In this document: positions 1 through 64,000 of the stretch, in pieces
How the letters are laid out: every line of letters starts with the position of its first letter
Position numbering within the stretch: position 1 is the stretch's first letter
Assembly: GCF_947623445.1 (NCBI RefSeq)
Contig: NC_135243.1
Span: forward strand, 9,550,501 to 9,614,500
Source of the DNA: Clavelina lepadiformis
Taxonomy: Eukaryota; Chordata; Ascidiacea; Aplousobranchia; Clavelinidae
Length of the DNA: 64,000 nt
Direction: 5' to 3'
The notes under the pieces: generated by a model
Database searches by the model: none
What the model was told of the DNA's origin: nothing
What the model saw: the letters and a program-made list of their open reading frames with translations, nothing else
Position numbers and translations under genes: made by a program

Positions 1-165
1 GTCGGTCCCTTGATTGTTGAGAATTGAAGTTGGCAAACTCTCATCCACTTCATTCAGTTTAGCATCGGAAATATCTGCGTGACTGTATCTTTATCGGCAT
101 TGCTGTCATCTTGCTGGCTTACTTTCAGCAATATAGTTCCTTCAGTTTCTACAGCTTTCTTGGGG

Positions 166-660
166 TTAGTGATGAAGCTGTAAAGATAAGTCAAAATCTT
201 TCTCCTCGAAGACGGTTTCTGGGAGAGACATGACCATTTGTGGATCCCTTAAACCCTTCATCACACACAGGAGCATTAAATCTTTTCGAAGGCGTTCGTC
301 TGTTGGCTAGGCCCTTCTACCCAGAGTGTTTACTGTCTTTACAAAGTCACATGCGGACTCGTCTTGTAGTTGTCGTCTGTTGAAAAAAGATTTCTGCATT
401 CTATACAGAGCTTCTGGATAGTCGACAATCAACTCGAATTGATAAACAACGTCTTCTAAAAACATCTCAGGAACAGGTAAGTGACTTAACCTCAGAAGGA
501 ACATTTCTTGAATCGAAGCCAAGAAAAACGGTTTCTTCGCTCCATCGGAAAGCTTGGTTAGACGACAATAGGAATAAAACAAATACAAAAATCGTCGTAA
601 GTCGTCTACCGCTTTATAGAACGGCCGTGGAAGGAAGAAGATCGGATCCATAATATTCAC
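166..660 (-). pseudogene. Retrotransposon gag fragment, broken
   Basis: The minus strand reads a gag-like helical segment. The part near the end, with RRQLQDESACDFVKTVNTLG followed by RRA, matches the general form of Ty3/gypsy gag proteins (RRQ..GES...F...L..L.RRA). An in-frame TAG at 307-309 breaks the frame. The same frame then continues with a further gag-like stretch ending around position 166 (a GLRDPQM motif). No zinc knuckle, protease or reverse transcriptase is seen before the window edge, so the rest of the element, if present, lies to the left. I see a decayed capsid fragment and infer that it is not functional. Confidence 0.6.
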
Positions 661-3600
661 AAAACTGCTAACCCTGTTGGCGGTTATGAAATCCTGGCGC
701 GCTCGCCAATTGTAACGATTATTTTCTCCTTCAAGTAGCCAGGCCTAATTTCACATTTACAGTGAACCACAACACCCTCAACTGCCAGTAACTGTATACA
801 GTGTATCGTTATCACGCTAACAAAACAAACTGATGGTCTTTGAAAAGCCATATTTAATCACTTACAGCTAGACACCGGCTAAAAGACAACCTCCCCAAAA
901 AGCGCACAATCTTTATATTTAAGAAGGGTGCCAAATCAAGTGATTAAAACATGCAACTACGCTAAGCAACTACGCAATACGTGAGGAACAACAGTTCGTA
1001 ACATTTTTATTACCTTAATTAGGAACTATTCATCAAGAACACTTAACAAAAGAAAGCATCATTCGGGCCTTGCTCAAGGAAATTAAATGGGAGCGCCACT
1101 GGAAATCGAATCCGGTTCGCATTTAGCCTTTGGTAGTTTAAACCTGACGTAACGTGCGATTAGCCTTAAAGTAAAGCAAAACTCTTGGGTGATGTTTGAA
1201 GACTAAGCTAAGTGTGTTGTAATTTATTTCCGTACGGGTCGAATTGAGGTTAAAATTCTGACATATATACAAATACGGATTCTGGTATGGATTGTTTTAT
1301 AAAGTGTTTAGTTTTAATAAGTAGTACCAAGAGAAAGTAAACGAATGACGAAATCGCCAACCTGCCAAACGTTTTATAGCTTGGACTGTATCACGTGCAG
1401 ATGAGATTTTCGTGACACTAAAAAATGCGAACCGTCTTCAAAATGGTTGAAAAGCACTGTTGTATACCATATTACACCTTTAGCCATTCTTGTTCGTCCG
1501 AACACGAGTAGCTTATTATATCGGCCGACACAAACGAATAGACCTACCAAATATAGCGTCAAGCATTAAAATTTCATCAACTAAGTCGTTGGTAAATGAC
1601 TTTTATTGCTTTTAGATACATTGCTAGGCATAGGATATAAAATTTTATTGCTACGTTTTATTCTTTGTTTTCCGTATACTTGAACTAAGCCAAAAAACTA
1701 CAGCAAATCATCTTTTCTCAACACATTTTATGAATCTCTGAATACCGTTTCATTGAAATTCGATATTGTTAAAAATCGCATTCGCCTACGTATTCCTAAC
1801 CAGTTAAAGGGTCAACTGTAAGCCTGGGTTACATGGGTTAATTATCTATAGCGACAAGTTTTGCCCGATAAGGTTATATTAAAGCCATAAGGTAAATGAT
1901 TTGCGTTGAGATTGAGGTACTGAGTAACGTACGCATTTGAATGGGCTTGCTACTGTAGCCTATGCTGCAGAATGTGCAAAATATTTAAGTACTATGCTGG
2001 CTTAGTCTTTAAAAAAGTTGATTTAGTAATTAATGCCTTTTTCGAGCAATATAACAATATGGCCAAATTGCAATGTAAGCCAATTGCCACGAATGACAAT
2101 ACACATCACAATCGCGCCTGACCAGCCCTTCAATTGGTCAACAAGAAGTGATAGCTTTTAAAAAAGTTTTACTGAAATGCGAGAGCAAGTACAAAAACAG
2201 TTTGACCTTAAACCAAAGAAGAGTTGTTATAGCAATTAGCAAGGGTACCGGATAAATGCTTTTTCCACAATATTGAATGTTGCTTAAGCCATATTGGTTA
2301 TGTGCCACAGTATAAAAGTAACTGCGAGAAATGTGTCACAAGAAACGCAATTTTAACTCTAAGTATCACATAAATAGTGGATTAGTAGTTAATTAAGTCT
2401 GACCCAACTTGGGAACTGAACCCATTCCCGAAAAACAATTTTCCACGTTACATAATCCAGAAAAACCTATGCCCGATCAACGTTAATCTCGTTTTAACGA
2501 AACCCCGACTATATTACAGTAAATGCTGAAAGTTTAAAGTCTTGTATTGACTAAAAACAGTTCTGCAAATTTCGGAAAGAGTTGTATCCCGTCTAATTTA
2601 CAACTATTTTATTTATGTTGGTGAACGTAGATATTAAGTCGCAGGCAGGGACCTCGTTTCAGGGGGGACATTTTCTCCAACTTGTGAACAATTACGATAT
2701 AGTTTATCACAATTCGAACTGTATTCTGTAACCGCCAATGCATATCACACCAACTTCGTCCCCTCCAAAGTTTTCTAGCAAACTGAAGGTCAAGGTCACT
2801 GAGAACAGTATTGGCTGTTGGCATCAGCCTATTCTGATACCAGTCATAAAGACACGAACTACTACATGTACTATTGTACGTATTGTACTGTCACCTGTGA
2901 CATTTTTGTTGTAAAAGTAAACATCAACTGCAACTAATTGCCAACGAGCGGGGTCGCATTTCATTCAAAATGCTTTACCAACAAACTACTATATTACCAT
3001 ATTTTTTTATAAGCTTTAGGAAACCATCGAAAGCGCTGATTTCGCATTGTGACGTGGTAATCTCCGCCATCTCCAACTTAATTGGCTGCATATTTTCCTT
3101 ATATTTGTAACTACCACATACCATTGAAAATTATTTCTCTCGTTTGTATGCTGACGACTGTTATTTCATTCAAGGTCAACCTGTTCTTTGTGCACTTACC
3201 CATCACTTTACACTTCTACTCGAAAACAGGATACGTGTGGAAAACAGACAAATGACGTCATTGCATGTGTGTAACGTAACAAAGCATTGCTCTGCAGGCA
3301 GCTGCAATATACCATTCATTAACGTTTTGGAATACTGTAATCGTGTAATCCGATGCCTCAAAAAGTATTTGCGTAAATACCCAGTTTGTGAAGTAGGCGT
3401 CGAGTATGTTGATCGCATAATGTGCGAAGCCAGGATTTCAAAGTTTCGATCAACTCACTTAAAATAGATTCCACACGGACAACTTCGCTTGAAAGCAGTG
3501 TGGATTACATTTTGCTTTTCGTTGAATCTGGCACGAAGAATTGTTGAGAAGAACAACATGTTTTAAGTAATAAAGGGCACAGACTGAAGGTATCTTGTAT

Positions 3601-6600
3601 TATGTCAAATTTGCATAAATTTAGTGGGGGTTACGTTCTGTTAACCAATAGGCTTTTCATTGAATTTGGTGCAACGTTGTCCGAAATGTTGAAAAGAACA
3701 CAGTGTTTCAAACAAATAAAAGATGCAATAGTCTGAGGGCATTTTATATGTTAAAGATCGTATTGTGGTCCGCAATTTCTTTCGACGATTTTATCTCGAA
3801 ACACTAAACTACTGTATACACAACATTGTTTTGTCAGCACTTTCGACTAAACGTTGTGAGAAATTCGTTAAATCTTTTCAAACTAAACACAGCATTGATT
3901 GGTGTTAATATTAATTCTGTTGTTAAGTGTGGTATTTAAACTGATAATAATAATTCAATTATTTAAAATATGTGTAGCCAACCATTCCCGTTAGTATCAC
4001 AAATTTGTGGTAAAAATAACCAAGACAGTGGATATCAAACAAAATTTCCGTGTACAGTTCACAGTACTTAGTTTATGCAAATGTATTTTAAGTTAACTAA
4101 CACTACAATGTCTGCTGCAGAGTGAATTTCTGTGTTAAAGAAGGGATTTATGAAAATCGAAACTTGGCTTAAAGTTTGTTAAACGCCCACGCCGTGTCCA
4201 CTATAACACAGGCTGATATAATTGTTGTAGGGAAGTACATTTCTACTGGGTAAGGTGACTGTAATCCAACACTAAATTCAAAAGAGTCCTTTTACGCTTA
4301 CGGTATGGCATGCGTGATTGGTTTCGCGGCTTTCTGAAGTTTCGCTGTGGCCAACTAATATTTGTTTCTGTTGGTATTTTGCTGAACTTTTGCAGCATAT
4401 GGGATGCGGTCATTTTTAATAGCCAATCTTGAGCCATTACATAAAGTTAAGTAGGAAAATTGACAGTACTTAATAACTACTTGCTTAAGTTGTATCGTGT
4501 AAAAAGTTTCAGGCTTTAAGGCTGAAAATTTAAGCGCATTTTTATGAGCTAGTTGGTTTTAAATAAACAGAGTTTGTAAGCAGTACCGACCGATCCTGTT
4601 CATATATACATATAAAATGTGTGTAAAGCAAACACGGCCATGTCGGCCATTTGTACAAATAAACTTGCATGACGTAAAGCAAGTTGCCTATATGATAAGT
4701 AGTGGGTTAGGGTATACCTCAGGGCCTCGGAGAAAATTAGAGCCATATAATGAGTTGCGCAATACGCACCTAGGCTTGGTTCAAGTGTTGATGCAAAATT
4801 TCAAAAACTGTAGGTTTGCAGTTATTTCTTCCGGTTTCTTGTTAACCCAACATAAAAGTTTAACGTAGTAAACTAAGCTAAAAGTAAATATACTGTAACT
4901 TCAAATTTAACCCTAAAAACAAAATCGAAATTTTCCATATCTTCTCAGATAACCTAACCGCTTATCTTTAAGAACGGACTGCGTGACTGACCTACATAGT
5001 GAAATAGTAATTTTCAGCTTACAGTAGTGCAGGCGTAAAAAAAACTCCGCAATAGAGCAATATTCATGCGAGCACATAATGTATGTATAAGTTAGAAATA
5101 TGCCATTCTACGTTTATGCTGGATGGATAATGTATTTGAACAATGAAAACAGGCACATTTTTGTTCTACATTTGAACGACTATCAAGGCAGTAAACAATT
5201 ATTATTGACATCACACAGCGTGTCGTTTGAAATTTGTTACGGTATATAGCTAGGGAAATAGAGTAGACTGCCATTAAAGGAACATGTCAATAGATAATTG
5301 CAATAAACTAGCTGCAAAAATTACGTTACGTACACTGCACTCTCTTTGCATGAGCTCTCGATATTGCCGGCAATCACGTCTAGAAGCCAGACACTCTATT
5401 TGCAGCAATAAACAGTATGCAAATTATGCGCTCGGGGTCATTATGCTGAGCGTTGAAAGAGAATAAAAAGTGATGTGAGCGATAAAGCTTGTCTATATGC
5501 TCTAGTAGTCTAGTAAACCATCAGGTTGTATTAGAGACGTCGCGATAGCAAAGCAATTTCAATACCACAGAAATGTTCGTGCGTTCGATTGGTTATATCC
5601 AAACGCCAGCTATAGTCGATTGAAAAAAGGAAGCTGCGGTAATATATTCTAAGAGGAAACATAGTCATTCACTTTTAAACCTAGACGAAGCCGTCCGATT
5701 AAATATTTCTGTATGGTTGGTTACCTTAGCAAAATAAAATAGTTTTCAATCAGCTATGTTAGAGGGAAAGCGCATCATTTAGCCATTTTCTGGAATTTGT
5801 TTACCAACTTGTCTGGAAAACCTTACGTGCTGAGCAACAGCTTACTGCTGAATTATCTTAACAGTTTAAGGGACAGGGTCGAACATGAGAGGGGTACGTC
5901 ATAAACTTTAGCTTGGTTAAACGCGCTTTGCATACGTATAATAAACATTTTAAGCATGTACTACAAAGTTTTTCTACACAAACAGTAAAATAGGCTGAAT
6001 CGCGGATCAGTGCAAATGCGGGGAGCTTACAGTTATGAAATATTTTTTGTGAAATTATTTATCAATAAATATCAGTTTATAAGTTTGTGATTAAAATGCA
6101 AATTTACCCGTTCGATTTCCTTCCTTTCTTTTGTTATGGAAGCGATGAGTTGTACTGGATAAATTTCGTTATTAATAGGTAGATGTTTTAATGAAAACTA
6201 AAGTTCTTTCTTCTCGTTGTAGCATGATACTTGTAGCCCGAGAAATCAATGTGTTTGTGCTTTTAGCGAACTATAGCTAGGACGACACCTTTTATCTCAT
6301 TGTACTTGGAATTTGGTTGTATGTACTGTCCATCTTAAGCTTTCGTCTTTAGCGCATCACAATAAACGAAAGCGAGGGTAAGTCACATTTAACGTGTTGA
6401 CATCCACCTATTACGTCACAATCGAAGGAAAGAAATCCTTGGAGGAAGGGTTTTACTTTTCTAGATAATAGCGATGGCTTTACAATCGATGCAGTATAAG
6501 ATAAGCCAAAGATTACTTTAAAAACAAGTCACTAAGCTAGCAGAGTAACCCATAATGGTTTTTGCAGCTTTTGAATCTTAGCCTGTACGGTATCGTTTAG

Positions 6601-6613
6601 TTCATGTTCAAGT
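661..6613. other. Long stretch without a convincing gene
   Basis: Open frames here are short (60-107 codons), lack family resemblance and lack good splice context. Composition is uniformly AT-rich. The only structure I see is a degenerate local duplication near 3510-3750. Confidence 0.5.
3510..3750 (+). repeat. Degenerate tandem duplication
   Basis: A block from about 3517 (gcttttcgttgaatctggc) recurs diverged from about 3650 (gcttttcattgaatttggtg). Both go on to a gttgagaag/gttgaaaagaaca segment and a cagactgaagg/tagtctgaggg segment. The spacing is about 135 bp. It is an old local duplication with no coding role visible. Confidence 0.45.
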
Positions 6614-6970
6614 ATGGCTTCCAAGCTTTCGTCTAATGAAGATGGGTACGGTGAAGATGATCTGAATTACAACAAGTCCTCATCTCATGGAGTAGACTAC
6701 ATGACTGTTATTTTCGTAATTGTTGTCATCGCCTGCATACTGCTGATAATAGGCGCGCTTGTATTTGCAATAAAACAGAAACTTTGCGGCCACTGCGTGA
6801 TCTGGTACGACGATGCAGCTGAAGGGATGTCGGCTATGGCGAAAAGCTTGAAAGGGCGATACAACAAAATTGATGATTCTCCGGTCAAAAACAACAGAGA
6901 GTCCGAGACAATTTGCGAAACGACCGACATTGATTTACAACATCGATCTCACGACGTTCTGGCTGTGTGA
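6614..6970 (+). CDS. Small single-pass membrane protein, unknown
   Basis: A 118-codon open frame. An acidic, Ser- and Asn-rich N-terminus (about residues 1-29) is followed by a strongly hydrophobic span at about 33-55 (VIFVIVVIACILLIIGALVF). Next comes a KQKLCGHC stop-transfer segment and a polar tail of about 60 residues ending HDVLAV. There is no cleavable signal peptide, so the N-terminus is likely outside with the span acting as a reverse signal anchor. I do not recognise a family. It may be a complete single-exon gene or the last exon of a longer one, since no upstream exon was identified. Codon use and the clean hydrophobic segment favour a real protein. A poly(A)-type AATAAA lies downstream near 7417. 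Confidence 0.55.
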   Translation: MASKLSSNEDGYGEDDLNYNKSSSHGVDYMTVIFVIVVIACILLIIGALVFAIKQKLCGHCVIWYDDAAEGMSAMAKSLKGRYNKIDDSPVKNNRESETICETTDIDLQHRSHDVLAV

Positions 6971-8214
6971 GATATCAGTGTTAATTCCAGATTTTTAAGT
7001 TTTCTTCATTACAACGTTATGAACTCGTACTGCGACGTGGTGATTTTCGATCAAGAAATTTCTTTTGTTATTAGCTAAGTCTGTAACTTGAGCTTGTGGA
7101 TTTAGGTTTTATGTAACCTTCTGATTTCATAGCTTTGTCCGGTGAAAAAGTATTGTTGGTATCGTGTTTCCTAAAGAAACACATTTTTCGATTAGAATAC
7201 TGAATGGGAAATATGTTAAGTTGTTTCAGATTCCAGCAACATTATATTCTGTGACATGTGTGTGTGTGTGTACCAGTGTACCTACCATATTTGCTACTCA
7301 GACTCATTTAACGACTGAATATTCCTTTTTAGTTTTTTTCGGGTGCATTGTTTTATAAATGCTTTGTAGTGTTTACTATTGTAATATACATGCTTTGCGT
7401 TGTGTTAAACGCGGTAATAAAAATGTATATATGCTTTTTATTTGCATGCCCTTTAAACTTCCAACAACTACAATTAATTCCGCCATTAACTCGTATCGAA
7501 TGCGAAAGGAATTGTGTTACTGTGTACAGTTAAAAATTTTTTGGTTGCCGGGCGAACTCTTAACTGGTAAATTTTAACCGATATCATCTTCTTTTGTTTA
7601 ATACAAACATCGCTTTTGGGAGATGTAGACCGAAAACCACAATGGGACTAACGCGCCAGACAGTTTCAATATCACAACCGTTCAGGCAGTCAAAACTATA
7701 ATAGCGTGCAAAGCTCCCTTCCGTGTTGTGCAGTGATTGCCGACCTTATCAACATATTGCCACCCTCTTCCTCTCTCTGAGGCTGTTTTTACTGCTTCTA
7801 ATAATATCATAGTAATTTCGGCTCAGCAACGGTTTTCGTAAGTTGACAAGATTCTCATTAATTCACTTCTCTTAAAATTCATTTCAGGTTTCCGAAGGGA
7901 GGCTTGCCTCTCAGGTTGGGAACCACTGGTGACACTGGTGTATAGTTAAACTAATCTAAAATTATGCGCACTGCAAACATGACCATAAGATAAAGCAATT
8001 ACAACCAAATAATAATTAATGCTTTCGTTGTCATTTAAACATCTTAGTATTGGTTTAAAAAGTATTAAAGAATCACATCATTTCGCAGTATATACTGTAT
8101 AAGAATCGTAAGCAGTAAATCTCTGAGACAAAAATCCAATCAATCGAACACGGGTACAACTTACGAAAGATAGTTGACATCAGAGTAACTTGTAACTGAT
8201 AAATAACTAATAAT
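6971..8214. other. Intergenic stretch
   Basis: Likely 3' region of the small membrane protein gene on one side and 3' flank of the TNF-like gene on the other. It holds a short TG microsatellite near 7255-7271 and nothing else I can support. Confidence 0.4.
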
Positions 8215-11200
8215 TCATTGTAAGACTATGCCGCAGCATCGACGGAGAGAAGTGAAGGTACTCAGATAGTCGGCGAGAGATACGCAACTTTCGTTACCGT
8301 TGTTCATCGCTTTTGTCATCAGTCTACGTATTCTTTTACATCGTGGTCTGGGATTGCGAACATACCGTCGTTTCTTTGAAGATCTGGGGTCGTAAGAACC
8401 GAGGAAAGCGGCTCCAAAGAACGACTTGCCCTCTTGCATGTTAAACACATGCCCAGCAGACGTTTCTGCCAGTTGCACGCCCAACTTATCGCCGGCGAGC
8501 ATGTAAAAGACACCGCCGTGGTAGGTCGAGTCAAAGTTATCCACTCTGAAAAAAATAGTTTGAAGCAAATATTTCACAAGAAGCCCGTTTCTCTGTTTGA
8601 GACGACTAATTAGGTAATAAAAGACAATGGTTAATATTTCAACAACCGTTAGATTAAGGCTTAAGTTAGTTTACTTGACTAGAAGCGGTATAGGTTGAAG
8701 TTAATAATTAATCTTTAAGTTATAACTCAACCCTGAGCGAGTACAGGCGCTCCAAATGGACATTTGCTGACAACATGGCGGTAAGCGACGCCGTAAATTT
8801 TGATAGCATGAGTAACTTTAAATTGCTCTCTATATGCTTGCTAATTGCCATTTTGTTCATATTTAAACCTTTACGACTTTAGTTCCTCCAAAAACACCAC
8901 CAGTGACATCTGTTATTTGTTTTAGTCAACCTTAGCATGCTTTCAGAAAGTTGAGGGTTTTTTTATTTATGTTTTTGATGATTTTTCACAAAATGAAGTT
9001 CTTTCATCTTTCGCAAATTTCCGTATACTACGCACCCTCAGGCAAACTTGGCAGAGACTTGCAATATCGTCTAAAAAAGAACTATAAAAAGAAAAGCGCT
9101 TACGAATTTTTATCAGCCGTAGTAAAAGCGTAGCTATAAGTCTAATGTTTTCATATCACATTTTAAGTTTGAGTTAAACACTATGGCTGTAATATGTGGG
9201 ACTATGTTACAAATATGGAGCGATTTTCTTGTATGCAAATTTTTTTTTGCAAACCTCCGTGGATGACAAGGAATCTTTTGAGGAATATGCAAACAATATT
9301 TTCTGATGAAAGTTTCCTTTACGATAATTTTTTGCCAAAAAATTAAATGCAAAGATATCAATTGCCGATACCTATAAAAATACGTCCCTCGAAATTTTGT
9401 GCTTAAGTGGTAGAAAGCATTTACTTTTGCTTTCTTGTGCTACTATAAATAGCAATGAATTATAATGAAAATCAGGAAATGTACAGTAATGCGAGATGTA
9501 TCAGCAACTCTCTGTTGCTAAACTATGGGCGCAACTATATTTGGCGTGTCATTTACTACAGTTACCTGTGATTTATTAAACGTATTGTTATATATAAAAC
9601 AAAACTAAGGGTGGAGATTAAAAACCTAACTTAAGTGGTGATCGAAACTTAAACTGCTAGGAATTCCAATAGTTATGTCAAGTAAAATATTTCTTAAGCG
9701 AATGTGAAATATAAAATGCGTTGAAAATGAAAGATTGGTGTTGCAAAGAAGAAGCTTAGTTCGTTTCAGAGAAGATTTGTGTTTATTGGTTGAATCTATT
9801 TCTAGCCAGACTACCTAGCCCTAGATCCATCATGCCGACATGCAGGATAACTAGGTTTTTATAGAAAGCCTGAAGCCATACTAAAGATTGGTATTACAGG
9901 CTTGCTTCATGTAAAACAAAGGCATAGCACAATACCGAAATTCTATAAAAATATATGCCCAACGTGGGAATTTCCCTTTGGGCACTAGATGTGTTGTACC
10001 GTAAGTGTACCCTACGAACGTTTCACTCTCACCGTTCCAAACAACACACTAATGTACTTAAACTTAACACATCCGCATTTATTAAACAATGCCGTGAACG
10101 TGTCTATAGTTTAAAATCATTGCTTTTTTCTGACAATCAGGCCTATGTGCAGTGTGCAATGCACGATACTACTATCTGTTTATCTGCGTTTCAAATGCGC
10201 ACTTGGTTGTTGTATTCATGACTAATCAAGCGTGACCAATTCCATAGCGCGAGTGTGTGCCAAATGGGCGAACCAATCACAAACTAAATTCAAGTGCGCA
10301 TTGAGTTTAGTTTTTGATCAGCTCTCAAACTTGGCTGCTGTTGGCGACTCAGTTGAGTAGCGCTTGAGACTCAAGTCTAAACTCGTGTAAGTTAAGTTTT
10401 TGATCTCCACCCTCAAAATGCGAATCTGCGCATCGTGTGCATAACAAGAAACCGCTAATAGGTAGGTTAAAAATGCTTAACCGCTTGAGAACCATATCGA
10501 ATTAGCGCAACCGCTGGTCATGTTCAAAGCGAAATTTTGGGAATAGTACGTTGTGCAAAGTAACACGGCTCTAATAGCCGATACCTTTTTCCCAATAAGA
10601 TTCTTTTAAATTGCAAACATTGTCATACTAAAGCATTGATATATGTTACATATGAGTTTACTATTAATTACGCAAAATAAAATAATCGCAGTAGACAAGT
10701 GATAAGAGCGCTCAAATGTATAACAAAGTGTTGGAATACAAATATTTAAGAAATTGTGTGGTGGTTAAGAAAGTTACTTCAGTAATACGCCTGTAATGCC
10801 AGAAATATAAGGCAAATACTCGCGTCGATGGTCAAAATGTATTATTATTAACTTTCACTTGCAAAGCTTGTGAGTTCAGATATAAAGCTGAAACCATTAT
10901 CAAATATTAACATGCTGCAATTACAAAATTGCGTAAATGTCCAGGACGCAATCTCTTCGGGATATTCCGATGGTATAACACAGATAACAACGCCACATTT
11001 TTTGCCACGCTATAGCACGGGCGTCGTCATAATGTGAAAACTTCACACTTGATTGTTTCTATTATCACTTAAACGATTTTAAAAAGACTTACATTATTTC
11101 TTTTAGAAGAAACTATTTCAAATGAAGCAATAAAAATTTTTCACTGCAGTTACACGTTAACTATTGAATTATTACGTTATTAGATTATTACGAAGTAATT

Positions 11201-13687
11201 TCTTTCCATTCCTTCCTCAATCTTGACACGGTCGTGCATTTCTTAACCTCAAACAATTATGATGGTTTTGAGCAACAGCTCCATTACCTTTGACTCCACT
11301 ACATCGTTCATGGAGATTTTTATTATAATATGAGAAAATAATAATAATATATGTAAATATAATAAATAATAATAATATGGGTTGAAACATTGGATAATTT
11401 TCCGATTTCTGGACATAAGATCTATAGAAAATCCTGGTATCACAGCAGATTTCGTAGCTTATAATTTCTTAAGCAAAGAAGGAGTTAATTGAAACTGAAA
11501 TAATGTATGTATGTTCGAAAAATCAGGCTTTATGCAAAAATATGGAAATCTCCGACCTAAGCACACACTTTTGATGCTTCATTTATACAAAACGTGAAAG
11601 CCAGCGGTGCTCAATATTCTTTTTAAGAAGCATAACAACCAGTTACAACCGTATAACAACCAGTAAGTTCACTGCTGCCACCTTGCGGTACGATAGTATA
11701 CATATCATTTCAAGCATTGTCAGAGATGAATGAGTTTTGATCACACGGTAATCACGTTAAGCCTTGCACACTACTTACCCAAATGAAACCTGCGTAACTA
11801 TCGAGGACATCAATGTGGTCGATTCGTGATCAGCAATACGAACTGTTTTGTGACCAGCCAAGTAATTCTCAGTGCTGCTTGTAACCTGAAAAAATGGTTT
11901 GCAACCGATTTGAATAGAGTTGTTATTTATGCTTTTAAGTGTATTAGGCAACCTTGTTTCAAAGTACTTTTACAGAAGTTTTAAAAGAAGACAAACCTGG
12001 GAATAGACGTAATAAAATCCTGGAGTTTGGATCACAAGAAATGTGCCGTTAGATTCATGAGAAACTCTTATTCGACTCACACTACTTGCGCTTTTCGTGT
12101 CGTCCCAAAGAAAATAGGCACCTACCACATATCAGGAGTTACAGTACTGTAAAACGAAAGGCTGCTGAAGGCGTATCTATATACAATTTCACAGGGAAAC
12201 TTCCAATCAAACATACTTCTTTACTAACCGCATTGGGAAGATGGTTCCGATACGAAAAAGTCAGCAGGATTAGCACCAACTAGATGGGCTCCAATAAAAG
12301 TGTATTGCTCTAAATTTAATTCGTTTATAATAAAACTACCAGTATACTGCACATCAGGTTGCGATTAAAACTTGATTGACCTAAAAGATTTATTTTACGC
12401 ATTGAATAAGCAACCAGGTCTGTAATTAGCTTCGGACAAAGACCTTGCAGTAACAAAAACATATTTTGTCAACCATCTAACTTGTTTGATAGAAAAAGAG
12501 TTTCAATAAAAACTTGCAAAAAACAACAGCACTTTTTATAGCTGCAAACCTGTACAAGAAGAAACCATAAATGTCCGCTTACGCTTTTAGGAAACGAACT
12601 GATATATCATCTTTTACTCCTAAGTGCTTATACAGTTTAAACTTTACCTACTACTGAGCTCTGACGACGAATTCTTTTACCCTGTTCACTCAATACATCT
12701 TCATTAGTTTGGTTGTTGAAGTCGTGACTAAGACCCTGTGTTGCATAATATATTAAAGTCGTTGTTTTCTTTTAGAATTAATAAGTTAGAAATTAGCGTG
12801 ATGAATCTGCTTTACTTTGACCAATGAGTCATGCGCACTGTTTTGCTCAACTTCTTCGTGGCTTACGTCACGGTTGACTGCAAACTCATTTTCCATTTGT
12901 AGAAACTGCAAGATTAATTGATGTTAGGTCAGTTAGTTAGTTCAGCTAGTTAGTAAAACACAAAAATTGTGTTTTACTAATGACTATTATTTAGCTTAAC
13001 TATAACATATTGGCTCGATTAATCAGTCGTTCAAATATGCCTAAAGCCTCCAAATGGATCTAAATAGATATTAGGCTACCATCCGTCATTTAAATGTATT
13101 AATACCAAGAAAGCAACAAAACTTTATTCTAATGTTTTTATAAGAAAGCAGAAACCAAAACGGATGATTTTCGATTGCTGTTTGATTTGCTAGAACACCA
13201 TAATTTTTCAAAAAATGTTAATTGCAAATTAAAGCTACGAATAAATGAACCCAGATATACCCTTACATCTATGAGTGATTCATGTTCGTTGTTTTCTTTA
13301 AGCATTTCGCCGACAATTTTGCGGTTTCTTTCAATTTCGTTTCTCATTTTGACCACCTAAAAACATGTAACATGAAGAAAACATATTTTGAAGTTGTCAT
13401 GGAATTTTTCAAAAAGGACGAAAAACGAAAAACAGAAGTCGAAAAGAAAAAAAACAAATAACGTAAAGTCCTACCTCATTTTCCATTTGCATTCCGTACA
13501 GCATGGATGACGCAAGCCCCATCAATATCATAAGAAACAAAGAGGAAGCCAACACGTTGCTTTTGCAACATTGCAGGTCTTGCATTTCAATGACACCATC
13601 GCTGCCATCAAGCTTTTTACGTTTGAATTCGCTTCCTTTGGATATGGCTGACCTCATTTTGTCAAATTCAGTGAAATTTTGTTGCAA
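8215..13687 (-). CDS. TNF superfamily ligand A, seven exons
   Basis: I read coding exons 13687-13475, 13356-13267, 12735-12648, 12309-12229, 12121-11997, 11885-11779 and 8545-8215. All have GT-AG borders and matching phases, giving 344 residues. Residues about 45-64 form a type II signal anchor. A short helical stalk follows, then a furin site GKRIRR (cleavage after about residue 125). The TNF homology domain runs from about 132 to 284, with FIGAHLVG at its start, the hallmark GFYYVYSQV strand, STYHGGVF and the closing SFFGAAF. Unlike a usual ligand, which ends just after this last strand, the protein continues for about 60 residues with basic clusters (KKRRYVRNPRPRCKRIRR). It is expected to trimerise and bind a TNF-receptor-type protein as a membrane or shed ligand. 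The receptor cannot be told from sequence. Exon borders match ligand B, transcribed away from it 4.3 kb distant. Confidence 0.87.
9609..10412. mobile_element. 804-bp MITE-like element with about 25-bp terminal inverted repeats
   Basis: The left end begins GGGTGGAGATTAAAAACCTA. The right end, read in reverse complement, begins GGGTGGAGATCAAAAACTTA. The match continues for about 25 bp with two or three differences. Flanking triplets are TAA and TCA, compatible with a diverged 3-bp target duplication as in PIF/Harbinger elements, though that family call is an inference. It lies in the last intron of TNF ligand A and encodes no transposase. The 88-codon frame inside it at 9955-10221 has no family resemblance. 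Confidence 0.6.
12867..12905 (-). other. Possible 39-nt cassette exon of TNF ligand A
   Basis: Between exons 2 and 3 lies a segment with a good acceptor (TTGCAG) and a good donor (GAC|GTAAGC). It would add 13 codons in phase 0 (FLQMENEFAVNRD) without changing the frame. Its MENE echoes the end of exon 1. Ligand B has only an 86-bp intron here and no counterpart. It could be an alternative exon or a coincidence. Confidence 0.35.
12950..12980. repeat. Perfect 14-bp inverted repeat with 3-nt loop
   Basis: TTAGTAAAACACAA is followed by AAA and then its exact reverse complement. It sits in the intron between exons 2 and 3 of TNF ligand A, next to short AGTTAG repeats. No function is assigned. Confidence 0.8.
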
Positions 13688-16600
13688 TTAACAACTGCGA
13701 AATAAATCTAACAGCTTGGCAAAAATTGAATGCATTGGCAATCAACTTTCATTTATCCGAGTAAATTGCAACATACTAGATGACTAGATACTAGATACGA
13801 TATTTAACATATACTACACTACACTGCCCACTTTCTGCTTTGTTTTAGACTTCAATTTATATCTTAGAATAAAAAGTTGTAGATAGCATTCCCAAACGTA
13901 AATCGAGCATTGCCAGCCAATACAAACTTCTTTAGAAGAAGAAAATGTTTGTAATGGCATATGTAAACATATAATCCTTTGCAAAACATTATGTCAATTA
14001 CTATGCTCTAACGAAGGTAAATGTAAAAGTGCAATTAAATAATGTTAAGAAGCAACAATAGTGTTTTACAATAGACTGACATGCACCATCTTATCACCTT
14101 GCTTTTGCACAGCAATTTCACAACGATGCGGTGCGTTAATCGTCTCATTGCTGCATGTTCGAAATTCTAATTTAACGTTACAACTGTGCAAGCGACTTAC
14201 GTGAGTCTTAGTCTACGTTAATTTTCGAGCATAAACAAAGCTTCAACTTCTCGAAATTTCGAAAAAAAAATATTGTTCAAGTGCAGCACGAACTCGTGTT
14301 TATCTCAAATTAAGCGCAACCAAGCATATTAAGGAACATTTCCTTAACGGATGTTCGAATTTGAGTTATGTTACATAACTCGGTTATAGGTCACATCTAA
14401 AACACTGCTGGGACTTTTTGCCACGAAACGGTAAACCACTTAAACATAAACCTCAATTTGTAGTTGAGGTAAAATTACAAACAAAAATACCCTTTGCATT
14501 TGTTATCGCCTGTTTCCTGGAGTAACTCAGCTTTCATTGTGATCAAACGACCAAAAGGGTAATTCCAGTTGGAGGATTTCCACATATACATTACAAAGGA
14601 CTGACGAGAAAAAAGCGGTGCATACGCACAGCAGCAACTGTAGCTGACTTTGTCGTTTATCATGATTGTTTTAATCGAGTTGTGGTTGCTGCAGCTGATG
14701 AGCAACTTATCTACAAAACTCTACGTTTATCATCCCAGAGAAATATCCTGTATTTGTCAAATTTGCTCTCAATGCTCTAGCTTTGAAAGTTTGAAAACAT
14801 CAGCTAAATTGGTGCCTTGGTGTATATTGTTTCCGCTAACACCAGCCAAAATATGTGTCAAAAGTATGTCATTAACAACGTGAAGCTCGTTACTTCAGCT
14901 GATGAGAACTTTTACTTCTATAGTTGTCAAGTTCTTTTTGATTCATTTCACTTGTACGGCTGACTTTCTTCGAAATGCAACTGGCTCTGTCATTTAATGT
15001 TTTCATCTACAATTGGCTGTTGTTAATCTTGAATCTGGTATTCGCTGCATGATAAACAAACAACCTCAGGCTCACCGGACTTATTCTATAAAACACCGTC
15101 ATCTTACAAGCACGCTATATGACTTCCAGTTTTGTATAGGACTGTATAGGACCCAACACCTGTGATTAGAACGTAAGCATTGGAAAAACACGTGCTTTTA
15201 GAAATTTTTGCAACTGGACAATTGAAAAATTAAAAACCTCATTACTTCCTATTGCAAACGAGCAAGCTTATTAAATGAGATACAGAGCGAAAAGAAAGTT
15301 AGTAAAACAGTAACCGCAAGGGTCAAATTCAGGACGCTGTAAAGGAGTGTTTTTGTAGAATTTATCCAGCTGAAGCAACCATTTTGCAGGTGGAAAGATT
15401 TGTAATCTGGCAAGGATTTGGGGGGATGCGGTTAACGAATTCTGTTTGCCGTTAGTTATTTATAGCATTGTACTTTAACCAATTACAGCAAAGAGAGGAG
15501 TTGTAATGAGTGGAAAATCTCCTGTGAAAGCAAACAACCTTTTACTTCATCGATATGCAAAAAAAAACGTTTCATCTTGATCGTGAAAATATTTAAAGCG
15601 CAAAGTATACCGCAAGGGAGCTTTTCAGTTTTAGGAGAAATTATTTATTACTTCTGCAAGCATTTGTCTATGAAGAGTGTTTGACAAGGTTGATTTGATT
15701 TACGTTATGCCCAAATTATTAGCAAATCCTATACAATCTACTCGTTTCCAGATCGTATTTGTCAAATTCTATGAACTATAGTAAGTTTGGTCTAGTTCGC
15801 CTTCATACTATTTCATCTGCATTCAAAAGTTTTATTGAAAGCTGTTAACTTGTTAACTCACCAAGGAAGTTTTTTGTTAACATTTGTACCGAAGAGCTGT
15901 GTATGATAAAAATCTGCTCATATGTGATTGTCAGAATGCAATTGTGACTGCATTTTAACTATAATATAATTATTCTTCTCATATTTTTGCCTTACGACAG
16001 CAAAAGCATAGAGTTAACGTACAGTATATTCTCATACTTACAATGTTTTCAAAGCCTGTTCTATGTTAAAAGTAGCCTACCACCTCTTGCTGTTGCTCTA
16101 AAAGAATTTATACTTCGTTTATTTATTTTTGAAACCATTACATTACGACAAGATCATGGATTGCAAACCAATCCTTTGCTACATTCAGAAATTTGCACTC
16201 ATAATGGAAATTTTGTGTGTGTATATGTATGTGTCGCTTTTTAATTTAGCAATGGTTTCTTGTTTCAAGCTTCCGGTGCTTATTGTTTTGACGGGTACCA
16301 GCGGAAATCGTTGATTGAAATGCAAGATCAATTGATGTTTTTAGAACTTGTTCAATTTTTAAATGACGTTGAACTAAAGTGTAACATCCTACTATGACGC
16401 TTGTAACCCGCGATGGAAATCAGCATAATATTATGGTGACTTGCAGTTGGTATGCAGAGCAATTTTAACAATTGCTTGCAAACAACATTCTGTGTTTGAT
16501 TAATTATGTTTGAGTTATACCTAGATTTGTTACACGCATTAATGCGAAAATATCATCATTTTAGTTGTAGAGTATTATACGCGTTGGTTAACTTCAATGT

Positions 16601-18003
16601 AACAAATGACCAAATTAGCTACACACGTGCATTATTCGTTTTCGTCAATGTTTACATAATACGTGTATAGAATTTTTTCCCCGGAAGAATTACTTCATTG
16701 CTTTTCTGATTAAAAGCGTTAAGTGAGAAATAGATAACAGAAATTGGGAAGTGTTGGAATGTTTTTTCCTGAAGAAAATGTGATTTTGTTTTATAACGGT
16801 CTTTCTTTTCAGAAATAAACTTTTTCTTTTTTTCATGAACAATGTGAAATACGCGGCCGCACACATCATAAGTAACCCAGGTTTCAAATGTAAAACGTAA
16901 GCTTTTGTGATTGATATTGTTGTTGAAGACGCATTGCAGTACTCATTCAATGGAGGTTTAAGTGTTTAGGTCATTCATGACCACAACTTTACCCAGTGAA
17001 AGGTTGTTGAACGTTTGAGAAGTTTTTATTTTTTTTGCTAATTTCAGTCTGTGGCGTGCGTCAAGAAAGTTTCTCTACGCCTGGCCACGCTTAACTTGTT
17101 GAAAGACGAGTACTTATAGTGTCCTCAGCAATAGACTAGTTGGATAAGAAATTTTTCAACAAGGGTTTTAAATGTAAAAGCACATGTACGTTTAACGCGA
17201 GCACTTATCTGTTTTAGGAAAAAAAATGGCAGAAGTGATTATAGCGTGTGGGAGAGGGAATATAAAGCATCGCTTCATATCAGGGTAATTGAGCATGCGA
17301 TATTCCATCTTGTCAGAAGCTCATCTACATAGTTTTTCGCAAAACAAAGCACGCTAGGAATCAATAGGATAGAACCAACCATATTTTATATACAGTGCCA
17401 GGTCGTAAATCAGTTGTGCGAAGCACTCAGCATTTTAGTGCGAAATTATAATTTAGAATAGAATTTAGCAAAAGCACGTTGAACTTCTGAGCATATCGAA
17501 AACGTCAGCTGAGTATTGAAAAGGATTTTATCTCTGCTGCACTAATTCATATGCAACCAAGGTGAAACAATGCTTAGAAAATTAACAACTCCATTCGAAA
17601 TAGTTATATATCCTACAAAAATGCCGCAAGATATCATCATGCTGTCTGTTGCATGATGATCTATATTTGTGAAAGCTCGCATCCAGTTTAACGTGGTAGT
17701 AAATCTATTGTTACATCTGATCAGTTATATCGTATCAATATACCCTATCGTCAAACTTCAAAATCTCGGAAAATATTGCTGGAATTTCCTGTTTTTGGAA
17801 GTTCCTTTCCAGTAACGCGTTAATTTTGATTTTATCAATTTTTAGCAAATAAGAATAGAACTGTTTAGTTAGAAATCCTATTAGAATTAACATTTATTTT
17901 TAATGTTAACGTTATAAATGAAATATTTTCATCGAACTATTTTGTGTGTTTTACAGCAGCTCATTGAACTTTTTTGTTACAAAAACGGTAAACTTAGTCA
18001 ATT
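13688..18003. other. Shared upstream region between divergent TNF ligand genes
   Basis: 4.3 kb separates the two start codons. I see no convincing exon. It must contain the promoters of both genes unless untranslated exons lie here. No TATA box or paired binding sites could be called with confidence by eye. Confidence 0.45.
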
Positions 18004-20062
18004 ATGGTATCTGCCATTATTACAGAAACCAAACCAAAAGGTTACAAGATTTTCAGAACCAGTAAAGATGTCACTTATACGTTGTATCAACGTCAGAAGA
18101 TATGGACCTTTGTCATGTTTCTCGCCGCATTGATTGCTCTCTCTTGGTCAGTGCTTTATGCGTTCCGAATGACAAATGAGGTAAGTAGTTTTTCATTTTT
18201 TCATAGCTTTTTTCCTTACCTTCTCTTGCATTGTTTTTGTCTTTCCTGCTCCTTTTGTATGGTGTCTTCGTTTACCCAAGAGCGTTTTATGCAAAGCAAA
18301 AATATCATAATTTTTCATCGTATCGTGAATTTTTTCAAAACTAGATGGAAGAAATGAGGAACAAAATCGAACAAAACCGCAAGTTTATTGATGAAGTGAT
18401 CGACGAAAACAACGAACATGAATCACTGATCGAAGTAAGAGAGTCATTAGCCTCACACGCCGCGTTATGTAAGCTTGTATATTTAAGTCTTGATGAACTC
18501 TTTTTAATTATGTCACTCAGAATCTTCGCCAGACTTTGAATGCCAATGACAGCAATGCTGAAATTTTGCGTAACAATCGAGTGCGCCGTTCGCCGTCCGA
18601 TTACGGTAATAATTTTTTGATTGATTTAACAAATTAGATGTGTTTTACTATACATACACAGGAATTGACAAATTTCTCTAATTTATTGTATTCTGTTTTT
18701 TGAAGTTATTTTTTACCGTGACATTATATATTGTTAGGTAAATTGTCTTTCTAACATAATTTTTTCTTTTTCAATATATTTATTCCCGAATTTTGTAAAG
18801 GCTTTTTTAAAAATTGACTTTGTTAATGTTCCTTATACAGTTTCCTTAAATTGATTTATTTTGCGAATACTTTTGTTTTACAATTTTTAGCTATTGCGAA
18901 AATTTTTTGCGTTAAAACGTTTAGGAGTAAAAAAATTATAACTTAAAAAATCTCACGGCTGATCCATCAGAGTCAATTAAAATTTGCTTGTTTAACCAAT
19001 AGTTGCAACGTATGTATACACGTATATGACTTAATATATAATCGACAGAAGACCATTTCGAGTGAAGGTAATCTATAATACCTATTGCATTTTAATTCGT
19101 TTTCGTTCACTTTTTAGAAGTTTTCACTGGGGCTCATGTCGTAGGATGCCGAGGGAGCTATCTTGATCCGACCCGTCGATATGAGCAAATACCTGGGCCG
19201 GGTAAGCTATATATGGATATGGATATGTATACCTCCTCACCTTACCTGTATTTCATGGTCGTATTATGGTCTTTGTGTATGATATTATTGTGATGCAAAA
19301 GCAGTATATAAGAACTGACGGTTATTTTTCTATGATTTAACTTCAAGTTACCTTTGACACTTTACAGGCGGCTATTTCGAATGGAGGTCAGAAGATGACT
19401 TGGCAATTCGACCGATGTTAATCAAAATTGAACCCGAAAATTACATTGAACGTTTAGAAATAAGAACACCAGGATATTATTTTGTGTACTCGCAGGTGAA
19501 CTAAACAGTCATAAATGTGACTAACTTAAACTTTAAGCTATAAGATAATAGGACCTCCTTCGGTTTATAAAGGTATATGCTGGCCTTAGCCATCTGACAA
19601 CTTTTATAATTTCTCCAGGTGACGTATCATGGTCGAGGTGAAAATGAGATCGGACACGAAACGGTTCTGATCAGGAATAGTCAGCACACGATTTTAATGT
19701 CATCAGTAACGATGCAAGTTCTGTAAGTTTCTATGCTACTTCGTTCTTTGTTTTCGTATTCCTATACTCTCCGCTATAGTTTAAGCCAGGGTTGGTATTG
19801 TGGCTTTTCTTTTTGTACAAAGATATATCTAACTTTTTGCTGACGGGTTTATATCCGTTCAATTTTGTTTTGCAGTGCGGATACTCGTAACGGGCATGCC
19901 AATCAAATGAGAAATTTAGACTCGGGCTACCACGGTGGAGTCTTCTATTTAGGTAGAGGAGACAAACTCGCCGTTCGACCAGCAAACCATATAGTGGGCA
20001 GCCAACGATTCAGAATGGAAGGCAGCAAATCTTTTTTTGGCGTTGCGTTACTACATTTATAA
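18004..20062 (+). CDS. TNF superfamily ligand B, seven exons
   Basis: Coding exons 18004-18180, 18345-18434, 18521-18605, 19118-19201, 19368-19495, 19619-19722 and 19876-20062 splice in frame to 284 residues. Residues about 33-54 are a type II membrane anchor. Exon 2 gives a stalk nearly identical to ligand A (ENNEHESLI). Exon 3 holds a furin site RVRR (cleavage after about residue 112). The TNF homology domain has FTGAHVVG, the signature GYYFVYSQVTYHG, the SGYHGGVF loop and the closing SFFGVALLHL just before the stop, which is the usual end for the family. All introns are short (about 85-512 bp). It is expected to act as a membrane-bound or furin-released trimeric cytokine. It is the close inverted paralogue of ligand A and lacks A's basic tail. 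Confidence 0.9.
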
Positions 20063-21655
20063 AAATAATGAAACTTTCGCTCTACCATTGCCTATTGCTT
20101 GCAAAGGAAGTGACCTTTTCTAAACTACGTTTCTCTATAAGTGTAATTATTTCGCATCGTGCTGGTGAACTTTTCCAACACTTCCAAGTTCTGAAATGTT
20201 ATTAATATTTTATCGTTTCCATGCTATAAGGTTATGTACAATTTGTAAATTTTCTTTGTCAGTCATATGATACCTCCTCGCGACCATCTCTGCACTGTAT
20301 AGTTTGTGTCGGTAGCATGGAATATTAACGCTTTTGAGTCTATATTAAGTGATATTATTATAATAACATTGTTTCATGATTTTTGCAAAGAATGCCTTAA
20401 AATGGCAATCGTTTATATCTAATCCATTTGTGTAAATTCCGTTATGGCAACGTGAAAGCAAAACTAACCAGCAAGCAATCGATCATTTTTACTGAATTGT
20501 TTTATCAATACATAGACAAAAACTACACTAACGAGATTGCTTAACTGTAGAAAAATGTTTGTATAATGGATAAGCTTCTTAGCGAGCCATTGAAAACCAT
20601 TAAATTCTAGCAACGTTTCAGCAACAAACAAGCTGTTCGGCCAACCGATTACTAAGCATTTTCATGAAAGCCTACAACATACATCGCATGTGTGGACGGC
20701 ATTGAACCCGCTATTATGTAAGAACTATAAGATATTAGGTTTCTTTCATAAGAATTGAAAATATGCAATAAAAAGTGACAGAGGGTATATTTTTATACAA
20801 TTGTTAACAAAATTTAAAACGACGTATAAAAAGAAAACGCAACGTGCAGACCAGCACGTTCGCATATGCCACTAAGTCAGACGCATAAACAACTTAACAG
20901 GTACAAAATCAGTAATGACGTCATCGTGTACGCAGGCTGCAGCGCTATTGATATATACGAAGTTTCTTAAGTTTTGCGTGTTGAATCAGCCTAGAATTTG
21001 TCCATTAATCACAAAGATATTTATGAAATAAAGACAAAACACAACACACAGTAGAAAAGAGAAATAACTAGAAATTACAGATGTAAATGAGATTTTATTG
21101 AGGAAATGACAAAATCAATAACGTAATCGCAAACATTATGGACCAGCCTTGGAATTGAACTAGTTATATGGCAGCAAATGTGGGTACGAATGTAAAATTG
21201 ATTAAAAGGGAATTGATTAAAATGACAAACTGCCCATGAATTGTTTATTACTGCTTCACTTTTTAATCCAGTGGCTTGGGCAATAACGACTAGACCATCT
21301 GGCCAGTAGCCAAGACCGGTCGGAAGACAACAATCAGAAAATCTACAAGAAAGAAACAAACGCCGTGTTTGTGAAATGATTACAATGAACTTGAGAAAGA
21401 AACAATGGGAGGTATGTTATAATGCAATGAAGCTATCGACGAAATTCGTATAAGTTCCATTAAGATAATGAGAAAATATAATAAATAAACACAGTAAAGA
21501 TGTTGAAACTTTGTAAATAAAAACCGATTTTTGATGCAGTGCAAAGCATTGTTCCCAAATTATGGCTATTTTCCACCTTACAAGTTCTTAGCCTTGCTTC
21601 TTCGTAGTTCTTAGTTCTCAAACTTGCTTCAAAAATCCAGAGGAGCTTTGGGTGG
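20063..21655. other. Convergent intergenic region
   Basis: The 3' ends of TNF ligand B (+) and the Gla/DSL/EGF gene (-) face each other here. TTTATT (AATAAA on the minus strand) occurs at about 21093 and 21244 and could serve the minus-strand gene. No further coding signal is seen. Confidence 0.4.
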
Positions 21656-24600
21656 TTAGTCGACCGGGTTAGCCTTGCGAGGAACACTGTAAACATCTCC
21701 TCCTCCTGGGAGCTCCTGACTCTTGTGAGGAAAGAAAAGATCGTCGTGATCCGGAAAGAACGAAGAGGGAGATTGATAGTTCTCGTTCCTTGGACCTGCA
21801 TCACTTGCAGCATTTGATTGAGAGGGATCACTGCTACTAGAGTTCGACATGTCAACTCCGGAATCTGCTACATCGGGAGCATCGGAGGAGTTTATATCTT
21901 TTTTTAATGGTTTCTGCTTCTCTAATGGTGTTGTCTCCCTTGCAAGATCGTACTCAACCTGCAAACCGTTTCCAGACGAATCTTGGACGGACTGCAGTTC
22001 CTCAGCTGCTTCGTAAACGACGAGCGTTTCGTCCAGTTCTTTTAAGGGCGGTCGCTGTAGGTCAATCTCTACATAGGCATGCGTGGGACTGTTCCTTTTA
22101 CCAGCTCGTGTGTGGCTAGACTTTACCACTTTAGGCCTTTGCTTTTGCAAGATCGGGGTTTTCGGAGTAAACTCGCGAGCAAAGGCATATGGAGTGTCTC
22201 CGTCACTTGGTGGAAGAATGGTGTCGTAAGGTAAAGTATTTCCTTTCATATCTTCGTAGCCGTCCGTGTCGTCTGCAAACATAATTGTAAACTTAGACAA
22301 TTTAGAGCATTAATTGTTTTAGTACGATCAAACGATATTTCGACACATAAATTAGTTAACGTTATACGTTAGCTTTACCTGCAAGCGAATAGCCTTGTCC
22401 ATTCACTAAAAACGCAATGGTGCTTTCCTCAACAGATTTCGTCGGTGAAACATGGCTTTTCTTAGTAAAAGTTGGAGAATCTAAAGGCCGTATCGTGACG
22501 TAAGTATTACTTTTTGCTCGGTAAACTGGCGATGGTGGAGCAGCTAAAACATAAAAGCATTTGTTAGGTAAATTGAATTTTACTTCATGACTATACCTAT
22601 ACAGATACGCGTTTGGACAACGTTCGGAACAAGTCATGCAAGGGAAGCAGTTTGCTGCATATACACTTGCACATCACACTTAAATTACTTACCAGAGGTG
22701 ACAGGTTTATCGTTCACGAAAATTGGGTTAATTATTCCGTTCTCTTGATTTTTAACCTTTTTCGGTGAAAAACTTGAACTTTCTGAATTCGAAGGGGTTT
22801 CCTGCGTTGTGAAATATATTTATTTAAAATGGAATAGGAATAAATTTGATGAAAAGATAAAACATTTACTTTTTAAACTATACATATCTGCAAAAAAATA
22901 TCACAACTTTCAGCAAAACATGTAAGTAAATCAATACCAAAAGTACAATTTATAGTAACTCTAACCGCAAAATAAAAATAGCAAAATGAATTTATTTCGT
23001 ATCAATTTCACCGTTAAAGTTTCTTTGATACTTACGGTATCGGTTCCTGCCCCCTCAACACCGGGAATAATTCCAAGGTTTTCATCTGTATTCGCAACGT
23101 AAGTAATCTCTAAACTACTCTTTCGACGCCTGCGTGTGACGCAGAAAAAAACAAGCAGACAAAAGATTAGAAAGACGATTATCAATGGAATAGTGATGTA
23201 AATCGCAATATCTGCATCTTCTCGTCTTCCTAAAGAAGTCCGTGGCCCATCGTCGTGCTCGTTTTGTACATGTCCCAATTGTCTGTTAAACGTAATGGCG
23301 TAGATTGCCGAAAACATAATTGGAAGGTCTTCAGCTATAGGTGCAGGTTGAGAGTCTAAACATTACACTTAAAATGTAAAAAGGTAAAAGAAAAGCTTGC
23401 GATCGTATGAAAACGCTCGCTTCTTTTCAATCGCAGCAGGAAGAAGTTACAAAAACCACCAGATAGTTAAGTAAAGTAATGTTTACGTTAAATGCATACC
23501 ATTTGTCAACTCTTGTTGCAAACGTTGGAAAATGTCGCCTGCCAACAAGCCGGCGTCCCTTTGCGAAAATATTCCATCCTGAAGTAGAAATTGTTGAGTA
23601 TAACATAAACTTATACGGTATCATTATTTTGGTTACGTTTTGAGCAGAATGACCTACCACTGACACAGCTAAGCTACTGTTTTGGTCGTTGACGTATACG
23701 CGGGCGCACTGGATGGTGGTGGATCTCTTGTACGTCGAATTGAACGGCATGTTGCGGATTTTGTCACAGAATTCATCGGTTGTTGTTTCCTAAGGTACGG
23801 TGGGTGATTAGTAGCATATACGCTTGCTTTCATCGCAATAAGCAACAATAACATAAGTGTATAAAAACGACGATCAGGATTATACGGCTTAGTATAAAAA
23901 AAAGCATACCTCCGGCAGTTTGGTGTGATTCAACCAAACCTGAATGACTGAACAGTCTTCGGTAATACTTTCTATAATAAGCAGACAAATTACCACATTT
24001 GGCGATTATAATTGTAACAAATCCTATATGCTGTGTCTTGTGTATTGCATTAAAAATCGATCATAGCTACAAATTCGATTGATGCAGTGGTGTTTTACCT
24101 TCGTTATTGAGATAAATCCTAAGACAAGTAGATGCCCAGTCGCAGTAATATTTCTCAGCAACACCTTCGCAACTGTTGGTAAGACAAGTGGATCGGTGAC
24201 ATGTTCCCTGGGAGTAATGTTCAAACTGACACGGTAAAAAGGAGTCATTGTGATCTGTAAACAAAGAAAAACATTTCACATGTGGGTCTAACCATTGTTA
24301 TGAGAACATAGATTGATATGTAAGAATACTGAACGTGCTATTCCGTATGTGAGACTATAGCAGACATTTTATCGTAAACTTGGATTAATTGCTGCTTACC
24401 AAAACGCTCGACTTCTTTCACCAAATCGATGGGACACAAGCAATTCACTGATGAACAATTTACAGTAGGCACTTGATACTCTAGCAATAAAAATGAATGT
24501 CAAATTCACGGTTTATCAACTTTTACGAAAAAGCTAGAAGATTCCAATCGACTTGTTGCAATTAGGAATCAAATGCCCGATTTTTGGGAATTAATGCTTC

Positions 24601-27600
24601 AGGCCGATAAATCTATACATAAGCAATAAAATGAGGTTTTAAAATTTGTTTTCAAAGAAGTAATTATACGTTCTGCAGTACATCGAAACTGGTCGAATTT
24701 GATATTTCTTTGATCTTACCAACGTCGCACTTTTCTCCAATGTACCCCTTATGGCAGTGACACCCATAGCCGGTTAATTTAGAAAAGCAGTATCCGTGAT
24801 CTCCGCAGAGGGAAAGTGGATTGAGACGAGGAACAGGGCTTCCATCATCACCGCGAGATGAAACGCAGTAATCCCAAACTAATATATAACTTTGATGAAA
24901 CTTAACTAGCACTTATTCAGCAAGTTCTATAAAATGATATACCAAAATATCCATATTGCAAAAATAATAATGGGCAAGAAGTATAAATAGTATAAAATCT
25001 TGATAGTATAAAAATGTTTTTCGTGTATTTGATGTGAAAAGAAAATGACTTGAAAAGTCGCAATGTACCATGTTCACAAAATCTTCCAAAGTAGCCTTCC
25101 GTGCAGGAACAATTGGCTTGTGAAGGGTCATCACTTCGGATTGAGCACGACGCCTGGTTCATACAAGGATTGGTGACGTCAGTGCAAGGATCAATAATGT
25201 CGAGACAATCCCGACCACCGAAGCCTGCAATTGATCAAAATGGGCTTCAAAAACTAGTTCTAAACCGCCCTAAACTGGAATCGGTTAGTATGAAAAAATA
25301 TATTGAACTGTTTTGATGCAATACTGATTGGAGAGGTCTGGTATGAATGATGCTGTGCTAGTGTTTTTAAAGTAACATATTACTGTATATACTATATTAT
25401 AAATTAAATTACATAATGAACTTTGTGCAATTTCAAATTAATGTTTTAATTAAACAGAAGGTTTACCGTTTATGCAGGTGCATTCGTATCCGAACGTTTC
25501 ATGATAGCATAGTCCTCCATTTTGGCACGGAGTAGCATCGCATGGGTCAAAATCATATTGGCAAAACCTGCAAGCGAAAGATATTTGACAGAGTTTATCG
25601 TCTACATCTGACATTTCAATGGTTTAAACCTTTTAACTCGCCAATCTGCATTCCTTTATGTTTTCAAACAATATCGTGACCGATTTTTAACAAAGATTAG
25701 TGTCAGTGCACTAGTTGAAAATAAGAAAGTTATGGAAAATACAAACCTGCCGTTGTGGTAGGGATCGCAGAGGCAATCAAATGACCCCTCGGTGTTGTTA
25801 CAAGTTCCACCGTTCTGACAGATTTCGACCCGGTAGGAACATTCGTTGATGTCATTCTGGCAGTAGGTGCCATTGAAGCCCTATCAAAAACAAATCGCTT
25901 CAGTTTGACTGGAAATTTATCTGATAAAAGCCCACTACTTTATACGTCACGATTTTGGAGGTTTTAAATAGTTTTACAAAGGCCATGTTGTGGCGTTTGT
26001 TTATCGTTAGATTTATCGATTTGATAAAGATTAAATATGACGTAAAAATTCGCAAAAATTATATGCCGTAGGGAGAAAAGTAGACCGCAAATAATAAGCG
26101 TAAAAATTGCACATCAAAGCAAACAGCAATAATTTTAATTAGCAAATAAACAACAACCACTAGATGACGCAAACCGACCGGTTATCAGGAATAAGTCTAC
26201 AACAGTTTGGACGATTGCAAATTAGTTATACGATTAAAACTCTGTAGTCAAATCACCGATCGATTTATTAATAATTTTGTGTTTATGACAAGTTTGGAGC
26301 GGTAGAAATCCACTATTTTCATCTTGCAAAGTTATAAATTAACCAGCATATAAAATTTATTTCATCTGTCGCCTGCGTTATGTTTCTAAAATCTCTTCCA
26401 ACTCTAGGGCTCCTTGAGCAACAAATATGGTACAACATTTCGCAATAACTATCAAGCACTTGCTTAACTTGATTTTATCTTGAACGAACTTTTAAAATTG
26501 AATGTAAGCATTTTCAAACTTATAGTTTTTGTTACGATAATCTGCCTCTTGTGACAACATGGTTTAACCAATGTCACGGACACGATAAAACGTAACCACG
26601 TAAACCAACGGTTGCTATTTATGTTAAAAAAGCCGGAAAGAGAAGATGCAGTATTTTCTGGAGAAGTCAATAAAAAGCCGCAGAAACTACTGGAGAACTT
26701 TCTCGTGTATCGTGTAAGTAAAGCAACATGCTGGATAGGCGCAGGATCGGTTGTCGGGGTAGTAATGCGTCCGATAGTACATGCGTTAAAGTCTTATCAG
26801 CATATCGTCATCACTACACCTCGTTAACACGTAATAGGTCATGGCCGTAAGGTCACTCAGAAGAATTTTTTAAGAATGTATCTTTAGCATGAGGTAAGCG
26901 AAAAATTTTGCTTGTACAAAACTTCAAGCGGAAAAAATGGACTGATGGTTTTCAAGCGATATAGTTTGAAAGGTAATTAATCAAGGCAGTCTGTTCTAGC
27001 TTATACATTTATCTTTTTCATCGCTTCCACGCTAAACTACTTCTAAAAGCTTTACAAAAACCAAAACGCTTCGACGGTACACATGTTTCGTTTCTAAAAA
27101 CTCCACCTTTAAGAAACCCAGTTTTATGCAAAAGGTGTGTCGCGACATCAACACGTATACATCTCTGTACTGCAATGGTAAACAAAATTTATCCTACCTG
27201 CGCGCAGTTGCAAAAGAATCCATTGGGCACAGGTATGCAAATTCCATCATTAATGCAAGGACCGCTACTGCAGTAATTTATCTCGTTTTCACAGTAAGTA
27301 CCATTGTAGCCAGGTCTAAATTAAACAAATGGAAAATGAAACATGTCCATCTAGCAAAAACTAAAAACTGACAAAAGTAAAATTACAGCACCCATTCACA
27401 ATGTTTCTTTCAAGACTTGAAATAAAAATTACTGCACTTCAACAGAACTAAGCTTTAGTAAAAAACGATTTATGGTGTTGTAAAGACAAAAATTGTTTAG
27501 ATTTTCGATTCACCTGCAAATGCACAAAGTAGAGTTTTCGTGAGATAAACATCGGGCTTTGTTCTGACATGGATTATGCTGACAAGCCAGTTTTGCTAAC

Positions 27601-30600
27601 TCCGGATCGTTGTCATTTTTAGCTACCTGGCACGCATCCCCCGTATAACCGGCAGGACAAGCGCATCTATATAAACAAAAAATAAACATGACAATTAAAC
27701 CTAGAACAAATGTTACTGTAGAGTGTGGACCGTTACATGAGCACCAGAATTTAGAGACTTATCGAAAGCTATCATGAAGCGGAGGCATAGGTTAGGACCA
27801 TGCGTTTGTTGAGAGAAGTAAAAAGATCCTTGTGTGTGCAGTTGTCAGTAAATTAAGCTGCATAAATGTAAGACAACTTACAAGTATTGCCTTTTAAGAC
27901 TGATACAAGTTGCATTTTCGGGACACGGATCTTTTGCCAGGTCACATGTGGGAATTTCCCTTTCGCAAAGTCGGCCTTCATATCCGAGTGGGCAAATGCA
28001 GTTAAAGTTCTGGTATGAAAACATTGTTAAAATCTTGTAAATTAAAAAGAAATCCCTTTCTTCCACAACCTTAAACTTGTATTTACTTGTAAATACTGCA
28101 AACAAGTGATGCCGTATCGGGTAGATTGAGCCTTACCTGTTCCGATCCATAAGTTGAAGGTAAAATTGCTGTAACGTTGTTCTTGGCCACGTAACAAATC
28201 GCTCCGTTTTGGCAAGGCAGAGATGCACAGGGGCTGCCGACACCATGTTGGCACAAGGGTCCAGTGTATGCGGTTGGACAAGAACAATTAAACGAATAAT
28301 CGGGATTGACACCGCATATGCCGCCTAAAATTTAAAGTGTTTATTTGGCGGTGTACCATGTTATGGTGGCTTTAAAATAAAGGGCGGCTGTAAGGCAGAC
28401 CTGAGAGTACTGTAATTCAACATATTTCTGAAATGCGTAACTGCAAATCTAAGTAGCATTGTTTATCAAGTAATAACACATGTAAAGGAAACGTTTACCA
28501 ACGTCACTAACGACAGTAACGTTATTGCAATCCGATAACGTCCTTCTACAGTATATAAGCATTTACAGTATTTACGTGTTTGAAATTCTCACTTTTACGT
28601 CCAGTTCTAGCTAAATGATAGCTCAACAAGCTTTGCAAAACTGACTGTACTTTATTTTTTAAAGTTTGCTTCAATTCGGAAAGTGGAAAAATGAATTTAA
28701 AAAAAATTTCGAACATCAACAGCACATTATTTACGAATGATGTTTTGGTTATGCCCTGGACTAGATGACTATCTAATGCAAATGGTTCACACTTACCGTT
28801 AGCACACGGATCGATCACGCATGGGCTTATTCTATTTTCACAGTTAACACCATTGTATTGCTCCGAGCAATTACAACTGTAGAAGGCAACGTGGTCGGTG
28901 CATGTGCCGCCATTTATACAAGGATTGCTGGCGCAGTCGTCAATGTTTTCGTCGCAAACTTCACCTGAAAATGAAATTATGAAGAAACTATACAAATCGT
29001 GACACCATGTCACAAAAGATATCTCAACAAACTAGAATTTTATGCATTTCTGATGAAGCGGCAGCCTAAACAACTATGCTTCTAACACACATTAGTAACA
29101 GAGTAGAAGCAACGACAAGAACAATAACAGCTTTCGATGTTGTTAGGATAGCTGTATGTTGTACATACCCCTGTAACCTGGGTCACAGTCACACGTAAAA
29201 CTGTTGACGCCATCTACGCAAGTGCCATGTAGACCGCAGTTCGCTGTAGCGCATTCATCGATGTCAACTGAACAAGTTGAACCTCTGTAACCGGCAGGGC
29301 AGTTACAAGAAAAAGACGTCGGGCTGTGGCGCTGATGAAAGAAAAAGGGAATGGTTCGGTCAAGGTCGTTTGGCCCAAAAAGGAAGCAAATCTCCTATCT
29401 GTATAACACGCGACGAGGTATTTGTTTGAATGAGTCAACCAAAGCGCTGTATTTTATGTCAAAAAGTTTATGTGCCTGTACTCTCTTATTATACTCCATG
29501 CAAAGAATTCTCTTTGAAGCAGTATAATGTTGGAAAGGCTAAAAATTCCAAACATTCCAGTCTAACGCAATCGGAGAAGACGAATAAATCACGTTTTTGA
29601 ATTTACCGCAATTCGATTTTGCGGATTATAAGCTAAATATTTCATAGAACAACATTTTCCGACGTGTCTTGTTAATCGGCGTCTAACTGTCAATTAGAAC
29701 TGCAAAGACAGAAGAAGAGATTATACAAAGCAATTAATCACGAACATTTGCCGTCTGTCAATCCTTCACTCCTAAAAAGGCCTTGATAGAAGCATTTTCT
29801 GTAAAAGAATTGCACGACTTGACAATTCCAAAGTGGGACCATGTGACATGCTAATTTTCTTAGAAAGAGATTACTGTCAATAGAAGTTTCCAACTGCATG
29901 AGATTAAATGGATCAAATCAAGAAGTGTTTTTTTGTATTTATATCCAAAAAAGTAGCACCAAACCGTGGGTTTATCCTAATAAAGGCGAAATTAAACTGT
30001 GTTTACTAATAAACACGATTTATCCGCAAAAAAGCGTTTTCGAGGTCAAAATAACCTAATGCGTTTACAGTGCAAAACTAATCGGATTACCACAATTGAC
30101 TGAAACTTTGCAAGCCTCCCTTTAACAGTGTGCAACCCTGTAGACTTATACCAGTTTATGCGGAGTAAAAAATGTTAAATTTGTGATACAGACATACTGG
30201 ACTCATTGAAAATAACAACAGTGTTCAGAAAGATATACTCAATTAACTTAAATTAACTCCAATAATAAATAACTGGAATACTAAAAAGCCTGTACTCAGA
30301 TAACTAAAATAACTCAAATAAATATGCAAGAAAATCACAACTAAAAGGTAATCTAATAATTCCAGGTACTGTAGCGTAATACGCGGTAGGTTTTAATTCG
30401 TAAATGAATGAGTCACCAAGATAAAAGTAGATCATTTCAAACTTAAATACTTTACTACACATGTAACAGAAAGTGAAATTGAAAATACTAAAAAGAAAGG
30501 ACAAAAAAATTTTTTTTTTAAATATTAGCTCACCAGGCAGGTTGCTCCGTTCTTACAAGGTTGATTTGCACAGACGTTCACTTCTATATCAAACAAAATG

Positions 30601-33600
30601 GTATAGAGGTCAAATTTCTATTCTTTTCGGTACTGTTAATAAATATATCCGCCTACTACTGTCAGGAAACATGAAAAATGAGTTTACGTATACAACACAT
30701 TAATTTCACTTCAAGGTTTTATTATAGTGTCAATCGCCATAAATAGGTACAATGTATGCAGCTAGTTGTTGCGTGTGCTTTACTGGCAGATTTGTAAATT
30801 TACCACAATTTCCAAATGGTCAAACAAGTTAGACATTAAACGTAACACACCGTTTTCACAATTTTTTCCATGATAACCAGGCAAACAATGACAGCTGTAA
30901 TCACCAACTAAATCTTCACAACGTGCCGTATGTGTTGAATTGCATGGGTTTGGCTGGCATTGATTAGTGTCTGCAAAATGTCAAATTTAAGTGTATCCAC
31001 TAAGTATAGACCTGTAACTTTTCAATAACAAACAAGTCTGAATCCACACTGATGCGCAAAACATTCGAATTAAGCATATCATGAAATTGTAATTCAAAAG
31101 AAGTCGTTAAAATATCTCAAATTCTTTGAATATCTTTTTAACGCAATGTTGTGTTAGCACAAGAACGCCGACCATAAAAACAACAAATTACAAAAACAGG
31201 CAAAGTAGTTCAATGCACGTTCAATTAAGTGTGGGAGAGATTCCTTTTTAATTGCTGTAACGAATCATAAATAATACCATACATCAAGCTAAAGTGACGA
31301 CAGAGCCATTAAAGTTGTGTTGAAAATTGAAAAAATGTGCCAAATTGTTCAAGAAAAAACAAGACGTGTTCGGGAAAGTTAGAAACACACCTTGCAGAAG
31401 ATTACTATTGCTAAAAATATGCGGTTTTACTCAAAACCTTATCAGTATAATTGCTACCTGCTCCCTTCACGCCTTGTCTTATCTGCTAGTTCTTTTATAC
31501 GCGGAAGTCGGAATAAAAGGCTATTTAAGGAGCTTCTTTGATATGAGTAGGTCTCAAATTAGAAGGATTAAGACTTTCTGAAAAGGTGGCCTTTTTGAAT
31601 TGATAGTTTTCGTGAGGTTTAAATCCCGCAAGAATTCAAATAGCCTCTGCAAAACTAATCGAAAGGCGATAGAACGGTCATTAAAAACGATCGCTCGAAA
31701 ACAATTTATCGATGAATAGACATAAGTTAATTTTCATCAGTTCAAAGCTGTGATAACAACAAAACAAATACATACATTTCACACGAAAAAAGAAGCGTGG
31801 TATTTCTAATGGACACGTTTCCGGGTCGACGAATATTTATGTGTGCAGCTGATCGTTCCCACAAACGCGAACCGTGAGTCATCACTTGCATCGGATTAAT
31901 TTAATAAAGAAATTTTTGAAAAAATACGGCATTTATGACGTCAAACAATTTAAGTCACGTTGTGAGAAAATTCTCGGATTAAGGTGATAGACAATCACAG
32001 TAGATTGTGAACATATTGGTCGAAGAAAAACAGCAACAAAGCTAGACGTTGTGTGGAGAGCCAAATGTTATTTTGTTGACGTATAGTCCATACATGGTAT
32101 AGCTAACGATAACGCGAAAATTACCAGCCTAAAAACATTGAAACATGGGCTAGGAAAGCCAATCCTCAAACGGCCATTTTTAACACGCATTAAAATGAAT
32201 ACAGTCAAACTTGACGTCTTTGCACGCATTAAGCAAAGAAAAATTCGGCGGATGATTAATAAAAGCTATGCGATTATTCAATTTCTTACCTGTGTAACGT
32301 CTCCAATATGCTTGCTGTAACAAAAAGTACGTCAATGAGTGCTTCAAATTAGCACAAATACAAAGATTTAAGCTGGTAACATGGGTCATAAGGTAAAATA
32401 AAATTTACTGAACACACAGCTGCTTGGTGAAACCTGTGACAGTTAGACGTGAATTACCGCTGCTTCATGATTTTTTCTTATATTTACTGCTTTCTCATTC
32501 TGTCATGAAATAACCCCGCCACAAAAAACATCGGTTATCGGGCATGCAATGTTTTACTCACAGTGAGAGCATCGTTTTCGAAAGCCTCCCTCGCCTCTTC
32601 GTAGGAGCATCTTTCCTCTTCGCACTCTTGCTCAATATTGCCCGGGAAGAGCTCTTCGTGACGCAGCCAAGAGTTAGCTCTTTTGCTTCTGTGCTTGATA
32701 AATTCTACAGCCTCCTCCCGAACAAGGAATACTGGAGACGAAAAATATAATATGTATGAAGCATCAGGCCAGAATTCGAATCCAAAGCATCTTAAGTCAT
32801 CAATTTTGGTTGTTATTTCTTCTTCCTATACATGGAGTTGGACGCTGTGTCATGTTTATGCAATAATATGAAGTGTATAACTATACGCAATATTCTACGT
32901 AGTTACGTGATGATTATGGAAACGAACAATGTCGACGCTATTAGAAAACACGGTAACTTGTGAGTAATTTGGCTGAAAAGTAACTTGCAACCTTATAAAA
33001 CTATATTGCCAGATTTATTGAAATTCCTGTCACACCACTGAGTAATTAAAACACCCAACAAAGATAGCAATCTACGTCAGCGAGCCCGATATCTTTGCGG
33101 GGCTCGCTGCTAAACAACCTGCTGGCCATAGTGGAGGCAATTTTCAGTTCATAAGCAACTTTCAAAGATCTTAATCAGTACGGTATAGCAGTACTCTTAC
33201 AGATCATTCATGAATAGAGTACTTGACTGTGTGATACAAAGCCATGCTAACTACTGTAGTATGGGTTTCTCGACAGCTAATAACGATAAATGAACTAAGG
33301 GAAAACCTAAAACAGACAACTTTAGGGTGTGCTTGATAAAGGGCATAATATGCTTGTAATTTTGAGTAGCGGACACAAAATATTCCGGAATTGCAGCGCT
33401 ATTTTTAATATCATGTTTTGTCACCAGTCTTCAGACCCTAAGTCTATTGTAGTGGGTGCCGAATCGCCCCGTGAAAGCATTAATCCTAACGACAAGTTTG
33501 TCACGTTCCCGTCAAAATCTCTGGTGCTAAAAAGCTGAAAGCGTATCTCCTGGTGTATCTTTACGGCGTCTTATTACGTAAATAAGAGATTAAAATGTCA

Positions 33601-36600
33601 CTTTGATTTTACCATGACAAAAGATGAGACTGCATGTCGCCTAAATAGCGTTGGCATAATTTGGAATTACGAGGGTCCACAACAAGGCCCAAAATTCTTC
33701 TCGACAAAAATTGTAACTAACAGGTCTCTGGTACGAAACGAGTTCGTCTGTTTATGGTTAAGATAAATGTAATGATCTTTGTCGGCAAACTTTGTAGGTT
33801 GAAAAACTCCAAATGAGTGCGAGTAACCTAAGTTATTGGCCAGCGGCTATCGAAAAGTTCCTTTGCGTTCGCTTTTAGATTATTTATGAAAAAAAAACAG
33901 CCAGGATTACGGAGCGGTCAATTTAAAAAGCGGCAGCAAAACTTGTTTATTTACGGAACAAAAAGAAAATGTTGTGCTCACCTTTCCTAAACGCACATTG
34001 CTTTCGAACGGGAGAAACTATCAGCGACAACACGATTGTTACTTATGAAGTTATGAGTATGACTAAAGTTTTCTTGCGAAACAATCGGCATCAAAACTGA
34101 ATGAAGGCCGTTGTAGTGAGCATATAAGACATGGTATAGCTATGCAGATATACGGTTTATCTGGTTACAAATCAAATATTTTGGTGACTGTATCGTTATT
34201 TATTTATGCTCGAAGCAGGCTTAAACCGTTAGCAATTGAATAAGTTGTTCAGTATTAATTGAAAACAACAATTCACTTTAATTCGAATGTGGGTTATTCC
34301 GAAACAGCTTATCAGCTTTATGTTGCTTATGTGAGGATGTTTTTCGACGTATTAATTACAATTGCAATTTTATGACAGTTAAAACAAATGTAAGCACGCT
34401 TTGTTCAATTTACTGCCAAAATATAATCATTGTGCAAGTCATAAAACTAACACTCGAGGGAACACAATTAGGTCTTGCCAGCGATGCTAACACCGATATT
34501 ATTTTGCAGGCTTCAGACAATTCAAATATATTTAAGACCGGTAAATTTAAAATTTAATTTGCAATTAAGAACCTACCTTATTAAAATACATTTCATAAAA
34601 ATCACTTAATTCTTAAATACTATACAGTATCATGTGCTGGCCTGTAATTCTGTCAAGCAAAAGCATACAAAGAGTGTACAAACAGACATTGAGTTTAGGC
34701 AAGTTTACCGTTTTTATCACAGTTTGGCCCTGTCCATGTCCCTTTGCATTCCAAGTCACCAGTAAAGGGATTGCATTGAAGCTGCGGAGATGGGGGTAAA
34801 CAGGTGACCGCACATCGGGGTCCGTATTGATTAGGGGCGCAGGAAAGGGTAAGAGTGGCAAAGAGTCGACACCCTTTCACACCTTTAAAAAAATCAGAAC
34901 ATTTAAAATCTGGCAAAAGTGATCTTTGCAAGAACATGTAGGGTTATGAGAACTGAATATCCTATAAACAAAATATTTCAGTGTTTAATGCACAAACGCC
35001 CACCTCCATTAGACACCAGTTCCACTCTGTGTAACGCACCATCATTTGGAAACATTAAAGGTAAATCTGCCCAATAATCAACCTCATTGACGTTAAATAC
35101 TTCAAATTGCAAAGTAGTAATTGCCACCAAGTGAGTGTCGCGCTAAAAATAGCAAAACACAGTTGAATTGCTATCAGTGAATATATAACGAGGTTATTGG
35201 AATCAATTGTTGTTTATTCATAATTTGGCCTTTATCTTATACACTCAAAATGAACATTTGAAGTTAAAATTTGTCTTATTTTATATATTTGGGCTGGATC
35301 CTATATGTTCTGTATCTTATACAAAGGATTGTAAAAGCTGTCTCTTATGCACATTTAAAGTTTAACCTCCAGCTAAAATTTTGACCTATAAATACTAACA
35401 TTAAACATTGCATCGCTTGCCAAAACGGTTAAAACTTCTTTGAAATTGTCTAAATCAAGATATCAATCATTCTATAGTCATATTTTATTTCATAGAAAAC
35501 ATTTCACGAAAAAAAGTGATAAATATAGCAACTAATTATTAAAGTGACTTAGCGTGGGCTGTAATTACAACAGTATCTTAATTAAAGGAAATACAACACA
35601 AAACCAAAATACTTTTTCTTTAACGCAGTCATGAGGTCTATTACGTAATTGTTGCTTTGGAGAAAAAGACCTGCTATTGGCTGTTATTACGGCGTGATTA
35701 TTGAAAAGGTACCAAACGTGCAATTACTGCATTGGTTGGACAACCGACAGATTCTGACATTATAGAGAACGGCTAATGATTGATTAACGACTGCATCAGC
35801 AAGAACATTCGCATAATAGTCGAATAATATATTCCTAATGCACATGCATGATAATTTTTATTGTCATTGAAAATTGCATCACCATGAAAAGATGCAACAT
35901 GAATACGGAAATGCGTATTCATGTACTTTTGCTGTAATTTCATTAGATAAGATTTATCAGGAACTTACGTTATCCGAGCGTAACGGAAAATGCAGTACTT
36001 CGAATAGTTGTGACGTCATTCCCTGCGCATTTTGACTGCTTTGGACAACCTTGAAGAAACAATCACGACAAAATGACAATTAATCAAGCGGCAACGGACT
36101 TTAGTTGCTAAAACAAGATGCTTTAAAAGTTCATGAAGGGTTGATTTACTTATGTATTTATATTCAAAGTAGAAGTTTTTTTTACGTGGGTAACAATTCA
36201 TAAAAAAGGTTCTAAACTGTCATATACCATTTTATTAAAATCAACTAAACCAGGAATTTAAACAAAATCTTTGCGTTGTTTACCAAAATTAAAATAGGTC
36301 GTTTGCTTACTTGCTTGCTTTTAAGATTAGCCGATAGGCAATCATGATGATCCAGAGCTGTTTTTTCAACAGAATCTGCCGCGGTTAAACACAATATTAT
36401 TTGCGGCACAGTGCCTAACGTGACATCACTTGGATCGAAAGCAAGCAATTTGTCAGTTGGGACACGTGACTTGTCTCCTGGAAGCAGTAATTCGATGGAC
36501 ACCTCGAGATATCCGTGAAATTCTAAATCGTTGCTTGCATCCTGTAATCTCGCCGAGAGATTAGCGGTGGTCAGCATTGTTTGCACCACCATGAGTAGTA

Positions 36601-36625
36601 CGCAGGTTATTGTACGTGGCAACAT
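21656..36625 (-). CDS. DSL-Gla-13xEGF transmembrane receptor-like protein, 26 exons
   Basis: Coding exons, 5' to 3': 36625-36311, 35142-35004, 34882-34709, 32731-32562, 32314-32290, 30970-30851, 30583-30534, 29331-29169, 28964-28797, 28324-28137, 28009-27882, 27666-27514, 27315-27198, 25880-25747, 25567-25467, 25224-25069, 24878-24720, 24480-24400, 24254-24099, 23971-23910, 23789-23658, 23578-23500, 23355-23036, 22801-22693, 22543-22379, 22272-21656. All phases agree, giving 1393 residues. Domains: signal peptide 1 to about 22; MNNL/C2-like to about 165; DSL-like about 168-212; propeptide 210-227 ending RSKR; Gla 228-273; thirteen EGF repeats about 275-820 (EGF3, DIDEC, is of the calcium-binding type); Cys-containing region to about 990; membrane span about 1040-1063; tail with many tyrosine motifs. 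Start is Met at 36625, giving a clean signal peptide; an upstream Met lies at 36685. I infer a calcium-dependent membrane- or ligand-binding receptor. The alternative is two genes split between DSL and Gla exons. Confidence 0.8.
32290..32731 (-). other. Gla domain module: propeptide-Gla exon and 25-nt aromatic-stack exon
   Basis: The 170-nt exon 32731-32562 (phase 1 to 0) encodes [18 protein letters not shown], a gamma-carboxylase recognition-type propeptide with a furin site. It is followed by [14 protein letters not shown], then [20 protein letters not shown]. The Cys-x4-Cys loop, the EEAREAFE block and eleven glutamates are as in clotting-factor Gla domains, with about two residues extra near the omega loop. 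The next exon, 32314-32290, is exactly 25 nt (phase 0 to 1) and encodes QAYWRRYTG, the aromatic stack. In vertebrate vitamin K-dependent proteins the same exon split, size and phases occur. W4 and L5 could be membrane-inserting residues. Confidence 0.92.
34709..36625 (-). other. MNNL/C2-like and DSL-like exons (1-3)
   Basis: Exon 1 carries the signal peptide ([18 protein letters not shown]) and the first part of an MNNL-like fold. Exon 2 gives [19 protein letters not shown]. Exon 3 gives the DSL-like cysteines: C-x8-C-x3-C (APNQYGPR, then AVT), then C-x8-C-x8-C ending WTGPNC. Notch ligands share this spacing except for the third gap, which is eight residues here against about eleven. In Notch ligands MNNL is a C2-type phospholipid-binding domain and DSL contacts Notch. 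Whether this protein does either is inference. Confidence 0.7.
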
Positions 36626-37377
36626 CGAGATCTTGATAATTATAATTTCAAGATGTTTGACGATAAATTGGTGGCTTTTCGTCAAAATATGCTAGCAGTA
36701 TACAGAAGAAGTTTCCTCTAAAACATTACAATAACCGCAGCCTTGCCTATTTCAAAACTAAGCTGCAACATTCAAAAATTTCTTGGTATAAGCCAATACA
36801 AAGTGGTAGGTTTAAATATAGTAAGACAACTAAATAACACAATCAAGCTTTCGTTTTTAAAAAACCTTGTTTGTCTGTAGTTTGTCCCGTAACCTTACTG
36901 GCGCTCTATTCATTTCTTATTCTAATTAATCATGAAGCAGTTTGCAGTCTTTTTTGAACAACCAACACCGTCTTTCTCCCGTCTAAGTACAGTTTCCCTT
37001 TTTCAAAGCTTGCGTCAAAACAAAGCACGAACTTTTGCTGTCTGCTATTAAGTTCTGACAATTCTAATTTCTAGCGTCATGTCATCAATCAAATAGTTGC
37101 TCTATCATGAATTACATTCACGGTGCAAAACTGGTAACAAGTTAACTATAGTACACCCGAAACATGTACAGCATAGTCTTAACAGTGTTACTAATGCTAA
37201 GCGCGAGAGACCAGTTCATGCAGAAGTTGCCTTTTTCTCATACTTTTGCACATACTCGAATAGTCCGACATTTATAAATGGTTTCTGCCCATAGCAGGTC
37301 ATCAACATTCAACAATGGCAAGTTGCTGGCGACTGATAAGTTTGATAACTACTGCACTCATTTTGAAAACGTACTTT

Positions 37378-40300
37378 TTCGAATTTTTTTTATCTCATCT
37401 ATGTATTTACACTTTAGAGCCTCGCGATTGATATTAGTAGATATGTGTAACGCAAAGCATTTTATTTTAATGGAACAACTAACGTTTCGTTTCTGGTCAT
37501 GGAAACAAGAAATACTGCAAGTAGGCCTATATATGGTTCCAGTACTCAGAACAAAATGCATTAACACCTTAACAGTTATACAACCCAAAACGACTCGATA
37601 AGGATGAAAATAAAAGTGCCACATGGCAGGATGCCGGACGAGCAATCAATCTAACAATCAAAAATCTTGGAAGAACCTTTTTTGGGGAAATCAAAAGCAC
37701 CAAGAAAATTAGCGAATTCCAATATTATAATTGGTGCTTATGACAAGTCCATTCTTGTAAATGCCAAAATGTCAACACAAGGTTGCATCCTTCACAGATC
37801 AAGCAAAGATTATCTTAAGCTGGAGGCTCTATCCTTATTATCAATTAATTTTTCAAACCGTACCGACCAGATTTTATAGTTATGATCTGCTGCTAGAAAA
37901 ATCCCGCACAATCGGGCTTTTTAAGCAGAACGGCAAAATAAAAGAATGAAGAAATTTTGTACTTTGCACCCATTGTCTTACGTTGACAAATATTTTTAAA
38001 AAGAACTCCCCTTAAAACGTCAGCGAACAGAAATCTTCAAGCTAATGAAAATTCAATTCAATAAAAACAATTCTAACAAAACAAATTTTGATACCGGCTT
38101 CATATGATATATATGCAAATCTCCAAATACCACTTTGTTTACACCACTGTTTCCGCCTACCAAAATTAAGCGTTTACCCAATTTCGTGTTTGACGGTATT
38201 TGTCAATCAAGAAACCGTGTCTACTAACCTGCCAACACGTATTTGGATGAAGTAAACTACAATTAAATCCAAAGCCCGTGAGAGCGACTCACTCTTCTAG
38301 TGCTTGTGGTATTCACTTCACTCTGCGTCATCTGATATCAAATAAGACAAATTTTGCCGACATGAACGCTAATAATTTAGCCATATAAAGGAGTGTTCTG
38401 AAAAAAGCTTAATAGTTTGGATAACTCCTTGTGAGAAAATAGAGACATTCCAACAATCAAGACCGGTTATTTGTGGCGTTCGAAAACATCTTACCTGCCT
38501 GGTCAGTCGACACAGTTTTTGCCTTGATTAATCGTTTGCGTAGTTGTTTGCGTAGTACAAGAATCGAGCAGTTGTTTGGAGAATCATTGAAGCATTCTCA
38601 ACTATAATATTGCTCGTGTTAAGGCAGTGAAAAGTATTTTCAGAGTCTTTTTTTTTTCACTTTTTTGCCATTGATTTTCAGCTATTGGAATATTTTGAGA
38701 TTCATATTTGATGTGGCTAGGGCAGGCTTATCTCACTAATAGAGATAAAACTCCTTAAATCAGTTAATTTGTAATTTACTACAGTCTAATTTAGTTTTCG
38801 AGAGATTGCTATTGCAATAAGATAAATTGTGAAATTTAACACCGACATACGTTTATAATAGTTCGACCAAATATCAAGAAAATAACGTCATGATATCACG
38901 AGGAATGCTGCTTGCGCCATAGCATTGCAACAATCACCGGAAGCAACTCCTTTAAAGTTAGGAAAATCTATTGACTGAGGTATGGATTTCCGGGTCATTC
39001 TGCATTTGCATTACCAAAAACAATGTCTGTGCTGGCGTAACTTTTTGTAATATGAACCTGTCATCCTGTGAAGGCATTCTTGAGGAAAACGTTTTTCCGA
39101 TACTGGGGCAGGTTGCTTTTGGAGAGTTTAGTAATTCTAAAAGAAAGTTGTTTAGTACGTCAATTTCCCTCTCATATTAATCAGTTAACAGTACCTCATC
39201 ACTAATTCTGCCACGGTTTAAAGTTATCTGGTTTTCGTCATATTACTGTTACGAACTCCATTCCATGCAGCTTAATATGATTCTGTGGCTGCCGTTTGTT
39301 ATAAGGTTTTGGTTACATGAGGCAATAAAACTGGTTAACTCGCCTTTCTTGTTACATAGAAAGTTGCAAGTTGTAACTGTTTACTTTTTACGAGGCATTT
39401 GCCTGTTATTAACCCAGTGATTCCTTATTTTTCCGACAATCTTGTGTGATGAACTCTCTACATTGTTTGAAGATTTGCGGGTCCCCAACATATCAATAAA
39501 GAATCGAAAATAATTAATCTACAAGCTAAAAAACTAGCTATTAATTGTGATTTTTGTGATTGCGTTCTGATGCAATAGCTTGCATACCAATGTTTGCAAA
39601 TTCAAAAGACCCTTTAAGTAGCAAAAAATGCCTGAAAATAAATCTTACGACTAACGAACGTACTATCATTCATCTTAGACAAAATGTTTTGGAAAATATT
39701 CTCAGGATTTCTTAACAAATTGCGTTTGCCTCTGCTAAGGGCAAATTCAGGCATAGCCGCTAGGACTATTGAAGGCGTCTTGCAGTATATGAGTATGTGA
39801 GCTTTGTTTCATGATTTGCTCTTAATTGGTATCTTTGTTATATATGAGTGTAACGATAGAGTAGCAGTTTATATATTTTCACTTTTCACCATGTTTGCAC
39901 ATTACGCAAAGGAACAAACGTATTTAGCCCGGGTGCTGCATTGATGTGTAACTCGAGTTTTAATGAAATGCTATCCAACAATTTCATTTTCTGAGCAATA
40001 AGTGTTAGCATTTCGAAAAGATAACTATCGCAGAGAAGGTTTTAGTGACGATGATTTTGCGGGCATTGGATTAGATGTTAATTTGTTTTATATGAAGTTT
40101 ACCTTGTATACTGTAATAACATACGAAATTATTTTAAATCCTATTAACAAATAAAGTTTGTGTCGTTCAAGATGGCATTCTTGTACTGAAATAACCCCAC
40201 ATAGTTTCAATCATGACATACCGTTGCTTGTACCATCAGTCATACACTTATACACCTGTTTGTTAAATTTAAACGAGAAAAGTGTCGACCGACTGTAGTT

Positions 40301-42229
40301 TGTACCCGCCTGTACTCTTTCTTTGTTCAGGTCAAAAGTAACCCGCTTAATCGCGCTCCCAAGGTGTACCATTTGATATATCACCCGTTAACGTAAACAC
40401 AATTTCTGCGGAGAGCGAATTAATCCGTCAAATGCCAATGTAACATTTCGAAGTGTTATAGCGGAAAAATAATCGTGATTTCAGTTACTTATCGGCAAAT
40501 GCTTTGCGTAGGTGGATGGGTGTTAGCTAGATCAATAATATTTTCATGCAACATAATATTACTACGGTCTTCGTGTAATCAATGCGGGCCTTTCATGCTA
40601 TAGTACTGCTTCTGATGCTAACAGTCTTGCGTCTATTTTCGACGTTTCTGTCGACAATTCTTGGTATATTGACCTAAAACAAAAACCACTTCCTGCAAGT
40701 GAATTTTCTCCTCATTTTGTCTCATGCAATTATAGAAAACAACCTTCGTATGAGCCAGTTAGATTCGCCATACCAACAGGCGGCAATTAAATCGATTTTT
40801 ATCTTCTTATTGATCGATTAACACCCGGCCCGTCATCCAATGACGATAAGCTCAGTCTGAACATGCAGTATTCTAAAACTTTTGTACCCTTTGGGCTTAT
40901 AGAAAATCAAAACAAGATAAAAACAAAACGCTGAACAATTAGATCTCGCAATGGTGGATTACATTCCGATCGTTTATTCAAAAATTTTCGCTATTTTTCA
41001 ATACTCGTTTTTCTTACAATAACAATATATTAGTAGCAAGCTACTGTAACTATACTATAACCACAAGCACGGACGACATAACCAAAACTATTAATTTGGT
41101 CAAGTTTTAATAATACCAAATAACTGTTGTTTATGACTTTAAAATCAGATCCCGCTCACGGTTAAATAGGATTCCTCATTGCATCAATATTTTACTTTAA
41201 CCTGTTGTTGGCCTAAAATATACCTAAGATTTTCAGCGGCTGAAATAACCGTCAAAGTATGTGGCTGGTTCCACGGGAAAACGTTTTTGCTATGAGCAAT
41301 TCTAAAATTTAATTTGATGGACTCGAGTTTACTATCTCATTATAGCTCTTGTTTTTCAGGTTGTAATTCAAATAACCATGTCACATGCGCACTCCCCGTG
41401 AGCTTTGATTTGACAGATTTTGACAAGACGAAAATAAATCAATCACAGATTAGAAGTCCGAGCATCTTTTCGTCAAATGGCAACTATAACATTTGTAACG
41501 ATATTTATGTGTTTATTTAAAAAAAATTTTTAACATTCGACAATGACAGGAGGAAATGTTTAAGGCACTTGTATAACAAGAAATTATAATAGAATGTCTA
41601 CTATTTAATTGAAGACAGGGCCCAATTAACATAATGGCAAGGGTAGGAGTTGCTACAGGCTTCGTGCTTTGAAGGGCCCACTCAAGTAAATTTTATGTTT
41701 AATTCTGATGGAAAACTTATTTATGCTATATACTTATATATAAGATGTGGGAAGATGTTTTGAAATGCTTTGAAATAAGACATTATAGTTGAAATGATGT
41801 TTGTTAATTTTTAAAAAACAGCTTAAAGTAAATACTTAAAAAAGAAAGGTTTTTTAAGGGCTCCGCTGAAAATTTGCCATGTTTTTGGCCGTACAATTGG
41901 TTAAATCCGGCCAACACGTAGAGGGCTGTAATTGTAGTAAAAATGTCATTCAAATGTTGGCAAGAAAGATGTGAATGGGTCTTTGGGATAAGGTTTAATG
42001 CAAAATGCCTGTTTATTTCTAAATATATTTTTCACACCAACTGCTCAATTTGTTTGAATAATGTTTACCAGAAAAAGAAAATATACGTGTCGATACAATT
42101 GCGTCAACGTAGGCCTATATACAAACCGGTGTGATTAAGTTAATCATACTGGTTTCCTGCTTACTTATTCTAAACGTGAAATTGGTTATCAGCAAGGTGG
42201 TTTCTTATTCACTTACGTGCTTGCAGGTA
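37378..42229. other. Upstream region present only in the left arm at this place
   Basis: About 4.85 kb upstream of the Gla/DSL/EGF gene without a convincing gene. The block 39826-40672 is found again, inverted, inside the right arm. A segment at 41620-41690 bounded by GGGCCC motifs looks like an old dispersed repeat, but I cannot name it. Confidence 0.45.
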
Positions 42230-42482
42230 AAGCTGGTTACATGAATAATTTTTTCTTCACGTAATTATTCTTATACAAAGATATTTATTTCAAAGATATT
42301 GAATGAGTAACCAGAGAACCGGTAACCGCAGCTTACGCCGGTATTGCACAAATAAAAGAAGTGTTGTTTTCGCTGTGCTGTGCGCCACCAATACCTGTGA
42401 TGCTGTGCGGCAAGCCGCAAAACCGCAGTTATTATTTTGCCTGGGTTTGGCTTAACATTTTAAATATTGTTTGTAATTACGC

Positions 42483-43782
42483 TTTATTTAACACACGATT
42501 GTCATGTGCGATACGATTCTCCCGACTTGTGGGCATTAACGTTTTAATTGCGGTATTCCCCACGCAGCAACAACGGCTGCCCAAAGGCCAGCTAATGTTC
42601 TTATCTTCGGATCTCGATGATGTCGGATAAGTAGACGAGAAAGAATAAAGATTAATTAACACCTGAGACTAAATAGATCGCGTTAAAGTCCCCTGATGCC
42701 ATGCAGATTAGGCGATTGTTTGTCGACTGAAAGCTCTTCTTAATACGGACTAGATACTGTCGCTTCAATAAAACTTTGCATGAGTGACGTTGTTTTCGCT
42801 TTCTTGATAAAAGAATTCGTGGGACAAGAAAGGAGAAAAGCAGATCAAGATAAAAATTCTGGATATGAAAGTTTTTGTAATCGAAAAGGGCCTACCTGTC
42901 AAAAGATTACCAACCTGACATTGACATCATTCAGGCCATGCATGTTTGCGAGTTTAAAAAAAATATAGGCTAGATATAGGGAATAAATAGCAATGATCAC
43001 GTCGAAGTTTCCGCAGTATGGTAAATAATACCTTAAAAATTTTTACTGTTCACAGATCATCAGAAAATACAAATCTAGAAATTCCATAGTCGTAATGACT
43101 CCAGTCACTTTTCATAAAAGCTTGACTCTTTCTAAGAAATTGCGCAAATGACTTGCTTTGGCTGGGTCGAGCCAGTCTTGTTCATCAGGTTTCAGCAAGG
43201 GGGTAAAAAAAATTTTCTTTGCTTCGTCCAAACACATTAAACCGTACTTTTAAGTGACCTTTTTTTCTACGAACCCGCATTAATACGACGCTGCAAAACA
43301 AAGCAACTTTGTAAAAATACCAAAAGTTACTTGTTGACAAAAGATATTTTGCTTTCCGTATTGCTTGGGTTCAGATAGCGATTTGCCTTGGTTGTTGGCT
43401 AATTTAATGCAATTGACTATAGTGTTATTTGCCAAAGGAGTCGACTTGACTTACATCTCGAGTTGGATGACTTGGTCGCAACTCCGATAAATATACATTG
43501 GTAAATTTTGATTTCATTAATAATTTGTGTGAGTTACTAACTCAGTTTGAAAGACAGTCTTGCTGTAAGTGCGCATACGTTACACTAGCGCCATTTGCTG
43601 GAAGAAATGAAACCATGTAAGTGCAAGATAACAGCCAAATCCTAAAACAGTTTTCGGAAACACAGCAGTGAAAATAAATTTTTCATATTATTATAATGGC
43701 ATATAAAAAAAATTTCCGTCCCTAATTATGTTACGTTGATGTGCCTTTGTTATTTCTGCCTTCGGCCAGAAACACTGATAAA
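42483..43782. other. Spacer left of the retroelement
   Basis: No gene seen. The segment from 42752 to about 42822 recurs in direct orientation at 62621-62690, just outside the right arm, so this stretch belongs to a repeated sequence. Confidence 0.4.
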
Positions 43783-43934
43783 TGTGATTACGCCTTGCCC
43801 GTTGTCGAACAAGTGAACATTCTATCCATGCCTGTACTGCTGTGTAGACGTGCCTAGTTTTTACTGTTTTGAAATACAACCCTATAGTTAACTGCCGATC
43901 TCTTCGAACCAGCACTAGAAAAAGGCCGGTAACA
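43783..43934 (+). repeat. 5' LTR, 152 bp
   Basis: Begins tgtgattacgccttgcccgt and ends ggtaaca. It has the same length as the 3' copy and is adjacent to the primer-binding region. Confidence 0.85.
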
Positions 43935-43969
43935 TTTGGCGAACATGACAGGACCTGCAGTTTCAAAAC

Positions 43970-44786
43970 TTGTATAAAGAAAGTGATCTGGACCAAGTTT
44001 TATCTACGATGAATTTTTTTTATCCTCCTCCGAAGTTTGAACTTGAAGAAAGTTTTAGCTCGTTTTTATCCACGTTTGAAAGTTTCTACGACAGTATGGA
44101 AGCAACAGCAGCTGCTCGAAAATATGCTTTTATGCTCAGTTTACCGGAAGAGGTTAAGTTGGAAATGAAATGCAACGGTGCAGAGTTGCGGGCACCATGA
44201 ACTATGAAAAACTAAAGTCCAAAGCTGAGGAAGTTGCTTGTTGTTCACTTCGATGTAACAAGGTCAAACAACAGCTTATACAAAGAGCCCAAGCATTATA
44301 GGTGAAACGAATCGAAGTTACGTCAACGCCCTTGTCAATTTGGGAGCAATTGCATACCCGAAACCGGAAGATGAAGGTACTAAGAATGACGTCTTGCATA
44401 ACGTTTTGATAGCTGGACTGCGTAACAAACATGAAGCAGAAAGACTGGTCACGTGCAACATGGAGGTACAGTGTCCAAAGTTTCTAGATGCTGTCAAAAA
44501 GTTATTAATGATGGAACCTGCGCATGTGCAACAACACGGTTCCAAAATACAGCCAATAAAGCAAGTCCCATCAGCTTGCAAGGAAATGAAACAAATGATC
44601 CAGGATCTGCGGTAGGAAGTTGACACCTTGCGTGAATCACTATCGGAGATACGGCGGAGGTCTCGTCTTAACCACAATCATCCCTTTCGCCCCCGGGAAC
44701 CACGCACGTGTTTTACATGCCGAGAAATAGGACACATCAGGCGATATTGTCCTCAACGCAACCGCCAGGGAAACGCCAACGAATGA
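43970..44786 (+). pseudogene. gag with CCHC zinc knuckle, broken
   Basis: An N-terminal capsid-like frame starts near 43970 and stops at 44200. Further gag-like sequence follows in other frames (44200-44615). A nucleocapsid zinc knuckle lies at about 44708-44752: CFTCREIGHIRRYC, a C-x2-C-x4-H-x4-C pattern. Several stops and shifts separate the parts, so no complete gag is encoded. Confidence 0.75.
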
Positions 44787-44797
44787 CCACACCATGA

Positions 44798-45376
44798 ATG
44801 AATCCATCACCACAACCAAAACGAGAATTGGTTACTTACAAGATACAGACCGTCTCTGCAGAACAAAATAGGTACGTTAACGTCGTCATAAATGGTAAGC
44901 CCTTGTTTGCGCTTGTTGAAAATGGTGCATCAATTACCGTCATATCACATTTGGCTTTCCAACAATGTTCCGCTCAAGATTTAAAAGACTGCCCTTCAAA
45001 TGCTCGATTTCTTGGCGCAAGCGGAACCGTTATCGCGATGGCAGGAAAAGCAAAGCTAAACTTCACCGTTGCCGGAATAGAGGCCACTCGCAACGTTTTT
45101 GTTGCGGAGAACTTGTCGGAGTCTTGTATTCTGGGTTTGGATTTTCTTCAAGACCATGGTTGCATCGTTGACTATGATGTGATGACACTCAAGGCAGGTA
45201 GAGGAACATTACCGCTACTGAGAGAACCAGATATTTTGCACAGTTCCTCGATTGCCCTAATTGAGTCACTGCATATCCCGGCGTTTACTGAGGTTGTGTT
45301 GCCCTGTAATGTTAAACGCCCGAAGAAGTCCAAGTCTAACGACGTTTTTATACAGAGATCTGCATGCCTACTATAG
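44798..45376 (+). pseudogene. Retropepsin-like protease region with altered active site
   Basis: The open frame has the retropepsin layout: a beta-strand region (YVNVVINGKPLFALV), then ENGASITVIS where the family normally has D-[ST]-G-A, then an ILGLDFLQ motif like the usual (I/L)LG.DFL. The catalytic Asp is replaced by Glu and the next residue by Asn, so activity is unlikely. The frame ends before the reverse transcriptase. Confidence 0.75.
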
Positions 45377-45643
45377 ACAAATACGAAATTTCAGGCGCAA
45401 ATTACGTAACGGAAACCAAAAACAATTTGGTGCCAGTTAGACTTGCCAATTTTACGAATAAAAGCAAATGCATTCCGGCTGGGACAATTGTTGCAGATTA
45501 AATATCAATTGTTGGAGAAAATGTTTCGTACATTAATGCCTCCTCATTATGTTGTATATCGGAAGAGATTTAGGAGCCAACAACCGATGATGACGTGTCG
45601 TCTCTCATTGAACAACTGCATCTAAATTTTAAATGATCTTAAT

Positions 45644-48107
45644 TTGTCAGATGTTGAGAGGGAAGCTGTAATCGAAGTGATTCGAAGACGGCAAGCTGCT
45701 TTTTCACTCTCTAAACGTGATCTTGGCAAAACCAATATTCTTACTCACAGTATTGACACGGGAGACGCTGCACCGATACGCCAAACACCCGAAAGGAATG
45801 TTAGGAGAAAACAAACGAAAGGTAGATGAGTTGCTAAAGGATATGTTAAATGATAACATTATTAGTCACTCACAGTCGCTTTGGTCTAGCCCAGTTGTGT
45901 TGGTAAAAAAGAAGGACGGCAATGTGAGGTTTTGCGTTGACTACAGGGCTGTCAACGATTGCACTGAGAAGCACAGTTTTCCTTTGCCACGGATCGATGA
46001 CAGTTTGGATCAACTCTCGGAGTGCAAATATTTCACCACACTGGACCTTAAATCTGGTTACTGGCAAATACCGATGAGTGAAGATGATCGTGAAAAGACA
46101 GCGTTTACGTGTCATCGAGGGTTATTCAATTTTAATGTTATGCCTTTTGGACTAGCCAACGCACCTGCCACTTTTCAGCACTTGATGCGGATAGTGCTCG
46201 ATGGGGTTGAATGGAATGGTGCATTGGCGTACCTGGATGACATCATCATATATGTGTTACAGATTTTCTTTTGCCAGATCGTTTTCTACCGCTTTCACGG
46301 CCCACTCAAAGCCAACGAACGTTTTTTAATGTAGTTCGATTGTATTTTCATATGAGATTAAAAACACTCCCCTCCGTTTGGGGCTTAACGTTCGGGACAC
46401 ACGTTCAAAATAAGTCGATAAAATATAATACAAGCGACAAGAGCAAATCCGAGGGACAAAAACGACAGGTCCTCGTCCTGAACGCTCGTCTCTAGACTGA
46501 CCTCGAAGGCCACATTTTTTTAGGAAGGCAACCACTCCCGCCTGAAGGCCATGCGGGACACCAACCGAAAAAGGACACGTAATGATTCCGCGTTCGACCA
46601 CATCGAAACACTTGAGGCGGCAAAGAAAACAACATGAAATAAAGCAATGGACAAGAGAAATCATGGTGATAACAAACAGAATAAAAGCTAACTGATAATT
46701 AACTAACAAAAATAAAAGCGTGGGAAAACACACGAAAAACAAACAAACAATGGTGCGAAATATAATTTTGCCACATATGCATGTGTCACGAGAATATCTT
46801 TACGCACTTGTTTTATTATGTAGCACCGCACATTGATACGTTTTAGTTGTATAGTTAGTTGTATATTCCACGATGTGTTTTTAGATTTATATTAAGATGT
46901 ATTTCACCCGTATTGTTGTGGCTATAATGTGTGACTGCGTTTTTATTTAGTATTAGTAACTCATCGATATTTCACTTGTGATTCCTTTTCTTGTTAGTAA
47001 GTTTTCTACACACACATACGTTTTACGCCCCGCAACTCCCCCCGAGGTATGTTACGCTGCCCGCAGTTTCCATCCTCGCATGCTAATGATGATTAATTGA
47101 TTGCGCTGTGGTTTGTTGGAGAAGAGTTGAGTCAGTCTACTTTTGGTTTTAATACAAGAAAGACCTTTGTTTTTATTGAAAGAATGCTCGTAAAAATAGG
47201 TGAGCAGGAACTGGCTAAGTGACTAGCCGTTAGAGCGGGAAGATTCCTGGCTGAGGAAAATCTTGGTTATACATGCACCTTTCAAGATCATCTGCACAAC
47301 TTGGACGACGTACTTTCCCGATTAGTTGCAGGTGGCCTCAAACTTAAACCGTCTAAATGCAATCTGTTCAAAGAAAAAGTTAGATTCTTGGGTCACGTGG
47401 TTTCAAAATCTGGTGTATCCTGCGATCCGGAGAAAATCTCTGCGGTTTCAAATTTGCCTGCGCCCTCGTCGATTAAGGATGTAAGGCAGTTTTTGGGACT
47501 CGCATCATACTATCGCAAGTTTGTCATAGATTTTTCCGAAATTTCAGCGCCACTGTACGATTTGATGAAGTCTCAAAAACAGTTTTGCTGGAATGGTAAA
47601 TGTTTACACTCATTCAACTTGTTGAAAGACGCACTCGTAACAAACCCGGTATTGAGATACCCGGACTTTACACAGCAGTTCATCCTCGATACAGTTGCTT
47701 CAAATTCTTCGCTTGGCTGTGTTTTGTCACAGATTGTAGATGGTGAAGAGCACCCAGTTTGATACGCCACTAGGTCTCCAACGAAAGCAGAAAGAAATTA
47801 TTCCACCACGAGGAAGGAACTCCTGGCAATTGTTTATGGGGTGCAGAAATTTCGTTGTTATCTTGGCACACCTCTTCTTCTTAGCACGGTCCACGCTTCG
47901 TTACGGTGGCTGTGGACAGCAAAAGAGACATACGGTCAAAGTGCGCGCTGGTTTGAAATATTGGCTGATTTTGGTTTTAAATTAATTCATCGCTCTGGAT
48001 CAAAGCACTCCAATGCAGACACACTTAACAGAAGGCCACAGAGCAGCAAAAGAAGTGATTCTAATAGCGTCAGATTGAATCTTGACAATTATCCGTTATC
48101 CGTTTGA
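45644..48107 (+). pseudogene. Reverse transcriptase and RNase H, interrupted
   Basis: Pre-RT sequence (LTHSIDTGDAAPIRQ) shifts frame near 45800 into the palm domain. That has SSPVVLVKKKDGNVRFCVDY, TTLDLKSGYWQIPM, FGLANAPATFQHLM and the YLDD catalytic box at about 46230. Right after LDDIIIY the frame is cut by an insertion (46254-47267). It resumes with TFQDHLHNLDDVLSRL, the connection region (FLGHVVSKSGV, FLGLASYYRKF) and an RNase H part ending HRSGSKHSNADTLNRRP. More stops and shifts follow at 47763 and beyond. Confidence 0.88.
46254..47267. mobile_element. About 1-kb insertion inside the reverse transcriptase
   Basis: Non-coding sequence splits the reverse transcriptase right after its YLDD box. 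Its ends are imperfect inverted repeats: AGATTTTC followed four bases later by GCCAG near 46261-46277, and the inverted counterpart with the same spacing at about 47247-47263. This suggests a non-autonomous DNA transposon. A solo LTR is the alternative. Confidence 0.5.
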
Positions 48108-48429
48108 AGTTGAAGAAAATTTTATAACCGGTAAGACCTCGACGGAAAGTGTTTTAAGTATTGATCTTCGTGAGGGTTTTGGTTGGACTCCTGATCAAAT
48201 TTCACAAGCTCAAAAGTCCGACGAACATCTTTTCGTAGTACTAGGTTGGATTAGAGCCGGCACAAAACCCTCTTTTAAGAAAATTAAGAAATTTAGCAGT
48301 GAGGTTCGACATTACTGGTCTTTGTTTGGAGAGTTTTTTTTAATACACCAGTGCTTGTACCACAGTCTGGAAGACACATTGGTAGAAAAGCGCCTTCAGT
48401 TACTGGTTCCTAAAGAAATGCGTCCGTGA

Positions 48430-49548
48430 GTCCTGAAAGAGCTACATGACGCATCACATGGAGGAGGACACATTGGTGTTGATAGAACAGCTGAAAGAGT
48501 TTCAAAACGATCTTACTGGCCCCGCTGGAAAACGGATGTCTGTGAGTATTGTGAGAGTTGTATACTCTGTGATTTACGTAAAGCTCATTCTAGAATACCA
48601 AGACCGCGCTTGTTACCTTCCGATGAGTCGGAGACGATGCAAAGAACAGAGATTGACGTCCTGGGAGGATTTCCTGTGACACATTCAGGAAACCGTTGCA
48701 TACTGGTAGCCACTGCATGATATGTACACTAAATACTTGCAGGCTTGGTCAATGGCATCACAGACAGTCCAAGGAACGGCATTTGTTCTCTATCATAACT
48801 GGATGACGATTCATGGTGTTCCGGAGCGTATTCACAGCGACCGAGGAGGAAATTTTGAGAGCCAGTTGTTTAAAGAACTTATTGATCTTCCCGGCTGCAA
48901 GAAATCAAGAACCACAGCATACCACCCTTCTGGGAACGGAGCGGTTGAAAGAGACAACAGAACAATCCTTTTCATCATGCAGAATTATGTCCAGCGCGAT
49001 CCACTATCCTGGCATAAATCACTCTCCTCAATTTGTGCGACCTATAACTCCAGTCGACAGGTGTTTCTCCACATTTCCTTCTGACAGGACGAGAATTAAG
49101 GTTACCAGCAGATTTGATGACTGGACAGCCTTCAAGTCATCCATCATCGTCGGCAATGTTCGATTTACAAGACCGTATGCGGCTTGTCCACGAAGTCGTG
49201 AAAACAAGACTCGACCAACGTCGGCAATCCATGAAAGCACGTTACGACAAGTCGGTATCGAGAAAAGCGGAGTTTCAAGTAGGAGACAAGGTCATGCTGC
49301 AAAACACTGTCATATCAAAAGATGAAAAGGGAAAGTTTCACCTCCCTTATTCAGGCCCCTACGAAGTTGTTGAGACTTTTCCACCCGTAAATTATCTCCT
49401 TCGCAATCATGAACGGACGTTAAGAGTACATTTTAACAAGCTAAAGCTAAGCAGAGAAGACCATCATACAGGGATGCTTTCCTATAGTCAAGCCAGTTGC
49501 CCAGAAGATGTTGATGCGATTACGCCTTGCCCGTTGTCGAACGAGTGA
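48430..49548 (+). pseudogene. Integrase, broken
   Basis: A zinc-binding N-terminal region (LHDASHGGGHIGVDRT, then CEYCESCILC in another frame) precedes the catalytic core. There HSDRGGNFES carries the second Asp and GNGAVERDNRT the Glu. The first Asp lies in a DVLGGFPVTHSGNR segment that is followed by stops near 48718. The C-terminal frame 49114-49548 ends with a GPY/F-type module (LPYSGPYEVVE). It runs into the 3' LTR. Confidence 0.82.
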
Positions 49549-49666
49549 ACATTCTACCGATGCCTTTACTGCAGTGTAGACATGCATATTTTTTACTGTT
49601 TTGAAATACAATCCTATAGATAACTGTAGGTCTCTTCGAACCAGCACTAGAAAAAGGTCGGTAACA
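49515..49666 (+). repeat. 3' LTR, 152 bp
   Basis: Matches the 5' LTR over its full length, starting tgcgattacgccttgcccgt and ending ggtaaca. Confidence 0.85.
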
Positions 49667-51779
49667 AATAAACGATGTAAATTTTCCTAAAAATGTCAAG
49701 TAGACAAATTAACATACACAGCAAAGAACACTTTTGCCTCCAACGAAATGTGTTGTAAAGTACAAGTTCGGCTTCCCTCAGAACACTCCACACCTGCCGT
49801 CTTTGAGTTTAACTGGAAAAAAGAAGGCTGGAAACGCCTGCAGAGTACCCCTTTCTATTGGATGGACGTAGTATCTGTAGATCTAGACATCGAACAAGAT
49901 ACATAATGATGACGATAACTCTAGGGAACATCTTGCAATTGTTGTAAGAAGCAATTTTTGCATTGTCTATAAACAGTGGAACTGTTATATGCCATAACTG
50001 GGGGTCTGGTTTGTAGATGCCAGGGCGTGTCCACACACCCCTAGGACTTTAAACATCAGGGGGCCAGGCCTCTTAAGAAATTTTTCTTCCCGCCAGGAGC
50101 CTCACGGTGTCCAGCTGTCATTTGTGACCACGAGAAGTCTTCTGCATAAGACTTGTTGTGGAAAGACTATGTGCACCGCGTAGTACCCAGTCAAGCAGGG
50201 GCGTGACTGGTGAAGCGTATATTTGGCTCTCCTGCTTTGCCATTGAAGCTAACCAGCTATGTATAAGTATATTGGGAGTGCACAGTCGAGGCACTGTCTC
50301 AACACACTTGACGGTTCAACGCAGCCTTAGACAAACCTGACCGCAGAGACTAGACAAATCAGTAGGTTAAATTAACTTTTCCTCGGATGATCGAACCTGA
50401 AGATCACATTTTCACAAGACTAACATGCACTGGAGTTAAAGTTGATCAGTATAGTAATAATAACGTTTTAAAAATGAAGCAAACGTTGTCATTTTCGTAT
50501 TATTTATCAGCGATGGATTTACATATTGGGCAAAATAGCACGTGATACACCCCCGCTGTTCACTCACAAAAATGACAAAAACAAAGCATTTAAAATGCCC
50601 GAAGAACATTTGATACAGTATCGGCTGCATAAGTCAGTGGTATGATAGAGAAGCAATTTTCAATCTGAGATGCAGGGAAAAGTTTTAAGAGTTTTTTTAA
50701 ACAAGATGATGAAGATAAACGCAATAGGGAAGTATAATTTACTGTAGAAAAACGAGAAAGTAATTTTAAATTAAATTTTCCGGCATGCATGCCAAAGCCC
50801 GCATGCTGTTTGTGCCTGGAGAATCAGTCTATAATATCTTTATCCTGGCGGGGACATTGCTGAAGTTAGTTTCAGGAATCTGCCGAGGACTAAAGAATTG
50901 GCGCAAGCACCGATCCTGATAATGATAAGAAATGACATCTTATAATTTGTAGGAAAAAGTAAAACGTAGTTCATAAATTTCGTCCGATAAGAAAACTAAA
51001 GGCCCATAGTCCACATACTGTAATACCATTGTGGCACAGTTGAAGGATGGCTTAAGACTCTATCAGGCGGAAGGCGATGAAGGATATGAGCCACCTCATA
51101 TCGAACTCGGCAATGACGCTATATGGAATTTGTTGCGTACTTCAACTATACCTGGGCTCAGTTGTCACCAACACAGGCAACCTTAATGGTGAGCGACAAG
51201 TCAAAAAACAAGTTGATGTTATATCAAAGAACACTATTAACTAAACATTTTGGTAAAATATCTTTGAAAATAAATCGTAGTTAGGTAACGTACCGGCAAA
51301 AGAAAATTGAAGAAGTATCAAAGAAGTCTCAGTTTTTGGCCTTCGTCGTTACGTAGATCAAGGATTTTGTTATCTCATAGATTTGTCAAGTTGCTTTCCT
51401 TGCACGGTAGTCAACTGAAGTCTGAAACGTAGGTCACAAGAGTTTAGTTTATGTCTAATTATGCATCATGTGAAGAAAAGAGCAACGTGAAGCATCGTAA
51501 CGGAATAAATTACGATTTTTTTGGACATAAAAAGTCCGGTATCCCAATCATTTGCGTCCGTGAAGCTACAGTGCTCTTTGGACCGCATAGGCCGGAGTTC
51601 GGTCAAACCGGAACCGTACTGGTTACCGTGGTTTGGCTATAGGCTGTCACCTATCAAGCTGTTAATACCTACAGTAACAAATACGTACGTGATATACAGT
51701 ATAGGTACTGCTAAATTTATGAAATTGCGAATGTTGTCTGTGATTACATATGACATGACAAGAGCCTTCTACGTCCCAA
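49667..51779. other. Spacer right of the retroelement
   Basis: No gene or clear repeat boundary seen in about 2.1 kb. Open frames are short and without family resemblance. Confidence 0.4.
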
Positions 51780-52352
51780 TTAGGGGGAAGTGGGACAGGA
51801 CGGGACACTTAACTTTAATCAATATTTTAAAGAATTCCCTTTTATCAATATTGCTAACTTTGGCACCATAATATACCTTAGGTCTTAGGTGCATCACTAC
51901 CAACAAGCATAATATTAGACTCGGCCAAAATCACATGCAACCGTAATTAAAAAATTAAAATAAAATTAAATTGTCCCATCTTGCCCCACACCTAGGGAAG
52001 GACGGGACACCCATCCCGTCCTGCCCCATTATTACCAAACTCGATTTGAGCATTAACTATGCAGGTGTTTTGTAAGGTTTGGAATTCTATAACCACCACT
52101 GAAGCACAGTATGCTGATAATGAAGCCATTTTCTATGGTTTGTGTGCTTAATACTCAGAAATATTTCATATTATCTGACTCTAATTTATGCCTGCCACTG
52201 AAGCATTGCGTACAAACAATAAACAAGTAATCAATTGTAATAACGAATATATACAGCACTGACAATATCTTATCATATCAAAAAACGATTTGTCTCTATA
52301 TGCAGCACACATAGGCGAATAACATTAACCAACAATGAGGCAGAATGATAGC
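51780..52352. other. GC-biased repeat region, likely end of a pogo-type element
   Basis: Contains gtgggacaggacgggacac at about 51789 and tgtcccatcttgccccacac near 51971. A hairpin near 51991-52012 has stem GGACGGGA and loop CACCCA. Such GGGACA motifs contrast with the AT-rich surroundings. The region lies 3' of the transposase remnant, so I infer it is the terminal region of that element. Confidence 0.4.
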
Positions 52353-52718
52353 CTACTTTTTTGCGCAAAAGTCACACACAAAATTGCCATGTCCAGGATA
52401 AGCAGAGCAGTTTTCATGACACCACTTTTTGCACAAAGAACACTGGATCCAGTCTTCTTTCGGTGGATGTGTATACAATTCGCTGCAAATCAGACATTCA
52501 TAGCTTCCGGAAAATTGCAATTGCTTCTTGTTCCTTTTATGGATAGGTTTGCTTGAGGAAGGAGCTTTGCTCTTTGAAAGTAAAATTTTCTTGAAAAGTG
52601 AACTGGTCAGCACCTGCGACTTCATGGCTTTGCTCTTCCGGGTGGTCAGTTTCACATGAGGGAGTGGAGAGATGTCCATCACATGCACCCTGATGGAAGG
52701 GCTATCAGTCAGCTGCAC
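52353..52718 (-). pseudogene. C-terminal zinc-finger end of a pogo/Tigger-type transposase
   Basis: The 121-codon frame has a basic stretch with SQVLTSSLFKK, as in Tigger-like transposases. A cysteine/histidine finger follows (YECLICSELY, EDWIQCSLCKKWCHENC, GNFVCDFCAKK), which is a PHD-like motif common at the C-terminus of invertebrate pogo/Tigger-type DDE proteins. The DDE catalytic core is absent. The frame ends four bases from the inner border of the right duplication arm, so the element may have been cut by the rearrangement. Confidence 0.6.
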
Positions 52719-53454
52719 GCGTAATTACAAACATTATTTTAAACCTTAAGCCGTATCCGGGCAAAATAATAACTGCGTTTCTGCGGCTTGCCGCAAAGCA
52801 TCACAGGTAGAGGTGGTGCACAGCACAGCGAAAACAAGACTTCCTTTATTTGTGCAATATCGGCGTAAGCTGCGGTTACCGGTTCTCTGGTTACTCATTC
52901 AATATCGGTAAATATATTTTTATAAGAATACTTACATAAAGAAGAAATTATATATGTAACCAGCAAAAAGTACGTTTTCAAATTGAGTGCAGTATTTTTC
53001 AGTCGCCAGTAACTTCCAATTTTAGATGACCTGCTATGGGCAGAAACCATTTGTAAATGTCGGACTATTCGAGTATATGCAAAAGTTCGAGAAAAAGGCA
53101 ACTTTTGCATTAACTGGTATCTCGCGCTTAGCATTAGTAACACTGTTAAGACTATGCTGTACGTGTTTCGGGTGTACTATAGTTAACTTGTTACCAGTTT
53201 TGCACCCGTGAATGTAATTCATGATAGAGCAACTATTTGATTGATGACATGACGCTACAAAGGTTGGTTAGAAACTGTTGATTATTCAAATGATTAATTA
53301 GAATAAGAAATGAATAGAGCACCAGTAAGGTTATGGGACAAACTACAGATAAACAGGGCTTTTTAAAAACGAAAGCTTGATTGTGTTATTTAGTTGTCTC
53401 ACTATATTTAAATCAATCACTTTGTGTTGCCTTATACCAAGAAATTTTAATATA

Positions 53455-53540
53455 CTTTAAATATAATTTAAATTTTAATATAATATATAATATAAATTTT
53501 AATTTTAATAATATAATCATATACGAAGAATGTTTTGAAT
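53455..53540. repeat. AT-rich insertion in the R1 upstream region
   Basis: About 85 bp of nearly pure A/T (repeats such as aaattttaatataatatata) interrupts sequence that is continuous in the left arm and in the R2 promoter copy. It lies about 120 bp upstream of the R1 start codon. Confidence 0.65.
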
Positions 53541-53662
53541 GTTGCAGCTTAGGTTATTGTAATGTTTTAGAGAAAACTTCTTCTGTATACTGCTAGCATA
53601 TTTTGAAGAAAAGCCACCAATTAATCGACAAACATCTTGAAATTGTAATTATCATGGCCTTG

Positions 53663-56600
53663 ATGTTGCCACGTACAATAACCTGCGTACTACTCGTGGT
53701 GGTGCAAACAATGCTGGCCACCGCTAATCTCTCGGCGAGATTACAGGATGCAAGCAACGACTTCGAATTTCACGGATATCTCGAGGTGTCCATCGAACTA
53801 CTGCTTCCAGGAGACAATTCCCGTGTCCCAAGTGACAAATTGCTTGCTTTCGATCCAAGTAATGTCACGTTAGGCACTGTGCCGCAAATAATATTGTGCT
53901 TAACCGCGGCAGATTCTGTTGAAAAAACAGCTCTGGATCATCATGATTGCCTATCGGCTAATGTTAAAAGCAATCAAGTAAGCAAACCACTTATTTCAAT
54001 TTTGGTAAACAACGCAAAGATTTTGTATAAATTCCTGGTTTAGTTGATTTTAATAAAATGGCATATAACAGTTTAGAACCTTTTTTATGAATTGTTACAC
54101 AGGTAAAAAAACTTGTACTTCGAAAATAAACACATAAATAAATCAACCCTTCATGAACTTTTAAAGCATCGTGTTTTAGCAACTAAAGTCCGTTGCCGCT
54201 TGATTAATTGTCATTTTGTCGTGATTGTTTCTTCAAGGTTGTCCAAAGCAGTCAAAATGTGCAGGAAATGACGCCACAACTATTCGAAGTACTGCATTTT
54301 CCGTTACGCTCGGATAACGTAAGTTCCTGATAAATCTTATCTAATGAAAATACAGCAAAAGTACACGAATACGCTTTTCCCTATTCATGTTGCATCTTTT
54401 CACGGTGATGCAGTTTTCAATGACAATAAAAATTATCATGCATGCGCATTAGGAATAAATTATTCGACTATTATGCGAATGTTCTTGTTGATGCAGTCGT
54501 TAATCGTAACAGCCAATAGCAGGTCTTTTTCTCCAAAGCAACAATTACTTAATAGACCTTATGACTGCGATAAAGATAAAGTATTTTGGTTTGTGTTATA
54601 TTTTATTTAATTAAGATACTGTTGTAATCACAGCCCACGCTAAGTCACTTTAGTAAATAGTTGCTATAATTATTACTTTTCGTATTTTTCGTTAACTGTT
54701 TTCTATGAAATAAAATATGACTATAAAATGATTGATATCTTGATTTAGACAATTTCAAAGAAATTTTAACCGTCTTGGCAAGCGATGCAATGTTTAATGT
54801 TAGCATTTATAGGTCAAAATTTTAGCTGGAGGTTAAGTTTTAAATGTGTATAAGAAACAGCTTTTACAACCCTTTGTATTAGATACAAAACATATAGGAT
54901 CCAGCCCAAATACAGTATATAAAATAAGACAAATTTTGACTTCAAATGTTCGTTTTGAGTGTAAACGATAAAGGCAAAATTATGAATAAACAACAATTGA
55001 TTCCAATAACCTCGTTATATATTCACTGATAGCAATTCAACTGTGTTTTTCCATTTTTAGCGTGACACTCAGTTGGTGGCAATTACTACTTTGCAATTTG
55101 AAGACTTTAAAGTCAATGAGGTTGATTATTGGGCAGTTTTACCTTTAATGTTTCCAAATGATGGTGCGTTACACAGAGTGGAACTGGTGTCTAATGGAGG
55201 TGGGCGTTTTTGCATTAAACACTGAAATATTTTGTTTATAGGATATTCAGTTCTCATAACCCTACATGTTCTTGCAAAGATCACTTTTGCCGGATTTTAA
55301 ATGTTCTGAATTTTGAAAGGTATGAAAGGGTGTCGACTCTTTGCCACTCTTACCCTTTCCTGCGCCCCTAATCAATACGGACCCCGATGTGCGGTCACCT
55401 GTTTACCCCCATCAAGGCAACATCAATGCAATCCCTTTACTGGTGACTTGGAATGCAAAGGGACATGGACAGGGCCAAACTGTGATAAAAACGGTACACT
55501 TGCCTAAACTCAATGTCTGTTTGTACACTCTTTGTATGCTTTTGCTTGACAGAATTACAGACCAGCACATGATACTGTATAGTATTTAAGAACTAAGTGA
55601 TTTTTATGAAATGTATTTTTAAAAAGGTTGGTTCTTAATTGCGAATTAAATTTTAAAATTACCGGTATTAAATATATTTGAATTGTTTGAAGCCTGCCAA
55701 ATAATATCGGCGTGAGCATCGCTGACAAGACCTTGTGTTCCCTTGAGAGTTAGTTTTATGACTTGCACAATGATTATATTTTGGCAGTAAATTGAATAAA
55801 GCGTTCTTACATTTGTTTTAACTGTCGTAAAATTGCAAATGAAATTAATACGTCGAAAAACATCCTCACATAAGCAACATAAAGCTGATAAGCTGTTTCG
55901 GAATAACCTACATTCGAATTAAAGTGAATTGTTGTTTTCAATTAATACTGATTGACTGCTTTGCTTAACAGCAACAACTTATTCAATTGTTAACGGTTTA
56001 AGCCTGCTTCGAGCATAAATAAATAACGGTACAGTCACCAAAATATTTGATTTGTAACCAGATAAACCGTATATCTGCATAGCTATACCATGTCTTATAT
56101 ACTCACTACAACGGCCATCATTCAGTTTTGATGCCGATTGTTTCGGAAAAAAACTTTTGTCATAAGTAACAATCGTGTTGTCGCTGTTAGTTTCTCCCGT
56201 TCGAAAGCAATGTGCGTTTAGGAAAGGTGAGCACAACATTTTCTTTTTGTTCCGTAGATAAACAAGTTTTGCTGCCGCTTTTTAAATTGACCGCTCCGTA
56301 ATCCTGGCTGTTGTTTTCGTAAATAATCTAAAAGCGAAAGCAAAGGAACTTTTCGATCGTTCTTTCTTTCTTTACAAATATTATTACATTTATGTTAACC
56401 ATAAACAGACGAACTCTTTTCGTACCAGAGACCTGTTGGTTACAATTTTGTTCGAGAAGAATTTTGGGCCTTGTTGTAGACCAGAGGTGTCAAACTCAAT
56501 TGCTACAGAGGCCAAAACTCGAAGCTTATTTAACGCTGCGGGCCGTAAGGATAAAACTTGATTGAACGTTTCCTGACACGAGTGCATGTATTGCAACAGG

Positions 56601-58654
56601 CAGCGAAACAACACCAATTTTTTGATGTGTTTGACTGGGCTATTTTTAATCATTCTTCTCTTACATCATTATGTTTCATTCATTTCCTTGCAAAAACATT
56701 TAAGAATTAACAAACAATAAAGAAAAAAGCAGCCCAGATTACAAGCGTTAGAATATATCGATTTATTCTATCATATGATGGGGTAACTGCTGTGCTGCTG
56801 TATTGTGCGATTTGTTATAATCTGGTTTCTTGCTTGAAAAAAGTAAGTTATACTATACAATGATCTCGCGGGCCAGAAATAGTTCAATGTATGAATTAAC
56901 ATTGCCAGGAGCTTGACACGTATATTGTAGACACTCGTAATTCGTAACTCGTTTGTTACAATTTTTTTCGAAAAGAGTTTTGGGCCTTGTTGTGGACCCT
57001 CGTAATTCCAAATTATGCCAACGCTATTTAGGCGACATGCAGTCTCATCTTTTGTCATGGTAAAATCAAAGTGACATTTTAATCTCTTATTTACGTAATA
57101 AGACGCCGTAAAGATCACCAGGAGATACGCTTTCAGCTTTTTAGCACCAGAGATTTTGAAGGGAACTTGACAATTAAACTTGTCGTTAGGATTAATGCTT
57201 TCACGGGGCGATTCGGCACCCACTACAATAGGCTTAGGGTCTGAAGACTGGTGACAAACAATGATATTAAAAATAACGCTGCAATTCCGGAAAATTTTGT
57301 GTCCGCTACTCAAAATTACAAGCATATTATGCCCTTTATCAAGCACACCCTAAAGTTGTCTGTTTTAGGTTTTCCCTTAGTTTATTTATCGTTATTAGCT
57401 GTCGAGAAACCCATGCTACAGTATATAACATGGCTTTGTATCACACAGTCAAGTACTCTATTCATAAATGATCTGTAAGAGTACGGCTATACTGTACTGA
57501 TTAAAATCTTTGAAAGTTGCTTGTGAACTAAAAATTACCTCCGCTATGGCCAGGTTGTTTAGCAGCGAGCACGCAAAGATATCGGGCTCGCTGACGTAGA
57601 TTGCTATCTTTGTTGGGTGTTTTAATTACTCAGTGGTGTGACAGGAATTCCAATAAATCTGGCATTATAGTTTTATGAGGTTGCAAGTTGCTTATCAGCC
57701 AACTTACTTACAAGTTACCGTGTTTTCTAATAGCGTCGACATTGTTCGTTTCCATAATCATCACGTAACTACGTAGAATATTGCGTATAGTTATACACTT
57801 CTATATTATTGCATAAACATGACACAGCGTCCAACTCCATGTATAGGAAGAAGAAATAACGATTAAAATTGATGACTTAAGATGCTTTGGATTCAAACTC
57901 TGGCCTGATGCTTCATACATATTATATTTTTCGTTTCCAGTATTCCTTGTTCAGGAGGAGGCTGCAGAATTTATCAAACTAAAAAGCAAAAGAGCTTACT
58001 CCTGGCTGCGTCACGAAGAGCTCTTCCCGGGCAATATTGAGCAAGAGTGCGAAGAGGAAATATGCTCCTACGAAGAGGCGAGGGAGGCTTTCGAAAACGA
58101 TGCTCTCACTGTGAGTAAAACATTGCATGCCCGATAACCGATGTTTTTTGTGACGGGGTTATTTCATGAAAAATGAGAAAGCAGTAAATATAAGAAAAGA
58201 TCATGAAGCAGCAGTAATTCATGTCCAACTGTCATAGGTTTCACGAAGCAGCTGTGTGTTCAGTAAATCTTATTTTACCTTATGACCCATGTTACCAGCT
58301 TAAATCTTTGTATTTGTGCGAATTTGAAGCACTCATTGACGTACTTTTTGTTACAGCAAGCATATTGGAGACGTTACACAGGTAAGATATTGAATAATCG
58401 CATAGCTTTAATTAATCATCCGCCAAATTTTTTCTTTGCTTAACGCGTTCAAAGGCGTGGATTCAGATTTGCTTGTTATTGAAAAGTTACAGGTCTATAC
58501 TTAGTGGATACACTTAAATTTGACATTTTGCAGACACTAATAAATTCCAAGTCAAACTCATGCATCTCGACACCTATGGCACGTTGTGAAGATTTAGTTG
58601 GTGATTACAGCTGTCATTGTTTGTCTGGTTATCATGGAAAAAATTGTGAAAACG
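53663..58654 (+). pseudogene. R1 partial copy: MNNL-DSL-Gla, then frameshift in EGF1
   Basis: Exons 53663-53977, 55061-55199, 55320-55493, 57941-58110 and 58357-58381 are open, spliceable and equal in length to exons 1-5 of the left gene. Signal peptide, all DSL cysteines, the propeptide VFLVQEEA...SKR and the Gla domain ([29 protein letters not shown]) are intact. Exon 6 (58534-58654) has one extra base and its first EGF cysteine codon changed to TTC. The frame then runs into a TGA after about 18 codons. A transcript would encode about 292 residues without EGF repeats or membrane span. I infer either a dead copy or a secreted DSL-Gla protein. Intron 3 carries a hAT-like insertion. Confidence 0.72.
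56482..56924. mobile_element. 443-bp non-autonomous hAT-like element
   Basis: It is bounded by an exact 8-bp duplication TTGTAGAC (56474-56481 and 56925-56932), the target size of hAT elements. The left end begins CAGAGGTGTCAAACTCA. The right end in reverse complement reads TATACGTGTCAAGCTCCTG, sharing GTGTCAA(A/G)CTC. It is absent at the matching left-arm site (about 33680-33720), so it came in after the duplication or was lost from the left. Confidence 0.8.
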
Positions 58655-58883
58655 GTGTGTTACGTAAATGTCTAACTTGTTTGACCATTTGCAAATTGTG
58701 ATAAATTTACAAATCTGCCAGTAAAGCACACGCAACAACTAACTGCATATATTGTACCTATTTACGGCGAATGACACTATAATAAAACCTTGAAGTGAAA
58801 TTACTGTGTTGTATACGTAAATTTATTTTCTGTTTCTTGACAGTGGTAGGCGAATATATTTATCAACAGTACCGAAAAGAATA

Positions 58884-60020
58884 AAGTAAAGATACCAATT
58901 TCACTTTATATCAATAAAAAATATACCAAGAATTGACGACAGAAACGTCGAAAATAGAGAGGCAAGGCTGTTTGCATCAGAAGCAATACTATAACATGAA
59001 AGGCCTGGATTGATTACACGCAGTAATATTATGTTGCATGAAATTATTATTGATCTAGCTAACACACATCCACCTACACAAAGCATTTGCCGATAAGTAA
59101 CTGAAATCACGATTACTTTTGCGCTCTAACACTTTAAAATGTTACATTGGCATTTACCGGATTAATTCGGTCTCCGTAGAAATGGTGTTTACGTTAACGG
59201 GTGATATATCAAATGGTACACCTTGGGAGCGCGATTAAGCGGGTTACTTTTGACCTGAATAAAGAAAGAGTACAGGCGGGTACAAACTACAGGCGGTCGA
59301 CACTTTTCTCGTTTAAATTTAACAAACAGGTGTATGACTGTATGACTGATGGTACAAGCAACGGTGTGTCATGATTGAAACTATGTAGGGTTACTTCAGT
59401 ACAAGAGTACCATCTTGAACGACACAAACTTTATTTGTTAATAAGATTTACAATAATTTCGTATGTCATTACAGTATACAAGGTAAACTTCATATAAAAC
59501 AGATTAAAATCTAATCCAGTGCCCGCAAAATCATGATCACTGAAACCTTCTCTGCGATAGTTATCTTTTCGAAATGCTAACACTTATTGCTCAGAAAATG
59601 AATTTGTTGGATAGCATTTCATTAAAACTCGAGTTACACATCAATGCAGCACCCGGGCTAAATACGTTTGTTCCTTTGCGTAATGTGCAAACATGGTGAA
59701 AAGCGAATATATTGAATCTGCTACTATCTCGCTACACTCATACATAGCAAAGATACCAATTAGATACCAACCAGACAGCAAACTGCTTCATGATTAGTTA
59801 GAATGAGAAATGAATAGAGCACCAGTAAGGTTATGGGAAAAACTACTGACAAACAAGGTTTTTTAAAAACGAAAGCTTGATTGTGTTCTTTAGTTGTTTT
59901 ACTACATTTAAAGTTTTAAACCAACCACTTTGTATTGCCTTATACCAAAAAATTTTTGAATGCTGCAGCTTAGTTTTGAAATAGCCAAGGCTGCGGTTAT
60001 TGTAATGTTTTAGAGAAGGT
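58884..60020 (+). other. R2 upstream block and promoter-proximal copy
   Basis: From about 58905 to 59770 the sequence matches left-arm 40672-39826, and from 59784 to 60017 it matches 36950-36716. The latter is the region just upstream of the gene's start codon, also found at 53275-53590. It therefore carries a third copy of the presumed promoter. It holds no coding sequence of its own. Confidence 0.75.
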
Positions 60021-61511
60021 GAAAAATGACAACGATCCGGAGTTAGCAAAACTGGCTTGTCAGCATAATCCATGCCAGAACAAAGCCCGATGTTTATCTC
60101 ACGAAAACTCTACTTTGTGCATTTGCAGGTGAATCGAAAATCTAAACAACTTTTGTCGTTACAACACCATGAACCGTTTTTTAACTAAAGCTTAGTTCTG
60201 TTGAAGCGCAGCAACTTTTATTTCAAGATTTCAAAGAAACATTGTGAATGGGTTCTGTAAATTTACTTTTGTCAGTTTTTAGTTTTTGCTAGATGGACAT
60301 GTTTCATTTTCCATTTGGTTAATTTATACCAGGCTACAATGGTACTTCTTGTGAAAACGAGATAAATTACTGCAGTAGCGGTCCTTGCATTAACGATGGA
60401 ATTTGCATTCCTGTGCCCAATGGATTCTTTTGCAACTGCGCGCAGGTAGGATAAATTTTGTTTACCGTAGCAGTACAGAGATGTATACGTGTTGATGTCG
60501 CGACACACCTTTTGCATAAAACTGGGTTTCTAGAAACAGGAGTTTTTAGAAACGAAACATTTTTACCGTCGAAGCCTTTTGTTCTTTGTAAAGTTTTCTG
60601 AAGTAGCGTAGCGGGGAAGCGATGAAAAAGATAAATGTACAAGCTAGAACAGACTGCCTTGATTAATTACCTTACAAGCTATATCGCTTGAAAACAATCA
60701 CTCCATTGTTTCCGCTTGAAGCTTTGTACAAGCAAAAGTTTTCGCCTACCTCATGCTAAACATACATTCTCAAAAAATTCTTCTGAGTGACCTTACGGCC
60801 ATGACTATTCCGTGTTACCGAGGTGTAGTGATGACGATGCTGATAAAACTTTAACTTTTAAGACTTTAAGACTTTTACGCTTATTATTTGCGGTCTACTT
60901 TTCTCCCTACGTCATATAATTTTTTCGTATTTTTACTTCATATTTAATCTTTATCAAATCGGTAAATCTAACGATAAGCAAACGCCACAACATGGCCTTT
61001 GTAAAACTATTTAAAACCTTCAAAATCGTGACGTATAAAGTAGTGGGCTGTTATCAGATAAATTTCCAGTCAAACTGAAGCGATTTGTTTTTAAAAGGGC
61101 TTCAATGGCACCTACTGCCAGAATGATATCAACGAATGTTCCTACCGGGTCGAAATCTGTCAGAACGGTGGAACTTGTAACAACACCGAGGGGTCATTTG
61201 ATTGCCTCTGCGATCCCTACCACAACGGCATGTTTGTATTTTCTATAACTTTTTTATTTTCAACTAGTGCACCGACACTAATCTTTGTTAAAAATCGGTC
61301 ACGATATTGTTTGAAAACATAAAGGAATGCAGATTGGCGAGTTAAAAGGTTTAAACCATTGAAATGTCAGATGTAGACGATAAACTCTGTCAAATACCTT
61401 TCACTTGCAGGTTTTTCCAATACGATTTTGACCCATGCGATGCTACTCCGTGCCAAAATGGAGGACTATGTTATCATGAAACGTTCGGATACGAATGCAC
61501 CTGCATAAACG
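60021..61511 (+). pseudogene. R2 partial copy: EGF exons 12-15, broken
   Basis: Segments match exon 12 from its middle (60021-60128), exon 13 (60333-60445), exon 14 (61098-61231) and exon 15 (61411-61511) of the left gene. The exon 13 acceptor is shifted (ttataccag in place of tttagacc), which puts the exon out of frame. Exon 15 has lost its first cysteine (TTTTTC in place of TTTTGC). No start codon in frame with the EGF exons is seen. Exons 16-26 are missing because the arm ends at 61655. Confidence 0.8.
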
Positions 61512-61655
61512 GTAAACCTTATGTTTAATTAAAACATTAATTTGAAATTGCGCAAAGTTCATTATGTAATTTATTTTATAGTATAATATATAATATGTTA
61601 CTTTAACAACAGTAGTAGGCCTATAACATCATTCATACCAGACCTCTCCAATCAG

Positions 61656-62620
61656 GTGATCGGACGATTCAACCCACGGACGATTCAACGCATCACGGAC
61701 GATTCAACCCAGGACCATTCAACCCCGGACCATTCAACCTAGGGCGATTCAACCCACGGACGATTCAACCCACGGACGATTCAACCCCCGGACGATTCAA
61801 CCTAGGACGATTCAACCCGTGGACGATTCAACCCGCGGACGATTTAACCCGCGGACGATTCAAACCACGGACCTTTCACGTACTTATGGCTTAGGTTATC
61901 ACCAAGTCACTTTGTAGCCAAGTGTAAGCTTAATATTGGACAGTCTAGACTAGAGTCTAGACTCTAGAGTTAGGCCATCCTGAATAGGCCTGTACGTCGT
62001 GGTTATCGGTTATGGTACCATTGCAATCGTACCGTATTTTCTTCAGGTATAAACTTCAAACTAACCACAACAAATAAGCAGAATTATAGCACACAGAATC
62101 CCTCTCTCTGCTATAGGAAAGGTTATTCGTTTATTTTCAAAATAATAAATTGACTGGAGACAAGCGACTTATACTACTCTCAAAATGTTCGATCTCCCGA
62201 TTCAAACGTTTTTGTGGGAAATCTTCATTTCCATCAACAAACAGTTGTTTCTAAGGTTTAACTTTTAATCGACGTGTAGGCTTTATTTATTTTTCGCTAA
62301 GCAGGCCTACTAGTTACAACACGGTACATAAAGTTGTTTTTATTTCAACACAAGATGTGTATTGGTATAGTGGTAAAAGCGGCATCCGTGCCTGATAACG
62401 AACTGCGTAGACGTTTTTGTAAATGGGTTGAATCGTCCTGAGTTGAATTGTCCGTGGGTTTAATCGTCCGCGGGTTGAATAGTCCGTAGGTTGAATCGTC
62501 CGGGAGTTGAATCGTCCGTGGGTTGAATCGTCCTAGGTTGAATGTTCCTGGGTTGAATCGTCCGTGGGTTGAATCGTCCTAGGTTGAATCGTCCGTAGGT
62601 TGAATCGACCTAGAACCCTA
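61656..62620. mobile_element. Foldback-like element with arrays of about 15-bp repeats
   Basis: The left end (61661-61879) has about 13 copies of a GGACGATTCAACCCN unit. The right end (62425-62610) has about 12 copies of the inverted unit (GGGTTGAATCGTCCG). The middle of about 545 bp is unrelated. The two arrays could pair as a long hairpin. The element begins exactly where homology between the duplication arms stops. Confidence 0.75.
62351..62436 (+). ncRNA. tRNA-like (SINE head-like) sequence
   Basis: TTGGTATAGTGGTAAAAGC resembles a tRNA D-arm/A-box. GCCTGATAACGAA resembles an anticodon loop (GAT). The first unit of the right array, GGGTTGAATCGTCC, is close to a B-box (GGTTCGAATCC). Stems are not complete enough for a tRNA gene, so I read it as tRNA-derived, possibly a SINE fragment. 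Confidence 0.3.
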
Positions 62621-62690
62621 GATATACCGTCTCTTCAATAAAACTTTGCATGAGTGACGCTGTTTTCGCTTTCTTGATGAAAGAGTTTGT
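62621..62690 (+). repeat. Direct copy of 42752-42822
   Basis: Shares ttcaataaaactttgcatga and the following ttttcgctttcttgat segment with the spacer just outside the left arm. Confidence 0.75.
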
Positions 62691-62711
62691 AATCGAAAGT
62701 GAGTATATGGC

Positions 62712-62785
62712 ACCTGAACTTGAGAGGTTGACCCACTCCACCACAATAAGTACTTGTTGAAATGTTTATTGCGGGTGATAATATA
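62712..62785 (+). repeat. Direct repeat, copy 1
   Basis: cctgaacttgagaggttgac and the following about 55 bp recur at 63926-64000, 1.2 kb away and reaching the window edge. It may be a terminal repeat of an element that continues to the right. Confidence 0.7.
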
Positions 62786-63925
62786 TTACGGAGTGTCCAA
62801 ATACCGCGCAAGTTTCTTCACTGGCTTGCAACGTCTCGTGAATGGTTGGTTCAGCGTGCGCTGTTTCTTGGTCATCCTCGCATCCGAGGTCGGCTTTTTG
62901 TCTAGAATTCTAGATGATTAATTCTTCGTCACTGCCGTCTAGGTCGATATGACCGAAAACCACGCTTTTTCGAGATGTCCGTCAGCTGGACCCAATGAGT
63001 GTTGCATAGGTTGTAGATGATAAGACATACCTTCGAAACTTGTAGTCGGAGGTCACCAGACTTTTCTCAGCCTCAAATTTAATTTTTCATAGATTCCTCG
63101 ATAAATAAAAAGCGTATTTCCCACCGATGTCGAAGCGCCAGACTTGTAACGGAATGGTGGGTATAAGTAGGCTTACCATACGTCCCGTTTTAGCCGGGAC
63201 AGTCCCGCTTTTAAAGGCTTTGTCCCGGCGTTTCGGTCAGTCAACTAAAAGTCCCGCTTTGGCATTTACTGAGCCAGCATTGCCCTACACTACACGAATA
63301 TTAGCATGATGTGATTGGTTTGTTTAGCCAATTTGCTGAAAAGCAATACTCGATGCGTGTTCTTGTTTCGTTGTGTTAAATGTGAAAGTAATTGTTACAT
63401 CATTCTAGCGGGTAATTGGTCCAGTGGTGAGTTGATTGTTAGCGCATTGGCTTGTTCACTGTTCAGTAATAGTAGGCTAGGAGGAGAAGATGATCTTTTT
63501 GCAGTTAGGTTATTGAAAGAACTTATTTCGTACGGTTCCGGTACTTGTTTGCATTTTCTTCTGCAAAAACCATTTGAATGTGAAAGCCCTTATCACCTGC
63601 AAAATTAAAACTGACTTTTTCTGCTGTGATTTTTATGAGAAAATAAAGTCGAATAAAAACTTTTTGAAGAAAGTATTGTCTACAGAAAAGTATGATTGGA
63701 CGATTATGTAAATTTACAAATGCTTGAACATTGTTTTGTTTCCTAGTAAAATTCATTATTTTAGTTTTTCTTGTTGTCTTACTACTTCAGTTGTCCCTAA
63801 CGATAGGAATCCAAAATAGTCTCATACTTCTAGTAAAATATGAACCACATTTGTCTGATAGGGCTCGTTGTTCTGAAGCGTCCAGCTTTTCAATCACAGA
63901 AATATGGTAAGCCTAGGTATAAGAC
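62786..63925. other. Stretch between direct repeats
   Basis: No convincing gene. A 63175-63265 segment rich in gtcccg/cgggac (taccatacgtcccgttttag) has the look of a dispersed transposon end, but no partner end was found. Frames at 63127-63309 and 63315-63608 have no family resemblance. Confidence 0.4.
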
Positions 63926-64000
63926 TCCTGAACTTGAGAGGTTGACCCACTCCACTACAAAAAGTACTTGTTGAAATGCTTATTGCGCGTGTTAATATAT
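63926..64000 (+). repeat. Direct repeat, copy 2 (cut by window end)
   Basis: Matches 62712-62785 with about eight differences, in the same orientation. Confidence 0.7.

Follow-up and report, generated by a model that had tools for sequence, protein, structure and literature searches.

A gene of the ascidian Clavelina lepadiformis carries a Gla cassette, with a propeptide of its own, between a DSL-like domain and thirteen EGF repeats. The gene, which we call gene A, lies on the minus strand of contig NC_135243.1 at positions 36625-21656 of the window, that is, of the whole 64,000-nt stretch of DNA that was analysed, whose numbering is used throughout. Our preferred explanation, to which we give slightly more credence than to its denial, is that gene A is a tunicate exon-shuffled gene in which a Gla cassette entered a Jagged-like gene, and that its product is a vitamin-K-dependent, furin-cut type I adhesion or membrane-sensing receptor rather than an ordinary Notch ligand.

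Gene structure and domain content

Gene A is real as a gene model. A single open frame runs through its 27 exons to give a product of 1420 aa, and all 26 introns have GT-AG borders and compatible phases; an earlier note on this DNA had the strand and the agreement of phases right, and counted one exon too few (26). Exon 1 (36311..36625, minus strand as are all exons below; open frame, GT donor) opens with a hydrophobic stretch of 21 residues and encodes the signal peptide and the start of the N-terminal region, at the C2 position (aa 1-105). This region continues through exon 2 (35969..36049; AG/GT borders, phase 0-0) and exon 3 (35004..35142; AG/GT, phase 0-1) as far as exon 4 (34709..34882), where Pfam and alignment place the DSL-like domain (aa 193-235). 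Exon 5 (32562..32731) holds the propeptide, the furin site and most of the Gla domain (Pfam Gla), and the 25-nt exon 6 (32290..32314), with the product QAYWRRYT, supplies the aromatic stack of the Gla domain, as read from the exon table and from comparison with a Gas6-like gene. EGF repeat 1 is encoded by exon 7 (30851..30970), assigned through the similarity of Gla plus EGF1 to factor X/IX-type chains, and repeats 2-13 by exons 8-18 (24720..30583; Pfam EGF, exon table). A cysteine-rich and juxtamembrane region, weakly Jagged-like in shuffle tests against the Jagged gene on C6, occupies exons 19-23 (23500..24480). Hydropathy places the end of the juxtamembrane region, the membrane span (about 23206-23135) and the start of the tail on exon 24 (23036..23355), and the exon table gives the cytoplasmic tail and the stop codon to exons 25-27 (21656..22801).

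The domain order that the earlier note had proposed from the DSL-like domain onwards (Gla, thirteen EGF repeats, membrane span, long tail) stands. Exons 5-6 reach 65.7 bits with the Pfam Gla model, against a cut-off of 27. Pfam EGF finds 13 stretches in the whole protein, as does a manual count, and a span is predicted at about aa 1068-1091 (hydropathy peaks at 3.16 over the 19 residues that begin at aa 1071), followed by a tail of 331 aa with 12 Tyr. For the DSL-like domain, the outcome depends on the piece that is scanned: the Pfam model reaches 28.8 bits on exon 4 as a single exon in a whole-genome search and 25.6 bits on the N-terminal 236 aa alone, both above the cut-off of 24.2, and 21.6 bits, under the cut-off, in the full-length scan. 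The six cysteines line up with the cysteines of two strong DSL domains from this genome. Judged on these scores and this alignment, the DSL domain is real but marginal. A predicted structure of the DSL exon alone (57 aa; mean pLDDT 49.2, pTM 0.28) was set aside.

The MNNL/C2-like region of the earlier note was not confirmed. The Pfam MNNL model has no match in gene A, as against 176.5 bits on the Jagged of this genome, and the N-terminal part aligned by itself does not rise above shuffles. With a two-sequence profile made from the Delta and Jagged of this genome, the N-terminus of gene A came top against 1000 shuffles, yet its E value of 0.17, against 0.47 for the shuffle ranked next, is not significant. 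A sequence search of the PDB with the N-terminal 236 aa returned two matches only (E 0.78 and 0.79), both to one RAMP-superfamily protein, and the same search returned none for the DSL exon and none for the juxtamembrane region. A diverged C2 fold may be present at this end of the protein.

The Gla cassette and its internal propeptide

The cassette keeps the usual Gla layout of propeptide, furin site, Gla domain and 25-nt exon. The best matches of its Gla plus EGF1 part are factor X/IX-type chains (E down to 2.9e-23), and exon 6 has a counterpart of equal length (25 nt, RQFWRRYS) at the same place in the Gas6-like gene on C3. What is unusual is the position of the propeptide. By inspection, this 18-residue stretch (aa 237-254) directly precedes the Gla domain, as expected, and yet it lies inside the protein, with 236 residues, including the DSL domain, ahead of it, and does not adjoin the signal peptide. 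It ends in RSKR (251-254), the sole R-x-K/R-R ahead of the membrane span. The earlier note had supposed that two N-terminal modules are coupled to a signalling receptor; it missed the propeptide and furin site between DSL and Gla and, because this complete propeptide lies between them, the two domains are predicted to be parted rather than to work jointly in a single chain.

The course of events that we propose is as follows. A cassette made of propeptide, Gla domain, 25-nt exon and probably the next EGF repeat would have entered a Jagged-like gene behind its DSL exon, with phase-1 introns on either side, at the site where Notch ligands carry two atypical EGF repeats. The product would be a vitamin-K-dependent type I membrane protein. 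After removal of the signal peptide, gamma-carboxylase would dock on the internal propeptide and carboxylate the Gla region, and furin would then cleave after RSKR254, so that the N-terminal DSL-like fragment would be freed or would stay tethered by a disulfide. The remaining membrane chain would carry thirteen EGF repeats capped by a Gla domain that binds calcium and phosphatidylserine, with the tyrosine-bearing tail on the other side, and would serve as an adhesion or membrane-sensing receptor. The genome does hold a carboxylase-family gene: PF05090 (HTTM, the family that holds gamma-carboxylase and also takes in bacterial proteins) matches on C1 near 27.499 Mb, with 89.9 bits for the best exon. 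The same family, with its bacterial members, is matched in 3 of 14 control genomes. Binding of the carboxylase to the propeptide of gene A is uncertain, because the spacing from Ala to RSKR is one residue more than in the Gla gene on C2.

With this cleavage signal now in mid-protein, the product is probably split into two parts. RSKR is a full furin consensus, at the position where coagulation-type Gla proteins are cut. The alternative that survives best is that the same single gene makes a protein whose propeptide stays uncut, so that the N-terminal region, DSL and Gla domains would form a composite membrane-binding tip in one chain. Matrix Gla protein, which retains its internal recognition site uncut, is a precedent for this; the site reads KSKR in the broken second copy of the gene described below, and both carboxylation and furin cleavage are predicted from motifs only. 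Weighing these points against the full consensus at the usual position, we regard an uncut protein as unlikely.

One gene or two

Exons 1-4 and 5-27 probably form one gene, because the Gla exon lacks a start codon (reading back from exon 5, the frame reaches a stop before any Met) and because the scan of the 1977-nt intron 4 for signal-peptide exons returned no candidate. The same scan gave two candidates for the Gla gene on C3 and seven, some of them overlapping, for that on C2. As chance background, three further long introns of gene A yielded 3, 1 and 0 candidates, intron 4 of the second copy one, and the stretch before the Gla exon on C8 two. Under a two-gene or two-isoform model, exons 1-4 would make a transcript of their own and exons 5-27 would encode a Gla-EGF receptor expressed from another promoter or by trans-splicing. 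In favour of this model, no other intron of the 26 is as long as intron 4; matching phases are cheap, since the DSL exon, like the Gla cassette, is a phase 1-1 module; and the Gla-EGF half resembles a complete protein except for a signal peptide. Against this model stand the missing start codon, the empty scan of intron 4 next to the candidates of the C3 and C2 genes, and the intact donor of exon 4 and acceptor of exon 5, in the second copy too; we consider it quite improbable.

Jagged likeness and loss of the Notch-binding face

Gene A resembles Jagged/Serrate (represented in this genome on C6; L034-L036, L049) in having EGF repeats behind a DSL cysteine pattern, then a weakly Jagged-like cysteine-rich and juxtamembrane region with one intron at the same site and phase, and one membrane span. 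In the juxtamembrane stretch, the local score against the C6 Jagged was reached by 5 of 5000 shuffles with cysteines held fixed (1 of 5000 on another cut) and that against a human JAG1 sequence entered by hand by 3 of 5000, with the register unchanged. After KLP-E in one gene and KLP-M in the other comes a phase-0 intron at a coinciding aligned position, followed in both by an exon of 132 nt; the end of this exon is two residues off in the computed alignment. When the cysteine-rich stretch was aligned globally over its whole length, 206 of 2000 shuffles did equally well, and the Pfam JAG1 juxtamembrane model (PF23575) has no match in gene A, against 30.5 bits on the Jagged of this genome. A Jagged ancestry of the C-terminal part of gene A is weakly supported by these comparisons.

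Gene A has its Gla cassette where Jagged has the atypical EGF1-2 pair directly after the DSL domain; this pair is missing, and the JAG1-like_EGF2 model gives only 17 bits on gene A (cut-off 27), with its best stretch at aa 780-792. The Notch-face residues have also been lost, and the DSL loop is three residues shorter. We take the Notch-face residues of JAG1 to lie on the motif FCRPRDDFF and, with this assumed placement, the DSL alignment keeps 0 of 5 in gene A, as against 5 of 5 in Delta (C1) and 3 of 5 in Jagged. According to PMC3415683, this face of the JAG1 DSL domain consists of F199, R201, R203, D205 and F207, and Jagged is given 16 EGF repeats, against the 13 of gene A. With none of the five residues kept, a Notch-ligand role is unlikely, and the protein seems to have lost the usual means of binding Notch.

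That gene A might still be a working Jagged-class ligand, whose DSL domain engages Notch and whose acquired Gla domain supplements the lipid binding of a C2 domain, is very unlikely: the DSL cysteines, the EGF array, the Jagged-like juxtamembrane stretch and the calcium-dependent phospholipid binding of the N-terminal C2 domain of Jagged-1 (PMC3888931) would fit, but the Notch face and loop, the place taken by the cassette and the undetected MNNL speak against it, and the predicted furin cut would detach the DSL domain from the membrane anchor, leaving no pulling force on Notch.

Relation to known Gla proteins

Gene A shares with factors VII, IX and X and with Gas6/protein S the succession of propeptide, furin site, Gla domain and EGF repeats and, with the Gas6-like gene on C3, the 25-nt aromatic-stack exon. 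It differs from them in that its propeptide follows the DSL domain and not the signal peptide, and in being membrane-anchored, with neither a protease nor a laminin-G part. Among ascidians, the nearest known proteins are Gla-RTK and Ci-Gla1 to Ci-Gla4, Gla-domain proteins that Kulman and colleagues reportedly described in 2006; in their abstract, one of the Ciona proteins is reportedly set beside proteins that act in development. PMC8149874 cites Kulman 2006 for GLA3, described there as a transmembrane Gla protein of vertebrates that has several EGF domains, and reports measurements of a Ciona Gla3. No DSL-Gla protein is described in the passages covered here, from PMC2527998, PMC7564532, PMC8149874, PMC9643190, PMC4221892, PMC3141003, PMC3888931, PMC3415683 and PMC10884593, and the novelty of the architecture is uncertain. 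We advance only tentatively, as a doubtful extension of the preferred reading, that gene A represents an undescribed class of chordate membrane proteins, in which a captured Gla propeptide lets vitamin-K-dependent maturation split the protein, shedding a soluble DSL fragment and leaving a phosphatidylserine-sensing Gla-EGF receptor. Such a gene would show whole-cassette exon exchange, in a tunicate, between two large EGF-repeat families, the Notch ligands and the vitamin-K-dependent proteins, and would give an invertebrate example of cell-surface receptor processing tied to vitamin K.

A broken second copy and other loci

The window also holds a broken inverted duplicate, copy B, that was missed by the earlier note. 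It lies on the plus strand (53663..61511), 17 kb from gene A, with counterparts of exons 1-7, 13 (part), 14, 15 and 16. Over exons 1-6, gene A and copy B differ with Ka 0.037 and Ks 0.054; these values were set aside as a sign of selection, copy B being broken and introns 1-5 similarly diverged (94-97% identity).

The Gla gene on C3 was considered as a second member and rejected: by eye, it has a signal peptide, Gla, EGFs and a laminin-G-like stretch, and its signal exon lies 93 nt upstream of the Gla exon. C3 also gave weak matches around 9.427 Mb, with E values between 0.003 and 0.06, and a DSL match of 24.4 bits. On C8, the Gla exon lies upstream of tyrosine-kinase motifs.

Domain architecture of gene A

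The window spans C4:9550501-9614500 of a genome of 209 Mb. From an ATG at 36625 to a stop at 21656 on the minus strand, gene A can be joined through AG/GT sites into a single reading frame of 27 exons (4263 nt, 1420 amino acids), and all 26 introns are GT-AG. The joined frame on the minus strand described in the earlier note therefore stands, with an exon count (26) that was one short. The Pfam models bear out the thirteen EGF repeats (178.2 bits, 13 stretches) and the Gla domain, which scores 56.1 bits in the full-length protein and 65.7 bits when exons 5-6 are scanned by themselves (cut-off 27 bits); the long tail is likewise there, as 331 residues behind the membrane span. The DSL-like domain is a closer call: it passes the cut-off of 24.2 bits when the first 236 residues are scanned (25.6 bits) and falls below it in the full-length scan (21.6 bits). 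A whole-genome search with E up to 0.1 gave five DSL places, each above cut-off: Delta on contig C1 (73.2 bits), Jagged on C6 (65.9 bits), gene A (28.8 bits), its inverted duplicate, copy B (27.9 bits), and a place on C3 at 9.42 Mb (24.4 bits). The last is the top, barely passing member of a group of weak DSL-like exons (C3:9424683-9427532). The name Jagged for the C6 gene rests on Pfam JAG1 matching its juxtamembrane region and on MNNL and DSL matching its N-terminus; the C1 gene was named Delta by eye, from its MNNL, its DSL and a shorter EGF run.

Aligned with these two Notch ligands, the gene A DSL retains the six cysteines and the Tyr-Gly pair. Its Notch-face loop differs from KFCRPRNDVFGHYNC (Delta) and KFCKPRSGFFGHYTC (Jagged), and of the five Notch-face residues named in PMC3415683, gene A retains none, Delta five and Jagged three. 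In JAG1, according to PMC3888931, F207A brings Notch-1 binding down to background. Alignments were assessed by counting the cysteine-fixed shuffles that reached the observed score. For the N-terminal stretch including the DSL, these were 4/2000 (local) and 2/2000 (global) against Jagged, and 0/2000 and 13/2000 against Delta. Once the DSL is removed the signal is lost to shuffle level (local 1356/2000 for Jagged and 459/2000 for Delta; global 398/2000 and 1050/2000), and for this reason we find no support for the MNNL/C2-like region that had been proposed. The MNNL matches listed in the whole-genome search (4 places, on C1 and C6) include none in the window. One phase-0 intron lies near an equal site in the global alignment of gene A and Jagged, one residue off, and is given little weight.

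One gene or two

A reading of gene A as two genes would place a separate start before the Gla domain. Read upstream, the frame of exon 5 runs into a stop just before 32825 and meets no methionine on the way, and a scan of intron 4 for a signal-peptide exon (ATG, hydrophobic stretch, GT donor in phase 1) returned no candidate. Based on these two observations, a single gene spanning exons 1-27 is favoured, though not proven. The same scan gave one candidate in intron 4 of copy B and, in the 2 kb upstream of the other Gla exons, two on C3, seven on C2 and two weak ones on C8, some of them overlapping; three further long introns of gene A, taken as chance background, gave 3, 1 and 0.

Origin of the Gla cassette

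Five Gla exons are present in the whole genome, two of them within the window, and the genome seems to encode several Gla proteins. The Gla exon at C8:18022708 is followed about 4 kb downstream by the kinase motifs HRDLAARN and DFG, the order seen in Gla-RTK, and this gene is a probable ascidian Gla-RTK. At C3:19041001-19061000, a Gla gene with a long EGF run and then a laminin-G-like stretch reads, by eye, as Gas6-like.

In gene A, exon 5 codes for a propeptide and then the Gla domain, and exon 6 has only 25 nt (QAYWRRYT). A 25-nt exon (RQFWRRYS) is found at the equivalent place in the Gas6-like gene, the only one of the three other Gla genes to show it, none being found after the Gla exon on C2 (within 1020 nt) or C8 (within 2100 nt). 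The factor IX and X genes of vertebrates have a 25-nt exon there too, and the best matches of the gene A Gla domain plus first EGF are factor X-like (E 2.9e-23) and factor IX chains (7.9e-23). Given the layout of exons 5-6, the 25-nt exon in common with the C3 gene and the factor X/IX-type match, gene A seems to have taken up a whole Gla cassette with phase-1 introns on both sides.

In a 2006 paper, Kulman and colleagues reportedly described Ci-Gla1 to Ci-Gla4, and its abstract is said to liken three of these four Gla proteins to proteins with roles in basic developmental processes, in the regulation of complement and in coagulation. The one likened to developmental proteins could well be Notch-ligand-like, and we therefore do not claim gene A as a new category. 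A full-text search, with Kulman et al. (2006) outside its reach, found no DSL-Gla protein.

Predicted processing of the protein

Coagulation- and Gas6-type Gla proteins carry the propeptide after the signal peptide, an order that the C3 Gas6-like gene shares; in gene A 236 residues, including the DSL, precede the propeptide. Matrix Gla protein is known to depart from that order: its recognition site is internal and is left uncut. RSKR at residues 251-254 is the sole R-x-K/R-R upstream of the membrane span, and RRRR at 1092, a further match to the motif, follows closely after the span. In the likeliest reading of how gene A works, the internal propeptide would guide carboxylation of the Gla domain, furin would cleave the protein, and the remaining membrane product would be an EGF rod tipped by Gla. 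Since fragment 22-254 holds an odd number of cysteines (9), it may possibly stay attached to the rest by a disulfide. A C1 gene near 27.499 Mb matches PF05090 (HTTM, a family including the gamma-carboxylase; best exon 89.9 bits). Because bacterial and archaeal controls match this model as well (3 of 14), the match does not establish orthology. The tail contains 12 tyrosines and 22 lysines, and motifs such as YEDM and YSVP resemble SH2-binding sites, which is suggestive only.

Jagged-like features of the C-terminal ectodomain

The juxtamembrane stretch of gene A aligned with the C6 Jagged exons at a score reached by 5/5000 shuffles locally and 4/5000 globally (1/5000 and 5/5000 for a second cut), and a longer cysteine-rich stretch by 13/2000 and 206/2000. 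Against a human JAG1 sequence, which the Pfam JAG1 model recognises at 124.1 bits, the counts were 3/5000 and 10/5000 in the same register. Furthermore, a phase-0 intron occupies the same aligned place after KLP-E in gene A and KLP-M in Jagged, and the following exon is 132 nt in both genes, its end two residues off in the computed alignment. On the other side, the Pfam JAG1 model gave no match to gene A, though it scored 30.5 bits on C6 Jagged; the exon-wise genome search with this model misses both genes and hence is no test. A Jagged ancestry of the C-terminal ectodomain appears likely but is not proven.

A broken duplicate and its surroundings

Copy B (53663-61511, plus strand) matches ten gene A exons (1-5, 7 and 13-16) at 92-99% identity, and introns 1-5 are 94-97% identical. 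A counterpart of exon 6 is also present, though under the score limit of the exon search, while exons 8-12 and 17-27, together 16 of the 27, lack any counterpart. In addition, a single-base gap interrupts exon 7, the 5' part of exon 13 is missing, and neither the acceptor of exon 14 nor the donor of exon 15 is preserved. By its sequence, copy B is a recent, broken duplicate of gene A. Just past its last matched exon, a 16-bp minisatellite forms two oppositely oriented arrays (61661-61872 and 62424-62607), which possibly mark the duplication breakpoint. Pieces of a Ty3/gypsy-like retroelement lie between gene A and copy B (44000-49550, plus strand), interrupted at about 46250-47220; judged by eye, their frames resemble those of a protease, a reverse transcriptase and an integrase. 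An open frame of 123 amino acids on the minus strand (52353-52724) ends with a Cys/His pattern that resembles a PHD finger by eye.
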